From an uncultured Maribacter sp. (lineage in GTDB: Bacteria; Bacteroidota; Bacteroidia; Flavobacteriales; Flavobacteriaceae), in assembly GCA_947498505.1 (NCBI GenBank), contig CANMKG010000003.1, positions 496,001 to 560,000 of the forward strand: 64,000 nucleotides of DNA, written 5' to 3'. Position 1 is the first letter of the stretch. Every line of letters begins with the position of its first letter. The translations under genes and the position numbers were made by a program. The notes beneath the pieces were generated by a model. The model was not told the origin of the DNA. It was given only the letters and a program-made list of their open reading frames with translations, and made no database searches. Below are positions 1 through 64,000 of the stretch, piece after piece.

Positions 1-899
1 TGACTTTAAAAATCTATCTCTCTTCTATTATTGTTAGTTTATTGTTCGTTGTAAACGTGCAATCTCAAAAAAAAGTTACCGCAAAAAAAGGAGATGGAAT
101 ATATTCTTTGCTGAGAAGAGAAGGTATTAATCCTGTTAAGTATTATGTTGATTTTGTTGAGCTTAACAAGGAAAGTTTAGTGTCTGGAAGCAACTTAAAA
201 GAAGGAGTCGCTTATATTCTTCCGGAAGCAAAAGATTCTTTTAAAAGTTTAGGAGTAGAAATACAATTTCCTGAAGCAACTGAAAAACCCATTTTTGATG
301 AGGTAGCTAAGTTTGTTGCTAAAGACAGTACCCTTAAAAATACAGTATACTATTTAATTTCAAATAATATATTAAGCCCTTATATAAAAACCTTAACAAA
401 ACGTCTAATATTAAAGGGTGCTAAAGTATATACGCTTTACCAAAACGCAGATAATACTTTAGAAAATTCTGAAAAGGAAAATTTAGGCACGTATGTTGAT
501 GTTATTAATAAAAAATACTTAATGCATAGAGGACGGTACCAACGTGTGTTAGTAATTAATGGTAATAGTAGTCTTGCCAAATCAAACCCTCAAGTAACCA
601 TTCATCATCATGAAGGGAGTGAAGATGGGGAAAAATTGGCAGAGAGTATTCAAAAATCAATAAAGGCAACAAGCGTTACACAAAGACAATTGAAAAATAG
701 TAAAGTTTTGGCAGATGGAGATAAACAATATTTTGCTAAAAATATTTTACCAACTGTTACTTTTGTTGAAATAGGAAAAACTCCAGGCAATTCTGAAAAC
801 ACAATTAAGTCTCGGGTTAATAAAAAGAATTTCACTTCGTTAATTACTAAAGCTATTTTAACCGATTATTCTAATGCAAATTTTGAGGATGAAGATTAA
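1..899 (+). CDS. Exported degenerate amidase_3 paralogue, start codon cut by the window edge
   Basis: The reading frame is open from base 3 and the bases TG at 1-2 look like the end of a start codon whose first base lies outside the window. That start gives a signal peptide (TLKIYLSSIIVSLLFVVNVQ then SQ), better than the internal TTG at 42. An N-terminal LysM-like stretch with GDGIYSLLRREGINP is shared with the next gene (GDGIYSLLRKQGLNP), and so are the motifs HRGRYQR and HHHE. The zinc-binding SGHGGPDPG block of the neighbour is replaced by SNNILSPYI, so it is probably not an active amidase. It may bind peptidoglycan or regulate its neighbour (inference). The two genes are 51 bp apart and look like a tandem duplication with one decayed copy. 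Confidence 0.7.
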   Translation, partial: TLKIYLSSIIVSLLFVVNVQSQKKVTAKKGDGIYSLLRREGINPVKYYVDFVELNKESLVSGSNLKEGVAYILPEAKDSFKSLGVEIQFPEATEKPIFDEVAKFVAKDSTLKNTVYYLISNNILSPYIKTLTKRLILKGAKVYTLYQNADNTLENSEKENLGTYVDVINKKYLMHRGRYQRVLVINGNSSLAKSNPQVTIHHHEGSEDGEKLAESIQKSIKATSVTQRQLKNSKVLADGDKQYFAKNILPTVTFVEIGKTPGNSENTIKSRVNKKNFTSLITKAILTDYSNANFEDED

Positions 900-950
900 A
901 ATTTAAATCTTTGCCCATATTATTAAATAACGGTTGATAATACTTTTAAG

Positions 951-1991
951 GTGAATAAACTTTTTTATACTTTTTTTTTAGTTTTTATAAGCATTTCACA
1001 ATTTAGTTGGAGCCAAGACTCTCTGGTTAGTGTAATGGCAGAACAAGGGGATGGAATATACTCTTTGTTAAGAAAACAAGGGCTAAATCCATACACCCAT
1101 TTTGATGATTTTGTAAAACTTAATATCACTAACATTAGAGATAGTGTTCATATTTATGAGGGTCGTTCATATAAGATACCTGTTAAAATAAATGATGTTG
1201 AAGAGCAAACCTCTTCAACAACTGCCGCCACCAACATTGTTAAACCAAAAATAAAAGGCAAAAAGTTTCCAATTTTTGGAAAAAAACATGAAACAGTATC
1301 TCCTAAAAGCAATCGATTAAAGGGTACAGTTTTCTATGTGGTTTCTGGACATGGAGGACCAGATCCTGGTGCAATGACAAATTACAAATCTAAACCCATT
1401 TGTGAAGACGAATATGCATACGATATTTCGTTGCGATTAGCAAAGGAGTTGTTATCTCATGGTGCTATGGTTTACATAATAATCAGAGATGAAAATGATG
1501 GAATTAGAGATGAACGAATTCTAAAAATTGACCATGATGAAGTTGCCTATCAAGATGAAATTATTCCTTTAAATCAAGTAAAAAGATTAAAACAGCGTGC
1601 AAACATTGTAAATAAGTTGTATAAAAAACACAGAGGAAAACACCAACGTTTAATAGTTACTCATGTAGATAGCAGAAGTAAGGGGCAAAATATTGATGCC
1701 TTTTTCTATCATCATGAAAAAAGTAAAAGTGGAAAAAAATTAGCGGAAAACATTCATGCTACATTTCAAAAAAAATATAAAAAATACCAGCCCAATAGAG
1801 TTTATGACGGAACTTTTTCGGATAGAACTGGGCTATATATGGTTAAGAATACGCTACCTGCTACCGTATATATAGAAATTGGGAATATTAGAAATAAAAA
1901 AGATCAGCGTCGAATTTTAGAGTATGATAACCGACAAGCTCTTGCCAAATGGATTAGCGAAGGCGCTATCTTGGACTATGAGAGCAAATAG
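951..1991 (+). CDS. Exported N-acetylmuramoyl-L-alanine amidase (amidase_3 family)
   Basis: 346 residues with a GTG start that begins a clear signal peptide ending near SWSQ (about residue 22). Residues 32-78 form a LysM-like region. The catalytic domain covers about 125-345 and shows the family's zinc and acid residues: H134 in SGHGGPDPG, E152 or E154, H238 in VTHVDS, and E309 in YIEIGN. The family cleaves the MurNAc-L-Ala bond of peptidoglycan in the periplasm. Unlike the upstream paralogue, the catalytic set is intact. No island operator lies before it, so it probably belongs to the ordinary chromosome flanking the catabolic island. Confidence 0.8.
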   Translation: MNKLFYTFFLVFISISQFSWSQDSLVSVMAEQGDGIYSLLRKQGLNPYTHFDDFVKLNITNIRDSVHIYEGRSYKIPVKINDVEEQTSSTTAATNIVKPKIKGKKFPIFGKKHETVSPKSNRLKGTVFYVVSGHGGPDPGAMTNYKSKPICEDEYAYDISLRLAKELLSHGAMVYIIIRDENDGIRDERILKIDHDEVAYQDEIIPLNQVKRLKQRANIVNKLYKKHRGKHQRLIVTHVDSRSKGQNIDAFFYHHEKSKSGKKLAENIHATFQKKYKKYQPNRVYDGTFSDRTGLYMVKNTLPATVYIEIGNIRNKKDQRRILEYDNRQALAKWISEGAILDYESK

Positions 1992-2051
1992 TTAGTTCCA
2001 TTTTCACTTCATAAATACTAAACCTAATTAGAATAAATTGTTATAAGAATT

Positions 2052-2080
2052 AAAATTAGTTAACTATGTTAACTAATTTT
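2052..2080. promoter_or_regulatory. Operator, single-dyad type, for the PCC/mutase operon
   Basis: Perfect inverted repeat with 13-bp arms around TAT, centre 2066, core TTAACTATGTTAA. It lies 86 bp before the carboxylase operon and directly upstream of a TAnnTTTG -7 element. It matches the dyads before the other transcription units of the window. Binding by the MarR protein at 9244-9762 is inferred. Confidence 0.8.
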
Positions 2081-2082
2081 TG

Positions 2083-2090
2083 TACTTTTG
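2083..2090 (+). promoter_or_regulatory. Promoter -7 element (TACTTTTG)
   Basis: Exact match to the Bacteroidota -7 consensus TAnnTTTG, two bases after the operator, so a protein on the dyad would cover the -33 region. The expected transcript starts near 2096 with a leader of about 70 nt. Confidence 0.6.
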
Positions 2091-2165
2091 AGAAAACATA
2101 TAAGTTTATTTAAAGGTTAAAATACCTTAGTTTTAGTTTAAAATTATCAAACAAATGCTATAAAT

Positions 2166-2645
2166 ATGGCGAATTATAAAGTCACCGTTGGCGAAGAAGA
2201 ACTAATGGTTCAAAAAAGTACGGCAGATGAATTGGATGTTAGCAAAATCAATGCTAACCATTTTCATGTACTTAAAAATTATAAGGCATATAATATTGAA
2301 GTAATAAGTACTAACTTTTTAAATAAAGAACTTACTATTTCAGTAAACGGAAACAACCATCACATTAAAATAGAAGATGAGTATGACCAAATGGTAAAAC
2401 AAATGGGCTTGTTTTCTAACGCTTCTCAGAAACTTAATAATATTAAAGCGCCAATGCCAGGTCTTATTGTAGATGTTATGGTGGAGGAGGGACAAACTAT
2501 AGAAGAGGGAACTCCTTTAATAGTACTGTCAGCAATGAAAATGGAGAATATTATATTGTCCCAAGGGGAAGGAGTAATAAAATCTGTGGCGGTTAAGAAA
2601 GATGATGCAGTAGATAAAGGTCAAATAATTATTGAGATAGACTAG
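2166..2645 (+). CDS. Biotin carboxyl carrier subunit of propionyl-CoA carboxylase
   Basis: 159 residues. The C-terminal half (about 93-159) is a biotinyl domain with the biotinylation motif AMKM; K125 is the modified lysine. The N-terminal part is the linker seen in carriers of acyl-CoA carboxylases. It carries carboxybiotin between the carboxylase (next gene, 7 bp on) and the carboxyltransferase. It is the first gene of a tight operon (carrier, carboxylase, transferase, two mutase subunits) behind the operator at 2052-2080. The separate carrier subunit is the three-gene arrangement of this enzyme class. Substrate preference for propionyl-CoA is inferred from the co-transcribed mutase. Confidence 0.88.
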   Translation: MANYKVTVGEEELMVQKSTADELDVSKINANHFHVLKNYKAYNIEVISTNFLNKELTISVNGNNHHIKIEDEYDQMVKQMGLFSNASQKLNNIKAPMPGLIVDVMVEEGQTIEEGTPLIVLSAMKMENIILSQGEGVIKSVAVKKDDAVDKGQIIIEID

Positions 2646-2652
2646 CAACAAA

Positions 2653-4125
2653 ATGAAGAAAATAGTAATAGCCAATCGTGGAGAAATAGCGCTTCGTATT
2701 ATGAAGACAGCTCAAAAAATGGGCATAAAAACTGTTGCCGTATACTCCAATGTAGATCGTGATGCACCACATGTAAGATTCGCAGATGAAGCCATTCTTT
2801 TAGGAGATGCGCCATCAGTTGATTCGTATTTGGTAATGGACAAAATTATAGCTGCGGCCAAACAAACAGGTGCAGAAGGTATACATCCAGGATACGGATT
2901 TTTAAGCGAAAATGCCACTTTTGCTCAGATGGTAAAAGACAACGGTATTACTTTTATTGGTCCTAAACCACATGCAATAAAAGTAATGGGTAATAAATTA
3001 GCAGCAAAAGAAGCTGTTAAAGATTATGATATTCCAATGGTTCCTGGTATTGAGGAAGCCATAACCGATATTGATTTAGCAAAAAAAATTGCCGAAGAAA
3101 TAGGATTTCCAATTTTAATTAAAGCCTCCGCTGGTGGTGGTGGAAAAGGAATGCGTGTTGTTGATTCTTTGGAAGAGTTACCAGAACAAATGGACAGAGC
3201 CATTAGTGAGGCTTTGGCAGCTTTTGGTGATGGAGCGGTTTTTATTGAAAAATATGTGACTTCACCAAGACATATTGAAATACAAGTATTGGCAGATAAT
3301 CATGGAAACGTTGTTCACCTCTTTGAAAGAGAGTGTAGTGTACAGCGTAGACACCAAAAAGTTGTGGAAGAAGCACCGTCTATTGTGTTAACCCCAGAAA
3401 TAAGAGAAGCAATGGGCGAAGCTGCTATTAAAGTAGCTAAAGCTTGTGATTATGTTGGAGCAGGAACTGTTGAGTTTTTACTTGATGGAGATAAGAATTT
3501 TTATTTCTTAGAAATGAATACGCGTCTGCAAGTAGAGCACCCGGTAACCGAATTAATATCTGGTTTAGATTTGGTTGAACAACAAATTAAAGTTGCAAGA
3601 AATCAAAAGCTTGAATTTGAACAAAAAGATTTATCGATTAATGGTCATGCGTTAGAAATTAGAGTATATGCAGAGGACCCTTTAGATAATTTTATGCCTA
3701 GTATTGGAACCCTTTCCACATATGTAAGACCAAGTGGCGAAGGTATTAGAGTTGATGATGGTTATGAACAAGGAATGCAAATTCCAATCTATTATGACCC
3801 AATGTTATCAAAGTTAATTACCTATGGTAAAAATAGAGATGAGGCCATTCAATTAATGATAAAAGCAATTGGAGATTATAAAGTAGAAGGGGTCTCAACA
3901 ACATTACCCTTTGGTCAGTTTGTTTGTGAGCATGAGGCTTTTCAGTCAGGTAATTTTGACACACACTTTGTAAAAAACTATTACAACCCTGAAGATCTTA
4001 AGAATCAGTTTTCTGAAGAAAAAGAAATTGCCGCTCAAATAGGTTTACGACTGTATTTGGAAAGTCAAAAGAATATAAAAACACCAAAAAAAATTCCATC
4101 TAACTGGAAAAAAAATAGAATCTAG
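2653..4125 (+). CDS. pccA: Biotin carboxylase subunit of propionyl-CoA carboxylase
   Basis: 490 residues with the full AccC layout: N-terminal Rossmann part (KKIVIANRGEIALRI), ATP-grasp with glycine-rich loop AGGGGKGMR, active-site EMNTRLQVEHPVTE, then the C-terminal biotin carboxylase domain. It makes carboxybiotin from bicarbonate and ATP. There is no biotinyl domain of its own, which the preceding small gene supplies. An AccC of fatty-acid synthesis would look similar, but the neighbours pccB and mutAB point to propionyl-CoA breakdown. Confidence 0.88.
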   Translation: MKKIVIANRGEIALRIMKTAQKMGIKTVAVYSNVDRDAPHVRFADEAILLGDAPSVDSYLVMDKIIAAAKQTGAEGIHPGYGFLSENATFAQMVKDNGITFIGPKPHAIKVMGNKLAAKEAVKDYDIPMVPGIEEAITDIDLAKKIAEEIGFPILIKASAGGGGKGMRVVDSLEELPEQMDRAISEALAAFGDGAVFIEKYVTSPRHIEIQVLADNHGNVVHLFERECSVQRRHQKVVEEAPSIVLTPEIREAMGEAAIKVAKACDYVGAGTVEFLLDGDKNFYFLEMNTRLQVEHPVTELISGLDLVEQQIKVARNQKLEFEQKDLSINGHALEIRVYAEDPLDNFMPSIGTLSTYVRPSGEGIRVDDGYEQGMQIPIYYDPMLSKLITYGKNRDEAIQLMIKAIGDYKVEGVSTTLPFGQFVCEHEAFQSGNFDTHFVKNYYNPEDLKNQFSEEKEIAAQIGLRLYLESQKNIKTPKKIPSNWKKNRI

Positions 4126-4155
4126 GTTGTTGTAATAACAGTCAAAAAGTATACA

Positions 4156-5697
4156 ATGAAAGACAATCAGAAAATACTAAAAGATAAATTGGAAGCCTCT
4201 AGATTAGGAGGAGGTCAAGAACGCATTGACAAGCAACATGCCAAAGGAAAATTAACTGCTCGTGAGCGTATACACTTTCTGTTAGATGAAGGTTCGTTTG
4301 AGGAACTTGGAGCGTTGGTAACTCACCGTACTAAAGATTTTGGTATGGATAAACAGATTTTCTATGGTGATGGTGTTGTAACAGGTTACGGAACCATTAA
4401 CGGAAGACAAGTCTATGTTTTTGCTCAAGATTTTACCGTTTTTGGCGGAGCGTTATCTGAAACACATGCGGAAAAAATTTGTAAAGTAATGGATATTGCT
4501 ATGCGAGTAGGTGTACCATTAATTGGGCTGAATGATAGTGGTGGGGCTCGTATTCAAGAAGGTGTTAGATCCTTAGGAGGCTATGCAGATATTTTTCATA
4601 AAAACGTAATGGCGTCCGGGGTAATCCCTCAAATATCGGCTATTATGGGGCCTTGTGCAGGAGGAGCAGTGTATTCACCTGCGATGACTGATTTTACTTT
4701 AATGGTAGAAAACTCCAGTTATATGTTTGTAACTGGTCCAAATGTAGTAAAAACGGTTACAAATGAAGAGGTTACGTCCGAAGAGCTTGGTGGGGCAACT
4801 ACGCATGCAACAAAATCGGGAGTAACTCACTTAACTGCTGCAAACGATATTGAATGTATTGAACAAATAAAGCAGCTGATAAGTTATATGCCTCAAAATT
4901 GTGAAGATTCACCAGAACAATTGCCATATGAATTAAAAGACGAGATTAGAGAAGTTCTGGAAGAAATTGTACCAGAAAACGCTAATCAACCGTATGATAT
5001 GCGTAGCGTAATAAATGGTATTATTGATGAAGATTCTTTTTTTGAAATTCATAAAGACTATGCAGATAACATTGTTGTTGGTTTCGCACGAATTGGTGGA
5101 AGAAGTATTGGAATTGTGGCAAATCAGCCAATAAGTTTGGCGGGTGTTTTAGATGTAGAATGTTCTAAAAAAGCGGCCAGGTTTACACGTTTTTGTGATT
5201 GTTTCAATATTCCATTGCTAGTATTGGTCGATGTACCAGGTTTTTTACCAGGAACGGATCAAGAATGGAATGGAATAATTACTAATGGAGCTAAATTGTT
5301 ATATGCATTAAGTGAGGCAACAGTTCCTAAAGTAACGCTAATTACAAGAAAGGCTTACGGTGGTGCTTATGATGTTATGAATTCCAAACATATCGGAGCA
5401 GACATGAATTATGCGTGGCCTACGGCTGAAATAGCTGTAATGGGAGCCAAAGGAGCAAGTGAAATTATTTTCAGAAAAGAAATAGCTGCTGCTAAAGATC
5501 CTGAAGCAAAGTTAATTGAGAAGGAAAAAGAGTATGCAGACAAGTTTGCAAATCCTTATAGCGCAGCTGAAAGAGGCTTTATCGACGAGGTTATTTTACC
5601 AAAAGATTCACGTAAAAAGCTCATAAAGGCATTTGCAATGCTTGAAAATAAAAATATAGTGTTGCCTAAGAAAAAGCATGGGAATATTCCGTTATAA
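4156..5697 (+). CDS. pccB: Propionyl-CoA carboxylase carboxyltransferase subunit
   Basis: 513 residues, the usual length of the PccB/MmdA family with fused AccD- and AccA-like halves. Visible markers are GKLTARERI near the N terminus, the oxyanion region [13 protein letters not shown], and the second-half blocks [13 protein letters not shown] and [12 protein letters not shown]. It moves the carboxyl group from carboxybiotin to propionyl-CoA, giving (S)-methylmalonyl-CoA. It lies 30 bp after the carboxylase and 16 bp before the mutase small subunit. Family members differ in acyl-CoA choice; the mutase downstream supports propionyl-CoA. Confidence 0.9.
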
Positions 5698-5713
5698 CTA
5701 AAATTGGAACGTT

Positions 5714-7090
5714 ATGGGTGAAAAGGCTTTGTTTAATGAATTTTCTGAAGTAACCACAACAGAGTGGGTTTCAAAAATCACACAAGATTTAAAGGGCGCA
5801 GATTATGACGAAACACTCATTTGGAAATCACCAGAAGAGATAAACGTTAAGCCATTTTACGATAGGAATGATGTTGATGAAACGTTAAAAATACCAATAC
5901 CCACTAGCGAATGGAAAATTGGACATCACATTTTAGTAGAGGATGTTAATGACGCGAATGCAAACGCTATTAATGCCATTAAATGCGGGGCTGAGAGTAT
6001 CGTGTTTTATGTTTTAGATGAAACTCAAAATGGATTAGAACTCCTTTCTGAAATCAATTTAGAAGCGGTTACAGTTTATTTTGAACTTCAATTTTTATCA
6101 ACAAGCTACATAAAAACTATTATAGATTTTGCTGGAAAAGACCAATCCAATATCTTTTTTAATGTAGATATGTTGGGTAGTTTTAGCAAGACTGGTAATT
6201 GGAATGTTACTCAAGAAGAAGACTTTAATTTTCTAAACTCAGTAATATCTTTAAACGGAACCAATACACTACAAATAGATACTTCTCAATATCAAAATGC
6301 AGGAGGAAATATGGTTCAGCAATTAGCCTTTTCTCTTAATCATGCTAACGAATATCTGAACTATTTTAATGCTGAAAAAATATTAGATAAGGTAGAAGTT
6401 ATAACTTTTAAAGTTGCTGTAGGGAGTAATTACTTTTTTGAAATCGCAAAATTAAGAGCGTTTCGTTTATTGTGGAAAACATTAATATCCGCTTATAGTA
6501 TGTCGATTAAAATGCATATTGTAGCCATACCAACAAAACGGAATAAAACGTTGTATGACTATAATGTAAATATGCTAAGAACAACTAGCGAGACTATGTC
6601 TTCAGTACTAGGTGGCGCAGATATGATTTGCAATCAACCGTATGATGCTATTTTTCATAAGAGTAACGATTTTGGAGAACGAATAGCTTTGAATCAGCTA
6701 TTACTGTTAAAAAATGAAAGTTATTTTGATAAAGTAAGTAATGCAGCGGAAGGCTCATATTATATAGAAGCTATAACGCAAAATATCGCCGATAAGGCTT
6801 TTCTTTTGTTTAAAGAAATAGAAGAAAAAGGAGGTTTTATTTCTGCATTAAAGCAGGGAGAAATCCAAAACCAGATTAAAAATAGTGCTCAGAAAGAGCA
6901 AGAAAGATTCAATACAAAAGAAGAAGTTCTGGTAGGAACCAACAAATATCAAAACACAGCGGATAAAATGAAAAATGATTTAGAAATTCATTCTTTTCAG
7001 ACCGATGTGTCAGGGGATACCTGCGTAGTACCAATTAGTGAAAGTAGGTTGGCAGAGGAAGTTGAACTAGAATTATTACGTAATGAGTAG
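5714..7090 (+). CDS. mutA: Methylmalonyl-CoA mutase, small (beta) subunit
   Basis: 458 residues, resembling the catalytically inactive small subunit of heterodimeric mutases. It starts with the typical [20 protein letters not shown] segment, has a TIM-barrel part ([13 protein letters not shown]) matching the large subunit, and has no B12-binding DxHxxG. It ends with an 8-bp overlap into mutB, indicating translational coupling. Together they convert (R)-methylmalonyl-CoA to succinyl-CoA. No classic methylmalonyl-CoA epimerase was found in the window, although several VOC-fold proteins (the epimerase superfamily) are present. Confidence 0.88.
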
Positions 7091-9233
7091 AAAAAGTTTC
7101 CAACATATCACATTAAAAACATCTTCAGAGAATACTACAAAGATTCCTGATTCCGAAGGTCATGCTACTGCAGAAGGAATACATGTAAAAAAACAATATT
7201 CTAAAGAAGATATAAAAGATGTTGAACATCTAAATTTTGTTGCAGGAATTGCTCCGTATTTACGTGGGCCATACTCTACGATGTATGTTCGTCGTCCGTG
7301 GACCATACGACAATATGCTGGTTTTTCTACTGCAGAGGAGAGTAATGCATTTTACAAAAGAAACCTAGAGGCGGGTCAAAAAGGACTTTCGGTAGCTTTT
7401 GACTTACCTACGCATAGAGGGTATGATAGTGATCATGAACGTGTTGTGGGTGATGTTGGAAAAGCGGGCGTGGCTATTGATTCTGTGGAGGATATGAAAA
7501 TTTTGTTTGATAGTATTCCTCTAGATAAAATGTCGGTTTCAATGACCATGAATGGTGCTGTATTGCCTATTATGGCATTTTATATAGTAGCAGCTGAAGA
7601 ACAAGGTGTTAAAGCAGAATTACTATCAGGTACAATTCAAAATGATATTTTAAAGGAATTTATGGTACGTAACACCTACATATATCCTCCAAAACCGTCA
7701 ATGCAGATAATATCGGATATTTTTGAATATACCAGTAAAAACATGCCCAAATTTAATAGCATCAGTATTTCTGGGTATCACATGCATGAAGCTGGAGCCA
7801 CTGCAGATATTGAATTGGCGTATACACTAGCAGACGGTTTAGAATATATTAGAACTGGACTTGCGTCCGGAATGAAAATAGATGATTTTGCACCACGATT
7901 ATCCTTTTTTTGGGGTATTGGAATGAATCATTTTATGGAAATAGCTAAGTTGCGCGCAGGTAGAATGTTATGGGCTAAATTGGTAAATCAATTTAATCCG
8001 CAGAACCAAAAATCATTAGCACTCAGAACGCATTGTCAAACAAGCGGTTGGAGTTTAACTGAACAAGACCCTTTTAATAACGTTGCTAGAACTACTATTG
8101 AAGCGGCCGCAGCCGTTTTTGGAGGAACGCAGAGTTTGCATACCAATGCTTTGGATGAAGCCATAGCATTACCAACAGATTTTTCGGCTAGAATTGCTAG
8201 AGAGACTCAAATTTTTCTTCAAGAAGAAACTAAAATTACCAAAACGGTAGATCCTTGGGCAGGAAGCTATTATGTTGAAAGTTTAACAGCGCAATTAGCC
8301 GAAAAAGCTTGGGAGTTAATTGAGGAGGTAGAATCTCTGGGAGGAATGACCAAAGCAATAGAATCTGGTATTCCTAAAATGCGAATTGAGGAGGCGGCAG
8401 CACGAAAACAAGCACGAATAGATAGTGGTAAAGATGTTATCGTGGGTGTTAATAAATATGCTCTTGAAGAAGAAGATGAGTTGCATATTTTAGAAGTAGA
8501 TAATGCTGAGGTACGTAGACAACAGGTTGAACGATTAAATACAATAAAGAAGGAGAGAGATACTAAAAAGGTGGAAACTGCTTTAGCTGAGTTAACAAAA
8601 GCAGCGGATTTAAAGATGAATGCTAAAGGCGAATCATATAATTTATTAGATTTAGCGGTAAAAGCAGCTCGAGAAAGAGCTACTTTAGGAGAAATAAGTG
8701 ATGCCTTAGAAGAAGTATTTGGGCGTCATAAAGCATTAATTAAATCTATATCGGGAGTGTATTCTAATGAAATAAAAGAAGACGATAGCTTTAAAAAAGC
8801 TCAGGAAATGACTGATGCTTTCGCGGAACTCGAAGGTAGAAGACCTCGAATTATGATTGCAAAAATGGGACAAGATGGTCATGACCGCGGAGCCAAAGTA
8901 ATTGCCACCGGTTACGCAGATATTGGCTTTGATGTAGATATAGGGCCGCTTTTTCAGACGCCAGAAGAAGTTGCTAAACAAGCAGTTGAAAATGATGTTC
9001 ACATTTTAGGAGTATCTTCTTTAGCGGCAGGTCATAAAACACTAGTTCCAAAGGTTGTAAAGGAACTTGAAAAATATGGCCGAGAAGATATACTTGTAAT
9101 TGTAGGAGGTGTTATTCCTAAACAAGATTATCAATTTTTAATAGATGCGGGAGCTGTAGCGGTTTTTGGCCCTGGAACAAAAATTAGCTTGGCAGCAATT
9201 CAAATATTAGAAATACTTTTAGAGCAACAATAA
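7083..9233 (+). CDS. mutB: Methylmalonyl-CoA mutase, large (alpha) subunit
   Basis: 716 residues, full length for the catalytic subunit. The TIM-barrel part carries [18 protein letters not shown] and the substrate-pocket block [14 protein letters not shown]. The C-terminal cobalamin domain has [16 protein letters not shown] with H600 as cobalt ligand and the later GGVIPKQDY motif. It isomerises methylmalonyl-CoA to succinyl-CoA with adenosylcobalamin. It is the last gene of the operon; the convergent MarR gene begins 10 bp on, with no visible terminator between. Confidence 0.93.
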
Positions 9234-9243
9234 ATAGGAGAAG

Positions 9244-9762
9244 TTAAACCTTACTTTCATCAAACAACTTGTGGAAAGATTTAATTTTCTCGTCTTCGTT
9301 AATAAGCTTATTCATGCATTGTTCTAAAAACTGAAGAAAAGTTTCTTTCTCTTCAGTAGAAAATCCTTCGGTTAAAAAATGAATAACCCCAAGACGTGAT
9401 GGTTGGGTTTTATCAATTAACGCCATTCCTTTTTTGGTTAAGCGAAGACGTTTTTTTCTTCGATCTTGCCCGTCTTCAAATTGTTTTATTAATTTTTTGT
9501 CTAAAAGAACGTTAATAAGATTTGTGATGTTTGCTCTAGAAACATTTAATGATTCCGCTAGTTCACTAGCCATTAAATCTTTAACGTGCTTTTCTCTTTT
9601 AAAGAAAGGTAAATTAGGATTTCCAGATAAGTGTAATAAAATAAGCCATTGTTGTGTGGTTAAGCCTACTTTTAAATACACGTCATCTCCTATTTTCTTA
9701 AGCTGATTTGATAAATCAAAAATGCTTAATACAATAGATTCCTCTATACTTTTATCGATCAT
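9244..9762 (-). CDS. MarR-family transcriptional regulator, candidate master regulator of the island
   Basis: 172 residues with a winged helix-turn-helix at about 60-125: MASELAESLNVSRANITNLI (recognition region) followed by the wing DGQDRRKKRLRLTKKG. Helices on both sides would form the dimer interface. It is the only recognisable DNA-binding regulator in the window and lies between the PCC/mutase operon and the nitrilase gene. MarR dimers commonly bind AT-rich inverted repeats and release them on binding a pathway compound. The repeated TTAA-N5-TTAA dyads fit such a dimer, and a degenerate tandem copy sits just upstream of this gene, suggesting autoregulation (inference). Confidence 0.85.
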   Translation of the reverse strand: MIDKSIEESIVLSIFDLSNQLKKIGDDVYLKVGLTTQQWLILLHLSGNPNLPFFKREKHVKDLMASELAESLNVSRANITNLINVLLDKKLIKQFEDGQDRRKKRLRLTKKGMALIDKTQPSRLGVIHFLTEGFSTEEKETFLQFLEQCMNKLINEDEKIKSFHKLFDESKV

Positions 9763-9794
9763 GGTTTTTCTATTTTACAAATAAAATAAGCTGA

Positions 9795-9802
9795 CAAATA
9801 TA
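9795..9802 (-). promoter_or_regulatory. Promoter -7 element of the MarR gene (TATATTTG on the minus strand)
   Basis: Exact TAnnTTTG match. It would place the start of transcription near 9789, about 27 nt before the MarR ATG at 9762. The degenerate operator 9815-9843 lies immediately upstream, over the expected -33 region. Confidence 0.5.
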
Positions 9803-9814
9803 TAATTTATCAAT

Positions 9815-9843
9815 TTAACTATATAGTTTATTAACTACTTTTA
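9815..9843. promoter_or_regulatory. Degenerate tandem operator before the MarR gene
   Basis: Reads TTAA-N5-TAGT-N3-TTAA-N5-TTTA, the same 5/3/5 spacing as the tandem operators elsewhere, with two of four quarter-sites imperfect. It overlaps the 3' end of the upstream nitrilase-family gene and sits before a perfect -7 element. Lower affinity and autoregulation are inferred. Confidence 0.4.
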
Positions 9844-10828
9844 TTTGTGTTTGTAAAAATAATGCCTTGTTAGGTTTTTGTTCTTTAAAAGAGTTCGGGG
9901 GATAATGCGAAAACGTGGTATACGAAGGTGCGTATAATTCAAAACGTTGACGTGCAATATAATTTTGCATTGATATTTTTGAACGATAATCACGTAACGC
10001 CTCAATATCTATATAACTATTGGCTACCATACTATCGCCAGTACCTGCTTCAGATAGTACATTTCCTTCGAAGTGAACAATTTTAGAAAGTCCGTCTGTA
10101 CTAGCAAACGGAAAATCTATTCCAGATATACCTGCAGAGTTTGCCGAAATAGTATAGCACATGTTTTCTATAGATCTAGCTCTTTTTGCAATGTCTTTAT
10201 GGGTTAAATTTGGGCTTCCAGCTTCAGAAGAAGAGTGTAAAAATATTTCAGCTCCTCGCATCATTAAACAACGTGCAATCTCCGGATACAATATTTCTTC
10301 AGATGCAATACATGCAAGTTTACCCAGTTTAGTATCGACAACCGGAAACAATGAATCTTCACCATATATTTTTAAATAATCATCCAAAACATCATGTGGT
10401 GTAGGGGCAAACATAGAGTTTAACCTTCGATACTTTAAAATGAGTTCACCTTCATCGTCGATTATAAAACTACTTTGGAAATACAGTTCTGGAAAATTTT
10501 CATCTAATTCGTAAAAGTTACCAGAGAGAAAAATGGATTCCTTTTTGCAAAAATCTTTCATTTCGTCAAAGAGAATATCGTCAGTAGTAATGCAAGCTTT
10601 TTCATGCCATTCTTCAATGGTTTCTCCAAACGGAAAACTAGTTAAAAAATACTCTGGTAAAACAATAAGTTTTAAATCTGGACCAATAAACTTTTTAGAA
10701 CCACTAATCTGTGCTAAAACTGTTTTAAGTGTTTTTTGCATTGAGCTATGAGCCGCCGCTTTGTTTTCGCATGCGTTAACTGCTGGGCATTCTATTTGTA
10801 ATGCTAAAGCTTTATATCTTTTTATCAA
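9815..10828 (-). CDS. Nitrilase-superfamily carbon-nitrogen hydrolase (probable amidase)
   Basis: 337 residues with the Glu-Lys-Cys triad of the C-N hydrolase fold: E59 in IVLPEYF, K132 in LKYRRLN, and C173 in KLACIASEEILYPEIAR. The start is a TTG giving IKRYKALALQ; no upstream ATG is in frame. No signal peptide is seen, so it is cytoplasmic. The family hydrolyses linear amides, nitriles or carbamoyl compounds. In this setting it could deaminate a half-amide made by cyclic-imide opening, in parallel with the isochorismatase-type amidase at 19273-19935 (inference). It has its own operator at 10858-10892. Confidence 0.82.
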   Translation of the reverse strand: MIKRYKALALQIECPAVNACENKAAAHSSMQKTLKTVLAQISGSKKFIGPDLKLIVLPEYFLTSFPFGETIEEWHEKACITTDDILFDEMKDFCKKESIFLSGNFYELDENFPELYFQSSFIIDDEGELILKYRRLNSMFAPTPHDVLDDYLKIYGEDSLFPVVDTKLGKLACIASEEILYPEIARCLMMRGAEIFLHSSSEAGSPNLTHKDIAKRARSIENMCYTISANSAGISGIDFPFASTDGLSKIVHFEGNVLSEAGTGDSMVANSYIDIEALRDYRSKISMQNYIARQRFELYAPSYTTFSHYPPNSFKEQKPNKALFLQTQIKVVNKLYS

Positions 10829-10857
10829 TGTAATTATAATTTGGTTTTCTTAAAGTT

Positions 10858-10892
10858 ACACAAAATAGTTAACATTATTAACTATTTTGTGT
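10858..10892. promoter_or_regulatory. Operator, single-dyad type, for the nitrilase-family gene
   Basis: Perfect 15-bp arms (ACACAAAATAGTTAA and its complement) around CATTA, centre 10875. The minus-strand sequence holds two -7-like elements, TATTTTGT within the arm and TAACTTTA directly after it (10858-10851). The gene starts at 10828. Confidence 0.78.
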
Positions 10893-10930
10893 AAGAAATG
10901 TAGTATTATTAGAATTAATATTGAAAAATA

Positions 10931-12001
10931 TTAATCCACTAGTTTAAATTCTAGTTTTGTTATTGGAGTATTAGTTGGGGGCGAATTTTTTCCTATTATT
11001 TGCCAACTAACACCAGCTGTATCAGTAAAGACAAATGAGTTTTCATTAAACTCGTTTTTTTGAATAGTAGTAGGGTTTAATTTATGTTCTGTTACCAACT
11101 TGTGAACCATTTTAAGTTTTGGTGTATAAAATGAATGAAGGGTGATTCCTTTTTCCCCAATTCGTTGATGTTCAGATTTATTTGTTTTGTCTCCTCTTGG
11201 GATAAAAAATTTCATTTTACCGCAAATGTTATTAGGAGAAACAAAGCCTTGATACCAATGACTAAAACCTGGTTCCATTTGAAAAACTTGTTTAGGTCCT
11301 TTTAACCAGTCTCCATCAATAGCGGGTTTGTCTTCTGCTTGAAGTCCAAGAGCAGTAGATAAATAAGCCATTTGCTCCATGGAAGAACCATTTATTATAA
11401 AATCATGATGTGTAAATTCGCTTGTTTTTAGTCTAGAATCTTTTGTAATTGTTCCATATCCAGGAATTTTATAGCCATAACGTTGAAAAAAAATATGATT
11501 AAAAAATTCACCGTAAACAGCATTTTCTCTAACAATAATAGGCCTATTAAAAAAGTCTCGTTCACCGGTATTTAATCCAAATAGGTCATCGGCAACAGGT
11601 TCAGTAGGGAGCCATGGCTTTTTACCAACCTCTCTAGCGGTTTGGTAAGTGTCATATAGTCTAAAAATATCATCAGTACGCATAACTGCAATACGGGTTC
11701 CTATAGTTTCAACCGGCGCATAACCAATACCTTCTCCTAAGGGTTTTTCCCATTCCAAAATTCGAAGTAGACCGTGACTATCAATATCTCCATTTTGTAA
11801 ACGGTATGAGGTAAGTTTGGAGTCTACTCCATACATCGCCTTTGCGTCTTTAGCATTTAAGCTAGCTTTACTGGCGATTTTAAAGCCAAAATCACCAAAA
11901 TATTTTATAGCGTAGTCTGCGTTACTTACACCAATCATTACTTCATATAATCCGCTAATTCCAGTATCTGGAAGCTTTTCCGTGGTTGCGTTTGTTGTCA
12001 T
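10931..12001 (-). CDS. VOC-superfamily protein (glyoxalase/extradiol-dioxygenase fold), two-domain
   Basis: 356 residues, long enough for two or more beta-alpha-beta VOC modules. The N-terminal module starts with ISGLYEVMIGVSNADYAIKY and the second is marked by SEFTHHDFIINGSS. It is clearly related to the VOC gene at 30656-31684 (GVYESCIGVPD, SQFTHHGILL). The superfamily includes metal-dependent dioxygenases, epimerases, lyases and binding proteins, and I cannot say which applies here; the HH pair is a candidate metal site. It is co-directional with the reductase 37 bp upstream and probably shares its promoter at 13142-13170. Confidence 0.7.
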   Translation of the reverse strand: MTTNATTEKLPDTGISGLYEVMIGVSNADYAIKYFGDFGFKIASKASLNAKDAKAMYGVDSKLTSYRLQNGDIDSHGLLRILEWEKPLGEGIGYAPVETIGTRIAVMRTDDIFRLYDTYQTAREVGKKPWLPTEPVADDLFGLNTGERDFFNRPIIVRENAVYGEFFNHIFFQRYGYKIPGYGTITKDSRLKTSEFTHHDFIINGSSMEQMAYLSTALGLQAEDKPAIDGDWLKGPKQVFQMEPGFSHWYQGFVSPNNICGKMKFFIPRGDKTNKSEHQRIGEKGITLHSFYTPKLKMVHKLVTEHKLNPTTIQKNEFNENSFVFTDTAGVSWQIIGKNSPPTNTPITKLEFKLVD

Positions 12002-12038
12002 GTACTGTATTTAAAAAACTAAAAAAGACTGTTAAGGC

Positions 12039-13034
12039 TTAAACGTTTAAAATGAGCTTACCGAAGTTTTTCCCAGTATATAGCATTTGCAATGCTGAAG
12101 AAAAATTGTTAAGACCATTTATTGTATGCTCTTTCACACTTATTTTATTACTTCCAATCCATTGCGCAATTTCTTTAACTGCTACTGGCCATTGCTCTAC
12201 ATAATCAAAAACAATAATACCGTTCATTTTACCTCTTGCAGTTACAATTTTCATATAATTTTTAGGACCATATATGTTGCCCATGTCATTATATTGAGAA
12301 ATTGCGCCACAAATAACTACCCGCGCTCCTCTTGCAAGATTTAGTAGGGCAATATCCAAAGTAGGACCGCCAACATTATCAAAGTAAATATGAACACCAT
12401 TTGGTGCGTATTTTTTTAACTGTTGATCTATATCTTCTGTTTTATAATTAATGGCGTAATCAAACCCACATTCTTCAAGCAAAAATTTACATTTAGCATC
12501 GCTTCCAGCTGACCCTATTACGGTACATCCTTTTATTTTAGCTATTTGACCAACTGTGGAACCTACAATTCCGGCTGCCCCTGAAATGTAAACTACATCT
12601 CCGGAAACCGGTTCCCCGCTTTTTAGAAGACCAAAATAAGCTGTCATCCCTGGCATACCTAGGATTCCTAAATGATGCGATAGTTTACTTGAGGAAACAT
12701 CTAATACGGATAAACCTTCTCCGTTGGAGATACAATAGCTTTGTGCCCCTAATAACCCAGATACATAGGAACCTTCTTTAAATTTTTCGTTTTTAGACTT
12801 AATAATTTTTCCAGCAGAAAAGGTTCTGATGACGGCGCCAATTTCAATACCTTTAATGTAGGTGGTTCCCTCATTCATCCAACCACGTATGGCAGGGTCT
12901 AGGGAGATATCATGTATTTGAATAAGAACTTCGCCATCTTTTATGGCCGGGACTTCTTCTGTTTTAATATCAAAATTGCTATCTTCTATTTCCCCTTTTG
13001 GTCTATTTACTAAAATTACCTTAGTGTTTTTCAT
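12039..13034 (-). CDS. NADPH-dependent medium-chain reductase (enone/alkenal reductase type)
   Basis: 331 residues of the zinc-free MDR branch that includes prostaglandin/leukotriene reductases and CurA. The N terminus has VNRPKGEIEDSNF and DISLDPAIRGWM, and the nucleotide fold has YISGAAGIVGSTVGQIAK. The branch reduces C=C bonds conjugated to a carbonyl using NADPH. In this island it could saturate an exocyclic vinyl/ethylidene group or an unsaturated acid (inference). It is the first gene of a minus-strand pair with the VOC gene and is divergent from the alpha/beta protein at 13197, with a tandem operator between. Confidence 0.82.
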   Translation of the reverse strand: MKNTKVILVNRPKGEIEDSNFDIKTEEVPAIKDGEVLIQIHDISLDPAIRGWMNEGTTYIKGIEIGAVIRTFSAGKIIKSKNEKFKEGSYVSGLLGAQSYCISNGEGLSVLDVSSSKLSHHLGILGMPGMTAYFGLLKSGEPVSGDVVYISGAAGIVGSTVGQIAKIKGCTVIGSAGSDAKCKFLLEECGFDYAINYKTEDIDQQLKKYAPNGVHIYFDNVGGPTLDIALLNLARGARVVICGAISQYNDMGNIYGPKNYMKIVTARGKMNGIIVFDYVEQWPVAVKEIAQWIGSNKISVKEHTINGLNNFSSALQMLYTGKNFGKLILNV

Positions 13035-13141
13035 TATCTGAGGGTGTTTGTATATGGAGTATATATTATTAAATCTCCATGAATTATAACTTCATCATAT
13101 TAAATGATGCCTTAATTTATCCTAAAATTAATAAAAATTAG

Positions 13142-13170
13142 TTAATATTATAAATAATTAACTATATTAA
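13142..13170. promoter_or_regulatory. Operator, tandem-dyad type, in a divergent promoter region
   Basis: TTAA-N5-TAAA-N3-TTAA-N5-TTAA with dyad centres 13148 and 13164 (16 bp pitch), in the gap between the reductase (minus) and the alpha/beta protein (plus). The outer arms ATTAGTTAATAT and ATATTAACTAAT are perfect complements. A -7-like TAATTTTA starts at 13175 on the plus strand. Control in both directions is likely. Confidence 0.7.
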
Positions 13171-13196
13171 CTAATAATTTTAAAAATATTCTTGCT

Positions 13197-14228
13197 TTGG
13201 TACAACGAAGATTGGTTTTAGTAAATGGTAAAAATATTCATTTTCAAATAGTTGGAGCGGGACCGGCTATGGTTATGTTTCATCCTTCGCCACATACTTC
13301 AAATTTATTGGTGCCTTTAGCAAAAGAATTCGCGCTGGATTATACCGTAATATGTATTGATACACCTGGCTATGGTAAATCTGATTTTTTGGCTTCGCCC
13401 CCTGAAAGTTTAGGTGATTACACAAGAGTTATTCACGAGTTTTTTAAGAAGCTAGGAATAGATAGACCAGTGTTATACGGTTCAGCAACAGGAGCACAGT
13501 TAGCTATAAGGTATGCTTTAAATTATCCGCAAAATGTCTCCCACATTTTTCTTGATAATGCAGCTCATTTTGAAGAAGGTTTTAGAAATAAGATACTTAA
13601 GCATTATTTCCCAGATTTAAGTCCAAAACAGGACGGAAGTCATCTTCCAATACTATGGAAAATGGTAAACCGTATGTTTAAGTATTTTCCTTGGTGTTTC
13701 GCCGAGGAAAAATATGCTCTTAATAAACCTCCGTTACCTAAAGAAGCGTTGCATTTTATAGCTATGGATTTTTTAAGAGCCGGTGAAAATTACTACTTGG
13801 CATACAAGATGGCTTTTTTACATGAAAAGGCAGAACATGTTCAACAACTTAAAGTGCCAGCAACTATTTTTAGATGGAAAGGAAGTATTATTAAAAAGTA
13901 TATAGATGATTTACTTTATCACGATTTTCCAGAACATATAAAAGCGGTATCCGTTCCCGCGGATAACGTAGAAAGAGTTAATGAAATGATTAAGCAAATA
14001 CGAGGAAAATCGCGAGACTTACCGGGTTATATACTTCCAAGTGAATTTGATATAGAACCAGATTTTCTTGATGAAATCAAAGGAAACATTCCCTCAAATA
14101 AATTACCAGCAATTACTGCAGATGGAACTTATTTGCTTGATACTTGGGCTTTACTTAAACGTGATAACGTTGGTTATGCACCAAAGGATTTGCAAGAGTT
14201 AATGCTTAAATGGTTTACAACAAATTAA
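13197..14228 (+). CDS. Alpha/beta-hydrolase-fold protein without the catalytic serine
   Basis: 343 residues, TTG start. The fold is clear: VMFHPSPHTSNLL (oxyanion strand), DTPGYGKSD, and the nucleophile elbow LYGSATGAQ at 93-101. In the GxSxG elbow the nucleophile position (residue 97) is Ala, so a standard serine-hydrolase mechanism is unlikely. A C-C lyase, cofactor-free oxygenase or binding role is possible. The HPSP segment recalls a group of alpha/beta proteins with altered elbows, and the protein at 31746-32585 has HQSS at the same place. It is first in a three-gene plus-strand unit behind the tandem operator. Confidence 0.75.
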   Translation: MVQRRLVLVNGKNIHFQIVGAGPAMVMFHPSPHTSNLLVPLAKEFALDYTVICIDTPGYGKSDFLASPPESLGDYTRVIHEFFKKLGIDRPVLYGSATGAQLAIRYALNYPQNVSHIFLDNAAHFEEGFRNKILKHYFPDLSPKQDGSHLPILWKMVNRMFKYFPWCFAEEKYALNKPPLPKEALHFIAMDFLRAGENYYLAYKMAFLHEKAEHVQQLKVPATIFRWKGSIIKKYIDDLLYHDFPEHIKAVSVPADNVERVNEMIKQIRGKSRDLPGYILPSEFDIEPDFLDEIKGNIPSNKLPAITADGTYLLDTWALLKRDNVGYAPKDLQELMLKWFTTN

Positions 14229-14238
14229 ACAATATAGT

Positions 14239-14985
14239 ATGAAATTTATATTTAAATATTTGGGAATATTAGGTTTGGTTGTCTTAGGGTTTACATCACT
14301 TAAAAGTAGTAATCCAGAGAAAGCGCTAATTGGAGAGTGGGATAATTTTCAACAATATTGGCAAGAGAATACTGCCGAGAAAATTCATGGTATTGAAACC
14401 AATGATAAACACAGGCATTTATCGTTAAAAATAGAAGAAACAGAGGATGGTAATTTATCAGTAGAAATTCGTGAAGGTAGAAACGGAAGGAATTTTGTTG
14501 AAAAGTTGAATCTCTTTGAAAATCAGGTGTTAAAAGAAAATATGGTTTTAAATGGAGATACACTTTTCATAACAGGAAAACATCATTTTAAAAATAAAGA
14601 ACCTTATAAGTTTATTAGAGTACGTAAGTTTTCTGGATGGATTGAATATCCCATGGAAACCGAAAAAGATGGTAAGTACCATCAAGGTAATTTAGAAATA
14701 AGTGATCAAGGTGGTATGGCTGAGCTAGATATTGAGGGAGTGGATTATACCGTTGAACTTACCCAATTGGTTTATGGTAAAAAATTAGCCGTTATGAAAT
14801 TGGCAGTTTATGATAAGCCTTTGGATAGTGTTGGTATAAATAGTCGTTCTATAAGTTATACCTGGGCAAATCCGGAAGCAAAAAGGATAGGGATTAATTT
14901 AAGAAAAGTTCTAAGTGGTTGGACGTTTATTGAACCTGGTTTTGTAAACCAAAATACTTGGAGAAAAGAAAGTAAAAAACAATAG
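14239..14985 (+). CDS. Exported lipocalin/CpcT-like protein
   Basis: 248 residues with an N-terminal hydrophobic signal segment (KYLGILGLVVLGFTSL) and no clear lipobox. After it comes GEWDNFQQYW, which resembles the G-E/Y-x-N-x-x-Q opening of CpcT/CpeT-like proteins. The rest is rich in beta-strand patterns, as expected of a lipocalin-like barrel. Its C-terminal block YTWANPEAKRIGIN matches YSWGNPGADRIGFN near the end of the protein at 54940-56037, so the two are related. Probable ligand binding in the periplasm; the ligand is unknown. It is followed 1 bp later by an SDR gene. Confidence 0.55.
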   Translation: MKFIFKYLGILGLVVLGFTSLKSSNPEKALIGEWDNFQQYWQENTAEKIHGIETNDKHRHLSLKIEETEDGNLSVEIREGRNGRNFVEKLNLFENQVLKENMVLNGDTLFITGKHHFKNKEPYKFIRVRKFSGWIEYPMETEKDGKYHQGNLEISDQGGMAELDIEGVDYTVELTQLVYGKKLAVMKLAVYDKPLDSVGINSRSISYTWANPEAKRIGINLRKVLSGWTFIEPGFVNQNTWRKESKKQ

Positions 14986-14986
14986 T

Positions 14987-15733
14987 ATGATTAAAGCAAA
15001 ATATTCTGCTCTAGAAAGTGTTGTGGTAATCGTTGGAGCTAATAGTGGAATCGGGCAAAGCTTAATACAACAGTTAGTAGATTGTGATACAACTGTATTT
15101 GGACTTGATATTCAGCCGACTTCCCTTTATAAAGTCTCTGATAAATACGATTATATTGCTGTAAACACCTTAGAGTTAAATGAACTTAGGGTTGCTTATA
15201 ATAGTATTAAGGAAAAGGTTTTTAAAATTGATGGACTTGTAAATTTATCTGGTGCCATATCTCATTTTAAACCTATTGATGAAATTAGTATTGAGGAATG
15301 GAATCATACCTATGATATTAGTTTTAAAAGTTGTTTTAATTCTTGTAAAGTGTTTTTACCTCTTTTAAAGAATACCTCCAACGCTGCTATAGTAAACATG
15401 TCATCTGGTTTGGCATTTATTGGTCAAAAAAATTATGGTCCATATACAACCGGAAAAGCATCAGTAATAGCTTTTAGTAAAACATTGGCTGCAGAAGTTT
15501 CCCCTAAAATAAGGGTAAATACAGTAGCTCCTGGAGCAGTGGATACCAATTTTATTTATAAGGAGGATGGCACAACACGTTTTAATAAAGAACAATATCA
15601 AAAAATAGTTCCTCTAGGAGCTATTGCAAAACCCGAGGAGATAAGTTCCGTAATCTTGTTTTTATTGAGTGATGGGGCAGCGCATATGACGGGACAATGC
15701 TTGCATGTTAATGGAGGGGCTGGTATGCATTAA
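14987..15733 (+). CDS. Short-chain dehydrogenase/reductase (SDR)
   Basis: 248 residues, classical SDR. The cofactor motif is VGANSGIGQS and the catalytic Tyr-Lys pair is in PYTTGKAS, preceded by the Ser-containing NMSSG; the C terminus ends with HVNGGAGMH. It would oxidise an alcohol or reduce a carbonyl with NAD(P); the substrate is unknown. It is last in the unit 13197-15733 and convergent with another SDR starting 8 bp on. Confidence 0.82.
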   Translation: MIKAKYSALESVVVIVGANSGIGQSLIQQLVDCDTTVFGLDIQPTSLYKVSDKYDYIAVNTLELNELRVAYNSIKEKVFKIDGLVNLSGAISHFKPIDEISIEEWNHTYDISFKSCFNSCKVFLPLLKNTSNAAIVNMSSGLAFIGQKNYGPYTTGKASVIAFSKTLAAEVSPKIRVNTVAPGAVDTNFIYKEDGTTRFNKEQYQKIVPLGAIAKPEEISSVILFLLSDGAAHMTGQCLHVNGGAGMH

Positions 15734-15741
15734 CTAATTTT

Positions 15742-16515
15742 TTATCCCATGGTACCCTTAACCACACCACCGTCAACCGATATTGTTTGTCCAGAAATAT
15801 AGCGGCTATATGGTGATAATAACCATAAAGCTAATGAAGCAAAATCTTCGGGATTTCCAATTTTGTTAGTTACTGTTTGCTTTGCAAAAGTAGCTCTAAT
15901 CTCATCTTCAGAAACTCCTTTTAGTTCACTGTTCTTTTTAAATAAATTTTCCATGCGTTGTGTTGCATGAAATCCTGGACCTAAAATGTTTAAAGTAACT
16001 CCAGAATTTCCAATTTCTTGTGAAAGGGTTTTTATATAACCAACAACAGCCAAACGCATAGAATTACTAAGTACTAAGTTTTCTACAGGTTGTTTTACAG
16101 AAACACTTTCTATATATAATAAACGACCATATTGTTGGTCTATCATTTTAGGTAATAATGCTTGAGTTAATGCAATTTTCCACCTAACTACGGTTTTATA
16201 TGCAGTATCCCAATCAGATAGTTTTGTGTCCATGGCAGCCATGGCTGGAGGACCTCCAGAATTAATTACAGCACCCGTTAGTACCCTATCTCCAATGATA
16301 TTAATTAAGCCAGATAATGTGTTCTCCTGTGATAAATCCCCTGCGAAAATTTCTATTTTATCACTTATTTGCTGTAATTCTTTTAGTTTTTCTTGTGTTC
16401 GAGCTATTGCAATAACTCTTGCGTTTTCTGATATCAACTGTTCTGTAATGGCTTTGCCTAATCCACTAGTTGCGCCACCAACCAGAAAGAGTTTATTATC
16501 CAGATGTAAGTTCAT
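15742..16515 (-). CDS. SDR-family protein with atypical catalytic site
   Basis: 257 residues with the SDR cofactor motif VGGATSGLGKA and the family ending SGQTISVDGG. Where classical members have YxxxK it reads LSNSMRLAV, so Tyr and Lys are missing. A subgroup annotated as 3-oxoacyl-ACP-reductase-like shares this SN-x-x-R pattern. It is the last gene of the eleven-gene operon 24810-15742, one base after the BASS transporter. Function in the pathway is unknown; it may act as an unusual oxidoreductase. Confidence 0.75.
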   Translation of the reverse strand: MNLHLDNKLFLVGGATSGLGKAITEQLISENARVIAIARTQEKLKELQQISDKIEIFAGDLSQENTLSGLINIIGDRVLTGAVINSGGPPAMAAMDTKLSDWDTAYKTVVRWKIALTQALLPKMIDQQYGRLLYIESVSVKQPVENLVLSNSMRLAVVGYIKTLSQEIGNSGVTLNILGPGFHATQRMENLFKKNSELKGVSEDEIRATFAKQTVTNKIGNPEDFASLALWLLSPYSRYISGQTISVDGGVVKGTMG

Positions 16516-16516
16516 T

Positions 16517-17401
16517 TTACTTATGAATTAATTTTTTAAACAGAAAAATTACGCCTATTGCAATAATACACATTACAACTCCATAAACACCTGCAGTTGC
16601 TGCCATTTTTGGTTCGTTCAATAATCCAGTCGAAAGTGCAATAGTCATCCCTAATACATTGTTTTGCATTCCACTTTCTATAGCAATTGTAGCTGCCTGT
16701 TTTGTAGATGTCTTTAACGCTTTTGCACTGAAATAACCAACAGAAAGCGTTGTAATATTTAGTAAAAGTACACCTAAAAAAGAAGCTTTAATAAAAAACC
16801 AACTATTGCCAATTTCCTCAAGTTTCATAATCATGAGCACCAATGCCAAGACAATAACAATGCCGGAACCCCAAGAAATAGCTGACTTACTTTTTTCTGA
16901 AAAATTAGGGTATTTATGTTTTATGAACATACCAATAAGCACAGGCAATGCGGTTAGTTTAAAAATATTGAGTACAGTGGCTCCAATAGGAAGTTGTATA
17001 TTTTTGGATGCAGCACCTAAAATAGTATCTAAAGAGAAGTTTAGTATAAATGGTATCGTAAAAATGGTTACTAAACTTGAAATGGCTGTTAGGCTTATGG
17101 ATAAGGCGGTATCTCCTTTAGCCAAATGTGAAAAAAGATTGGAAACTGCTCCACCTGGGCAACAAGCAACAATCATTAATCCCATAGCTACCATTGGTTT
17201 CATTGGTACTATAGCTACAATGGTAAAAGCTATAATAGGAACAAGAACAATTTGATTAAATAGTCCAATAAAAATTGCTTTGGGAGCAATGCCAACTCTT
17301 TTAAAATCGTCCAATGTGAGTGTTAATCCCATGCCTAGCATTACTAGAAATAGAATAATTTGTAAAATGACAGGAATGTATGCTAAAAACTGTGCAGTCA
17401 T
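16517..17401 (-). CDS. BASS-family sodium/organic-acid symporter
   Basis: 294 residues and strongly hydrophobic, with about nine predicted membrane helices. Hallmarks of the bile acid:sodium symporter family are the Gly/Pro-rich segment IVACCPGGAVSNLFSHLAKG and the later AIESGMQNNVLGMTIALS. It would import or export an organic acid across the inner membrane with sodium. Its place in the amidase/CoA-transferase operon suggests a pathway acid such as a substituted maleate, malate or 2-oxoacid as cargo (inference). Confidence 0.85.
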   Translation of the reverse strand: MTAQFLAYIPVILQIILFLVMLGMGLTLTLDDFKRVGIAPKAIFIGLFNQIVLVPIIAFTIVAIVPMKPMVAMGLMIVACCPGGAVSNLFSHLAKGDTALSISLTAISSLVTIFTIPFILNFSLDTILGAASKNIQLPIGATVLNIFKLTALPVLIGMFIKHKYPNFSEKSKSAISWGSGIVIVLALVLMIMKLEEIGNSWFFIKASFLGVLLLNITTLSVGYFSAKALKTSTKQAATIAIESGMQNNVLGMTIALSTGLLNEPKMAATAGVYGVVMCIIAIGVIFLFKKLIHK

Positions 17402-17412
17402 CTACAAAAAGT

Positions 17413-18333
17413 TTAATTGTTTTTCCAAGCGTTTAAAATTTCAGTTGCAGAAGTTGACCATACTGCTTCATGACTACCTAGTACATCCAGAATATATTCC
17501 AAATACTTAATTCTATGTGGTTGTCCCAATACCCACGGATGAATATTTAAACTTAATATTCTTCCTCCTTGCGAAGTTGTTTCGTTTAATAAGTATTGGA
17601 AGGCATCTTCCACTTGATTCGCCCAGTCTTCCGCTGAATGCAAGTTATTTAGTATTATAAACTGATCGTCTAATTCTGTGGTTAAAGGCATTGCTGTTAA
17701 GATACCATTTTTTGTTTTAAAATCGTAGGGCATTTCATCGTTAACCCAGTCACAAAAATAATCGATACCATTTTGAGCTAATATATCGGGAGTGTTTTCA
17801 GACTCGTTTTTTGCAGGACTTATCCAGCCAGTAATTGCTTGTCCTGTAAGTTCTCGTAAACCATTAACAGCTTGTTCTACCAGCTCTTTTTCTTCATTAA
17901 TATTTTGTCCTCCGTAATGTAATTTATCCATGTGGTAACCATGGCAAAGAATTTCATTACCTCTTTCTTTAATTGTTTCTGTGAGATAAGGAATACGCTC
18001 TGCTAATCTTGTATTTATAGCAAAAGTGGGGGTGATTTTGTATTTGTCGAATGCCTTAAAAAAGCGATAAATACCTACTCTATTACCGTAATCGCGAAGA
18101 CTATAATGTCGTAAGTCAGGATACGGCTTTGTCATTCCTCCCGGAACTTTAAATGGTATACCTTGTTGATTTAACGGAAAAAATTGCACACCTACATTTA
18201 CCCACAGTGCTATTTTTTTATTGTTAGGCCATTGCGTTTTTTTTCTTTCATGCAACATGCTCCATTCGTAGCGTTGATGATCCATGCCATAGGAACGCTC
18301 CGGATAGTCTAAATACGATTTATCTAATCCCAT
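17413..18333 (-). CDS. PuuE-type polysaccharide-deacetylase-fold hydrolase, probable cyclic amide/imide hydrolase (copy 2)
   Basis: 306 residues of the NodB/polysaccharide-deacetylase fold in its PuuE-like form: GNRVGIYRFFKAFDKY, LCHGYHMDKLHYGG with candidate metal histidines, and NIHPWVLGQPHRI near the end. PuuE proteins are cofactor-light allantoinases that open cyclic amides; as I recall, the cyclic imidase of Pseudomonas putida YZ-26 is also of this fold. No signal peptide, so not a cell-wall deacetylase. It overlaps the next paralogue by 14 bp and lies beside an isochorismatase-type amidase, which supports ring opening followed by deamidation (inference). Confidence 0.78.
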   Translation of the reverse strand: MGLDKSYLDYPERSYGMDHQRYEWSMLHERKKTQWPNNKKIALWVNVGVQFFPLNQQGIPFKVPGGMTKPYPDLRHYSLRDYGNRVGIYRFFKAFDKYKITPTFAINTRLAERIPYLTETIKERGNEILCHGYHMDKLHYGGQNINEEKELVEQAVNGLRELTGQAITGWISPAKNESENTPDILAQNGIDYFCDWVNDEMPYDFKTKNGILTAMPLTTELDDQFIILNNLHSAEDWANQVEDAFQYLLNETTSQGGRILSLNIHPWVLGQPHRIKYLEYILDVLGSHEAVWSTSATEILNAWKNN

Positions 18334-19270
18334 AACGATTCTTTTTGTTGTTAATATCTGTTAATGAAGCATCGTAATAATTATCTAAATAATATGTAGC
18401 TATTTCTTTGCCTGTTGCAACCCATACATCAGAGTGCCCAGTAATGTATTCTAAAGCTTTTTCGTAAGCTTTTATTCTGTGCGAATTTGCCACCTGATAA
18501 TTATGAGTTGGTATGCACATGATGGTTCCACTTTCAGCGCCTTCTGCATATAAGCGGTCAAAATTGTCTTTGAGTTCTTGACCGTATCTACGTGGTGTTA
18601 TTTTTTGAACCAGATAGGCAATGGTATCATTCATTTCTAAGGAGTAGGGTATAGATGCAAAACGTTTTCCACTTCTTAAATGTATTGGAGTAGGTTGATC
18701 ATCATGAAATAAATCACAGGAATAAAAACCTGCTTCTTCTCCAAATAACTCGGTACCAACTTCAGCAAATAAATCTAAAGTGTTTTCGGAGTGAGATAGC
18801 GCTGGGGCTAGGTAACCTGCACATTTTTGCCCCGTATGTTTATAAATAGTTTCGATGGAGTCTTTAATCATATCTCGCTCTTGAGATTCAGACATTCCGT
18901 AGGTATATCTGGTGTTATAAATACCATGACTAAAAAACTCCCAATTACGTTCTTTACAAAGTGCTATAATTTCAGGATGATGGTCACATAGTGCTGTGGA
19001 TAATGATATTGATCCACGAATACCATATTTTTCTAAAAGATCCATTTGCCTTTTATGACCTACTCTATTGCCCCAGTCTCTACTTGTATAACCAGGTAAT
19101 GCTGGGTTTGGTTGCGGCCATGGTTTTCTAAAAGGATTATTAGGGGGATTTAGCTCGTAAAATTCAATATTTGGAGCCACCCAAAAGGCAACTTTAGCCC
19201 CATTAGGCCATTTAATTTTTGGTCGATTTTCGTAAGGCCAATAATCGTAATATCCTGGATCTTCTTTCAT
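18320..19270 (-). CDS. PuuE-type polysaccharide-deacetylase-fold hydrolase, probable cyclic amide/imide hydrolase (copy 1)
   Basis: 316 residues, paralogue of the following gene. It has the PuuE-like landmarks GNRVGHKRQMDLLEKYGI, FFSHGIYNTRYTYGMS (SHG, candidate metal His) and PTHNYQVANSHRI. It is cytoplasmic and overlaps its partner by 14 bp, so the two may form one enzyme or cover two related substrates. It starts two bases after the amidase gene. Allantoinase is the annotated function of the family, but no other purine genes are near. The succession imidase, half-amidase, maleate hydratase fits better. Confidence 0.78.
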   Translation of the reverse strand: MKEDPGYYDYWPYENRPKIKWPNGAKVAFWVAPNIEFYELNPPNNPFRKPWPQPNPALPGYTSRDWGNRVGHKRQMDLLEKYGIRGSISLSTALCDHHPEIIALCKERNWEFFSHGIYNTRYTYGMSESQERDMIKDSIETIYKHTGQKCAGYLAPALSHSENTLDLFAEVGTELFGEEAGFYSCDLFHDDQPTPIHLRSGKRFASIPYSLEMNDTIAYLVQKITPRRYGQELKDNFDRLYAEGAESGTIMCIPTHNYQVANSHRIKAYEKALEYITGHSDVWVATGKEIATYYLDNYYDASLTDINNKKNRYGIR

Positions 19271-19272
19271 TG

Positions 19273-19935
19273 TTATAAATTATTTAACCATGTAAAAATT
19301 TCTTGTACTTCTAGTACGTCGCAATATTTTAAAGATAAATCAGTAAGATTTGCATAGTGGTAACTTTCATGTTTGTCAGCAACACATTCTTCAGGTATTA
19401 TAGTTCTATAACCACGAGAAAGAGAATCAACTCCTGCAGCTCTGATGCAGCCAGATGTAGACCCTCCAGTTAGTATTACAGTGTCTATTTGATGCCATAC
19501 TAAAAGAGATTGCAAAGGGGTTTCAAAAAAAGGCGAAGGCATTTTTTTTTCGTAAAAAACATCAGAGGAACGGTCAAGTATAAGCCGGTCATCTAATTCG
19601 GCACGTTCCGAACCAAATTTAATGTTTTGTAAACTATCCGGCGTATCTGTACGTGTGCCCCAAACACCGGCATCAGCTGCTGTGTCCATATATGCCACAT
19701 TAGTCCAAACAACTGGCCAGCCTAACTTCCTGAATTTTGCAGCTAATTCGTTTACATAATCTAACTGTTTGGGGTCGTTTTGGTAAGCTGTTTTAAAAAG
19801 ATCAGTTCTGGTATATGCTTTTTGAATATCTATATTGATTAAAGCAGCTTTTTTACCAAACCCAAAGCGTTTACGTGCTGGGTTAGCTTTTACTTCAAAA
19901 TAAAGTTCTTTAGCTGTTTTATCCGTGGTCTGCAT
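19273..19935 (-). CDS. Isochorismatase-family cysteine amidase (maleamate/N-carbamoylsarcosine amidase type)
   Basis: 220 residues with the Asp-Lys-Cys triad of the fold: D36 in INIDIQKAY, K130 or K131 in YEKKMPSPF, and C163 in GGSTSGCIRAAGVDS. The TSGC-R-A sequence and following PEECVADKH are typical of the branch with N-carbamoylsarcosine amidase and maleamate amidase (NicF). Expected reaction: a half-amide such as a substituted maleamate to the diacid and ammonia. It lies directly after the two cyclic-amide hydrolases and upstream in pathway order of the LeuCD-type hydratase in the same operon. Confidence 0.85.
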   Translation of the reverse strand: MQTTDKTAKELYFEVKANPARKRFGFGKKAALINIDIQKAYTRTDLFKTAYQNDPKQLDYVNELAAKFRKLGWPVVWTNVAYMDTAADAGVWGTRTDTPDSLQNIKFGSERAELDDRLILDRSSDVFYEKKMPSPFFETPLQSLLVWHQIDTVILTGGSTSGCIRAAGVDSLSRGYRTIIPEECVADKHESYHYANLTDLSLKYCDVLEVQEIFTWLNNL

Positions 19936-19969
19936 AGTAGTTTTTTTAATATTTATATAAAAGCAATTT

Positions 19970-20404
19970 TTATTTTTTTGTTCTTTTTTTGATTTTAGAA
20001 GATTGCATAGAAATGATAACCCAATTGTCTTCCTGTTTTTTCCATACTACCGTAAGTCTATATTCTCCTTCATCAAACCCTTTAAATTTTCGTTTGTTCT
20101 TGTAATTTGTTAGGATCACATTAGTATCAATCTTTAAAAAATGAATATCTGTGCTTTCGTAACTTTCAAACGTATTTTTTATGTTAGCAATAGCTTCTTT
20201 CTTATGATATCTTTTTCCACTTTGAGAAGTAAGAATAAGATTGTCATGGTATATTTTATTCGCCAAAACAGTATCGCTATTAAGGTGCGCGGTTTTGAGG
20301 TTTGTAATTTGATGTAGTATTTGTTCTCTCTCAGAAGTGCTTATGTCTTGAGAGACACCAGTTATAGCGATAAATAAAGTACATACAAAAATTACCAGTT
20401 TCAT
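19970..20404 (-). CDS. Exported NTF2-like protein (DUF4440/SnoaL type)
   Basis: 144 residues with a signal peptide (VIFVCTLFIAITGVSQ) and an NTF2-like domain: helix QILHQITNLKTAHLNSD, then YRLTVVWKKQEDNWVI as the typical last strand. The fold includes small isomerases, cyclases and binding proteins; no catalytic residue set can be named. It is one of two NTF2-like genes in the window (the other, 54510-54926, is cytoplasmic). It is 5 bp after the CoA-transferase, so part of the operon. Confidence 0.7.
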   Translation of the reverse strand: MKLVIFVCTLFIAITGVSQDISTSEREQILHQITNLKTAHLNSDTVLANKIYHDNLILTSQSGKRYHKKEAIANIKNTFESYESTDIHFLKIDTNVILTNYKNKRKFKGFDEGEYRLTVVWKKQEDNWVIISMQSSKIKKRTKK

Positions 20405-20408
20405 AGAT

Positions 20409-21587
20409 TTATTCTGTTTTAATGATTCCAGCAGCTTTCATTTTGGCAATTGTATCCGCATCAATATTTAATTCTTTTAAAACCTCTAAAGTGTGTTCAC
20501 CAATCCTTGGCGGATCTAATCGTTTTTCAACTCGGGTGCCTTTATATTCAATTGGAAATTTTGGGAGTTTAGTTGTTTTACCGCCACCCATATCAACTTC
20601 CATTAAGCTATTTCCTTTATTAAGTTGTTCATCTTCAAAAAGGTCTTCTGGTCTGCTAATAGGAGCAAATGGAATATGACCTTTTTCACAACGTTCTATA
20701 ATTTCTTGTTTTGTGAATTGTTTGATACGATCTTCCAGTGCAGGTAAAAACCATTTACGTTCATCTATACGAAGGTTATTAGTTTTTAATCGTTCATTAG
20801 TTAACCAATCTTGCCAACCAAAAACTTCGCAGAAGCGTTCCCAATGCTTTTCGCTAATAATACCAATAAATGTTTTATCATTATCCTTGGTGTCAAAAAC
20901 TTTATAAATGGACCATGCACTTACTCGTGATGGCATTGGTGGAATTTTATAATCTATTTGGGAGGAATATGCCATATGTTGTCCCATTAAAAAGGCACAT
21001 GTTTCAAATAATGCAGATTTTACAAAACCTCCTTCTCCTGTTTTTTCACGCTCATACAATGCTTGTAAAATACCAATGTACCCAAACATTCCTCCAGTAA
21101 TATCAATCACTGATGTTCCTGCCCGTAATGGATCACCTTCTCGACCAGTCATATAAGCTAATCCACCCATCATCTGAACAACCTCATCCATTGCATGCCG
21201 TTTCTCATAAGGTCCACTTAAAAAACCTTTGAGAGAACAATAGATGAGGCCTTTGTTCAGTGATTTTAAGGTATCATACCCTAAGCCTAAACGGTCCATA
21301 GTTCCTGGACCAAAGTTTTCTACAACCACATCATAATCTTTAACCAAATCATAAATGAGATTGCGACCTTCTTCTGATTTTATGTTAACTGCAAGACTTC
21401 TTTTGTTACGGTTATAAAACCAAAAGTAACCTGTTCCAAAGCCTTGTAGTTTGCGGGTGCTATCTCCGTGAACGGGTTCTACATGAACCACATCTGCACC
21501 CATATCGGCCAACATAAGTCCGGCACATGGCCCCATTACTGCATGTGTAAATTCTAATACTTTAATACCTTTTAAAGGAGCACTCAT
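20409..21587 (-). CDS. Class III CoA-transferase (CaiB/BaiF family)
   Basis: 392 residues, normal length. Family landmarks: MGPCAGLMLADMGADVVHVE, YNRNKRSLAVN, ENFGPG, and the catalytic Asp D134 in RHAMDEVVQ followed by GGLAYMTGREGDPLRAG. It moves CoA between carboxylic acids through an aspartyl anhydride. Relatives activate citramalate or mesaconate with succinyl-CoA. In this operon it could load CoA onto a substituted malate made by the LeuCD pair, before cleavage by the HMG-CoA-lyase-like enzyme (inference). Succinyl-CoA from the island's own mutase would be the natural donor. Confidence 0.87.
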   Translation of the reverse strand: MSAPLKGIKVLEFTHAVMGPCAGLMLADMGADVVHVEPVHGDSTRKLQGFGTGYFWFYNRNKRSLAVNIKSEEGRNLIYDLVKDYDVVVENFGPGTMDRLGLGYDTLKSLNKGLIYCSLKGFLSGPYEKRHAMDEVVQMMGGLAYMTGREGDPLRAGTSVIDITGGMFGYIGILQALYEREKTGEGGFVKSALFETCAFLMGQHMAYSSQIDYKIPPMPSRVSAWSIYKVFDTKDNDKTFIGIISEKHWERFCEVFGWQDWLTNERLKTNNLRIDERKWFLPALEDRIKQFTKQEIIERCEKGHIPFAPISRPEDLFEDEQLNKGNSLMEVDMGGGKTTKLPKFPIEYKGTRVEKRLDPPRIGEHTLEVLKELNIDADTIAKMKAAGIIKTE

Positions 21588-21588
21588 T

Positions 21589-22149
21589 TTATTTTGAATT
21601 TAGAGATTTATAAAAAGTTTCTGGCACATTTTCTATTTGTGTATTTAAAGTGGCATTCCATCTATTTAAAAAACCAAACATGGAAATAACCCCCACGATT
21701 TCTACAATTGCTTCATCATCATAATACTTTTTTAATTCGATAAAATCTTCATCAGTAACTTGGTTAGGAACCATACTACCTTTTAATGCAATTTCTAAGG
21801 CGGCTTTTTCCGCATTAGAAAAAAGAGATGAAGTTTTATATTCCCAAAGTTGTTCAAGTTTGTCTTTTTCAACACCTTGTTCGTTGGCACCAAAAGCCGT
21901 ATGTGCACTACAGTATTGACAACCACTAACCTTACTGGAAAGGTGACCTAACATTCTTTTGAGTTTAGCGTCTATTTTACCCTCTGCGTATACCGTTTTT
22001 GCTAATTGAAAAAACGCTTTTAGAACTTCTGGCTTATGAGCCATGATAAGTCCGTCGTTGGGTAAAAAACCCATCCACTTTTCTGCATTAGAGAATAAGG
22101 AACCTAATTCACTTTCTTTTGGATTCTGTATGGGATTTACTCTGCTCAT
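21589..22149 (-). CDS. AhpD-like carboxymuconolactone-decarboxylase-family protein
   Basis: 186 residues, all-helical pattern with the redox motif CQYCSAH (CxxCxxxH) used by alkylhydroperoxidase AhpD-like members. These act as peroxidases or thiol-disulfide partners; true carboxymuconolactone decarboxylases lack the CxxC. Sited between LeuD and the CoA-transferase in the operon, one base before the latter. It may protect the oxygen-sensitive Fe-S hydratase or reduce a pathway peroxide (inference). Confidence 0.8.
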   Translation of the reverse strand: MSRVNPIQNPKESELGSLFSNAEKWMGFLPNDGLIMAHKPEVLKAFFQLAKTVYAEGKIDAKLKRMLGHLSSKVSGCQYCSAHTAFGANEQGVEKDKLEQLWEYKTSSLFSNAEKAALEIALKGSMVPNQVTDEDFIELKKYYDDEAIVEIVGVISMFGFLNRWNATLNTQIENVPETFYKSLNSK

Positions 22150-22157
22150 AATATGTT

Positions 22158-22667
22158 TTATAAAGTATAATTTCCGTTTTTATTCAAGTAATTAACTAGC
22201 CCGCCTTCACTTAAAATGTCAATCATAATGTCAGGTAATTTTGTTGCTTTGTATGATTTGTTTGCGGTGATGTCGTTAACAATGCCTTGTTTTAAATCAA
22301 TTGAAAGTTTAGCACCTTTTTGAATGTCATGTTTACCAATTTCTAAAACTGGTAACCCAATATTAATGGCATTTCTAAAAAAAATTCGTGCAAAATCTTC
22401 TGCAATTACCACTGATATTCCTGATTGTTTTAAGGCTAATGGGGCTTGTTCTCGCGAAGAACCACAACCAAAGTTTATACCAGCTACAAGAATATCTCCT
22501 GATTGTACTATTTTATTAAAATTGGGGTCTAGATCTTCTAAAACATGATTAGCTAATGTGGATAAATCTAAGGTTTTAGTATATTTTCCGGGTATAATAC
22601 GGTCGGTATCAATATGATTACCATATACATGTGCCTTTGCTTCTATTGTTGTTTTTATGGTACTCAT
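22158..22667 (-). CDS. LeuD-type small subunit of an aconitase-family hydratase (set 1)
   Basis: 169 residues. It has the swivelling-domain markers HIDTDRIIPGKY and the active-site loop NFGCGSSREQAPLAL with the usual catalytic Ser and substrate-binding Arg, plus FARIFFRNAINIGLPV. With the overlapping large subunit (4 bp) it forms a hydro-lyase. Isopropylmalate isomerase is the default annotation, but no other leucine genes are near. The 2,3-dimethylmalate dehydratase DmdAB of nicotinate fermentation is of this type and acts on a dialkyl-maleate, which would fit here. Confidence 0.88.
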   Translation of the reverse strand: MSTIKTTIEAKAHVYGNHIDTDRIIPGKYTKTLDLSTLANHVLEDLDPNFNKIVQSGDILVAGINFGCGSSREQAPLALKQSGISVVIAEDFARIFFRNAINIGLPVLEIGKHDIQKGAKLSIDLKQGIVNDITANKSYKATKLPDIMIDILSEGGLVNYLNKNGNYTL

Positions 22668-23902
22668 ATTAAATACTTTTTTGGGTTTGTAATTTTTCCT
22701 TCTAAAGCTGAGGCTGCGACCGTTGCGGGTGCTCCTAAATAAATGTTTGAATTGGGATTTCCCATTCTACCTCTAAAATTTCGGTTGGCAGCTGAGATTA
22801 CAACTTCGCCATCAGCAGGCACACCTTGATGAGTACCTACACACGGTCCGCAACCAGATGTTATTAATGAGGCACCAGCTTCAATAAGTGTTTGCATTGA
22901 ACCGTTACTCATTGCATCTAAAAGTACACTTTGAGATGCTGGAGCAATTACCATTCGCACATCAGGATGTATTTTTTTTCCTTTTAAAATTTTGGCAGCA
23001 ATATCTAAATCTTCTAATCTTCCATTACAGCAAGTGCCAATAAAAGCATAATTAATTTTGGTGTCTTCGTAGTTAGAAATGTTGTGTACATTATCTGGTG
23101 ATTCTGGAGCACTTACCTGAGGTTCTAAATCTGATACATCAAAATCAAAAGTCTTAATGTATTTAGCATCTGCGTCAGGAGTTATGGCTTCAAAGTCATA
23201 ATCTAATTTTAGTCCAGCTGGGTGAACAATCCCTGTTTTTGCTCCCATTTCGGATGACATGTTGGCAATGGTCATTCTACTAGCCAGACTTAAACCTTCA
23301 AATGCTTCTCCACAAAATTCAATGGCTTGATATGTTGCACCAGAAACTGTTACTTTACCCACAAGAAATAAAATTAAATCTTTAGCAGTAACACCGTCTT
23401 GTAGCTTACCTGAGCAATGAATTTTTATAGTTTGAGGTACTTTTAACCATATTTTACCAGTCATCATTACCGCAGCCAAATCAGTAGAACCCACACCGCA
23501 AGCAAAAGCATTTAAGGCTCCATATGTTGGTGTGTGCGAATCTGCTCCAATAAAAATATCTCCCGGCTTTACATATTGATTTTCAACCATTACTTGATGA
23601 CAAATTCCTTCACCTATTTCAAAGAGACGCATGCCTTGTTCTTTGGCAAAATCTCGCATCATTTTATGTAAGTTGGCAATGCGTTCGTTTGGTGAAGGAG
23701 CTGCGTGATCAATAATTAAAGCACATTTATCAGGATTAAAAACTTTTTTTCCTCCCATTTCTTTGAAGGCTTTTATGGTTAATGGCCCTGTGGTATCACT
23801 AGCCATTGCGCCATCAACGTCACTTATTACAAGTTCTCCCGCATATACTTTATGTCCAACATGGTTGGATATTATTTTTTCTGAAATTGTCTGTCCCATC
23901 AA
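22664..23902 (-). CDS. LeuC-type large subunit of an aconitase-family hydratase (set 1)
   Basis: 412 residues, LeuC/HacA length. Markers are IDHAAPSP, GADSHTPTYGALNAFACGVG, and the 4Fe-4S cysteines in GTCCNGRLED and SGCGPCVGTHQG. It adds water to or removes it from a C=C in a di- or tricarboxylic acid. It overlaps the lyase gene upstream and leuD downstream by 4 bp each, so the three are translationally coupled. Proposed reaction: substituted maleate to substituted malate, preparing the CoA-transfer and retro-Claisen steps (inference). Confidence 0.88.
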   Translation of the reverse strand: MMGQTISEKIISNHVGHKVYAGELVISDVDGAMASDTTGPLTIKAFKEMGGKKVFNPDKCALIIDHAAPSPNERIANLHKMMRDFAKEQGMRLFEIGEGICHQVMVENQYVKPGDIFIGADSHTPTYGALNAFACGVGSTDLAAVMMTGKIWLKVPQTIKIHCSGKLQDGVTAKDLILFLVGKVTVSGATYQAIEFCGEAFEGLSLASRMTIANMSSEMGAKTGIVHPAGLKLDYDFEAITPDADAKYIKTFDFDVSDLEPQVSAPESPDNVHNISNYEDTKINYAFIGTCCNGRLEDLDIAAKILKGKKIHPDVRMVIAPASQSVLLDAMSNGSMQTLIEAGASLITSGCGPCVGTHQGVPADGEVVISAANRNFRGRMGNPNSNIYLGAPATVAASALEGKITNPKKYLI

Positions 23903-24810
23903 ATCATTTTAATTTCATTATTGTCAATTAATTGGTACAATTGCCCAGGCAACTTATAACCTAAAGTGGCTTCCAATTCTCTACTTATTTCTGCAATTTT
24001 ACTAATGTTTAATCCTGTTTCGTAGCCCATTTGATGAATCATATGTGCGCTATCTTCAGTGGCGATGTTACCAGTTGCACTTTTTATAAATGGGCAACCT
24101 CCTAATCCACCAAAGGCAGTATCAAAAATGGTGACACCAGCCTCAATGGCAGCGTACAAATTTGCGTATCCCTTGTTTTCTGTATTATGTAGATGTAACA
24201 CTACTGGGATATTTTTTGCCTTTTCGACTACTTTATGCATTAATGCTCCCAGTTGTTTTGGGTTTCCCATTCCTGTTGAGTCGGCTAAGGCCAATTCATC
24301 AATTCCAGTATCTAGATGATGGTCAACCATATCTAAAACATGATTTTCATCTATTTTACCCTCATATCGACAACCAAAAGCACATTGAATCCCTCCGCGA
24401 ACAGTAATACTATGCTGTTTAGAATGTTTAACCATTTCTTTAAAAGCATGTTTAGCTTCAGAAAGGTTTAGTCTTGCATTTTTTTGACTATGTGTATCAC
24501 TTGCTGATATGGAACAAGCTAAATGATTTAGCCCTGCTTTAATACCACGTTCAACACCTTTTAGATTAAGTACTAATCCGCTATATATTACATCTGTTTT
24601 TTTTTCCAGTTGGTTGCATAGTTCTTCAGCATCTGCCATTTGCGGAACCAATTTTGGATGCACAAATGAAGTTACTTGAATACGTTTTATACCAGCCGCT
24701 TCTAACAGCTTAATATATTGGAGCTTTTTTTGAGTTGCAATGGTAATTGGTAAGGTTTGAAACCCATCTCTTAAGCCCTGTTCTTCTAAAACTATCTGTT
24801 TTGTACTCAT
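23899..24810 (-). CDS. HMG-CoA-lyase-like acyl-CoA lyase
   Basis: 303 residues, the length of bacterial HMG-CoA lyases. Active-site features: R14-D15 in EEQGLRDGFQ, metal ligands H206 and H208 in VLHLHNTE, and the glycine-rich loop with C239 in GGLGGCPFIKSATGN. The fold cleaves 3-hydroxy-3-methyl acyl-CoAs by retro-Claisen reaction. With a LeuCD hydratase and CoA-transferase beside it and no leucine-breakdown genes, a substituted malyl-CoA (citramalyl- or dimethylmalyl-CoA-like) is a good candidate, giving pyruvate or a 2-oxoacid plus an acyl-CoA. First gene of the operon. Confidence 0.85.
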   Translation of the reverse strand: MSTKQIVLEEQGLRDGFQTLPITIATQKKLQYIKLLEAAGIKRIQVTSFVHPKLVPQMADAEELCNQLEKKTDVIYSGLVLNLKGVERGIKAGLNHLACSISASDTHSQKNARLNLSEAKHAFKEMVKHSKQHSITVRGGIQCAFGCRYEGKIDENHVLDMVDHHLDTGIDELALADSTGMGNPKQLGALMHKVVEKAKNIPVVLHLHNTENKGYANLYAAIEAGVTIFDTAFGGLGGCPFIKSATGNIATEDSAHMIHQMGYETGLNISKIAEISRELEATLGYKLPGQLYQLIDNNEIKMI

Positions 24811-24814
24811 AATT

Positions 24815-24822
24815 CAAAGGTA
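24815..24822 (-). promoter_or_regulatory. Promoter -7 element (TACCTTTG on the minus strand)
   Basis: Exact TAnnTTTG match between the operator and the lyase ATG at 24810. If used, transcription would begin at or next to the ATG, making the mRNA nearly leaderless. A second -7-like element, TAATTTTA, lies in the operator arm at 24833-24826. Confidence 0.5.
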
Positions 24823-24824
24823 CG

Positions 24825-24857
24825 ATAAAATTAGTTAACTAAGTTAACTAATTTTAT
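24825..24857. promoter_or_regulatory. Operator, single-dyad type, for the eleven-gene imide operon
   Basis: The longest dyad in the window: perfect 16-bp arms around the single base 24841, core TTAACTAAGTTAA. It lies 15 bp before the lyase ATG on the minus strand. A second operator (24956-24982) serves the divergent aldehyde dehydrogenase gene. Confidence 0.85.
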
Positions 24858-24955
24858 TGAAATACCCTATTTTTAAATAAAAAAGAGCCGTTTTTATAAC
24901 TTCTTTAAAAAGGTTTAATCATCATGTTTTAAGGAAAATAGTAGTAAAGTTGTCA

Positions 24956-24982
24956 AAAATAGTTAACTTTATTAACTATTTT
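24956..24982. promoter_or_regulatory. Operator, single-dyad type, for the aldehyde dehydrogenase gene
   Basis: AAAATAGTTAA and its complement around CTTTA, centre 24969. It ends 10 bp before the ATG at 24993 and overlaps a -7-like TAACTTTA (24964-24971), so bound protein should block transcription directly. Confidence 0.75.
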
Positions 24983-24992
24983 AAAGTGTGTT

Positions 24993-26411
24993 ATGAAAAT
25001 AAGAAACCCTAGGACAGGAAAATACGATTACGAATTAGATGAAGATCGCGTAAAGAGCATCGCAAACAAAACATTGCAAATTCGTGATGCACAAAAAGCA
25101 TGGAATGCGCAAGGTGTTACAAAACGTGTTGAGGTGATACAACTTTGGTTAGAAAGTTTAAAAGAATATCAACCCGAAATAGCAAAACAATTAAGTATTG
25201 ATACCGCTAGAAAAAGAATATCTGAGGTAGAGACTGGTGGAGCGTTAGGATTAGTACAAGCATGGTGCTATCGTGCGCCACAATTATTGGCGCTTCCAGC
25301 TGAACGTCCGTCTATGTCGGCGAATACGGTAACCGTGCAACAACAGTGGATACCTTATGGCGTAGTTGGTGTTATAAGTCCTTGGAATTTTCCTTTATTA
25401 TTGGCTTTGATTGATACAGTTCCCGCGTTGATGGCAGGTTGTAGCGTTCTACTAAAGCCAAGTGAAGTAACCCCTCGCTTTATGGACGGATTGGAAAAAA
25501 GCATTCAAGCGGTTCCAGAACTGGCAAAAGTTTTAAAATTGGTTCGTGGCGGTGCGGATGCTGGTAAAGCAGTTGTTCAAAATTCTGATGCTATATGTTT
25601 TACTGGAAGTGTACCAACAGGGAAAAAAATTGGAGCTGCTTGTGCAGAACGCTTTATTCCAGCGTTTTTAGAACTTGGAGGAAAAGATCCTGCGATAGTG
25701 TTAAAAGATGCTGATTTAGAAGTTTCAACTGATGCTATTTTGCGAAGTTGTGTTGGAGCTACAGGTCAGGCCTGTCAATCTCTAGAGCGTATTTATGTAG
25801 ATGCAGTTATTTACGATGATTTTGTAAAGGAGATAACAGCAAAAGCAAGTAAAGTAACTATGACGGTGAATCCTAAAAAAGGGCAAATGGGACCGTTAAT
25901 TTTTGAAGGGCAAGCGCAGAAAATTCAAGAACAGATTGATGATGCTATTTCTAAAGGCGCTAAGGTACTTACTGGAGGAAAAGTGAAAGAAATAGAAGGT
26001 GGACTTTGGTGCGAGCCAACAGTCTTGGTAAATGTTGATCATACAATGAAAGTGATGACCGAAGAAACTTTTGGCCCTATTATTCCTATTATGGCGTTTA
26101 CTACTGTAGAAGAAGCTTTAAAGTGGGCAAATGATAGTATTTATGGTTTATCTGCTTCTGTTTTTTCAACGAATAAAGATAAAGCCATACAAATTGCTGG
26201 TAAAATAGAAGTTGGTGCAGTTAGTATCAACGATGGAAGCTTGACTAATAAGGTGTATGATGCAGAGAAAAATTCTTTTAAGGAGTCTGGAATTAATGGT
26301 TCGAGAATGGGTGATGCTGGATTTTTACGCTTCTTTAGAAAGAAAGCTTTGTTAATACAATCCGCGCATCCAGAAACCATGATGGATTTTGAGGAAATGA
26401 GTAAGGATTAG
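24993..26411 (+). CDS. NAD(P)-dependent aldehyde dehydrogenase
   Basis: 472 residues, full ALDH-superfamily length. Catalytic residues are visible: N132 in SPWNFPLLL, K155 in LKPSEVTP, E227 in LELGGKDP and C261 in GQACQS. It oxidises an aldehyde to the acid; the substrate cannot be read from sequence. It is divergent from the imide operon, has its own dyad operator and is closed by a strong terminator. It could remove an aldehyde released by oxidative cleavage, for example of a methine-bridged ring system (inference). Confidence 0.88.
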   Translation: MKIRNPRTGKYDYELDEDRVKSIANKTLQIRDAQKAWNAQGVTKRVEVIQLWLESLKEYQPEIAKQLSIDTARKRISEVETGGALGLVQAWCYRAPQLLALPAERPSMSANTVTVQQQWIPYGVVGVISPWNFPLLLALIDTVPALMAGCSVLLKPSEVTPRFMDGLEKSIQAVPELAKVLKLVRGGADAGKAVVQNSDAICFTGSVPTGKKIGAACAERFIPAFLELGGKDPAIVLKDADLEVSTDAILRSCVGATGQACQSLERIYVDAVIYDDFVKEITAKASKVTMTVNPKKGQMGPLIFEGQAQKIQEQIDDAISKGAKVLTGGKVKEIEGGLWCEPTVLVNVDHTMKVMTEETFGPIIPIMAFTTVEEALKWANDSIYGLSASVFSTNKDKAIQIAGKIEVGAVSINDGSLTNKVYDAEKNSFKESGINGSRMGDAGFLRFFRKKALLIQSAHPETMMDFEEMSKD

Positions 26412-26436
26412 TACTATAGGATAGACTATTGTAAAT

Positions 26437-26473
26437 AAAAAAGGGGTTCATACAATTTATGAACCCCTTTTTT
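26437..26473. terminator. Rho-independent terminator after the aldehyde dehydrogenase
   Basis: Perfect 16-bp stem (AAAAAAGGGGTTCATA and its complement) with the 5-base loop CAATT and T-runs on both strands. It is bidirectional and placed between convergent genes. Confidence 0.9.
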
Positions 26474-26505
26474 ATTTTGCAAATAGTAATCTGTTTTAAA
26501 CAAAT

Positions 26506-26539
26506 AAAAAGTGGATAACAATATTGTTATCCACTTTTT
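26506..26539. terminator. Rho-independent terminator after the TonB receptor gene
   Basis: Perfect palindrome with arms AAAAAGTGGATAACAAT and complement, T-run on either side. It lies 32 bp beyond the receptor stop codon on the minus strand and works with the neighbouring terminator to insulate the convergent pair. Confidence 0.85.
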
Positions 26540-26571
26540 CACTTAAACTAACTCAAAATTTACTCACATTA

Positions 26572-29232
26572 TTAAAATGAATACCCAATTGTGAATAAAA
26601 CTCTTTTTGGATTTTGAACTACAGCGAAACCAAGTTGGTCCGTGTAATTGGGATCATTAATTTTAGCTTGAATAACTTCATCTAAACCACCACCCGTAAA
26701 TAGGTTTTGTGCATTTGCTCCGTCAAATAAATTTTTAACACGCAATGAAATTTTTAACTCATCATCACCAAGGGGGAATTTTAAATAAGCTCCTGCATTG
26801 TATACGGATAAACTTTGTTCGTCATAAACATTGGCCGCATCATAGTAAATACCCGTATAAGTAAAGCCTCCAAAGTTTAACCCCCAGTTGTTAGCATTAT
26901 AAGCTAAGTTTAGATTGTAGATAGTTTTTGGTTGAGCCCTTACTTGATTACCATTTAAATTAAGTGCTGTTGAACCTCCTTCGGTAACTAAATTTAATCC
27001 AAGAGGGTTACCATTATCGTTAATTGCGGTAACAGTGTCATCATCTAATGCTTCAATGAAATCATCATACTTCGATTGTTGTAACGTAACAGATCCACTT
27101 AATAATAAACCTTTAATTGCTTTAGGAGTATATGCTAGAGCAATTTCAGCACCGTTAATTTTGTATGAACCAGCAGGTCTGTCAATAAACCCTCCAACAT
27201 CATTATCAAATACTGTTGAAACACTATTATCTATATTAGTATTAAAGTAAGTAGCATCCAAAGTTAGGTCTCCTAATCCAGCGCGGTATCCAACTTCTAT
27301 ATTTTTTACTAGTTCGTTATCTAAAAATTCATCATCAACTTCGTCAACGGTTTGAAAGGTGAATGATCTATTAAAGTTAGCGTAAACGGCAGAGGTTTCT
27401 CCAACAAGGTAGTTTCCTCCAATGGAAAAAGAGTAATCTTCTAACTTAATTTCATTTTCTAGTTCCATTGCTGGGTCAAAGTCCACAGAAGATTCTCTAA
27501 TTTCTTCAGGATTATTATTAATGAATCCAGTTTGCCAGTCATAGCGAAAAGCAACATTTACACTCAACTTTTTATTAAAAATCATTTCATCTCCCACAAA
27601 TAATCCAGTGGCAGTTTCTTCTCTATGAGATGATGTATTTGAAATATATACAGTTTGGGGTAGTGTTGGGTCAGAAAAAGAACCGTTACCAAAACCAAAA
27701 CGAGTGGTGAAAGTTGGTCTAGGACTTACGTTAGAGCCGTAGAAATAATTAAAACCTAAACGATCTCTTTTGGCTTTACTATAATATAAACCTAATGTTA
27801 AATTGTGTTCAGATTTTTCACCATTTATTTCCTTACTAATTCTAGTTTCAGTAAGTATTTCGCGGTTTTGATTTAATGCATTGGCATTAAGCCTAAGTGT
27901 GTTAGTGTCTATATCAAATACGGTTTCAAGGTTTAAATCGTTAATATCTCGAAGAAAAAACCCATTATATTTAAGCTTTTCTGTCCAATACCAGTTATTT
28001 CCAAGGTGAAAAGTTGCATCAATACCAATGTTTCCTCCTTTTGCTATTTCTACGCTTTCTGCAGGATTCCATGTAAAGGGTCTGTTGTTGGCAGCATCGA
28101 TAGCTATTTCTGGGTTAAAAGCTCCTAATCTTACTCCCAAATTTTGGTTAAGAACTTCAGACCCTAGAGGGTTGTTGTAAAAAGTACTTCTTGTTGTCCA
28201 ACCCTCAGCAAGTTGATCGTTTTCCATATCCCAAACAGAACCAATTATATTTTGAAATCGGTTATCAAAATAACCAGCATAAACTCTAATTCTGGATTTA
28301 TCAGAAATAAGCCAATCAATATTGGCTCTTATTTGACCACCAGTATCTTTGTTAGCTTGCTCTTTAACACCAGAATCGTTAATAACGTAGCCACCAACAT
28401 TATACCTTAACTTATCGGAAATAGGACCATTAAAGTTTACATCAGCTCTATAATCTAAGTCACCATCAAATTGGTGGCCTTCGTCTGCTGTATTGTTATA
28501 TTTAGTAATGGAAAAAGAACCTTTATGCTCCGTACCACCAGTTCGTGAAATAATATTTAGGGCACCAGCGGCAGAAGATCTACCAAAAAGAGCTGCTGCC
28601 GCTCCACGAACAACCTCAATACGCTCTACGTTTGGGTCTAAACCAAAAAACTCTTGAACACCACCAGATTGACCGGCAATACCAGATACTGGAAGACCAT
28701 CAATTAATGTGGTTACAAAGTTTCCTCCAGGGAACCCGCGAATGTTAAAACCACCTTTTCTACCTTGAGACTCATCAATGGTAATACCAGGTGTATTCTG
28801 TAAGGCCTCAGAGAATGATTCAGGTTTTAATGTTTCTAATTCCTGAACACCAACGGTATTAACCGAGGTAGTAGTTTGAAGTTTTCTTACCGGTTTTCGC
28901 GTAGAAGAAATAACCACCTCATTTAATTGACTAAATGTTGGACTCAATTGAACATTTACTACCGGGTTTGTTCCAATTTTTCTTTGAACGTTTTCATAAC
29001 CAATATATGAGAAAATAAGAATTTGATCTTCAGAACCATTGATACTATACATTCCATCAATGTCAGTTACAACTCCATTTGATGTGTTTTTAACTTGTAC
29101 AGTAGCTCCTAGAACAGGTGCTCCATTTTCATCAGTTACTTTACCCGTTATTGTATTTTGGGCAAAAACCACCACTGAACTTAGCAAAAAGCTCAGCATA
29201 CAGATTAAATTTAAGACTTTGTTCGTTTTCAT
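26572..29232 (-). CDS. TonB-dependent outer-membrane receptor
   Basis: 886 residues. Order: signal peptide (LICMLSFLLSSVVVFAQ), CarboxypepD_reg-like domain (ITGKVTDENGAPVLGATVQV), plug with GFNIRGFPGGNFVTTLIDG and VVRGAAAALFGRSSAAGAL, and a 22-strand-type barrel ending in the terminal Phe of LFTIGYSF. It imports a ligand energised by TonB. No SusD partner follows, so a polysaccharide role is unlikely; the plug resembles siderophore/small-ligand receptors. Such receptors serve ligands too big or too scarce for porins, which suits a tetrapyrrole-sized substrate better than a small imide (inference). It faces a tandem operator at 29351-29379. Confidence 0.92.
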   Translation of the reverse strand: MKTNKVLNLICMLSFLLSSVVVFAQNTITGKVTDENGAPVLGATVQVKNTSNGVVTDIDGMYSINGSEDQILIFSYIGYENVQRKIGTNPVVNVQLSPTFSQLNEVVISSTRKPVRKLQTTTSVNTVGVQELETLKPESFSEALQNTPGITIDESQGRKGGFNIRGFPGGNFVTTLIDGLPVSGIAGQSGGVQEFFGLDPNVERIEVVRGAAAALFGRSSAAGALNIISRTGGTEHKGSFSITKYNNTADEGHQFDGDLDYRADVNFNGPISDKLRYNVGGYVINDSGVKEQANKDTGGQIRANIDWLISDKSRIRVYAGYFDNRFQNIIGSVWDMENDQLAEGWTTRSTFYNNPLGSEVLNQNLGVRLGAFNPEIAIDAANNRPFTWNPAESVEIAKGGNIGIDATFHLGNNWYWTEKLKYNGFFLRDINDLNLETVFDIDTNTLRLNANALNQNREILTETRISKEINGEKSEHNLTLGLYYSKAKRDRLGFNYFYGSNVSPRPTFTTRFGFGNGSFSDPTLPQTVYISNTSSHREETATGLFVGDEMIFNKKLSVNVAFRYDWQTGFINNNPEEIRESSVDFDPAMELENEIKLEDYSFSIGGNYLVGETSAVYANFNRSFTFQTVDEVDDEFLDNELVKNIEVGYRAGLGDLTLDATYFNTNIDNSVSTVFDNDVGGFIDRPAGSYKINGAEIALAYTPKAIKGLLLSGSVTLQQSKYDDFIEALDDDTVTAINDNGNPLGLNLVTEGGSTALNLNGNQVRAQPKTIYNLNLAYNANNWGLNFGGFTYTGIYYDAANVYDEQSLSVYNAGAYLKFPLGDDELKISLRVKNLFDGANAQNLFTGGGLDEVIQAKINDPNYTDQLGFAVVQNPKRVLFTIGYSF

Positions 29233-29350
29233 AAGAAGTATTATTTGTAGTTTAAATTAGTTGATTTTACCCATGTTTTCATATGTTTCAAGCGTTTTAA
29301 TCGTTTAAATTCTCACTAAAATGGGTTTAAATTCACTACCAATATAATAA

Positions 29351-29379
29351 TTAATTATGTTAATGGTTAATTAAATTAA
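29351..29379. promoter_or_regulatory. Operator, tandem-dyad type, for the TonB receptor gene
   Basis: TTAA-N5-TTAA-N3-TTAA-N5-TTAA, all four quarter-sites exact, centres 29357 and 29373. It lies 119 bp before the receptor ATG on the minus strand. Confidence 0.75.
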
Positions 29380-29593
29380 CTATTTTTTTAAAAAAAAGTT
29401 AATTTTTGTGTTTTCTGAGGGTTTTTTCGTAGCGTTCGGATGGTTCTATTGTATATATTTATAAATCAGTAATATATAATGTCTTTTCGGTTGTGTTTTA
29501 CTATATGTTAAATTAATATAATGAGAAAGCTTCTATTAATACTTTAATTAAAGAGTAAGGTGGGTTTATCAGTTTTATAAAATCAAAATATAG

Positions 29594-29622
29594 TTAATAA
29601 AGCTAATTATTAATTAAATTAA
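29594..29622. promoter_or_regulatory. Operator, tandem-dyad type, for the DUF1838 lipoprotein gene
   Basis: TTAA-N5-CTAA-N3-TTAA-N5-TTAA, centres 29600 and 29616. Outer arms AAATATAGTTAAT and complement are perfect. A -7-like TATATTTA begins at 29624, eight bases after the second centre, as in other tandem sites. The gene starts at 29682. Confidence 0.75.
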
Positions 29623-29681
29623 CTATATTTATGTTTTGAGATAAATAAGATTAGTAATTCTAAGAAAAGATTTAAATCGTT

Positions 29682-30566
29682 ATGAGAAACCTGAAACCTA
29701 TACTTATTATAATGTCGTTTTTTGTTTTTGCTGGTTGTAAGCAACAAAATTCTAATTCAACTGAAGAGAAAACTGAGGAAGTTTCAGAGGAAACTCATCC
29801 GTCGGCAAATAAGGCTTCATACCAGAAAGCTCCAGAAGCTTTGAAAACATGGATTAATGCTAGAGCAGGAACAGGAGCTCCAGTACATTGGATTGCAGAT
29901 GGGAGTGTTTACGAATATCCTTCAGGTAAAAAACTTTTTGGAATGATTGGTTTTGATAGCTCAACGATTATTTGGCCAGATAGCCCTGATGAAAAAATTA
30001 CACATCTTACTAGAAAAACGTTTGCTTATACTGACCCAGTTTCGGGAGAGGTAATTACTGAATACAATGGAAACGAAGTAAAGCCTATTGCGTATCCGTA
30101 TCAAATGATTACATATAAATTAAAGGACGATAATAGAATTTATGGGGATGTGGAACAGGGTGTTGGAGATAGAGTTCAAATTATAGAATCTAAGGAGGGA
30201 ATACCATATAGAAAAATGGGGAATACATATGTTTATAATGCTTCTGTGTTTTTAGATTTTCCATTACCCTCTGGGAAACAATATCAGGCATGGGAAAACT
30301 ATGATTTTTTTATACATCCAGAAGGAAGTGTAGAAGAGCCATATCAAATGAGTTGGCAACGTTATGGCCAATTACCTAGTTGGGCAGGTGGAGGTCCAGC
30401 CATAATACAGCTTTATTCGTGGCGTGTTGAAAGTCTTGATCAATTTCCATCTCAACTTTTAGATTGGGCAAAAAAAGATAAACCACAATGGTTAAATCCT
30501 CCAGCAAATGTTGAAGAAGTAAGAAAACTTCAAAAAGGAGAAGCTGGCGATGGATGGGGTAGATAA
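29682..30566 (+). CDS. DUF1838-like lipoprotein
   Basis: 294 residues. It begins with a lipoprotein signal (IIMSFFVFAGC, lipobox FAGC), then a low-complexity Ser/Glu linker, then a domain of about 240 residues with VHWIADGSVYEYPSGKKLFG, YTDPVSGEVI and MSWQRYGQLPSW. The pattern of a cofactor-like description of a carried ligand and W-rich C-terminal half matches the other two DUF1838-like proteins here (56040-56969, 58039-58947). Function unknown. It probably sits in the periplasm or outer membrane near the TonB receptor, from which it is transcribed divergently. Confidence 0.7.
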   Translation: MRNLKPILIIMSFFVFAGCKQQNSNSTEEKTEEVSEETHPSANKASYQKAPEALKTWINARAGTGAPVHWIADGSVYEYPSGKKLFGMIGFDSSTIIWPDSPDEKITHLTRKTFAYTDPVSGEVITEYNGNEVKPIAYPYQMITYKLKDDNRIYGDVEQGVGDRVQIIESKEGIPYRKMGNTYVYNASVFLDFPLPSGKQYQAWENYDFFIHPEGSVEEPYQMSWQRYGQLPSWAGGGPAIIQLYSWRVESLDQFPSQLLDWAKKDKPQWLNPPANVEEVRKLQKGEAGDGWGR

Positions 30567-30655
30567 CTTTTAAAGACGCTTCATGCACTTAAAAATTCAA
30601 ATTAGAATATTCTAAAAACAATTTTAGGTTAAAAAAGTGAAATTAAGGAAAAATC

Positions 30656-31684
30656 ATGGTAGAACAGCAGGAGATTAGAGGAGTTTATGAATCATGTATT
30701 GGGGTGCCTGACCTTATATCGGCAATTGCATTTTGGAATCAATTTGGTTATCGAATTGTGGATCAAGGAGAGCTATCCGCAAGTGAGGCTAAAAAACTTT
30801 ATAATGTAGATTCAAATGTTAAGTCAGTTCAATTACAACATTTAGATAGTGATCACAGCTTTATTCGATTAATGGAATGGGATAAGCCAGTAAATAAAGG
30901 TATTGGTTATACAACAAATTTGCGCCATAACGGAGGAAGGTGGTGCGTAATATTAACAAAAAGTGTGCTCAACATATTAAATCATGTGGAAGATGCTATT
31001 GCTAAAGGAGACTTATGGTCTTTTATTATGCCGCATTGGTTACAAGTCTATCAAATGGATAAGGGAAAACCATTCTTTGACAGGCCACTTGGAGTTAGAG
31101 AAGGAATTGCTTTGCATCCATATTGTAGATTGGCGATTTTTGAAAGGTACAATTATGAAAAGCCTACTTACGGTAATATAGATGAACATTCTTTTCTAAA
31201 ATCAAGTCAATTCACACACCATGGTATATTACTTCGTATGGACGATACTAGTTCATTGAGTTTTTATGATGATTGTCTTGGACTTTTAAGACAAAAAGAA
31301 CAAAATTTAGGAGGAAAACCTACTTGTTCTTCAGGAAATCAACAGACATTTAATCTTAGTAGCTCTGAGGTTTATAGTATTCATGATTTTGATGATCCAA
31401 GATCGTCATTAGACGTTAAAGGGCATTTATCTGGGCGGTTAAAAATTGTTCGAATGAGTACTTCTTCTGAGATGAAAGATGTTCATGACCTTTCTAGACC
31501 GGGTTCACTTGGGATGTCCCTTTTAACTTATCAAGTTAGAGATATTGAAGCTTACCGTAAAAAAGTAATTGAAGGAGGAGCTACAGAGGTTACTGAAATT
31601 TATGAAAATGAATTTAAAGAACCCAGTATTTCGTTTAAATCTCCAGATGGGTTGTCTTGGAACCTTGTTGGTAATTTAAAGTAA
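30656..31684 (+). CDS. VOC-superfamily protein, two-domain
   Basis: 342 residues, paralogue of the protein at 10931-12001: GVYESCIGVPDLISAIAFW opens the first module and SSQFTHHGILLRMDD the second, ending SFKSPDGLSWNLVGN. No signal peptide. A metal-dependent dioxygenase, isomerase or binding role is possible; conserved His pairs suggest a metal site. It follows the DUF1838 lipoprotein by 89 bp and probably shares its operator. Confidence 0.7.
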   Translation: MVEQQEIRGVYESCIGVPDLISAIAFWNQFGYRIVDQGELSASEAKKLYNVDSNVKSVQLQHLDSDHSFIRLMEWDKPVNKGIGYTTNLRHNGGRWCVILTKSVLNILNHVEDAIAKGDLWSFIMPHWLQVYQMDKGKPFFDRPLGVREGIALHPYCRLAIFERYNYEKPTYGNIDEHSFLKSSQFTHHGILLRMDDTSSLSFYDDCLGLLRQKEQNLGGKPTCSSGNQQTFNLSSSEVYSIHDFDDPRSSLDVKGHLSGRLKIVRMSTSSEMKDVHDLSRPGSLGMSLLTYQVRDIEAYRKKVIEGGATEVTEIYENEFKEPSISFKSPDGLSWNLVGNLK

Positions 31685-31745
31685 CATTATAGCATTGTTT
31701 TGATGTAGAGAGGAGTGTCTCACTTGCTATATGAAATATTCCTTT

Positions 31746-32585
31746 TTACGTTTCTTGCGAAAGAAAAGTGTGGATTACGCTTGAGCATTCCTTAGCTTTA
31801 TTGAAAAACATGAAAGCTCCTGCTGACGGTATTACCTTTCTTTGTGTATTTGGTAGTAATTCCAAAAGATTTTCCTGGTTAGAGACAAACTCATCCTCGT
31901 CTCCTTGAATCAGGAGTACTGGCATTTTTAAATTCTCCAAAGCTTGTTTTCTATCCCACTTTAAAACAGAATGATGCGCATCATAACTTCTAATTCGCGT
32001 CATTACGTTATTTAAATATGCCCTTATAATAGTGTTAGGGTCTGTTTTTGGAATGTATTTTACGTATCGTTGCCAAGCATCCATTAATGACCGTCCGCTT
32101 AAATCTATTTCTTGTTTTTTTTCTAAATCTAATTTTTTAGAAAAATCAGCTCTCTCTTCTTGTTTTTTAATTCCACTGGTTCCCGATAAAATTATTTTAT
32201 TAACCCTACCAGAATCTTTATAGCCAATATTCATAGCTACAAGTGCTCCGCCGTGATGCCCTAGTACATTATATTTTTTAATACCTAGATGATTTATTAC
32301 TGAAAGTGCTGTTTCAGTAAATTCTTCTACGCCGGGTTCATATTCTGGGTCATCAGACATACCGTGCCCTGGTAAATCAAATAGAACAATTTGATGTTCA
32401 TTCCCTAAATAAAAGCATAAATCAGCATATTCTTCAATGGACGAAGAAGATTGGTGAATACAAAGTAATGGAAACCCTTTTCCTGAAACTGCATAATGTA
32501 TCTGTCCCAATTTGGTTTGTATATAACCTCTTTTAAGATTTTTTTGAGCAGTTTTAAATAGTATTTTTTTTCTTTTTGAAGACAT
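31746..32585 (-). CDS. Alpha/beta-hydrolase-fold protein with His at the nucleophile position
   Basis: 279 residues with the fold's landmarks CIHQSSSSIEEY, FDLPGHGMSD and LLIQGDEDEFV (acid). The elbow is LGHHGGALVA: the nucleophile position, residue 111, is His rather than Ser. The usual C-terminal catalytic His also looks replaced, since GAFMFF stands where G-H-F is expected. The HQSS and GHH combination recalls an uncharacterised clade with LHQSPSSS and GHHTG. It is probably not an ordinary esterase. It is divergent from aceE, with a tandem operator in between. Confidence 0.75.
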   Translation of the reverse strand: MSSKRKKILFKTAQKNLKRGYIQTKLGQIHYAVSGKGFPLLCIHQSSSSIEEYADLCFYLGNEHQIVLFDLPGHGMSDDPEYEPGVEEFTETALSVINHLGIKKYNVLGHHGGALVAMNIGYKDSGRVNKIILSGTSGIKKQEERADFSKKLDLEKKQEIDLSGRSLMDAWQRYVKYIPKTDPNTIIRAYLNNVMTRIRSYDAHHSVLKWDRKQALENLKMPVLLIQGDEDEFVSNQENLLELLPNTQRKVIPSAGAFMFFNKAKECSSVIHTFLSQET

Positions 32586-32650
32586 ATCTTATAGGTTTTA
32601 AGTGCTTTACATTTAAAAAACATTTCATAAATATAACATCTTTAATTTAG

Positions 32651-32679
32651 TTAATTTAATTAATGATTAACTTTATTAA
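32651..32679. promoter_or_regulatory. Operator, tandem-dyad type, for the pyruvate dehydrogenase genes
   Basis: TTAA-N5-TTAA-N3-TTAA-N5-TTAA, all quarter-sites exact, centres 32657 and 32673. It sits between the alpha/beta gene (minus) and aceE (plus). A perfect -7 element follows at 32681. Confidence 0.8.
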
Positions 32680-32680
32680 T

Positions 32681-32688
32681 TATTTTTG
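32681..32688 (+). promoter_or_regulatory. Promoter -7 element of aceE (TATTTTTG)
   Basis: Exact TAnnTTTG match, eight bases after the centre of the second dyad and abutting it. Expected start near 32694, leader about 35 nt. Confidence 0.6.
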
Positions 32689-32728
32689 TTACCTTTATAC
32701 TGTATTTAATATACTCAATGGTTAAACT

Positions 32729-35404
32729 ATGAATCAAATAACTACAGCAAACGATTTGGAATGGCAACAAGAGGTAGATGAATGGGTAGCTTCGCTAGAT
32801 GAGGTTATTCAGGATTTAGGAGATGAGCAAGCAGCTAAGCTTATTCGTCGTTTAAGAGCTTTTGCTATAAAAAAAGGAGTGAAATTGGCAGGAGAAGCCC
32901 TTAACTCTCCATATATAAATACTATAAATGTAAAACACCAACCACCATATCCTGGAGATACAGTTTTAGAAACGAAAATTGAAAACATCAACCGTTGGAA
33001 TGCTATGGCCATGGTACTTCAGGGGTATGATAGTGGAGCAGGAGTAGGAGGTCATATTGCCACTTACGGATCTGCGGCAAGTATGTATGAGGTTGGTTTA
33101 AATCATTTTTTTAAAAAGAAAACCGAAGATTACGGAGGCGATTTAGTGTCGTTTCAACCTCATGCAGCTCCAGGTGTTTATGCAAGAGCTTTATTAGAAG
33201 GTAGGTTAACGGAGGATAATCTTAAAAACTTTAGAAGAGAACTTCAACCTGAAGGTGGTTTGCCATCGTATCCGCATCCTAGACGAATGCCATCTTTTTG
33301 GGAAATACCAGCAGCTTCTATGGGATTAATTGGAGTAAGTGCTATTTATCAGGCGCGTTTTCAAAAATATCTTGAGAACAGAGGACTTAAAGAAAAAAAA
33401 GGAGGTAAAATCTGGACATTTGTTGGAGATGGAGAAATGGATGAGCCAGAAACTCTAGGAACTTTAAATATTGCGGTAAGAGAACAATTAGACAATTTAG
33501 TATTGGTTGTGAATTGTAATTTGCAACGATTGGATGGTCCGGTACGTGGTAACGGAAAGGTAATTCAAGAATTAGAACGTAGCTTTTTAGGAGCCGGATG
33601 GAATGTTACTAAAGTAATTTGGGGTAGCGAGTGGGATGCTTTATTGGAAAGAGATAATAAAGGAATCCTAGTTGACCGTATGAACAAGGCTCTTGATGGA
33701 GACTATCAAATGTATTCAGTACTTCCGGGTGATGAAGTTCGTCAACATTGGGTTAAAGATAACCCAGAACTGGAAGAGTTAATGCAATCCTTATCTGATG
33801 AAGAAATAAGAACAATTAGACGAGGAGGGCACGACTACAAAAAAATATATGCAGCTTTTGACAAAGCTGCAAAACCCAATGGAAAGCCTAGTGTTATTCT
33901 TATGAAAACACTAAAAGGTTATGGAATGGGTAGTGGTGGTGAAGGTAAAAATACCACACACCAAAAAAAGAGTATGACCGCGGAAGAGCGCATTGAGGCT
34001 GCTGCTAGATTTGGTATTCCAATGAGCAATGAAGATGCTGCTGCCGCCAAGTTTTATATTCCTCCTGCTGATAGTCCAGAAATCAAATATCTCAAAGAAA
34101 AGAGAGAGGTGTTAGGCGGATATTTACCAGAAAGAACAGATGAAAGTATCGCCATAAAAACTCCTGGAGATGATTTATTTGGAGAATTTTATGAAGGTAC
34201 TGGTGAACGTGAGGTATCCACTACTATGGTTTTGGTTAGAATTATTACCAAGTTAATACGCCACGATGACATTAAAGAATATATAGTTCCTATTATTCCT
34301 GATGAGGCCAGAACTTTTGGTTTGGATGGACTTTTCCGCTACGCAGGTATTTATCAACCTAAAGGGCAATTATATAAGCCGGTAGACGCAGGAAGCGTAT
34401 CCTATTATAGAGAAAGTGTTGATGGTCAAATTTTACAAGAAGGAATATGTGAAGCCGGAGCAATAGCATCTTTTATGGCAGCTGGTTCAGCATATGCAAT
34501 GCACGGATTGCCAATGATTCCGTTTTACGTTTTTTATTCCATTTTCGGATTTCAACGTGTTGGAGACATGATTTGGGCATGTGGAGATATGCTATGTAAA
34601 GGATTTTTAATTGGGGGAACTTCTGGGAGAACCACCTTAAACGGAGAAGGGGTTCAACATCAAGATGGGCATTCACATATGTTATCGAGTGTTGTGCCTA
34701 ATATGAAGAGTTATGATCCATCATTTGCTTATGAATTAGCAATAATTATTAAAGATGGAATCTATAGAATGTATGAGTTACAAGAAAAAATATTTTACTA
34801 CGTAACTGTTACTAATGAAAACTATACAATGCCTGTTATGCCAAAAGGAGTAGAAGAAGGTATTGTAAAAGGGATGTATAGATATGAAAAATCCAAAAAG
34901 AAAATAAAGTCAAAGCGAAAAGCGCACTTAATGGGAAGTGGATCCATAATGACTCAGGTTTTGGAAGCTAAGGAGTTGTTGGAAGCAATGGATATTTCAA
35001 CAGATATATGGAGTGTAACGAGCTATACAGAATTGCAGCGTGATGCTTTAAATGCAGAAAGAGATGAGTTACTTTCTGAAGATGGTAAAAAAGCCAAACC
35101 ATATGTTCAACAGCTTACAGAGAATGAAACAGGTGTATTTGTTTCAGTATCAGATTACATGAAATCATGGGGAATGGGTATTTCAAAATGGATGCCACAA
35201 GCCTATCATGTATTGGGAACAGATGGATACGGATTAAGTGAATCTAGGACAGATTTAAGAGATTATTTTGAGATAAGTCCTAAATACATTGCTTTGGCAG
35301 CATTACAGTTGCTTCGTAAAGAAGGAGTTTTGCAGGCAAAAGAAGTGAAAGATTTTATCAAAGCACAAAACATTAATAGTGCTAAAATTAATCCAGCTTT
35401 ATAA
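32729..35404 (+). CDS. aceE: Pyruvate dehydrogenase E1, homodimeric AceE type
   Basis: 891 residues, the length of the single-chain E1 of gammaproteobacteria rather than the split E1-alpha/beta usual in flavobacteria. Markers: VGGHIATYGSAASMYEVG, the thiamine-diphosphate motif GDGEMDEPET followed by VVNCNLQRLDGP, and STGRTTLNGEGVQHQDGHS-like SGRTTLNGEGVQHQDGHS in the C-terminal part. It decarboxylates pyruvate (2-oxobutyrate is a weaker substrate in relatives) and acetylates E2. It is followed 36 bp later by aceF. The island operator indicates that it is induced with the pathway rather than serving central metabolism. Confidence 0.93.
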   Translation: MNQITTANDLEWQQEVDEWVASLDEVIQDLGDEQAAKLIRRLRAFAIKKGVKLAGEALNSPYINTINVKHQPPYPGDTVLETKIENINRWNAMAMVLQGYDSGAGVGGHIATYGSAASMYEVGLNHFFKKKTEDYGGDLVSFQPHAAPGVYARALLEGRLTEDNLKNFRRELQPEGGLPSYPHPRRMPSFWEIPAASMGLIGVSAIYQARFQKYLENRGLKEKKGGKIWTFVGDGEMDEPETLGTLNIAVREQLDNLVLVVNCNLQRLDGPVRGNGKVIQELERSFLGAGWNVTKVIWGSEWDALLERDNKGILVDRMNKALDGDYQMYSVLPGDEVRQHWVKDNPELEELMQSLSDEEIRTIRRGGHDYKKIYAAFDKAAKPNGKPSVILMKTLKGYGMGSGGEGKNTTHQKKSMTAEERIEAAARFGIPMSNEDAAAAKFYIPPADSPEIKYLKEKREVLGGYLPERTDESIAIKTPGDDLFGEFYEGTGEREVSTTMVLVRIITKLIRHDDIKEYIVPIIPDEARTFGLDGLFRYAGIYQPKGQLYKPVDAGSVSYYRESVDGQILQEGICEAGAIASFMAAGSAYAMHGLPMIPFYVFYSIFGFQRVGDMIWACGDMLCKGFLIGGTSGRTTLNGEGVQHQDGHSHMLSSVVPNMKSYDPSFAYELAIIIKDGIYRMYELQEKIFYYVTVTNENYTMPVMPKGVEEGIVKGMYRYEKSKKKIKSKRKAHLMGSGSIMTQVLEAKELLEAMDISTDIWSVTSYTELQRDALNAERDELLSEDGKKAKPYVQQLTENETGVFVSVSDYMKSWGMGISKWMPQAYHVLGTDGYGLSESRTDLRDYFEISPKYIALAALQLLRKEGVLQAKEVKDFIKAQNINSAKINPAL

Positions 35405-35440
35405 AAATATAACAAATTATACATTCATAATTCCAGTAAG

Positions 35441-37060
35441 ATGATTGAATTGAAATTACCATCGTTAGGAGAAGGCATAGAAAAGGGAAAAATTATTTCT
35501 GTTTTGGTTAAAGTAGGCGATCAAGTAGAGGCTGAACAATCTTTAATAGAAGTAGAAACCGATAAAGTTGTTGTAGAAGTACCTGCAGAAGAGGCAGGTA
35601 CCGTTAGCGATATTTTAGTAAATCTTGGTGATGAGGTAAGTGAAGGGGTGACTATTGTAAGGTTAGATAATGGAGAGCGAGATGTTGTATCAGAAATCAC
35701 CACCAAGAATGTTGAAGCAAAGCCAACCGCAGATGAAAAGGATGAAATGCAAGAGACTGCGGTTTTGGCTGCGCTAAAAACAAACGATGCCTTAGAGCAA
35801 AGCGCACCTGTTTTAGCAGAAATTAAACTACCAGAATTAGGAGAAGGTATTGAAAAAGGTACTGTAATTTCAATTTTGGTAAAGGAGGGAGATAAAATCT
35901 CCGCCGAACAATCTTTAATAGAGGTAGAAACAGATAAAGTGGTAGTTGAAGTTCCATCTGATGTTGATGGAACAATCAAAAATATTTTAGTAAATATTGG
36001 AGATGAAATAGGAGAAGGAACACCTATTTTTAAGGTGTTAACTTCTGGCTCGGAAAATACTGTGGAAGTATTAGAAGAAAGTACACCAGAGAAAGTTGTC
36101 CCGGCAAAAAAAATACAAGAAAAAGTAGATATTCCCATTGCTAATACAACCGTTAAAAGTCAGAGAAACGGAAAGTTTAGAGCTTCACCGTTGGCACGAA
36201 AAATGGCCAAGGAAATTGGAATTGATATCACCAATATTACGGCAACTAAAAACAGTAGTAGAATTTCTCTAAAAGATGTTAAGGATTATGCGAAGCAACT
36301 TAATGAAAATAGAGGCTCTCAACCTGTAAAAAAACAAGAGCCATTGCCAGATTTTGCTAAATGGGGAGAAATTAAAACCGAATCACTTTCTGGAATAGCT
36401 CAGGCTACGGCTAAAAACATGAATACTTCATGGAGTAATATTCCACATGCTTGGTTACAAGAAAAGGTAGATATTACAATGCTTGAGCAAAAAAGACAGG
36501 AACACAAACTTTCTATTAAGGAAAAAGGAGGTTCTCTTACAATTACCAGTATTTTGGTAAAAGTAATGGCCAAAGCATTGGAAGAGTTTCCTCTTTTTAA
36601 TGCAAGCTTTAGCGAAGAAACCAATGAAATTATATATAAAAATTATATTAATGTTGGGGTAGCAGTAGATACTGATAGGGGCTTATTAGTACCAGGTTTA
36701 AAAAATGCTAATGAAAAAAGTATAGGTGAAATAGCTATAGAGCTTCGTGAAATTTCACAAAAAGTAAAACAGAAAAAAATAGCAAAGGAAGAATTGGAAG
36801 GAATAACATTTACAATTTCCAACTTAGGAGGTATTGGCACAACATCAATTTTTCCGTTGGTAACCTTTCCTCAGGTAGCTATTTTGGGTGTGGCTGCTAG
36901 TCAGACTGAAGCCATATGGTTGAATAATGCTTTTGAACCCAGATTAATGATGCCTATTACCGTTGGTTTTGACCATAGAGTAATTAATGGAGCAGATGCG
37001 GCACGCTTTCTAAAACATGTTAAAGCTTTACTAGAAGATTGGTTTTTACTGAATTTATAA
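35441..37060 (+). CDS. aceF: Pyruvate dehydrogenase E2, dihydrolipoyl acetyltransferase
   Basis: 539 residues: two lipoyl domains (about 1-78 and 127-205), each with the lipoylation motif ETDKVVVEVP, a peripheral-subunit-binding domain (FRASPLARKMAKEIGID), and the catalytic domain ending FDHRVINGADAARF. The HRVING form with Asn is also known in other bacterial E2p proteins. It passes the acetyl group from E1 to CoA. The two lipoyl domains are near-identical in sequence, an internal duplication visible at DNA level. E3, lipoamide dehydrogenase, is not in the window and must come from elsewhere. Confidence 0.93.
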   Translation: MIELKLPSLGEGIEKGKIISVLVKVGDQVEAEQSLIEVETDKVVVEVPAEEAGTVSDILVNLGDEVSEGVTIVRLDNGERDVVSEITTKNVEAKPTADEKDEMQETAVLAALKTNDALEQSAPVLAEIKLPELGEGIEKGTVISILVKEGDKISAEQSLIEVETDKVVVEVPSDVDGTIKNILVNIGDEIGEGTPIFKVLTSGSENTVEVLEESTPEKVVPAKKIQEKVDIPIANTTVKSQRNGKFRASPLARKMAKEIGIDITNITATKNSSRISLKDVKDYAKQLNENRGSQPVKKQEPLPDFAKWGEIKTESLSGIAQATAKNMNTSWSNIPHAWLQEKVDITMLEQKRQEHKLSIKEKGGSLTITSILVKVMAKALEEFPLFNASFSEETNEIIYKNYINVGVAVDTDRGLLVPGLKNANEKSIGEIAIELREISQKVKQKKIAKEELEGITFTISNLGGIGTTSIFPLVTFPQVAILGVAASQTEAIWLNNAFEPRLMMPITVGFDHRVINGADAARFLKHVKALLEDWFLLNL

Positions 37061-37110
37061 CTTTTGTAGTGTTCAATTTGATTATAAATAGAGTTGTAAT
37101 TTAAAAATGA

Positions 37111-37227
37111 TTATTTAGAGTTTTAAGCTTTAATGTAGATGTGGTAAATGACACTAGACATTTTTTAATGATAGAAAAGTCAGCAGAATTTAATTCTCTT
37201 TTAGAAAAAATAGTATCGCTTAACTAG
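37111..37227 (+). pseudogene. Relic of an alpha/beta-hydrolase C terminus
   Basis: A 39-codon open stretch, without a start of its own and preceded in frame by a stop, encodes VVNDTRHFLMIEKSAEFNSL and ends LEKIVSLN. This looks like the last strand and helix of an alpha/beta hydrolase, where the catalytic His lies in a T-x-HF-x-M-x-EK-P-E-F-N pattern. It is the only remnant in the gap between aceF and the quinone-reductase-like gene. It suggests deletion of a former hydrolase gene. Confidence 0.5.
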
Positions 37228-37288
37228 ATAAAAATAGATTTAATTTTAGAATGCCTTATCTAATTATTGCTTGTTTAGAAAGTAATGA

Positions 37289-37936
37289 CTAGATAAGGTA
37301 TTGATGGATGAATGCTTTGTATTCTTCTAAAATTTTTTCCCGTTCAGAATTTGTAATTCTTGACACCCCGTAAGCTGCAAAATCAGGAGTAACTTCAAAT
37401 CCAATTAAATTAAGTATTCCTTGATGAGTGTTTTGTAAGATGTCAGATACGGTTCTTCCATGCGCTCCATTTTTGGTATAAAAGTTTTCTGGACTACCTG
37501 TTGTTATACAAAGCATAGCCTTTTTGCCAGAGAACCTTCCTTTATCATAAAAACCATAATCTCCACCGTAAGCAAAACCATAGGCTAGTACACGATCAAT
37601 CCAACCTTTTAAAATGGCAGGCATTCCAAACCACCATAACGGAAAGTTGAAAATTAAGATGTCTGCATTTTCAAGCAGTTTCATTTCTTTATTAAGCTCC
37701 TCAGAAAATAGATTGTTTTGGTGAGCGTGCAGTTGTTCAGATGCGTATTTGTAATAAGAGGCATCTGATGTCAGTATAAAATCATGTTTACCACCAATAG
37801 GATTAAAATTCTTTTTATACAAATCGGAAATGGTTACCTGGTGCCCTTCTTTTTCAAAGGTAGATTTAGCTGTTTCAGCTAGCGCAGAACAGAATGAGTT
37901 TGAATTTTCATGCGCGTGTATAATAAGAACTTTCAT
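37289..37936 (-). CDS. NAD(P)H dehydrogenase (quinone) / flavodoxin-2 family flavoprotein
   Basis: 215 residues with the flavodoxin-2 fold: VLIIHAHENSNSF at the N terminus, FNFPLWWFGMPAILKGWIDR, and ITTGSPENFYTKNGAHGR near the FMN/FAD site. These enzymes reduce quinones or quinone-like conjugated systems by two electrons with NAD(P)H. It is last in the minus-strand unit 42983-37289. It may reduce a conjugated pathway intermediate (inference). Confidence 0.85.
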   Translation of the reverse strand: MKVLIIHAHENSNSFCSALAETAKSTFEKEGHQVTISDLYKKNFNPIGGKHDFILTSDASYYKYASEQLHAHQNNLFSEELNKEMKLLENADILIFNFPLWWFGMPAILKGWIDRVLAYGFAYGGDYGFYDKGRFSGKKAMLCITTGSPENFYTKNGAHGRTVSDILQNTHQGILNLIGFEVTPDFAAYGVSRITNSEREKILEEYKAFIHQYLI

Positions 37937-37953
37937 GATTTATTTTTTATAGA

Positions 37954-38958
37954 TTATAAAGCAACGACTACTTTTCCACAACTTTTTCCTGCCAATAAAT
38001 ATTCCGATGCCTTTGTAATAGAAGCTATACCTTCAAATTTAGCCTGGTCAACTTTTACTTGTAGTTTTCCTTTTTGGTACAGATTAAACAAGTATTCCCT
38101 AGCTTCACGATGTTGTTCTTTAAAAAGATGATTCATAAAACAACGTACCGATGCTCCTTTCCAATAGATACTTTCATATACTCTAGGACCATGAATTTGT
38201 TCAAATTGCGGAGCCGTTAATTCGGTAGCTAAACCGCTAACGACTAAACGACCCAAAGGCGCCAAATTTTGTAAAAAGGCATCGAACATATGACTACCAA
38301 CAGAATCAAAACCAACATCAATTTTATTTGCGTATTCTTTTTGTAAGACCTCTGTAATAGATTCTTTTTTATATTGAATAATTCTGTCACAGGAATTAAG
38401 GCTTTCTAGCAATTTTACTTTTTTATCATTACCGCAAATGGCAACAACGTGACACTTTTTTTGTTTTGCAAGTTGAGTTACAATGTGTCCTAATCCTCCT
38501 GATGCTGCAGAAACTACTATAGTCTCACCTTCCTGTAACTCTGCGGTATTTTTTAACGCCAAATATGCGGATACACCAGTTGGGTTAAGCGTTAGATATT
38601 CTGGAGTAGCTTCAGGAATTTTAACTACTTCTTGTTCTGTTATTATTTGATATTCTTGATAAGCAGTACCAACTTTTACGGTAGATATTGCATCACCAAT
38701 TTTTACACAAGAGATATTACTTCCTACTTTAATTACTTTCCCAACGGCTTCCACACCAAAAACATATGGAAACTTAACATTGATGTATGGGATTTTTCCG
38801 CGATACAACTCACGATCATATATGGCGTTAATTCCAATAAAGGTATTTTTAATTAAAACCTGGTTTTCCCCAATTTTGGGAACCGTTGTTTCAATAAGTT
38901 TAGTAGCTTTTGAAATATCCTCTGAGAATTGAGAGACAACAAGTTGTTTGTTTTTCAT
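37954..38958 (-). CDS. Quinone-oxidoreductase-type MDR protein
   Basis: 334 residues of the zinc-free medium-chain reductases related to quinone oxidoreductase: IGINAIYDRELYRGK, VFGVEAVGKVIKVG, VVSAASGGLGHIVTQLAK for NADPH. It reduces enones or quinones. It is the second MDR in the window (the other is 12039-13034) and overlaps the upstream lipoprotein gene by 4 bp. Together with the flavoprotein downstream it provides reductive capacity for conjugated substrates. Confidence 0.85.
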   Translation of the reverse strand: MKNKQLVVSQFSEDISKATKLIETTVPKIGENQVLIKNTFIGINAIYDRELYRGKIPYINVKFPYVFGVEAVGKVIKVGSNISCVKIGDAISTVKVGTAYQEYQIITEQEVVKIPEATPEYLTLNPTGVSAYLALKNTAELQEGETIVVSAASGGLGHIVTQLAKQKKCHVVAICGNDKKVKLLESLNSCDRIIQYKKESITEVLQKEYANKIDVGFDSVGSHMFDAFLQNLAPLGRLVVSGLATELTAPQFEQIHGPRVYESIYWKGASVRCFMNHLFKEQHREAREYLFNLYQKGKLQVKVDQAKFEGIASITKASEYLLAGKSCGKVVVAL

Positions 38959-39725
38959 GGAGTAATTTCTTGTTTATTTAATACAAACAGACTGTCTAGT
39001 AATTCTTGATTAACATCAAAATCAGTCCAGAAAACTTCATTTGCTAGTTTTCCATTATAAAATAGCTCTACCCTGCCTGCTTGTAACCATGAATATTCTG
39101 TTTTTGAAAAGAAATTGGAATATTCTCTATGATGCCAACCTCTAGGGGTTTTAAAAGCAACTTTTACGATTTTATAATCAGTTTTGTCAATGCCAAAAAA
39201 AGTTTCTCCTTTATTTGGATCTATGACTTTAATCGTATAAGCGGGTTTGGTTTTTACCGTATCATCAGACATTAGATGTAATGTATACTCATCGTCCAGT
39301 GCATGTCTAATAGCACCATAACCAAAATTAGATGCCCAGCGATTGTCAGCTGCGGACTTTTCTTGTTTTCCGTTGAGGTCATATGTATTTTCCCCATCAT
39401 AGGTTACAATAAAAACGGGAATATTATTTTTAAAGGATTCTATGCGTACTTTTCCATTTGCTTTATGTGCCGCATTTTTTGTCTCCTCAAATTCTCGCCA
39501 CATGTTGTGGATTTCATGTTTTACAGGTTCTCCGTTTGGATAAAAAATTCCGTAACCTTTTAAAGTTAAACTTTTAGGTTTTTGCCAAAATATACCGCCA
39601 GCCTTATCATGAGCGTTTTGCATGATTTTGGTTGCCGTTAATGTTTCTTGGTGCTGTTTTTTCTTTTCTCTACACCCAAATTGAAGCTGTGCTAATACTA
39701 AAACTAGTAAAATAATCTTTTTCAT
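38955..39725 (-). CDS. Exported lipoprotein, LolA-like/DUF6503-like
   Basis: 256 residues. It begins with a lipoprotein signal (LVLVLAQLQFGC). The mature part contains AHDKAGGIFWQKPKSLTLKG, VTYDGENTYDLNGK and FGIDKTDYKIVKVAFKTPRG, a pattern of half-barrel proteins of the LolA/LppX sort that carry hydrophobic ligands. Function unknown. Genes on both sides encode a reductase and a CpcT-like protein, so periplasmic handling of a hydrophobic substrate is plausible. Confidence 0.6.
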   Translation of the reverse strand: MKKIILLVLVLAQLQFGCREKKKQHQETLTATKIMQNAHDKAGGIFWQKPKSLTLKGYGIFYPNGEPVKHEIHNMWREFEETKNAAHKANGKVRIESFKNNIPVFIVTYDGENTYDLNGKQEKSAADNRWASNFGYGAIRHALDDEYTLHLMSDDTVKTKPAYTIKVIDPNKGETFFGIDKTDYKIVKVAFKTPRGWHHREYSNFFSKTEYSWLQAGRVELFYNGKLANEVFWTDFDVNQELLDSLFVLNKQEITP

Positions 39726-39739
39726 TTTTGCGGTAGTTT

Positions 39740-40447
39740 TTATTTACATGGATAATCTTTAAGGTTTATAGTTGGTCCTTTATCGTGAACACCAAAAACT
39801 GGCTTACCATCACTGTCCGTTGCAGTGTCTTCCAATAACAATGCATCCTTTCTAAGAATTAATGTTTCGTTTAAATATACTTGCTTGCCAAATCTATCTG
39901 AGTAATAATTACAATTATTTTCTTTGAGATATCCCTTAAAAATATTGCCTTCGCGTTTCCAAAATACATCGCAACCGGGTTTAAGAAAAAAATCTTCATT
40001 CTTTAAATTGTTGAATAGTTTGGGTTTTAAATGCGCGTCAATTAATTTATCTGGATTAGTTGGAGTGTAGATTCTTAATCGAATTGCTTGCTCTGTAGTA
40101 TCAACTTCAAAGGCATAAATTCTTTGCCTATATATGTCATTTAAGTCATAATGTTGTGATTGTTGAGCATATAATGTTCTTCCAGGAATAAAATTTAACT
40201 CCTCTTCATAAAAAATGTGATGCGTTTGTCGGTGTCGCTTTTGTATAGGTAATTTATCTACAGCTTCTTTATACACTTGTTCATGATTATCGTATTCACC
40301 AGGAAACCATGTTAAAAGGGTGTCTAAATCTTGTTGTAGTTTGGATGTGGTAGTGTTGGAAACGCTCACATTATGCTGTTTTGGTTTTGAGCTCACTAGA
40401 ATAGCAAGTACAAATATTGCTGAGAAAGTTGCTGTAAGTTTTTTCAT
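39740..40447 (-). CDS. Exported CpcT/CpeT-like protein (bilin-lyase family)
   Basis: 235 residues with a signal peptide (FSAIFVLAILVSS). The mature part follows the CpcT/CpeT layout: DTLLTWFPGEYDNHEQVYKE at the start, DIYRQRIYAFEVD (the YRQR motif), a Cys-containing KPGCDVFWKREGNIFKGYL and ENNCNYYSDRFGKQVYL. In cyanobacteria this family attaches phycobilins to phycobiliproteins. An exported form in a non-phototroph more likely binds or delivers a ligand. Whether that ligand is a bilin cannot be told from sequence. Confidence 0.75.
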   Translation of the reverse strand: MKKLTATFSAIFVLAILVSSKPKQHNVSVSNTTTSKLQQDLDTLLTWFPGEYDNHEQVYKEAVDKLPIQKRHRQTHHIFYEEELNFIPGRTLYAQQSQHYDLNDIYRQRIYAFEVDTTEQAIRLRIYTPTNPDKLIDAHLKPKLFNNLKNEDFFLKPGCDVFWKREGNIFKGYLKENNCNYYSDRFGKQVYLNETLILRKDALLLEDTATDSDGKPVFGVHDKGPTINLKDYPCK

Positions 40448-40461
40448 AAGGTTTTTTTAAA

Positions 40462-41709
40462 TTAAACCACTCTTTGTATTCGAGGTATAAATACCATCAC
40501 CAGTATTGCTGAAATAATATGTAAAAACGATACAATAACAAAAACAGGTGAGTACGATATGGTATCTACCAACCACCCGATAACTGGGGTAAATAACATA
40601 GCACCAAAACTTCCAGCGGAGCCCGAAATACCCCAAACTGAAGCGGCGTCTTTTTTACCAAACAAGTCAATTGGTAACGTGAATAATGATGCTTGTTTAA
40701 ATTGTGTTGCAAATAGAGAAAAACTAATTAAGGCAATAGCCCAATATGGAGATTTAATGTATAAACAACCCAGAACAGGAATTACTAAAATAGCACCTAC
40801 CCATATTATCCATTTACGAGATGCGTTTAGTGACAGACCTTTTTTCATGAGCAGCTCACCAGTCCATCCTCCAACAAAGCTTCCAATATCTGAAAGCAAA
40901 AAGGGAATCCAGGCGAACATACCAATTTCAATAAGGCTAAACCCTTTTACGTCAGCTAACCAAGAAGGAAGCCAAAACACAAAAAAATAGAAAGCACCAT
41001 CAGAAACAAATCTAGATAAGGCTAGTCCCCAAACCTCTTTATATTTAAAGTAATTTAACCAAGGTTGTTTTTCTTTGAGTTCCTCAGTTTCTTGCCCTTT
41101 GTTAATTAAGGCTAACTCTTCTTTTGAAACTCTGGGATGCTCATTTGGGTTGTAATAAACCCAGCGCCAAAGAAATAACCACAAAAAACCAATTGCACCT
41201 GTTACAACAAAAGCCATTTTCCAACCAAAATCAGTTATCAACCAAGCCATTAAAGGAGGAGCAATAATAGCACCTAACCCTGGCCCCATGTTTAAAATAC
41301 CGACTGCTTTAGTTCGTTCCTCTTTTGGAAACCACTCTGAAATTGCTTTCATCGCGGCAGGATAATTACCTGCTTCGCCAATGCCTAGTAAAAAACGAAA
41401 AATACCCAAGCTCATCATTCCCTTTCCAAAAGCATGTAGCATATTAGCTACTGACCACCAAATTACAGCTATAGAAAATCCTTTTTTGGTACCTAAAACA
41501 TCTATTAGTCTACCAGAAACCATTTGCATAATGGCATACGCAAGAAGAAATGCACTTACAATCCAACCGTATTGCTCATTGGATAATCCTAAATCCTCTC
41601 GAATAACAGGTGCTGCAACGGAAAGTGCTTGCCTGTCAATATAATTAATAGTTGTTGCTAAAAAAACAGTTCCAACAATCCACCATCTGATATTTGATGA
41701 GGTTTTCAT
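40462..41709 (-). CDS. MFS transporter, anion:cation symporter (ACS) type
   Basis: 415 residues, twelve membrane helices expected. It has NYIDRQALSVAAPVI in the first loop, GRLIDVLGTKKGF in loop 2-3, and GIGEAGNYPAAMKAISEWFP, typical of the hexuronate/phthalate/sugar-acid branch. It imports organic anions with protons. Cargo is probably a carboxylic acid of the pathway (inference). It lies between the CpcT-like gene (14 bp) and a second MFS gene (14 bp). Confidence 0.85.
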   Translation of the reverse strand: MKTSSNIRWWIVGTVFLATTINYIDRQALSVAAPVIREDLGLSNEQYGWIVSAFLLAYAIMQMVSGRLIDVLGTKKGFSIAVIWWSVANMLHAFGKGMMSLGIFRFLLGIGEAGNYPAAMKAISEWFPKEERTKAVGILNMGPGLGAIIAPPLMAWLITDFGWKMAFVVTGAIGFLWLFLWRWVYYNPNEHPRVSKEELALINKGQETEELKEKQPWLNYFKYKEVWGLALSRFVSDGAFYFFVFWLPSWLADVKGFSLIEIGMFAWIPFLLSDIGSFVGGWTGELLMKKGLSLNASRKWIIWVGAILVIPVLGCLYIKSPYWAIALISFSLFATQFKQASLFTLPIDLFGKKDAASVWGISGSAGSFGAMLFTPVIGWLVDTISYSPVFVIVSFLHIISAILVMVFIPRIQRVV

Positions 41710-41723
41710 CGATTAGAATTGAA

Positions 41724-42983
41724 TTACTTAGTTTCGGAGTCAAAATCTCTATATTTCCCTAAAAAGAGCAAAGGAAAGGAGCCTGCTAAAAAAGCAATCA
41801 TAGCATAGAATAAGATAGTGTCATAGCTACCTGTGGAAGCGAAAAATTTACCAAAAACTACAGGTCCAAAACCTGCTCCCAAGGCAAAAAAGCCATATAG
41901 AAAACCGTAAATAGCGGCATAGTTTTTCATACCAAAATAACGAGAAACTAAATATGCCATTAGGTCGTATTCAACACCTGCACCGAATCCTAAAATTATA
42001 ACGGCAATAAGTGCATTAGTATAAGTTAAATCCGCTCCTTGTAGAAGATAACAGGACAAAGCAGGTATACTTAATAAAACAAAAGCTACGGCGGGTGCCC
42101 AAAAATGATCAAGTAGATAACCACCAAGCAATCTACCTACTAGTACTGCATATCCAATAACGCTCGCAAGTATAACCGCATCGCCAGCATCAAAACCTTT
42201 ATTTGAGAGCATGTTTTCTAGATTAGGGATTGGGCCGCCAACAGCAAATGAGATTAGAATAAAACAAAAAGCAAGTAGCCAAAATTTCCAATCTTTAAAG
42301 GCCTCTTTTACGGTCATTCCAGACTTGTTAGCAGTATTATGGCTTGGTATTTCAGCACGTAATTTGGCCACTCTTTTTGCAACTTTTGGATCATCAATAT
42401 CTCTAAAAAAGAAATAGGCAAGAGGCAAGGCAATTAGCAATGGCAGTAGTCCAACTCCTAAGTAGGCGGTTTTCCAATCAAAGTTTTCAATTAATGAGAA
42501 TGCATATAATTTTGCTAATGATCCAAATATTCCAGTTCCCAATAAGGAAAGGCCTAATGCTAAACCTCTATTTTTAATAAACCAGTTGTTAATGGCTCGA
42601 GTCCAAGTCATTGGTAAAGTTCCTGCACCTGCAAATGCCATTACACCCCATATAGCATAATAAAGTATTGGAGATCCGGTATTAAAACTAAAAGAAATAA
42701 AACATAGCCCAAATAATAATAACGACCAAAGAGCAGTTTTACGAGCACCAATTTTATCAGCAACGTACCCAACTAACGGACTAGCAATTAAGGCTGATAA
42801 GGTAAAGACGGTAAGTCCGCCCATAACGGTGTCCATACCCCAACCAAAATTTTTAGTTAAAGGAATAGCAAAAACTCCTATAGTATAAAAAGGTAATGGA
42901 GACATGCCAAGACCAATACCAAATGTGGAAGATAATATTACTGGCCATCCAAATTTAAATTCTTTAAGGTTGGAAAAATTCAT
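41724..42983 (-). CDS. MFS transporter, oxalate/formate-antiporter (OFA) type
   Basis: 419 residues with twelve hydrophobic segments; GYVADKIGARKTALW in loop 2-3 and GFGAGVEYDLMAYLVSRYFG in the second half are typical of the OFA branch of MFS. It moves mono- or dicarboxylates. It is first in the minus-strand unit of six genes and is divergent from the LeuCD2/Hyu operon, whose tandem operator may serve both. It may export or exchange an acid product. Confidence 0.83.
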   Translation of the reverse strand: MNFSNLKEFKFGWPVILSSTFGIGLGMSPLPFYTIGVFAIPLTKNFGWGMDTVMGGLTVFTLSALIASPLVGYVADKIGARKTALWSLLLFGLCFISFSFNTGSPILYYAIWGVMAFAGAGTLPMTWTRAINNWFIKNRGLALGLSLLGTGIFGSLAKLYAFSLIENFDWKTAYLGVGLLPLLIALPLAYFFFRDIDDPKVAKRVAKLRAEIPSHNTANKSGMTVKEAFKDWKFWLLAFCFILISFAVGGPIPNLENMLSNKGFDAGDAVILASVIGYAVLVGRLLGGYLLDHFWAPAVAFVLLSIPALSCYLLQGADLTYTNALIAVIILGFGAGVEYDLMAYLVSRYFGMKNYAAIYGFLYGFFALGAGFGPVVFGKFFASTGSYDTILFYAMIAFLAGSFPLLFLGKYRDFDSETK

Positions 42984-43302
42984 AATGTTTTAGATTTTAG
43001 AATTAGTTAGCGCGTTAAATTCAGGTAGTTTTTTGTAAAAAGATACTTCAATTTTGCGCAAAAAACGTTAGTTTATACTTTTATTTTTATTGTTTTGTTA
43101 TTAATAGATGTTTTTTTTATTGCTCATTTACGCGTAATTAACTATCTGATTTTTAAATGATTAAGTACTATTTTTGATTGATGTTAAATGACTTTTAAGC
43201 AAAAATTATTTATAAATTTAATGATTAATCATGTTAATTATTAATAAAATTAACTATTTTTATGATGTAAAAGAAAACCTCTAAAATTTAAAAAGTAAAA
43301 AA
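42984..43302. other. Divergent intergenic control region
   Basis: 319 bp, AT-rich, no coding frame. The tandem operator is at its right end, 50 bp before the plus-strand gene. On the minus side a -7-like TAAATTTA is at 43220-43213, which would give a leader of about 225 nt. A lone half-dyad (TAATTAACTATC, about 43136-43147) is also present. Confidence 0.6.
43225..43253. promoter_or_regulatory. Operator, tandem-dyad type, for the LeuCD2/Hyu operon
   Basis: TTAA-N5-TTAA-N3-TTAA-N5-TTAA, all quarter-sites exact, centres 43231 and 43247. A -7-like TATTTTTA begins at 43255, eight bases after the second centre. Confidence 0.8.
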
Positions 43303-43821
43303 ATGAAGAATTACGAATTAAAATTATTCCCAAAACATACGGGAATTTGGGAAGGAAAGTATCGAAGGATTGGGGCGGATGGAAAACTTATTCAAGAGTG
43401 GGACAGCCGCCTTACAATTAGAATATTACCTGATGGAAGATATCATCAAGTAAATCAATATTTCTGGGACGACGGTTTTGAAGAGTGTTTAGATTTTGGG
43501 ATTAATTCATTTAATGACAAAGGAGAGTTAATATTTGAAAATCCGAGATTATCTGGTAAGGCTTGGGAAACAGGACGAAGCGTAGTTTTAATTTGGGACT
43601 ACAAACATAGACCTGGAATGACCTTGTTTGAACAAATAGACTTAATAGGTAATGATGACCATAGAATAAGAGTTTGGAAATGGTCTGAAAACGATACGTT
43701 CAATGGAGTGACTATGATTGAGGAGCGTAAAATAGCTACACAAGAAGAAATAGATCCTCAGTTTTGGGAAGACTTACCCAACATTAGAACCAACGGTCAA
43801 GAATCAAGATCTGATGTTTAA
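43303..43821 (+). CDS. Cytoplasmic lipocalin-like protein (DUF3598/CpcS-like)
   Basis: 172 residues, no signal peptide. It starts with KHTGIWEGKYRRIGADGKLI, a W-x-G-x-Y/F opening like that of lipocalin-type proteins such as DUF3598 and S-type bilin lyases. It continues with alternating beta-strand patterns (SVVLIWDYKHRPGMTLFEQI). It probably forms a beta-barrel that binds a small ligand in the cytoplasm. It is the first gene of the operon with the second LeuCD pair. The family assignment rests on pattern only. Confidence 0.5.
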   Translation: MKNYELKLFPKHTGIWEGKYRRIGADGKLIQEWDSRLTIRILPDGRYHQVNQYFWDDGFEECLDFGINSFNDKGELIFENPRLSGKAWETGRSVVLIWDYKHRPGMTLFEQIDLIGNDDHRIRVWKWSENDTFNGVTMIEERKIATQEEIDPQFWEDLPNIRTNGQESRSDV

Positions 43822-43862
43822 TATCTAAATATCAGTAATTACAATTTTAAATAATTCACAAT

Positions 43863-45131
43863 ATGGGAATGACCATTACTGAAAAAATTATGGCCCGCAA
43901 TAGCGGAAGAGATCATGTAGTACCTGGGCAATTAGTATGGACAGATGTGCATACGGTTATGACAATGGATTACTTAGGCAAAACATGCTTTGATAAATTT
44001 AGGTCTCTTGGTAAAACGGAAGTTTTTGATAAGGATAAAGTGATTTGTGTATCGGATCATCTTGTACCCCCTCCTAATCAAAAATTTGCAACAATGTTAA
44101 ACGAGTGGCGCGAAGTTGTAAAGCAACATGATATTACTAATTTTTACGATTTAGGAAGACAAGGTATAGCGCATCAAATAATGGTAGAGCAAGGTCATGT
44201 ACTTCCTGGAACAATCAGTATAGGAACAGATTCTCATGCAAATACATATGGGGCTGCAGGTGCCGTAGGTAATGCTATTGGTGTTACAGATGCAGCTGTT
44301 GCAATGGCAACAGGAAAAGCATGGTTTAGAGTTCCAAAATCAGTAAAGTTTAATATTACTGGTAAGTGGCAACCATGGGTAATGGCAAAAGATTTAAGTC
44401 TTCATATTATGGGAATGATGCACTGGAATGGGCATCTCTTATATAAAGCGTTAGAATTTACAGGGCCAGCTATTGAAAGTTTAAGTATGGCTGGTAGAAT
44501 GACGCTTTGTAATATGACAGTAGATTTAGGTGCAAAAAATGGTATAGTTGCGCCAGACAAAATTACAGAACGTTATCTAAAAGGGAGGACTTCAGATGCT
44601 TGGGATATGATTTCTAGCGATGATGATGCAGAATACGATCAAGTGTATAATATTGATATTTCTGACTTAGGACCTACAATTGCACTTCCTGGAAAATTAG
44701 ACGATACCGTTCCAGTTGAAAAGTTAATTGGAACCAAATTTAATAAAGCATTTGTAGGTACATGTACAAATGGCCGATTAGAAGATTTTGCTGCAATGGC
44801 AAAAATCATGAAAGGTAAGCAAGTGCACCGCGATGTTAATATGATATTAGTACCAGCAAGTCAAACCGTTTATTTAGAAGCGCTACGAGCTGGTCACATA
44901 GAAACTTTAATAGAAGCTGGAGCTGCAGTTGATACTCCTAGTTGTGCTGCGTGCGCTGGTATACATACTGGCGTGGCAGGTGATGGAGATGTTGTGTTGA
45001 GTGCGGGTAACCGTAACATGACTGGGAGAATGGGTAGTAAAAATGCAGAGATTTATTTAACATCACCTTCTGTAGTTGCGGCTTCTTCTATTAAAGGGGA
45101 AATTACTGATCCTCGAACATTTGATGTGTAA
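43863..45131 (+). CDS. LeuC-type large subunit of an aconitase-family hydratase (set 2)
   Basis: 422 residues. Markers: ISVSDHLVPPPN-like VSDHLVPPPNQ, GTDSHANTYGAAGAVGNAIG, and the 4Fe-4S cysteines in GTCTNGRLED and SCAACAGIHTG. It differs clearly from set 1 (for example VSDHLVPPP versus IDHAAPSP, SCAAC versus SGCGPC), so the two sets likely act on different substrates. It is paired with the unusual small subunit 25 bp downstream and with an HpcH aldolase, implying hydration then cleavage. Confidence 0.87.
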   Translation: MGMTITEKIMARNSGRDHVVPGQLVWTDVHTVMTMDYLGKTCFDKFRSLGKTEVFDKDKVICVSDHLVPPPNQKFATMLNEWREVVKQHDITNFYDLGRQGIAHQIMVEQGHVLPGTISIGTDSHANTYGAAGAVGNAIGVTDAAVAMATGKAWFRVPKSVKFNITGKWQPWVMAKDLSLHIMGMMHWNGHLLYKALEFTGPAIESLSMAGRMTLCNMTVDLGAKNGIVAPDKITERYLKGRTSDAWDMISSDDDAEYDQVYNIDISDLGPTIALPGKLDDTVPVEKLIGTKFNKAFVGTCTNGRLEDFAAMAKIMKGKQVHRDVNMILVPASQTVYLEALRAGHIETLIEAGAAVDTPSCAACAGIHTGVAGDGDVVLSAGNRNMTGRMGSKNAEIYLTSPSVVAASSIKGEITDPRTFDV

Positions 45132-45156
45132 TAATTAACCAATAAAAATATATATA

Positions 45157-45681
45157 ATGATAAAAGGAAAATGTTGGGTCGCAGATGATTACGTAATGGC
45201 CTACGATATTATCATTCAAGAATATTGGACATCAGCAATAGACCCTGAAGAAAATAGCAAATGGGTAATGGCAGGTGTTAAAGAAGAGTTCAATAAAGAA
45301 AATGCTTTTAAAGATAAAGGGTATACATTTATTGTTGCTGCTCACAATTTTGCTGGAGGAGGTAAATCTATAGAACACGTAATTACAGGATTAAGGGGCG
45401 CTGGAATTGAGGCGGTTTTTGCAACAAGCTTTGCAAGATTACAGTTTAGAAATGCTACAAACTATGGTCTTCCATTTGTTACCTGTGATGATATTGATAA
45501 AGGTTGTGAAACTGGTGATGAACTCGAATACAATCCAGAGAGTGGTATTATCAAAAATATTACTAAAGGAACTTCATTTCAATCTGTACCCGCAGCACCT
45601 TTTGTAGCTGAAATTTCGGAAGCTGGAGGATTAATGAATTATGTGCGCGAAAAAATAGCCAAAGGAGAACCTATAGAATAA
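45157..45681 (+). CDS. LeuD-type small subunit with altered active-site loop (set 2)
   Basis: 174 residues, swivelling-domain fold (YVMAYDIIIQEYW; FARLQFRNATNYGLPF). Where LeuD and aconitase have GCGSSREH, this protein reads FAGGGKSIEHVI: the Ser is kept, but the Arg that grips a substrate carboxylate is Ile and the neighbouring Cys and Ser are Gly and Lys. This predicts a different substrate from isopropylmalate. It lies between leuC2 and the aldolase. Confidence 0.82.
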   Translation: MIKGKCWVADDYVMAYDIIIQEYWTSAIDPEENSKWVMAGVKEEFNKENAFKDKGYTFIVAAHNFAGGGKSIEHVITGLRGAGIEAVFATSFARLQFRNATNYGLPFVTCDDIDKGCETGDELEYNPESGIIKNITKGTSFQSVPAAPFVAEISEAGGLMNYVREKIAKGEPIE

Positions 45682-45684
45682 GTT

Positions 45685-46446
45685 ATGAAAGAAAATTTGC
45701 TTAAAAAAAGAATAGAACAAGGTAACGCTGGTTTAGGTGTTATATCTCCTACTATAGATCCAACTATATGTGAATATATTGGTTTGTTAGGAATGGATTT
45801 TTACATGATTGATGGGGAACATGGGGCTATTACCGCTTCTGACGTTACCAATATGGTTAGAGCATGTGAGTTGCGAAATACTACCCCTTTAGCAAGAATA
45901 AGAAGTGTTGATACCAAACTTATTCTTCAATATATGGATGCAGGTATTATGGGTGTTATGATGCCCACAATTGACAATGTAGATGATGTAAAGCAGTTGG
46001 TCGAGGCTATAAAGTATCCGCCATTAGGAAAAAGAGGCTTAGGGCCAGTAAGAGCGTCAGATTACATGCAAGGACCTATGAGTCAATCAGATTATGTAAC
46101 TTTTGCAAATCAGCAAACATTAGTAATGCCTCAAATAGAAACCATGGAGTGTGTTAAAAACCTTCCAGAGCTATGTAAAATTGAAGGTGTTGATGGGTTC
46201 ATAATTGGACCAAGAGATTTGGCAATGTCAATGGGATATTATGATGGCCCTGCCCATGATGAAGTAAAAAAGGTTTTAGACGAAATATTTGCTACAATTC
46301 TAGATTCTGGAAAATGGTTTGGTACAGTAGCAGGAAATGCGGAACAGGCTCAAAACCTAATAGAAAAAGGAGCTTCATTTGTAATGAACTCCGTTCAAGG
46401 TTTAATAAAAGCATCTGGTACAGCTTTTTTAAAAGCAAGACAATAA
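45685..46446 (+). CDS. HpcH/HpaI-family aldolase
   Basis: 253 residues, class II TIM-barrel aldolase. Visible: MIDGEHGAITASD, MPTIDNVDDVKQLVEAI, KRGLGPVRASDY, metal-site Glu in PQIETMECV and Asp in IIGPRDLAMSMGY. The family cleaves 4-hydroxy-2-oxoacids or beta-hydroxy acids (acyl-CoA forms in the related CitE group), often releasing pyruvate. It follows LeuD2 by 3 bp, so the hydrated product of LeuCD2 is a likely precursor of its substrate (inference). Confidence 0.88.
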   Translation: MKENLLKKRIEQGNAGLGVISPTIDPTICEYIGLLGMDFYMIDGEHGAITASDVTNMVRACELRNTTPLARIRSVDTKLILQYMDAGIMGVMMPTIDNVDDVKQLVEAIKYPPLGKRGLGPVRASDYMQGPMSQSDYVTFANQQTLVMPQIETMECVKNLPELCKIEGVDGFIIGPRDLAMSMGYYDGPAHDEVKKVLDEIFATILDSGKWFGTVAGNAEQAQNLIEKGASFVMNSVQGLIKASGTAFLKARQ

Positions 46447-46461
46447 CAAAAACAAAATAGT

Positions 46462-46773
46462 ATGTCAGCATTGGTAGTATTATTTAATCTTAAAAAGGAG
46501 ACCTCTAAAGAAGCTTATGAAAAGTGGGCTCAAACCACAGATGTTCCTACTGTAAAGGGGTTGTCATCTGTTGATGATTTTAAAGTATATCAATTGCAAA
46601 GTCTTATGGGAGGGCAAGATTCACCTCCTTACGCATATTGTGAAGTAATTGATATTAACAATATGGAAAAACTTGGAGAACAAATTGCAAATGAAACAAT
46701 GCAACGCATTGCAGCGGAGTTTCAAGAGTTTGCAGACAATCCAATTTTTATTATATCTGAACAAATAGCATAA
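46462..46773 (+). CDS. Small REDY/HapK-like (EthD-related) protein
   Basis: 103 residues in a dimeric ferredoxin-like alpha/beta-barrel pattern: ALVVLFNLKKETSKEAYEKW, then TVKGLSSVDDFKVYQ and a C-terminal FADNPIFIISEQIA. It resembles REDY-like protein HapK, named from a prodigiosin gene cluster, and EthD-type small proteins. Function is unknown; members may bind or isomerise aromatic or pyrrolic compounds. It sits 5 bp before an SDR gene inside the LeuCD2/Hyu operon. Confidence 0.6.
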   Translation: MSALVVLFNLKKETSKEAYEKWAQTTDVPTVKGLSSVDDFKVYQLQSLMGGQDSPPYAYCEVIDINNMEKLGEQIANETMQRIAAEFQEFADNPIFIISEQIA

Positions 46774-46777
46774 AAGC

Positions 46778-47611
46778 ATGTATAATCTAACAGGAAAAAC
46801 CGCCATAATAACCGGTTCAGGAAAACGAAACGCTATAGGAGAGGCTATAGCTATAAAACTTGCTTCTGAAGGCTGCAATATTGTTATTTCCGATATCGGA
46901 ATTACTAAAGGAGAGCAGTTTAGTGAGGAACATGTTGGAACCACTGAAGAAATGGACGCTATTGTGACTGACATAGAAAAAATGGGAGTCAAAGTTATTG
47001 CTGTAGCATGTGATGTTAGATTGGAAGATCAAGTACAAAATTTGATTGCTAAAGCAAAAGAGACTTTTGGTAATGTAGATATTCTGGTGAATAATGCTGG
47101 AATAGGATATATAATGGAACCATTTGAGTCCTTTAAGGAAGAAAGTTGGGATGCAGTTCTGGATGTTAATTTAAAAGGAGCATTTTTATGTTCAAAGCAT
47201 GCAGCGCAGCAAATGATACATCAAGGGAATGGAGGTTGCATTATTAATATAGCTAGCCAGGCAGCTAAATCTGGTTTTCCTTTTGCAGCGGCATATACGG
47301 CTTCTAAACACGGAATGATTGGTTTAACACGGTCAAATGCTGTAGAATTAGGAGCACATAAAATAAGAGTAAATGCTGTATGTCCCAATCACATAACAAC
47401 AGGGTTAGGACATTGGCAAAATAAGTTTTTTAGTGACAAAATGGGATTAGACTATGATAAATATTTACAATCTATTGTAGATAAAAACCCATTAAAACGA
47501 ACCGGATTGGTTGAGGATATAGCCAAAGCTGTAGCTTTTTTAGCTTCAGATCAGGCGGATTATATCACTGGAGAAGCAATGAATGTTACCGGAGGAGAAG
47601 AGTATCATTAA
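46778..47611 (+). CDS. Short-chain dehydrogenase/reductase (SDR)
   Basis: 277 residues, classical SDR. Cofactor motif TGSGKRNAIGEA, NNAGIGYIM, catalytic AYTASKHG (Y-x-x-x-K), and ending TGEAMNVTGGEEYH. It oxidises or reduces a hydroxy/keto group with NAD(P). Placement between the HapK-like gene and HyuA makes it part of the second branch of the pathway; its substrate is unknown. Confidence 0.85.
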   Translation: MYNLTGKTAIITGSGKRNAIGEAIAIKLASEGCNIVISDIGITKGEQFSEEHVGTTEEMDAIVTDIEKMGVKVIAVACDVRLEDQVQNLIAKAKETFGNVDILVNNAGIGYIMEPFESFKEESWDAVLDVNLKGAFLCSKHAAQQMIHQGNGGCIINIASQAAKSGFPFAAAYTASKHGMIGLTRSNAVELGAHKIRVNAVCPNHITTGLGHWQNKFFSDKMGLDYDKYLQSIVDKNPLKRTGLVEDIAKAVAFLASDQADYITGEAMNVTGGEEYH

Positions 47612-47680
47612 AATAAACAAAATAGTGTGTTTAGGTGTTTTAGCAAATACATCTAAAGGTTGAAATTCAATTTTAAAAAA

Positions 47681-49753
47681 ATGAAATTAGGAATAGATAT
47701 TGGTGGTACGTTTACAGATTTTGTACTGTTTGAAGACAACAGTAATCAACTGTATTTTGCGAAAACGCTTACAACGTATCCAGATCCAACAGTTGGGATT
47801 TTTAATGGGATTAAAGAACTTGAAGCCAAGTTTGGTTTCCCTGTAAAGGATATTGATGCTATAGTGCATGGAACAACTTTAGTTACTAATGCAGTAATAG
47901 AACGTAAAGGGGCAAAAACAGCTTTTATAACTACAAAAGGTTTCGAGGATGTTTTAGAAATTGGCAGGGAAATGCGCTACGATATCTATGACATTTTTTT
48001 AACAATGCCAAAGCCGTTAATCCCTAGAAATCTTAGAATGGGAGTTTCAGAGCGTGTAGATACGCATGGTAATGTATTAACGCCATTAGATGAAAATGCA
48101 TTAAAAAATCTAGCAGATACTTTAAAAGAAAATAATATTGAAGCTGTAGGTGTTTGTTTATTAAACTCTTTTGCAAATACAGCTCACGAAAAAGCTTTGG
48201 GCGAGTTTTTATCTAAAAACGTTCCCGATATGTATTATAGTTTATCTTCAGAGATAATGCCTGAAATTAGGGAATACGAAAGAAGTTCTGCCACAGCAAT
48301 GAACGCTTACGTACAACCAATAACAGATAAGTATTTAAAAGATTTTGAAACACAACTAAGAACATCTGGTTTTAATGGAAACATTAACATTATGATTTCT
48401 AGTGGAAAACTAACAACAATTGATGGAGCACGTAAATCTCCAATTCATCTGTTAGAATCTGGACCAGCTGGAGGTGCAATGGCAGGTGTGTTTTACGGAA
48501 CGCATTTAAAAGAAGAAAACCTTTTGTGCTTTGATATGGGGGGAACTACAGCAAAGGCTTGTGTTATTTATGAAGGGAAACCCGAAATTACAAATCATTT
48601 TGAAGCTGGCCGTGTAAAACGATTTAAAAAAGGCAGTGGATTACCAGTACGTATTCCAGTAATAGATTTAATAGAAATTGGAGCTGGAGGTGGAAGTATT
48701 GCAAGAGTAAACAATATAGGACTTTTAACTGTTGGTCCAGATAGTGCATCTTCCACACCAGGCCCAGCTTGTTATAATCTTGGAGGAGAAGATCCAACAG
48801 TAACAGATGCAGATTTGGTATTAGGATATTTAAATGCAGATTATTTTTTGGGAGGTAATATGCAATTAAGTGTTGAAGCAGCTCGTAAGGCAATAGAATT
48901 AAAGTTAGCAAAACCTTTAGGAATATCTATTGAAGAAGCGGCTATGGGAATTCACAAAATTGTGAATGAAAATATGGCTAATGCGGCTAGAGTACATGTA
49001 TTGGAAAAAGGAATGGATCCACGCCATTTTAATATGATTGGCTTTGGAGGGGCAGGTCCTGTACATGCTTTTGGAGTAGCAAAATTGTTAAACACGAAAC
49101 GACTTATAATTCCTGTAGGAGCCGGAGTTACTTCAGCATTGGGCTTTTTAGTTTCTCCTGTTGCAAGTGAAAAAATTCACAGTTTTATAGCAGAATTAAA
49201 TGAAATTGATTGGGCTGAGGTCAACACCTTTTTAGCCAGTATGGAGAATGATGGGTATGACTTTTTAGCTCAATCAGGAATAGATAAAAGTGATGCCACC
49301 GTTGAACGTGTTGTAGAAATGCGTTATGCTGGTCAAGGTCATGAGATAACCATTGAATTGCCATCTGGTGAATTGAACGAATCTAGCATTTCTGAAATAG
49401 AAAAACGTTTTGAAAAGGAATATGAGTTTAGATATAATCGTTCTATTGAAGGAATGTCATTAGAAATGGTTACATGGCGTGTAGTTGTACAAGGACCCAT
49501 TCCACAAATGAAAGTAAAACAATTTTCAACTACGGCTTCTGATGCTGATGCTTATAAAGGAGTTAGAAAAGTGTATTTTGAAGAAACAGGATATTTAGAT
49601 TGTCCAGTTTATGATCGTTATGCGCTTAAACCTAATGAAAAATTTGATGGTCCAGCAATCATTGAAGAAACTGAAAGCACTACTGTAATTGGAGTTAATA
49701 GTACTATAATGGTTGATACTGATAAAAATATAATTATTGATTTACACCACTAA
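47681..49753 (+). CDS. hyuA: Hydantoinase/oxoprolinase family protein, subunit A
   Basis: 690 residues from the ATG at 47681 (KLGIDIGGTFTDFVL follows at once); an earlier in-frame TTG at 47660 only adds seven unlikely residues. The ASKHA-type ATP site is seen in GIDIGGTFTDF, VHGTTLVTNAVIER and LCFDMGGTTAKA. HyuA with HyuB performs ATP-dependent opening of five-membered lactams and imides (N-methylhydantoin, 5-oxoproline) or carboxylates small ketones. Here hyuB is a separate gene at 51332, behind its own operator. Proposed role: opening of a pyrrolinone/lactam or imide ring (inference). Confidence 0.88.
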   Translation: MKLGIDIGGTFTDFVLFEDNSNQLYFAKTLTTYPDPTVGIFNGIKELEAKFGFPVKDIDAIVHGTTLVTNAVIERKGAKTAFITTKGFEDVLEIGREMRYDIYDIFLTMPKPLIPRNLRMGVSERVDTHGNVLTPLDENALKNLADTLKENNIEAVGVCLLNSFANTAHEKALGEFLSKNVPDMYYSLSSEIMPEIREYERSSATAMNAYVQPITDKYLKDFETQLRTSGFNGNINIMISSGKLTTIDGARKSPIHLLESGPAGGAMAGVFYGTHLKEENLLCFDMGGTTAKACVIYEGKPEITNHFEAGRVKRFKKGSGLPVRIPVIDLIEIGAGGGSIARVNNIGLLTVGPDSASSTPGPACYNLGGEDPTVTDADLVLGYLNADYFLGGNMQLSVEAARKAIELKLAKPLGISIEEAAMGIHKIVNENMANAARVHVLEKGMDPRHFNMIGFGGAGPVHAFGVAKLLNTKRLIIPVGAGVTSALGFLVSPVASEKIHSFIAELNEIDWAEVNTFLASMENDGYDFLAQSGIDKSDATVERVVEMRYAGQGHEITIELPSGELNESSISEIEKRFEKEYEFRYNRSIEGMSLEMVTWRVVVQGPIPQMKVKQFSTTASDADAYKGVRKVYFEETGYLDCPVYDRYALKPNEKFDGPAIIEETESTTVIGVNSTIMVDTDKNIIIDLHH

Positions 49754-49755
49754 TT

Positions 49756-51183
49756 ATGAGTTATGATATTCTAATAGTTGGAGCAGGAACAGCTGGAATG
49801 AGCTGTGCAATTACAGCTGCGGAACGTGGACTCAAAGTTGGTGTTGTAGAAAAGGTAGATTATGTTGGAGGTGCAATGCATTGGTCTGGCGGTCATATGA
49901 GTGCTGGGGGTACACATCTTCAAAAAGAAAAGGGTATTGAAGACTCCCCTGAAAAGCACTTAGCAGATATTTATAGAATAAACAATAAAACAGGAGATTT
50001 AGATCTTACTGAAAGAGCAGTTTTTGAAGCTCCAAAAACAGTGCAATGGCTTGATGATTTAGGAATGGAGTGGGCAGATGATTGCCCTAGAATAATTTAC
50101 GGTCATGTTGCTTATGAAACCGCTAGAACTATTTACGGACCAGAAAAAGCACTTAGTATTTACAAAGCAATGCTTCCTTCGTGGGAAAAGCATGTATCAA
50201 ATGGGCAAATAAAAATTCATTTTAACAACTCATTTGTTGGTCTTGGAAAAAATGAAGATAGATTTGATACGGTGTTTTGTGAATCTCCGGAAGGAGAAAA
50301 AAAATATACTGGAAAAAACATTGTGATAACTACTGGAGGTTATGGTAGTAATCCCGCTTATTTTCATGAAAAACATGGAGATATTCCTTTAGTAAGTAGT
50401 TGCTATCCAACTGCAACGGCTGATGGACATATGATTACTGAAAAACACGGAGCACAATTTAAGTATGCAGATTTTCATTTACCGAGTTTAGGTGGTATGG
50501 AAGAACAAGCTGGAAGTGGTCGAGTGGACTTTAATAAAGCGTGGGCAATGGTTTTAACTTCGGTTTACCGTCAGCCAAGAGATATCTATGTAAATGCCCT
50601 TGGTAAACGATTTATAAAAGAAGATGAAATAAGTCCGGAAACTAGAGAGCTTACGGTAATGAAGCAACCAGATTGGTGTTTTTGGATAATTTTTGATGAA
50701 CGTGCGTTAAATAGTACGGATGAAAACGGAAATCATAACCCAATTGTAATTGGTTGGACGGTTGAACAAATTAAGGAGGAAGCAAAAAAGAATAGAGCGT
50801 TAACAGTAGCTAATTCTATAGAGGAGTTAGCAACCAAAACAGGATTGCCATCAGATAATTTAAACAGTACCGTGGCAGACTACAATAAGATGGTTCAAAC
50901 TAAAATAGATTCAGAATTTGGAAGAACGTATTTGGAAGATGCCATTTCTGAGGCTCCATTTTATGCATTAAAAGTTCACGCTTCGGTATTGGTAACTTTT
51001 GGAGGAATAAAAGTTAACAAAGAATTACAAATATTAGACACCAAGGGTAATGTAATGAAAGGTTTGTATGCTGCAGGAGAATTTTTAGGTCTTGGTGCAA
51101 CAAGCGGAAGCTCATTTTGTAGTGGTATGGCAATTACACCTGCATTAAGTTTTGGGCGAATTTTAGGAAGTAACCTTGGATGA
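49756..51183 (+). CDS. FAD-dependent oxidoreductase of the fumarate-reductase/ketosteroid-dehydrogenase type
   Basis: 475 residues. The FAD site is ILIVGAGTAGMSCAITAAE at the N terminus, GGAMHWSGGHMSAGG follows, and VTFGGIKVNKELQIL plus LYAAGEFLGLGATSGSS close the flavin domain. Relatives reduce or introduce C=C bonds next to a carbonyl or carboxylate. No signal peptide, so cytoplasmic. It begins 2 bp after HyuA and ends the operon, before the terminator at 51213. It might reduce a ring or exocyclic double bond of the substrate. Confidence 0.85.
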   Translation: MSYDILIVGAGTAGMSCAITAAERGLKVGVVEKVDYVGGAMHWSGGHMSAGGTHLQKEKGIEDSPEKHLADIYRINNKTGDLDLTERAVFEAPKTVQWLDDLGMEWADDCPRIIYGHVAYETARTIYGPEKALSIYKAMLPSWEKHVSNGQIKIHFNNSFVGLGKNEDRFDTVFCESPEGEKKYTGKNIVITTGGYGSNPAYFHEKHGDIPLVSSCYPTATADGHMITEKHGAQFKYADFHLPSLGGMEEQAGSGRVDFNKAWAMVLTSVYRQPRDIYVNALGKRFIKEDEISPETRELTVMKQPDWCFWIIFDERALNSTDENGNHNPIVIGWTVEQIKEEAKKNRALTVANSIEELATKTGLPSDNLNSTVADYNKMVQTKIDSEFGRTYLEDAISEAPFYALKVHASVLVTFGGIKVNKELQILDTKGNVMKGLYAAGEFLGLGATSGSSFCSGMAITPALSFGRILGSNLG

Positions 51184-51212
51184 AAAATAATAAGAATTAA
51201 GTTTTTTTAGGG

Positions 51213-51248
51213 AAAGGGTGTATTGACATTGTGTTAAATACACCCTTT
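51213..51248 (+). terminator. Stem-loop terminator after the LeuCD2/Hyu operon
   Basis: Stem AAAGGGTGTATT and its complement with a 12-base loop. The trailing sequence is TTTAAAAT rather than a long T-run, so it may be leaky. It separates the FAD gene from the operator and hyuB. Confidence 0.65.
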
Positions 51249-51287
51249 AAAATCAAAGTTTTTAGTAAAAAATAGTAGTAATAATCA

Positions 51288-51316
51288 AAAATTAGTTAAC
51301 TTAGTTAACTAATTTT
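51288..51316. promoter_or_regulatory. Operator, single-dyad type, for the hyuB operon
   Basis: Perfect 14-bp arms around base 51302, core TTAACTTAGTTAA. It ends 15 bp before the hyuB ATG and contains a -7-like TAATTTTA at 51310-51317, so it should act directly on the promoter. Confidence 0.82.
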
Positions 51317-51331
51317 AATTCATGTTGATTC

Positions 51332-52951
51332 ATGCAAACAACGGCAACAAAATTTAACCCAATAGCATTAAGTATTTTATGGTCAAGACTCATTAGTATA
51401 GTTGATGAGGCAGGAACCACGCTACAACGAACATCTTTTTCTACAGTGACAAGGGAGTCTAATGACTTTGCTGTAGTTTTAATGGATAGAAAAGGCCGTT
51501 CTATAGCGCAATCCAGTGTATCTGTACCTTCCTTTTTGGGAGTGTTACCCATGTTAACCAAAGCATTGTTAGCGGATTACTTTCCGTTAGATAGTTGGAA
51601 AGAAGGAGATGTGGTAATGACAAACGACCCATGGTTATGCGCTGGTCACAAACCAGATATAGGTATTGTTTCTCCAATTTTTTATGAAGGAAATCTTATT
51701 GGATTTATTGGTACCATTGCGCATTCACCAGATATGGGAGGTGTATTGTGGGGAGCAGGTTCTAGAGATTTATATGAAGAAGGTTTAATGGTACCACCGA
51801 CAAAATTAATTTCAGAAGGAGAACCTAACAAAACGCTTTTTAATATTTTAGAACAAAATGTAAGAGCCGCTGATCAAACCGTGGGTGATATTCGAGCGCA
51901 AATTGCAGCTAATGATCAGGGAATAAAATCTTTAATGAAATTAATGGAGGAAAACAATTTGGGAGACCTTCAAGATTTAGCTGATGCGGTAATTAATGCT
52001 TCTGAAAAAGCCATGCGAGAAGCGTTGTTAGCAGCTCCAGACGGTAGCTACCAGTACCAATATGACACTGATGGTGATGGAAAAGGTAATGGTTGTCATT
52101 TTGAAATAACCGTGACCATAAAAGGAGATGAAATTCATGCGGACTATGAAGGTACTTCTGGAGCACATCCGTTAAGTATAAATGCGGTATTAAATTACAC
52201 CTATGCATATACTGCGTACCCAATTAAATGTACCTTTAGTCCAGATGTTCCTAACAATGATGGTTCTTTTTATCCAATTAAGGTAACTGCCCCTAAAGGA
52301 TGTTTGGTTAATGCACAAAAACCTTCTCCATTAGGAGCAAGAAATATAACTGGTAATATGTTACATTCTGTGGTTTTTGGAGCTTTGGCAAAAGCCGTTC
52401 CCGAGCAGGTTCAGGCGGATTGTGGTAGTGCTTGTTGGTGTATTGTACTAAATGGAGAGCATAAAGGAAAAGAGTTTGTAGAATATTTCTTTTTAAATGG
52501 AGGATATGGTGCAAGACCAAATATGGATGGAGAACATGTGTTAAGTTTTCCAACAAATGTAGCTAATGTACCAATTGAAGTGTTAGAGACAGATATTGCT
52601 GTTTTAGTAACCGAAAAATCATTGGTTCCAAATTCAGGAGGAGAAGGTAAATATAGAGGAGGTTTGGGACAACGATTTAGTTTTAAAAATGTTGGTGAAA
52701 ACCCTTTAAACATATCACTTTTAACAGAGAAAACGCAAACGCCGGCAAAAGGAATTTTACTTGGACAGGACGGACAAATGGGGAGTATGGAAATAATTCC
52801 TCATAGAGATTTTCCTCCTAAAGGACTAGATAAGTTACACCCAGGAGAAGAATTAATACTAACCCTTCCTGGTGGAGGTGGTTATGGAGACCCTGCACAG
52901 CGTGATGCTGTTTTAATAGAAGAAGATAAGGCATTAGGATACATAAATTAA
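51332..52951 (+). CDS. hyuB: Hydantoinase/oxoprolinase family protein, subunit B
   Basis: 539 residues, HyuB length. Markers: RLISIVDEAGTTLQRTSFS, DFAVVLMDRKGRSIAQS, TNDPWLCAGHKPDIG and the C-terminal LPGGGGYGDP. It acts with HyuA (47681-49753) in ATP-dependent hydrolysis of cyclic amides, or alternatively in ketone carboxylation. An operator of its own suggests that the A and B subunits are balanced by the same regulator. It is first in the unit hyuB, methyltransferase, orphan, NTF2-like, CpcT-like. Confidence 0.88.
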   Translation: MQTTATKFNPIALSILWSRLISIVDEAGTTLQRTSFSTVTRESNDFAVVLMDRKGRSIAQSSVSVPSFLGVLPMLTKALLADYFPLDSWKEGDVVMTNDPWLCAGHKPDIGIVSPIFYEGNLIGFIGTIAHSPDMGGVLWGAGSRDLYEEGLMVPPTKLISEGEPNKTLFNILEQNVRAADQTVGDIRAQIAANDQGIKSLMKLMEENNLGDLQDLADAVINASEKAMREALLAAPDGSYQYQYDTDGDGKGNGCHFEITVTIKGDEIHADYEGTSGAHPLSINAVLNYTYAYTAYPIKCTFSPDVPNNDGSFYPIKVTAPKGCLVNAQKPSPLGARNITGNMLHSVVFGALAKAVPEQVQADCGSACWCIVLNGEHKGKEFVEYFFLNGGYGARPNMDGEHVLSFPTNVANVPIEVLETDIAVLVTEKSLVPNSGGEGKYRGGLGQRFSFKNVGENPLNISLLTEKTQTPAKGILLGQDGQMGSMEIIPHRDFPPKGLDKLHPGEELILTLPGGGGYGDPAQRDAVLIEEDKALGYIN

Positions 52952-52957
52952 AATAAA

Positions 52958-54145
52958 ATGGCAGCAAAAAACTTACCACCAGTATGGAATAAAATAGCTA
53001 AACACGCTATGTTACCCGAAACTAATCATGATGAGCGGGCGCGGTATAATTTTCTTGCAAACCTAAATAAACATTTAGCTCATGTGTCTCAGGGAAACAA
53101 AGTTGCCTTTGAAAAACGAGTAGAGCCAGATTTCGTTAAAAATAATGGACGTGCCATTGCATCGGTAGATGAATTAGGAGAAGCCATAAGTAAAGATTCG
53201 CATTATCAAATATGGTCTTCATTACGCAGAAGTACCATGGAGATGAGACAACAAGCAGGACGTTCAATTGTACTTCGTCAGGCAGAAGAATTAAGAGATA
53301 AAGCAGAGAAATTAAATAAAGGAAAATCTACATTAGTTTTAGACCCAAATTGTAAAGTTCCCGAATATTTGTTGGCTGTAGATAATCATTTAATGCCAGG
53401 AAGTTATCATACGGAACTGATTGAAGGTGATGTAACTCCTGCTGCAAATTATGATTCTGGAATTTTTGTTACTACAGCTGGTTTATTAGGTAGGTATAAC
53501 GATGGTGGAGGAAAAGCAATAGCAAGCTGGGTGAAAAAAACGTATGCAGATTTTGCACCAAAACGAATTTTAGATATTGGGTGTGGCATGGGGCACAATG
53601 TATTACCTATAGCAAAAGCCTTCCCTGATGCAGAGGTTATTGCGATTGATACAGGAGCTCCAATGCTGCGCTATGCGCACGCTAGAGCAGTAGATTTAGG
53701 TATTACAAATGTTACGTTTATGCAAATGGATGCCGCAATGACAACTTTTGAAAACGAGTCATTTGATTGGATTCAGTCCACTATGTTTTTTCATGAGACT
53801 GGTGGTAAATCTATTTATAAGATAATGAATGAAATTCATCGTATCCTGAAACCAGGAGGTATTACATTGCATATAGAGCAGCCTCAGTATACTGAGGATA
53901 TGAGCTTGTTTGAAAAGTTTATTCGTGATTGGGATGCTTTAAATAATAGTGAGCCGTATTGGTCAAAAATGCATGATATAGATCCTAAAGAGCTTATGGT
54001 TTCTTCTGGATTTAAAGAAGAAGACTTTATGCAAATTGGGGCTAAAGCTGAGAACGATTTAGATGATGGAAGCCAAAAGGCAGATGAACCAGAAGATCAT
54101 GGAAGGTCTCCAATATGGAATGTTTTTGGAGCAATTAAAAATTAA
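52958..54145 (+). CDS. Class I SAM-dependent methyltransferase with N-terminal extension
   Basis: 395 residues. The C-terminal part has the SAM site RILDIGCGMGHNVLP (about 203-217), IAIDTGAPMLRYAHARA and the post-motif DWIQSTMFFHETGG. The first 190 residues are helical and have no family I recognise (LPPVWNKIAKHAMLPETNH). It may methylate or demethylate-couple a pathway compound; the substrate is unknown. It follows hyuB by 6 bp and is followed by a small orphan gene. Confidence 0.8.
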   Translation: MAAKNLPPVWNKIAKHAMLPETNHDERARYNFLANLNKHLAHVSQGNKVAFEKRVEPDFVKNNGRAIASVDELGEAISKDSHYQIWSSLRRSTMEMRQQAGRSIVLRQAEELRDKAEKLNKGKSTLVLDPNCKVPEYLLAVDNHLMPGSYHTELIEGDVTPAANYDSGIFVTTAGLLGRYNDGGGKAIASWVKKTYADFAPKRILDIGCGMGHNVLPIAKAFPDAEVIAIDTGAPMLRYAHARAVDLGITNVTFMQMDAAMTTFENESFDWIQSTMFFHETGGKSIYKIMNEIHRILKPGGITLHIEQPQYTEDMSLFEKFIRDWDALNNSEPYWSKMHDIDPKELMVSSGFKEEDFMQIGAKAENDLDDGSQKADEPEDHGRSPIWNVFGAIKN

Positions 54146-54156
54146 AAAGCAATACT

Positions 54157-54510
54157 ATGATTGACTATATAAAACTAGCATCTAGCAAATCTAAAGGTAA
54201 ACGACCTTATTTTCATAACGATCCAGCTGTGGAGCGTGTATTAAATATTACTATGGCGGTGGCAGGAGAATTAGCCGTTATGAGAGAACGTATGGACACC
54301 ATTGAACGTTTGTTAGAAAAAAAAGGATTGGTATCTCAAGAAGAAATTGATAATTACATTCCAGAAACTAAGGAAGAAGAAACACAGCGACAAGCTTGGC
54401 ATAGTGAATATATTTCTAGAGTGCTACGTATAGTTCAGCAAGAAATGGAAGAGTTGGAGAACCCAGATAAAACTATTGCTGAAATTGCTAACGATATTAA
54501 CAAAATGTAA
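54157..54510 (+). CDS. Conserved small helical protein of unknown function
   Basis: 117 residues with no domain I can name. KGKRPYFHNDPAVERVLNIT is followed by a helical stretch (GELAVMRERMDTIERLLEKK) that looks like a coiled coil, then an acidic region and a final helix. The stop overlaps the next start (TAATG), so translation is coupled. I recall similar short proteins beside methyltransferase/Hyu clusters in other marine bacteria, which would make it a functional partner, but this is memory and not evidence. Confidence 0.6.
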   Translation: MIDYIKLASSKSKGKRPYFHNDPAVERVLNITMAVAGELAVMRERMDTIERLLEKKGLVSQEEIDNYIPETKEEETQRQAWHSEYISRVLRIVQQEMEELENPDKTIAEIANDINKM

Positions 54511-54926
54511 TGGCTGAACTGCACGACAGAATTACCAAGTTTTTTAACGCTATTATTGATAAAAATATTGATGAAATAAAAAATGGTTATTGTCAAGATG
54601 AAGGTACGTATGTGGTTTTAGAAGGCCCTAGATATAGTACCAAGGGTTTTGCAAAAATCATTGAAGGGTGGTCAGATTTTGCAGATTCTCCAATTGCAAT
54701 GGATAAAATTGTTTGGACCGAAGGTCCATTTGAAGAAATTATAGGTGATTTGGGCTGGATAAGCGGAATTACTGAGTTGTATTTAACCGTTGGTGATAAA
54801 AAAGTTTTTAATACGTTTAGATCTTCTTTTGTTTTTAAAAAAGAAGATAATGATTGGAAAATTAGACATGAACATGTTTCCGCTCCTCATCAAGACCCAT
54901 ATGGGGTTGGAGATTGGAAAAAATAA
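54510..54926 (+). CDS. NTF2-like (SnoaL-type) protein
   Basis: 138 residues, cytoplasmic. Pattern: ELHDRITKFFNAIIDKNID, VVLEGPRYSTKGFAKIIEGW, and the final strand NTFRSSFVFKKEDNDWKIRH typical of the fold. NTF2-like enzymes include cyclases, isomerases and dehydratases of small molecules. The start overlaps the preceding stop. It is one of two members in the window; substrate unknown. Confidence 0.75.
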   Translation: MAELHDRITKFFNAIIDKNIDEIKNGYCQDEGTYVVLEGPRYSTKGFAKIIEGWSDFADSPIAMDKIVWTEGPFEEIIGDLGWISGITELYLTVGDKKVFNTFRSSFVFKKEDNDWKIRHEHVSAPHQDPYGVGDWKK

Positions 54927-54939
54927 AATCAAAGAATAT

Positions 54940-56037
54940 ATGAAGCCCATTAAAAAAATAGAAATAATGCTCATTTTTTTAATGGGCTTTTTTATATGTA
55001 CAGGTCAAGAAAAAGAGGAGAAGATTAATGCTAGCTCACCAGCAATGGGAGAATCTTCAAAAGTGGTTAAAAAAAGACTTGCAAGCACTGTAGAACCTAA
55101 CCGAAAGTTTTCGTACCCAGAGCGAGAACTTGATTACCTTACTCATATTTGGGAAGGGGAATACGATAATGTGGAACAGTTGGATTTTGATAAATTCCGA
55201 AAAAAAGATAAATCTTCGATTAACAAACACGACAGGGTTCATGTTTCTGTCCGACAATTTCAAAACTCCAATTTTGGTGTTGCTGGTGTGTATGTGGAAG
55301 AATATCGGAAAGATGATCCTTCAATAATTACCAGACAATGTATATATCAATTATTTCCTGATGATGCAGAAAAAGCAATACGAGTAAAAGTTTTTCATTT
55401 TAAAAACAAAAAACCGGTACTAGCCAATGGAGAAAGTTTTGAAATGCTTTCTCAGTTAAAACCAGATGCTGATGAATTGGCAGAGGGATGCGAGTTACTG
55501 TTAAAGAGAAATGGAGATAGTTTTATTGCAAAAACTACGGATAAAAACTGTTTAAAAGGAGATGAAAACCTGACCATTGATTATCAATTTACAGTATCAG
55601 AAACCGAGTTTGGTTTTCAAGAAATAATTTATCAATCAAACTCACGCTTGTCCGACGATAAACAGGTTAGTGCTTATAAATTGGAGAAAGCCAGATGTTT
55701 TACTTGTATGGTAGATTTTCCGAACGATTCCAACGGAAGACCAACGATAACTAAACATTATATCGACATTTTGGATCAAGGAGGAAAGTTCGAGTTTGAA
55801 TATACCGATGGACGCAATATGCTATTAGGTATGCGTAATACTTGGTCTTTTGGGATGCATCGAGAGACTTTTGTAATTTATATTATAGACAAGGCAACAA
55901 ACAAGACATTAATTTATTCTTGGGGAAATCCGGGAGCAGATCGTATAGGTTTTAACCCCGGATGGATTAGAATTCAATGTGATATAAAAACAAATCGCAA
56001 CGTAAAACTACAGCAAGAGTTACGACCAGGCTCATAA
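54940..56037 (+). CDS. Exported CpcT/CpeT-like protein with C-terminal extension
   Basis: 365 residues from the ATG at 54940, which starts a signal peptide (IEIMLIFLMGFFICTGQ); an earlier in-frame start inside the upstream gene is unlikely. The CpcT-like part runs from THIWEGEYDNVEQL through VYVEEYRKDDPSIITRQCIY to LAEGCELLLKRNGDSF and NCLKGDENLTIDYQF. A C-terminal extension of about 110 residues ends YSWGNPGADRIGFN, a block shared with the protein at 14239-14985. It probably binds a ligand in the periplasm. It is last in the hyuB unit and convergent with the Tat-exported DUF1838 protein. Confidence 0.72.
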   Translation: MKPIKKIEIMLIFLMGFFICTGQEKEEKINASSPAMGESSKVVKKRLASTVEPNRKFSYPERELDYLTHIWEGEYDNVEQLDFDKFRKKDKSSINKHDRVHVSVRQFQNSNFGVAGVYVEEYRKDDPSIITRQCIYQLFPDDAEKAIRVKVFHFKNKKPVLANGESFEMLSQLKPDADELAEGCELLLKRNGDSFIAKTTDKNCLKGDENLTIDYQFTVSETEFGFQEIIYQSNSRLSDDKQVSAYKLEKARCFTCMVDFPNDSNGRPTITKHYIDILDQGGKFEFEYTDGRNMLLGMRNTWSFGMHRETFVIYIIDKATNKTLIYSWGNPGADRIGFNPGWIRIQCDIKTNRNVKLQQELRPGS

Positions 56038-56039
56038 AT

Positions 56040-56969
56040 TTATAGTTGCCCCTTTCTAAGTTTTTTATAACTGGCGTAGGTGCTTTTTCGCTTACTCCAA
56101 GGTTTTTCATCAGTAAAGTAATTGGGTTGAACCTTTGCAATATAATTTTTAATACTTTCTGGAATTTCATTAGTATTAAATATTTTTCTTCCCGTCGCAC
56201 GCCACATTACAAATCCGGGTTTTTGTCCCATTCGTAGCCAGGGTTCCCATGAATTTATTGCCGTCCAAAAAAAAGTTTGGTCGCATGAATCTAACTCTGG
56301 ATTAAAAAGTTGACCAGCGCTTGCGACAAAAGTAGTTGATGAACCAAAGTGCATTTGCTCTCCGGCAGAAGATACCGGCCATTCTTCAGGATTTAATGGA
56401 TTTTTAAAGCTGGTAGAACCATATTCATCGAGCCAAACTTGTTCGCCAGATTGTATCCAGTCATGCTGGTATGGCTTTACCTCATTTCTTGATAAAGTTC
56501 CTTCAGGAGTATATGTGGTTTTACTACCTCCACCATACATAAAATGAAAAGGTTCAACTATTTTATTGGTATATGGATTTTTCCATTCCGAAAGAACTTC
56601 ACCAGTTTCTAGATTACCAAAAAAGCCAATATCAAAACTTTCTTTAGTATAATTATCACCTTCTTTTTGCCAAATACTTTTAGCTAAACCCTGTAGAGTT
56701 GTTAAGGGTTTAGGTGCCTCGTCTGGAACAATGCCCCATAAATGCCCCGAAAACCAACTATATATTGTTGAGGGCTTTAAACTGCCCATTAAACGAATAT
56801 GTGTTTTGTATATATCTTTTTGGGAAAGGACAACAGGTTTTTTTCTTTCTCCAATAAACGGAGCAGCTAAGTTTATTCCTGGAATCGCGGCAACTGATAA
56901 TGTCGCTGATGAGTTTAAAAAAGAACGTCTACTAATGCCTATACCTTTAAAACTCTCTACTTTTTTCAT
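56040..56969 (-). CDS. Tat-exported DUF1838-like protein
   Basis: 309 residues. The N terminus has a twin-arginine signal, ISRRSFLNSSATLSVAAIPG, so it is exported folded, often with a cofactor. The mature part shows YSWFSGHLWGIVPDEAPKPL, EVLSEWKNPYTNKIVEPFHF and a W-rich end (WEPWLRMGQKPGFVMWRATG) shared with 58039-58947 (EMGSRPGWIIANATG). Function is unknown. The Tat signal suggests a periplasmic redox or metal protein. It faces the tandem operator 57008-57036, with a minus-strand -7-like TATCTTTA at 56998-56991. Confidence 0.75.
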   Translation of the reverse strand: MKKVESFKGIGISRRSFLNSSATLSVAAIPGINLAAPFIGERKKPVVLSQKDIYKTHIRLMGSLKPSTIYSWFSGHLWGIVPDEAPKPLTTLQGLAKSIWQKEGDNYTKESFDIGFFGNLETGEVLSEWKNPYTNKIVEPFHFMYGGGSKTTYTPEGTLSRNEVKPYQHDWIQSGEQVWLDEYGSTSFKNPLNPEEWPVSSAGEQMHFGSSTTFVASAGQLFNPELDSCDQTFFWTAINSWEPWLRMGQKPGFVMWRATGRKIFNTNEIPESIKNYIAKVQPNYFTDEKPWSKRKSTYASYKKLRKGQL

Positions 56970-57007
56970 GCTTCAATAATTGGGTTCACCTAAAGATAAT
57001 TAAATAA

Positions 57008-57036
57008 TTAATATAATTAATAGTTAACTAAGTTAA
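57008..57036. promoter_or_regulatory. Operator, tandem-dyad type, between DUF1838 and VOC genes
   Basis: TTAA-N5-TTAA-N3-TTAA-N5-TTAA, all quarter-sites exact, centres 57014 and 57030. Plus-strand -7-like TATTTTGT is at 57038; the minus-strand candidate is at 56998-56991. It probably controls both directions. Confidence 0.8.
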
Positions 57037-57071
57037 TTATTTTGTATATTGTTGAAGCATAATTAAAATAA

Positions 57072-58028
57072 ATGTATCAATTAAAGACCATATTAGAAGT
57101 AGTTTATAGTGTTGGTGATATGGAAAAAGTTACAAGCTTTTTCTGTGATTACGGCGGCTTAACCGCTATTGGTAATTACGCAACAAGCGCTTCGACGCTT
57201 AATTTTTGGGGGTTAAAAAAAGAAGCTCAAGCAGCGGAAACTTTAATTCAGTTTGAGAACCATTCCTCTGGTAAGTTACGTTTAGTGAAATTCAGCAATG
57301 TAGATCAAAAATATATTCGATCATCTCAAAAACCATGGGATATTGGTGGAATAATGGATATAAATTTAAGAGTTCCAGAGGTAGCCAAAACCTTTGACGA
57401 AATTCGCGATTTAGGTTTTCATGGTTTAAGTGACCCTTTATTACAAGAAATGGGACCCTTTAAATTGTATGATATTTTAATGCAGGGTTATGATGACATT
57501 ATTATTGCATTTACCCATAGAGTGCAACCACCGCTGGAGTTGCCGGAAGGGTATAAAATACCATCACATATTTATAATTCGTCTATAACAGTTAAAAGCA
57601 TTGCTGAATCGAGAGATTTTTACGAAAACATTTTGGGTTTTTCGTTGTTGAATGCGTATGAAGTAAAAAAAGATGCCCCCATTGAAAATATGTTTGGTAT
57701 ACCAATGAATATGATTACTGATGTCACTTGTAAGGCTAATATTTTTTCTGTTGATGGTACGCGGGATGTAATGTTTCAGATATGCGAATTTGAAGGTGTT
57801 AAGGGCAGAGATTTTTCAGAATTAGCGGTTCCACCTAATAGAGGATTGTTATTATATCGATGTGAAGTTGAGGGAGTTAGCAATTACTATGACTCGCTTC
57901 TAAAAAAAGGAATTCAAATACATAAGCCCTTACAAAAAGTAACAATTGAACCTTATGGAGAAATCAATTGCTTTGCGGTAAAGAGCCCTAGTGGAGTACT
58001 TTGGGAATTTTTGGAGAGAAACAATTAA
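57072..58028 (+). CDS. VOC-superfamily protein, two-domain
   Basis: 318 residues, cytoplasmic. First module TILEVVYSVGDMEKVTSFF, second IYNSSITVKSIAESRDFYENI, ending FAVKSPSGVLWEFLER, typical of VOC proteins. It could be a dioxygenase, isomerase or binding protein. First gene of a long plus-strand unit reaching the end of the window: VOC, DUF1838, peroxiredoxin, VOC, FGE-like, CpcT-like, VOC, VOC, CpcT-like. Confidence 0.75.
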   Translation: MYQLKTILEVVYSVGDMEKVTSFFCDYGGLTAIGNYATSASTLNFWGLKKEAQAAETLIQFENHSSGKLRLVKFSNVDQKYIRSSQKPWDIGGIMDINLRVPEVAKTFDEIRDLGFHGLSDPLLQEMGPFKLYDILMQGYDDIIIAFTHRVQPPLELPEGYKIPSHIYNSSITVKSIAESRDFYENILGFSLLNAYEVKKDAPIENMFGIPMNMITDVTCKANIFSVDGTRDVMFQICEFEGVKGRDFSELAVPPNRGLLLYRCEVEGVSNYYDSLLKKGIQIHKPLQKVTIEPYGEINCFAVKSPSGVLWEFLERNN

Positions 58029-58038
58029 ATATATAAAA

Positions 58039-58947
58039 ATGAAGACTAGAATTACATGGTTATTATGTTTTGTGTTTGTGTTTGGTATGCAAGCTCAAGA
58101 ATTGAAATTGGAAGGGGAAAAAGCCCTAGAAATGCGACAAAAAACGTCTTGCGGTACCCTTGAAGAAGGAAAACCTCTATACAGTATGTGGGAAGGCAAA
58201 ATTTATAGTCGTGTACAGGGAGAAAAAGACCGTCATTTATTTAATGTGGTGGGCTTAAATGTACGCCAATGTGATTGCGTTGAAGACCCCACTAGAGGAA
58301 AAGGCTTTAAGCTAGTAGGACGTGAAATTATGATGTACTTAGACCCTGAAACCAATGAAATAATTGATAAGTGGAAAAACCCATGGACAGGTGAAATGGT
58401 AGACGTTGTACATGTTGCTAATGATCCCGTAAACATGAGAAATACTGTTTATGAAAAGGATGCAGAAGGAAATTCAACATTAAAAGCAAGTTTTAGAAAA
58501 TATGGTGAAATAGGAGTTACATCTCATGAGGTTCCCTTGTTTTACAAAAACCCGTTGGCAGGGGATTATCAAAAATATGTAGGTGGAACGTATCATGCAA
58601 TGGAAATTTTTAACACGTATTACCAAGCAGAGGAGTTAACCAATTCTAAAATTAAAAACATTAGCCAATCTAATATTTCATGGCAAAGAATGTCACAATG
58701 GTTGCCTTGGATGGAAATGGGAAGCAGACCAGGCTGGATAATTGCAAACGCAACGGGTAAAAGCGTTTTAGAAAAAGACCAAATCTGGACAAGAATTCAA
58801 AAAATATTAGAAGAACGCTATCCTAAATATGATGCTCCTCCTGCAATGGATGATAAAAGACCAAACGAAACATCTTGGACGGTATTTAAGAAGTTTTTAG
58901 CAGATAAGGATGAAGTAAAAGAAAAAACAGAAAAGGAAAAACACTAA
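58039..58947 (+). CDS. Exported DUF1838-like protein
   Basis: 302 residues from the ATG at 58039, which opens a signal peptide (WLLCFVFVFGMQAQ); a longer in-frame start overlaps the VOC gene and is less likely. Mature part: YSMWEGKIYSRVQGEKDRHL, LNVRQCDCVEDP (Cys pair, candidate metal site), IIDKWKNPWTGEMVDVVHVA and WMEMGSRPGWIIANATGKS. Closest to the Tat-exported protein at 56040-56969. Ends with a Lys/Glu-rich tail. Function unknown. Confidence 0.72.
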   Translation: MKTRITWLLCFVFVFGMQAQELKLEGEKALEMRQKTSCGTLEEGKPLYSMWEGKIYSRVQGEKDRHLFNVVGLNVRQCDCVEDPTRGKGFKLVGREIMMYLDPETNEIIDKWKNPWTGEMVDVVHVANDPVNMRNTVYEKDAEGNSTLKASFRKYGEIGVTSHEVPLFYKNPLAGDYQKYVGGTYHAMEIFNTYYQAEELTNSKIKNISQSNISWQRMSQWLPWMEMGSRPGWIIANATGKSVLEKDQIWTRIQKILEERYPKYDAPPAMDDKRPNETSWTVFKKFLADKDEVKEKTEKEKH

Positions 58948-58951
58948 AACA

Positions 58952-59428
58952 ATGTCAATATTAAAAAAGGGAACTAAAGCTCCGGATTTTAAATTGGTCG
59001 GAATGGATTTGCAACCAATAACTCTTGGAGATTTTGCCGGAAAAAATTTGATTCTTCATTTTTTTCCTCTGGCATTTACAAGTGTCTGTACAGAGCAATT
59101 ATGCACGGCAAATGGAGAGGAAAATGATTACGCATCATTAAATGCAGAAGTTGTTGGTGTCTCAACAGATTCCCCTTTTGTGTTGGATAAGTTTGCTAAG
59201 GAAAATAATCTGAATTTTAAATTAGGCTCAGATTTTAATAGAAAAGTTAGTAAGGCTTTTGGGGTACTCTATGAGGGAGATTTTGTTGGGATGACTCATT
59301 TTTCCATGCGTTCCGCATTTGTTATTGATAAAGAAGGTGTTATCAGATACTCCGAGGTTACCGATGGAAAAACGCTTCCGAGTTTTGAAAATATAAAAAG
59401 TACGCTTGACGCATTATCTAAAAAATAA
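58952..59428 (+). CDS. Peroxiredoxin (AhpC/TSA family)
   Basis: 158 residues, thioredoxin-fold peroxiredoxin with peroxidatic C46 in FFPLAFTSVCTEQLC and a second Cys, C51, close by. It reduces peroxides using thiols. It is cytoplasmic and lies 4 bp after the exported DUF1838 gene. Its presence suggests that hydrogen peroxide or organic peroxides arise in the pathway, for example from oxygenase or FGE-like chemistry (inference). Confidence 0.88.
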   Translation: MSILKKGTKAPDFKLVGMDLQPITLGDFAGKNLILHFFPLAFTSVCTEQLCTANGEENDYASLNAEVVGVSTDSPFVLDKFAKENNLNFKLGSDFNRKVSKAFGVLYEGDFVGMTHFSMRSAFVIDKEGVIRYSEVTDGKTLPSFENIKSTLDALSKK

Positions 59429-59432
59429 TCAT

Positions 59433-59966
59433 ATGAGATTAAAAATCAGTATTTTATTAGTGCTGTTTTTGGCTTTTGTAAGCTATAAAAGCAATACCAA
59501 AGAAACAACCTTAGGAACTAAGCTTGTTTCAAATGATGAAGGTTTGCTCGTTAAAAGAAGTAGTTTGCTGATTTCAGATTTAGAGCAATCTTTAAAAATA
59601 TATCGTGATATTTTAGGATTTTCTGCTTCACCAATAATGGATACCAAAAGTGATTCGTATTCGTATCCAGTTTTTAAAATACCTAAAGAAGCAAAAATGC
59701 GATTAGTCAATTTAGATTCTGATTCGCAACAGCGCGTTCTAAGCTTAAAAGAGGTAAAAGAAATAACATTGCCAAAACTACCAGTACCACATATGAGCGC
59801 AGTACTTATTAAAGTTACCAATTTGCAGGAGGTTATGTTAAAAATAGAAGATTTAGGTCTGGAAATATCAGAATATAATGTGGTTGAAGGTAAAAGATTA
59901 AGATATAAAGAACAGTCATTTATAGACTATGATGGGCATTTAATAGCTCTGTATGAAACTTTTTAG
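59433..59966 (+). CDS. Exported small VOC-superfamily protein
   Basis: 177 residues from the ATG at 59433, which begins a signal peptide (KISILLVLFLAFVSYKSN). One VOC module: VKRSSLLISDLEQSLKIYRD, VPHMSAVLIKVTNLQEVML, SFIDYDGHLIALYETF (Asp/His/Glu near the end as in metal-binding members). An exported VOC protein is unusual, since most act in the cytoplasm. It suggests periplasmic conversion or binding of the substrate. Confidence 0.72.
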   Translation: MRLKISILLVLFLAFVSYKSNTKETTLGTKLVSNDEGLLVKRSSLLISDLEQSLKIYRDILGFSASPIMDTKSDSYSYPVFKIPKEAKMRLVNLDSDSQQRVLSLKEVKEITLPKLPVPHMSAVLIKVTNLQEVMLKIEDLGLEISEYNVVEGKRLRYKEQSFIDYDGHLIALYETF

Positions 59967-59975
59967 TAAACAGAT

Positions 59976-60926
59976 ATGAGAAAGGTGATTTTTTTCATAA
60001 TAATGGGTGGGCTATCTTTTTTACTGTTTCCGAGTATGAAAATGGTACAAGATGGTAATCGTGAAACTTTTTCCGATTGCGCTAGTTGTCCGGAAATGAT
60101 AGAAATTCCAGCAGGCTCTGTACACATAGGTTCTCATGAAGACGAAATAGGAAGAAAAAAAGGGGAACGTAGACGTATAAAAGCAACTATTTTAAAGCCC
60201 TTTGCTATGGCAACAGCAGAGGTAACATTAGGGCAGTTTAGGGTATTCATGGAGGAAACTAAATATAAGTCTAACATTCCTGTTTATAAAGGGCAACCTT
60301 TGGTAGGGTGTAATTATTTTGATGGAAAGGGTTATGGTTATATCAAAGAGCATAATTGGAAAAATCCTGGATACCCGCAGCGAGAAGACGCTCCTGTGGT
60401 TTGTGTAAGTTGGAGCGATGCTAAAGCGTACTGTGATTGGTTAAGTAAAAAAACAGGAAGAATATATAGAATTCCATCTGCGGTAGAATTTGAGTACGCT
60501 TCTCGTGCAGGAAGTTCGGCACCATGGTTCTGGGGAACTAACCCTGAGCATGCATGTGATTACGCCAACATAGGCGATTCGGCATTTAAGGATAAGTACC
60601 CTTCTCGTCCTTCTTTTCCTTGTACAGATGGTTATGTATATACTGCTCCAGTAAAAAAATTTAAACCAAATGCTTTTGGTTTGTACGATATGGTTGGAAA
60701 TGCATGGGAATGGACAAATGATTGTTTCTCTAATGATTTGACCAATGCTCCTGTGGACGGTACTTCATATGAAGGAACCGATGAGGAATGTGTTTTTAGA
60801 ACACCCAAAGGAGGAAGTTGGATTAGTGGTATAGCTTGGGGAAGAGCGGCTGTTAGATCTAGAGATGGGGCAGATTATAAAAGTTTTATGCTTGGCTTTC
60901 GGGTCGTAGCAGAACTACAACAATAA
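59976..60926 (+). CDS. Exported FGE/SUMF1-family protein without the copper cysteines
   Basis: 316 residues with an N-terminal hydrophobic segment (IIMGGLSFLLFPSM) and an FGE-sulfatase domain: EMIEIPAGSVHIGSHEDEIG, VCVSWSDAKAYCDWLSKKTG, YRIPSAVEFEYASRAG, FGLYDMVGNAWEWTND, GGSWISGIAWGRAAVR. In formylglycine-generating enzymes the segment after GGS carries two Cys that bind copper; here it has none, and no sulfatase gene is in the window. It resembles non-canonical members such as PvdO of pyoverdine maturation, a periplasmic protein acting on a heterocyclic chromophore. A role on the pathway substrate is inferred. Confidence 0.78.
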   Translation: MRKVIFFIIMGGLSFLLFPSMKMVQDGNRETFSDCASCPEMIEIPAGSVHIGSHEDEIGRKKGERRRIKATILKPFAMATAEVTLGQFRVFMEETKYKSNIPVYKGQPLVGCNYFDGKGYGYIKEHNWKNPGYPQREDAPVVCVSWSDAKAYCDWLSKKTGRIYRIPSAVEFEYASRAGSSAPWFWGTNPEHACDYANIGDSAFKDKYPSRPSFPCTDGYVYTAPVKKFKPNAFGLYDMVGNAWEWTNDCFSNDLTNAPVDGTSYEGTDEECVFRTPKGGSWISGIAWGRAAVRSRDGADYKSFMLGFRVVAELQQ

Positions 60927-60950
60927 AGACGAATGATTAAAACATTACAT

Positions 60951-61673
60951 ATGAAAATTAAGTACATAAGGTTTTATCTGCAGTTTTTAAGTGTAGCATT
61001 GATTTTTGGTTGTAAAGAAATTAAAAAGGAAGAACATTCCTTAATAGATTCTGGGAATGAAAAAGTAGCGATTATAGCAGAAACACAGTTAAATGAAATT
61101 ATGAGTATTTGGCCTGGAAGATACAACAACGACCAACAAATTATAGAAGCTAAAAAAGCAGGGGAGGATGTTTGGTTGTTAGACAATACTGGAAAGGATG
61201 GCTGGCTGCAAATTGAATCACACTATATAAAGTTAGATAACCCAGCAATTGGTAAAAATGTTTTATATGTAGAAGAGTACAGAGATCACGAACCTGATAG
61301 CATATATCGTCAGCGTATTTATACGTTAAATATTGATTCAACTAACACCATTCGGGTAAAAATGTGGCCCTTTAAGGATAAAAAAAAATACGTAGGAGCT
61401 TGGAAAAACCCAAAAGTGTTGGAAACACTAGCAGCAGCTGAAATTAGTGCTTACCCAGAAAAATGTGATTTAATTGTCAAAAAAGAAGGAGATACTTATA
61501 ACATGAAAATGAATGATAAGGATTGCGCTTTTGGTGATAGTGTTTTTAACTATCAGGTTAAACTAACGAAAGATATGTTTAGTTACCGCGATAAAATCAC
61601 AAAATTATCTACAGGAGATATTATCAGTACGGCGGCGAAATATGCTTATCATAATCTTGATAAAATTGAATAA
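60951..61673 (+). CDS. CpcT/CpeT-like lipoprotein
   Basis: 240 residues from the ATG at 60951, which opens a lipoprotein signal (FLSVALIFGC); an in-frame ATG at 60933 adds six residues. CpcT-like layout: EIMSIWPGRYNNDQQII, LYVEEYRDHEPDSIYRQRIY, IRVKMWPFKDKKKYVG, PEKCDLIVKKEGDTYNMKM, KDCAFGDSVFNYQ. It closely parallels the proteins at 39740-40447 and 54940-56037. It is membrane-anchored and probably binds a hydrophobic ligand; bilin is suggested by family only. Confidence 0.75.
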   Translation: MKIKYIRFYLQFLSVALIFGCKEIKKEEHSLIDSGNEKVAIIAETQLNEIMSIWPGRYNNDQQIIEAKKAGEDVWLLDNTGKDGWLQIESHYIKLDNPAIGKNVLYVEEYRDHEPDSIYRQRIYTLNIDSTNTIRVKMWPFKDKKKYVGAWKNPKVLETLAAAEISAYPEKCDLIVKKEGDTYNMKMNDKDCAFGDSVFNYQVKLTKDMFSYRDKITKLSTGDIISTAAKYAYHNLDKIE

Positions 61674-61698
61674 ATAATAACCAAATTTTAAATAACTA

Positions 61699-62703
61699 AT
61701 GTCTAAACCAATAATACCAACAGGAATTCATGATGATGCCTTAGTAGGCTATCTAAATGTTGCTACAATATGTACTATTAATATGGGGATGTATTATGAG
61801 TTTTATGGAGGAGCCATGAAAATGAAGGTAGATGGGCCTTTTGAAATTTCTGAAGAAGAAAAAAGAGTCCAAAAATCTTTTTGGAAAATCCCTGAGCATA
61901 TTAATTATGATTTGTATCATATATATCGCGAATCTGTTCCAAGTTTAGTACATATCAGGGTAATTCATTTAAAAACGAAAACACCTCACATTCATAATAG
62001 TTACCAATCATATGAATTGGGAACCTTTTCATTGGGTTTTCCAACATCGGATTTAAATGGAATGACGAAAATTTTGGAAGAGTATAATGTTGGGTCTATG
62101 GCTCCAATGCAGGAGGGAATTATAATTAGAGATAATGGAGATGAGGCCAAATATTTGGAAACTATTTTTAAGGGGCCAGATTATTTACACTGTGTAGGTA
62201 TTGAACGAGTTGCTCAACCGCAATTAGCCCCTTGCGATCCTAAAACAGGTATATGCGGACCAGGGTATTCAGCTATTGTTGTAAAAAATGCTGATGCAGA
62301 AATTGATTTTTATACTAAAGTATTGGACCATAACTTATTTTTGGATGCAGTCTGGGAGGCTTCAGAAGGCTCTGCATTAGGGATAGATACAGGAGAACCT
62401 TTTCGTTTTATTAATATTTATGCTCCTAACGTTAAGCAAAATCATATTTTAATGTTAGAGTTTAAAAAAGGAAAAGAAATAGATACTGGTACTCCCAGTA
62501 CGGTTCCAAATCAAGGTTTGGGGATGTATACTTTTCAAACTAGTAATATTAATAAAGTAATTGCAAACGCAGAGAAGCATAACATCAAAATTTTATCGCG
62601 TTTACGCACCGTAGAGGATTGCATTTTAGGTAATGGTAGGAGCTGTTTACTACAATCACCAAATGGATTTTATATAGAAATATTTGAAAAAAGCAATAGA
62701 TAA
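61699..62703 (+). CDS. VOC-superfamily protein, tandem paralogue 1
   Basis: 334 residues, cytoplasmic. First module: TICTINMGMYYEFYGGAMKM; second: GYSAIVVKNADAEIDFYTKV, ending CLLQSPNGFYIEIFEKS. LGFPTSDLNG, PDYLHCVGIERVAQPQLAPC and PNQGLGMYTF are strongly conserved in the next gene. The pair arose by tandem duplication and may form a heteromer or process two related substrates. Enzymatic type is unknown. Confidence 0.75.
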   Translation: MSKPIIPTGIHDDALVGYLNVATICTINMGMYYEFYGGAMKMKVDGPFEISEEEKRVQKSFWKIPEHINYDLYHIYRESVPSLVHIRVIHLKTKTPHIHNSYQSYELGTFSLGFPTSDLNGMTKILEEYNVGSMAPMQEGIIIRDNGDEAKYLETIFKGPDYLHCVGIERVAQPQLAPCDPKTGICGPGYSAIVVKNADAEIDFYTKVLDHNLFLDAVWEASEGSALGIDTGEPFRFINIYAPNVKQNHILMLEFKKGKEIDTGTPSTVPNQGLGMYTFQTSNINKVIANAEKHNIKILSRLRTVEDCILGNGRSCLLQSPNGFYIEIFEKSNR

Positions 62704-62706
62704 AAA

Positions 62707-63690
62707 ATGAGACCATCTGGCATTACTAACAACGCTATAACTGGATATTTACACACTGCAACGCTATGTACTGTGGATTTGGAAGGATATAAACATTTTT
62801 ATGGTTCAGTAATGAATATGCATATTGATGGCCCTATAGAGCTTCTGCATGAGGAAAAGATAAAGCAAAAAAGTTTTTGGCATATTCCTGAAGATATAGA
62901 CTACGATTTATATCATGTTTATAGAGCTTCTGTAAATAGTTTAATTCAGTTAAGATTATTGCACTTAAAAACAAAAACCCCTTCCATTCACAATAGTTAT
63001 AATGCATATGAACTTGGATCCTTTTCACTTGGATTTCCAACTTCAAATGCTCGTTGGTTTCATAAACGTATGGAAGACTACGGAATTAAAGCTATGGCTC
63101 CAATGCAAATAGGGGATATCGTTAGGGCAGATGGAGTGCCAGGTCAATATATAGAAACCATTTATCAAGGACCAGATTATTTACATTGCGTTGGTATTGA
63201 ACGGGTTGGAATTTCTCAACTTGCGCCCTGTGATGAACAAGGTTTTGGTGGACCAGGCTATTCGGCCTTGGTAGTTAATAATGCTGAAGCAGAGATAGCT
63301 TTTTTTACTAAAGTTTTAGGGCATAATATTTTATTGGATGAAGTATGGGAAACAGCTGAAGGTTCAGCATTAGGGACTCCTGCTGGAGTTCCTTACCGTT
63401 TCACCAGTATTTGGCCTGAAGGTGCAGAACAAAATTATGTTATTGTATTGGAATTCAAAGACGGAGGAGCAATTGATACGGGTGTTCCTAGCCATATACC
63501 AAATCAAGGGTTAGGAATGTATACCTATTGTACACACAATATTGCTGAGGTAGTTAAAAGAGCTAAAGATAATGGAAATATAGTGCTTTCAGATGTGTGT
63601 GAACTAAACGATGCTATATTGGGACAAGGCAAGGCTTGTATTTTGCAGTCACCAAGTGGATTTTATTTTGAAATTTTTCAACAAAACTAA
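62707..63690 (+). CDS. VOC-superfamily protein, tandem paralogue 2
   Basis: 327 residues, closely similar to the preceding gene along its whole length (LCTVDLEGYKHFYGSVMNM, PDYLHCVGIERVGISQLAPC, GYSALVVNNAEAEIAFF, PNQGLGMYTY, ILQSPSGFYFEIFQQ). It starts 3 bp after its paralogue and ends directly before the next ATG. The pattern of conserved His/Glu at module ends allows a metal site, but this cannot be confirmed here. Confidence 0.75.
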   Translation: MRPSGITNNAITGYLHTATLCTVDLEGYKHFYGSVMNMHIDGPIELLHEEKIKQKSFWHIPEDIDYDLYHVYRASVNSLIQLRLLHLKTKTPSIHNSYNAYELGSFSLGFPTSNARWFHKRMEDYGIKAMAPMQIGDIVRADGVPGQYIETIYQGPDYLHCVGIERVGISQLAPCDEQGFGGPGYSALVVNNAEAEIAFFTKVLGHNILLDEVWETAEGSALGTPAGVPYRFTSIWPEGAEQNYVIVLEFKDGGAIDTGVPSHIPNQGLGMYTYCTHNIAEVVKRAKDNGNIVLSDVCELNDAILGQGKACILQSPSGFYFEIFQQN

Positions 63691-64000
63691 ATGGATAAGA
63701 TATTAGAACGATTTACTGAGATTTTATGTGGAACTCTTGATAATCAAGAACAAATTGATAGAGAAAGAGCTGCGGGTAAACAAATACACCCTTATGCCAA
63801 ACATATCACGGCAGTATGTGACCATAAAATTATTAATAGACCTTCCAACCACGAGGGACTTTATATTTTGGAAGAAAGCTATTACATTCACCCTGGTCAA
63901 GAAGAGGTAGAGTTAAAACCCCTGCTGTTTTATATGCGTTCTGATGGCAAGTCCAAAGCATTTTTACAATCGGTAAATATTCCTGAAAAATATAGTAAGG
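63691..64000 (+). CDS. CpcT-like protein, 3' end beyond the window
   Basis: ATG immediately after the VOC stop codon; 103 codons are visible and the frame is open to the window edge. It reads DKILERFTEILCGTLDNQEQ, then HPYAKHITAVCDHKIIN and GLYILEESYYIHPGQEE. The G-x-x-D-N-x-x-Q opening and the Y-I-L-E-E-S-Y-Y block resemble CpcT/CpeT-like proteins. No signal peptide, so a cytoplasmic member of the group. The family call is tentative because the C-terminal half is missing. Confidence 0.5.
   Translation, partial: MDKILERFTEILCGTLDNQEQIDRERAAGKQIHPYAKHITAVCDHKIINRPSNHEGLYILEESYYIHPGQEEVELKPLLFYMRSDGKSKAFLQSVNIPEKYSK

What the first reader, a model, noticed from the sequence alone, without database searches (positions are those of the whole stretch)
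15742..24810. Complete cyclic-imide to pyruvate route in one eleven-gene operon
The operon encodes two PuuE-type cyclic-amide hydrolases, an isochorismatase-type (maleamate-amidase-like) hydrolase, a LeuCD hydratase, a CaiB CoA-transferase and an HMG-CoA-lyase-like enzyme. In chemical order these give imide, half-amide, substituted maleate, substituted malate, malyl-CoA, then 2-oxoacid plus acyl-CoA. Known parallels are separate: maleamate amidase (NicF) and dimethylmaleate hydratase (DmdAB) in nicotinate breakdown, and CoA-dependent citramalate cleavage. I know of no described pathway that joins them this way with an HMGL-type lyase.
Basis: inference. Interest (0 to 1): 0.85.

Follow-up and report, generated by a model that had tools for sequence, protein, structure and literature searches.

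The report
Imide-degradation operon in bilin-linked island
A marine Maribacter carries an operon that looks able to open a cyclic imide and cut it down to ordinary metabolites, and its place among relatives of pigment-handling proteins suggests that it recycles fragments of chlorophyll, haem or algal bile pigments, for which no gene-level bacterial pathway turned up in the searches made here.

Summary
The eleven genes are as described, tightly packed in a Maribacter-like genome. Their core is a transferable module: in 80 of 80 relatives kept from the genome scan, the isochorismatase and both PuuE-type genes have the same order and strand, in Bacteroidota and Proteobacteria. Within about 10 kb, 44 of 80 carry LeuCD plus a lyase, either HMGL or an ICL/PEP-mutase-type lyase, the class of 2,3-dimethylmalate lyase; 22 of 80 show neither. 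The PuuE-like proteins fall far below the allantoinase cut-off. All 22 Bacteroidota lyases aligned have Gln at HMG-CoA lyase's Glu72, but proteobacterial ones keep Glu. New here: the operon lies in an island holding all four CpeT (bilin-lyase family) matches of the genome, and DUF1838 genes. Among Flavobacteriales with the module, 20 of 21 have CpeT and 19 of 21 DUF1838, against 8 and 0 of 394 sampled others. Best reading: breakdown of tetrapyrrole-derived maleimides to a 2-oxoacid plus an acyl-CoA. The gene logic is fairly well supported; substrate, products and every activity are untested.

The parts
23899..24810 (-). HMGL-type lyase, first gene of the operon; Gln where HMG-CoA lyase has Glu72; predicted to cleave a substituted malyl-CoA
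   Evidence: PF00682 1.9e-40; PRK05692 289.2 bits, cut-off 246; Gln in 22 of 22 Bacteroidota lyases aligned, window included
22664..23902 (-). LeuC-type hydratase, large subunit
   Evidence: PF00330; PRK00402, TIGR02086 and TIGR01343 over cut-off; nearest PDB chains homoaconitase and isopropylmalate/citramalate isomerase large subunits
22158..22667 (-). LeuD/DmdB-type hydratase, small subunit
   Evidence: TIGR02087 'LeuD/DmdB family' 198.6 bits, cut-off 108.95
21589..22149 (-). CMD/AhpD-like protein, role unknown
   Evidence: PF02627 3.2e-9; peroxidase-related models below cut-off
20409..21587 (-). CaiB (family III) CoA-transferase, predicted to load CoA on the malate
   Evidence: PF02515 4.8e-107; best PDB match succinate-hydroxymethylglutarate CoA-transferase 9br6; no NCBIfam cut-off met
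19970..20404 (-). DUF4440 (SnoaL-like) protein, role unknown
   Evidence: PF14534 1.5e-10
19273..19935 (-). isochorismatase-type amidohydrolase, predicted half-amide (maleamate-type) amidase
   Evidence: PF00857 2.3e-28; Asp36, Lys130, Cys163 in 73 of 73 aligned (window plus 72 of 80 loci); PDB relatives N-carbamoylsarcosine amidohydrolase and other isochorismatase-family hydrolases
18320..19270 (-). PuuE-type cyclic imide/amide hydrolase B
   Evidence: PF01522 3.6e-9; allantoinase model 103.7 bits against cut-off 424.6; His115 in 70 of 70 aligned (window plus 69 of 80 loci)
17413..18333 (-). PuuE-type cyclic imide/amide hydrolase A
   Evidence: PF01522 3.5e-9; allantoinase model 120.7 bits against 424.6; His131 in 74 of 75 aligned (window plus 74 of 80 loci)
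16517..17401 (-). bile-acid:sodium-symporter-type transporter, possible uptake of the imide or acid
   Evidence: PF01758 6.4e-38
15742..16515 (-). short-chain dehydrogenase, role unknown
   Evidence: PF13561 6.8e-30
14239..14985 (+). probable CpeT-like barrel protein close to the operon
39740..40447 (-). CpeT/CpcT-family protein of the island
   Evidence: PF06206 1.8e-28; only PDB sequence match at E up to 0.1: phycocyanobilin lyase CpcT 4o4o, 9.1e-6
54790..56037 (+). CpeT/CpcT-family protein in a 415-aa open frame
   Evidence: PF06206 3e-16
60933..61673 (+). CpeT/CpcT-family protein
   Evidence: PF06206 3.1e-20
43303..43821 (+). DUF3598 N-terminal-domain protein
   Evidence: PF12204 1.8e-6
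43863..46446 (+). second module: LeuC2, LeuD2 and an HpcH/HpaI-type aldolase
   Evidence: HpaI model 157 bits, cut-off 369, not met
47660..52951 (+). HyuA, FAD oxidoreductase and HyuB of the second module
57991..58947 (+). DUF1838 protein, marker gene of the island
   Evidence: PF08894 1.4e-69; family found in 1 of 395 sampled Flavobacteriales, the own genome
29682..30566 (+). weaker DUF1838 member
   Evidence: PF08894 29.9 bits, cut-off 25; not among the 3 hits of the genome search
2166..9233 (+). biotin-dependent carboxylase set (probably propionyl-CoA carboxylase) and methylmalonyl-CoA mutase genes, a likely outlet for propionyl-CoA
   Evidence: families only; substrate inferred

Best explanation
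The operon is a catabolic route for a 2,3-disubstituted maleimide (or related cyclic imide). The PuuE-type enzymes open the imide to a half-amide; the isochorismatase-type enzyme releases ammonia to give a substituted maleate; LeuCD adds water to give a substituted malate; CaiB makes its CoA ester; the HMGL-type lyase splits it into a 2-oxoacid and an acyl-CoA. The most likely imides are oxidation fragments of tetrapyrroles: hematinic acid, methyl ethyl and methyl vinyl maleimide. For hematinic acid the opened and deamidated product is a methylated cis-homoaconitate, so hydration and cleavage would give 2-oxoglutarate plus propionyl-CoA (or pyruvate plus glutaryl-CoA); the window also holds a biotin-dependent carboxylase set and methylmalonyl-CoA mutase genes. 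Shown: gene content, conservation, island context. Inferred: every substrate, every reaction, the pigment source.
For: Triplet in the same order in 80 of 80 loci, LeuCD plus a lyase in 44 of 80. Lyase swap: ICL/PEP-mutase-type in 27 of 80, nearest model methylisocitrate lyase, below cut-off, and a 2,3-dimethylmalate lyase structure among the PDB matches of one member (3fa3, 3.5e-43). Another LeuC-like gene elsewhere in the genome. Island: all 4 CpeT hits and all 3 DUF1838 hits of the genome search lie in it; of 14 well-known control genomes CpeT rings in 1, the cyanobacterium, and DUF1838 in 0. CpeT in 34 of 50 module genomes (20 of 21 Flavobacteriales) and DUF1838 in 42 of 50 (19 of 21), against 9 of 395 and 1 of 395 sampled Flavobacteriales, own genome included. 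Passages read: hematinic acid from chlorophyll a in vitro, maleimides and hematinic acid reported from senescent leaves and lake sediments (PMC7318184); deacetylase-type cyclic imidases exist (PMC9304392).
Against: 22 of 80 loci show neither LeuCD nor a lyase within reach (some are short contigs). 16 of 50 module genomes lack CpeT and 8 of 50 DUF1838. CpeT also occurs without the module (8 of 394 other Flavobacteriales) and in 27 of 197 genomes of the order of G425 (not split by module). Module and control genomes differ in genus make-up, and the loci are related, so counts are not independent. No enzyme that would cut a bilin into single rings has been identified. The isochorismatase's best PDB match is N-carbamoylsarcosine amidohydrolase. 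Proteobacterial lyases in the same context keep Glu72. The study that found hematinic acid in leaves could not detect maleimides there (PMC7318184). No activity or metabolite is known.
Confidence: 0.56

Rival explanations
1. The imide route is real but its substrate is not a tetrapyrrole fragment: for example imides from pyridines, alkaloids or other algal compounds; the CpeT/DUF1838 neighbours serve another lipophilic ligand.
For: The CpeT-like neighbour's model aligns about as well with fatty-acid-binding proteins. 16 of 50 module genomes have no CpeT. Proteobacterial plasmid clusters carry the triplet with other neighbours.
Against: CpeTa's only PDB sequence match is phycocyanobilin lyase CpcT; strong CpeT and DUF1838 association in Flavobacteriales and close linkage.
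Confidence: 0.24
2. The PuuE/isochorismatase genes degrade a ureide or carbamoyl compound (hydantoin, allantoin, N-carbamoyl type), and LeuCD-CaiB-HMGL is a separate acid pathway in the same operon.
For: Best PDB match of the isochorismatase is N-carbamoylsarcosine amidohydrolase; PuuE allantoinase is the nearest solved relative of PuuE-B; 34 of 80 loci with the triplet lack LeuCD within reach.
Against: Allantoinase model 103.7 and 120.7 bits against cut-off 424.6; none of the other operon genes matches a ureide-pathway family; LeuCD plus a lyase beside the triplet in 44 of 80.
Confidence: 0.12
3. CaiB and the HMGL-type enzyme degrade hydroxymethylglutarate itself: CoA loading, then HMG-CoA to acetoacetate plus acetyl-CoA.
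For: CaiB's best PDB match is succinate-hydroxymethylglutarate CoA-transferase; the lyase passes the PRK05692 HMG-CoA lyase cut-off.
Against: Gln for the critical Glu72 in all 22 Bacteroidota lyases aligned; a second HMGL-like gene elsewhere in the genome; ICL/PEP-mutase-type lyases instead of HMGL in many relatives.
Confidence: 0.06

Closest known systems
End steps of anaerobic nicotinate fermentation: dimethylmaleate hydratase DmdAB and 2,3-dimethylmalate lyase (pathway recalled; names DmdB and 3fa3)
   Same: LeuCD-type hydration of a 2,3-disubstituted maleate, then cleavage of the malate; ICL/PEP-mutase-type lyase in 27 of 80 relatives
   Different: Here the maleate would come from an imide by hydrolysis, and in this genome cleavage would use CaiB plus an HMGL-type lyase on a CoA ester
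Aspergillus nidulans nicotinate pathway: cyclic imidase HxnM and amide hydrolase HxnN (PMC9304392, passages read)
   Same: Deacetylase-type cyclic imidase followed by hydrolysis of the half-amide
   Different: Six-membered ring (3-hydroxypiperidine-2,6-dione); no LeuCD, CaiB or lyase step in the passages seen
Bacterial maleamate amidase NicF (recalled)
   Same: Isochorismatase-type hydrolase acting on the half-amide of a maleate
   Different: NicF belongs to aerobic nicotinate breakdown; none of the annotated operon genes points to that pathway
T-type phycobiliprotein lyases CpcT/CpeT (PMC2327270, passages read)
   Same: Pfam CpeT cut-off met by four island proteins
   Different: Some island proteins are in longer open frames; attachment of bilins to phycobiliproteins is not expected in this host (inference; phycobiliproteins were not searched for)

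Membership tests
PuuE allantoinase | NCBIfam TIGR03212 cut-off 424.6 bits | tested here: not met
   120.7 (A) and 103.7 bits (B)
Deacetylase-type cyclic imidase | PuuE/PgdA-like relatives and conserved putative catalytic His | tested here: met
   PuuE-B matches 3cl6 and 3qbu; His in 70 of 70 B and 74 of 75 A proteins. Against: His replaced in 3 of 7 A proteins of alignment A2
Deacetylase-type cyclic imidase | Hydrolysis of a cyclic imide | not testable with these tools
   needs an enzyme assay
Maleamate-type amidase (isochorismatase superfamily) | Asp-Lys-Cys triad (recalled) | tested here: met
   73 of 73
Maleamate-type amidase (isochorismatase superfamily) | A specific sequence model over its cut-off | tested here: inconclusive
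   only PRK11440, BiuH and RutB models listed, all below cut-off; no maleamate-amidase model among the hits, and whether the library holds one was not checked
LeuCD / DmdAB hydratase | LeuD/DmdB and LeuC-type subfamily cut-offs | tested here: met
   TIGR02087; PRK00402, TIGR02086, TIGR01343
LeuCD / DmdAB hydratase | Activity on dimethylmaleate | not testable with these tools
   needs an enzyme assay
HMG-CoA lyase | PRK05692 cut-off | tested here: met
   289.2 against 246 bits
HMG-CoA lyase | Catalytic Glu72 (human numbering) | tested here: not met
   Gln in the window and 21 Bacteroidota relatives; Glu in the 16 readable proteobacterial rows; Glu72 named critical in PMC6941031 (passage)
Succinate-glutarate CoA-transferase | NF052585 cut-off 750 bits | tested here: not met
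   237.2 bits
CpeT/CpcT bilin lyase family | PF06206 cut-off | tested here: met
   genes at 39740, 54790 and 60933 and one beyond the window; the gene at 14239 does not reach it
CpeT/CpcT bilin lyase family | Binding or transfer of a bilin | not testable with these tools
   needs protein and ligand

The most novel reading that the evidence does not exclude
The operon is the lower half of a bacterial island of about 80 kb that takes linear tetrapyrroles (phycobilins, bilins or chlorophyll products) apart ring by ring with CpeT- and DUF1838-type proteins, flavin oxidases and VOC dioxygenase-like proteins, and turns each ring's maleimide into 2-oxoacids and acyl-CoA, with a second LeuCD/HyuAB/aldolase module for a differently substituted ring.
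Probability: 0.4. Interest if true: 0.9.

Novelty: new variant of a known kind. Interest (0 to 1): 0.74.

Why it matters
Tetrapyrroles are made in huge amounts by algae and cyanobacteria (general knowledge), and hematinic acid and maleimides are reported from plants and sediments (PMC7318184, passages), yet the searches made here found no gene-level pathway by which bacteria use these fragments. This module occurs in marine Bacteroidota and Proteobacteria, including a named strain, Maribacter vaceletii DSM 25230 (L020), so the question becomes directly testable. It would give likely roles to DUF1838 and to CpeT outside photosynthesis, and would correct automatic labels such as 'hydroxymethylglutaryl-CoA lyase', 'polysaccharide deacetylase' and '3-isopropylmalate dehydratase'.
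Full report
What is there. The window lies in a 4.08 Mb genome; its PuuE-B is 99% identical to that of an uncultured Maribacter. Eleven minus-strand genes from 24810 down to 15742 encode, in order of transcription, an HMGL-type lyase, LeuC, LeuD, a CMD/AhpD-like protein, a CaiB CoA-transferase, a DUF4440 protein, an isochorismatase-type hydrolase, two PuuE-type proteins of the polysaccharide deacetylase family, a bile-acid:sodium-symporter-type transporter and an SDR. Gaps are 1-34 bp, overlaps 4-14 bp.

Is it a real unit? On plasmids, I opened six annotated regions: in all six (Burkholderia plantarii, Comamonas, Salipiger, Acidiphilium, Sphingobium, Sphingomonas) the isochorismatase and both PuuE genes are adjacent. 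Acidiphilium, Sphingobium and Sphingomonas add CaiB, HMGL and LeuCD; Burkholderia has LeuCD and an isocitrate-lyase-family gene, which Sphingobium and Sphingomonas have too; Comamonas and Salipiger show neither LeuCD nor a lyase in the stretch. Four further regions, from three records, carried no annotation and were read only by tblastn with island proteins. In 80 of 80 the triplet has the same order and strand; LeuCD occurs in 46, HMGL in 34, CaiB in 42, an ICL/PEP-mutase-type lyase in 27 (matches at 1e-10; ordinary methylisocitrate lyases are not excluded), LeuCD plus a lyase in 44 (25 with HMGL and CaiB, 23 with ICL-type, 4 with both); of 57 loci longer than 20 kb, 35 have LeuCD plus a lyase; 22 of 80 have neither. 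The titles name Flavobacteriaceae, Saprospiraceae, Alteromonadaceae, Marinobacter, Halomonas, Betaproteobacteria and others. In a sample of 395 Flavobacteriales only the own genome has PuuE-B at E <= 1e-40.

Enzyme by enzyme. PuuE-A and B score 120.7 and 103.7 bits on the allantoinase model, cut-off 424.6. The fungal cyclic imidase HxnM is described as structurally similar to H. pylori 3qbu, itself related to PuuE, and 64% identical to a P. putida cyclic imide hydrolase homologue (PMC9304392, passages); 3qbu is among PuuE-B's PDB matches. The putative catalytic His is kept in 70 of 70 B and 74 of 75 A proteins (69 and 74 of 80 loci gave usable frames), but replaced in 3 of 7 A proteins of alignment A2. 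The isochorismatase keeps Asp36, Lys130 and Cys163 in 73 of 73 (that these form the triad is recalled). LeuD passes the LeuD/DmdB cut-off, LeuC three subfamily cut-offs. The lyase passes the HMG-CoA lyase subfamily cut-off, but Glu72, listed as critical with Arg41, Tyr167 and Cys266 (PMC6941031, passage), is Gln in the window and in 21 other Bacteroidota proteins. All 16 readable proteobacterial rows keep Glu, and one fragment was unreadable. So the change marks the Bacteroidota lyase, not the pathway as a whole. The genome has another HMGL-like gene, 28.5% identical, with Asp at that place.

The lyase swap. In Marinobacter, Halomonas, Saccharospirillum, Paracoccus and others the arrangement is TRAP transporter, LeuD, LeuC, often a GntR regulator, then an ICL/PEP-mutase-type gene, isochorismatase, PuuE-B, PuuE-A and usually an FAD protein. 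Two such lyases score best on methylisocitrate lyase (284 and 277 bits, cut-off 354); one was compared with the PDB and matches methylisocitrate lyases best and a 2,3-dimethylmalate lyase structure at 3.5e-43. Two different lyase families in the same gene company are what one expects if both split a substituted malate. This is inference.

The island. The four CpeT hits of the genome lie at C3:535-574 kb and its three DUF1838 hits at C3:552-573 kb, in and just beyond the window; a weaker DUF1838 member lies at 29682-30566 and a probable further CpeT-like protein at 14239-14985. In 50 module genomes (the first 50 of 80) CpeT occurs in 34 and DUF1838 in 42; for the 21 Flavobacteriales among them, in 20 and 19. 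In 395 sampled Flavobacteriales, own included, the figures are 9 and 1. The eight other CpeT carriers each have one copy in a frame of 205-231 aa, against 233-416 aa for nearly all copies in the module genomes of that order. In the order of G425 (the genome of L048, Psychrosphaera) CpeT occurs in 27 of 197, so outside Bacteroidota the link is weaker. Of the 34 CpeT-positive module genomes, 22 have CpeT on a contig whose length equals that of the triplet's contig; there the nearest CpeT is 2-38 kb from PuuE-B and 70 of 71 lie within 60 kb. In six the contig looked at was another one (G402, G408, G414, G421, G434, G435), and six were not checked. Related stretches in Gammaproteobacteria hold similar companions (VOC, AmOx, MT, ADH, CN-hydrolase).

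Chemistry. Hematinic acid arose from chlorophyll a in vitro, and maleimides and hematinic acid are cited from senescent leaves and lake sediments; in that study's own leaves hematinic acid was found but maleimides were not (PMC7318184, passages). From structure alone (inference), opened and deamidated hematinic acid is a methylated cis-homoaconitate. LeuC's best PDB match is a homoaconitase large subunit and homocitrate synthase models, below cut-off, follow the HMG-CoA lyase model for the lyase; the reverse of a homocitrate-synthase-like reaction would give 2-oxoglutarate plus propionyl-CoA. A biotin-dependent carboxylase set and methylmalonyl-CoA mutase genes lie at 2166-9233. With the ICL-type lyase the products would be pyruvate plus glutarate.

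Limits. No biochemical data; related loci are not independent; module and control genomes are not matched by genus; the paper library lacks most subscription journals. That the joined route is undescribed rests.

Noticed in passing
window 43303-56037: A second module on the plus strand: DUF3598, LeuC2-LeuD2, HpaI-type aldolase, SDR, HyuA, FAD protein, HyuB, methyltransferase and CpeT; much of it recurs in an Aquimarina genome, another Flavobacteriaceae genome and, in part, a Saprospiraceae genome (L119-L120, L126-L127, L122).
   Followed up: partly
window 30656-31684, 57072-63690; L006:7454-10032; possibly window 10931-12001: Many VOC/glyoxalase-type proteins in one island, several only weakly matching Pfam; the gene at 10931 has no Pfam match. 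Possible ring-modifying dioxygenases.
   Followed up: no
L006:10043-15129: Two flavin amine-oxidase-type proteins flank CpeT and DUF1838 genes; in three related loci a small protein of the same company was found, one of them matching cytochrome c.
   Followed up: partly
L008, L011, L012: The triplet lies on plasmids typed as conjugative (Burkholderia plantarii, Acidiphilium, Sphingobium), in the first two with transposase genes close by.
   Followed up: no
genomes of L045 and L057 (G422, G434): Two gammaproteobacterial MAGs give 18 DUF1838 matches each; some matches are fragments.
   Followed up: no
window 32729-37060: Genes for pyruvate dehydrogenase E1 and E2 inside the island, also present in three related islands.
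   Followed up: no
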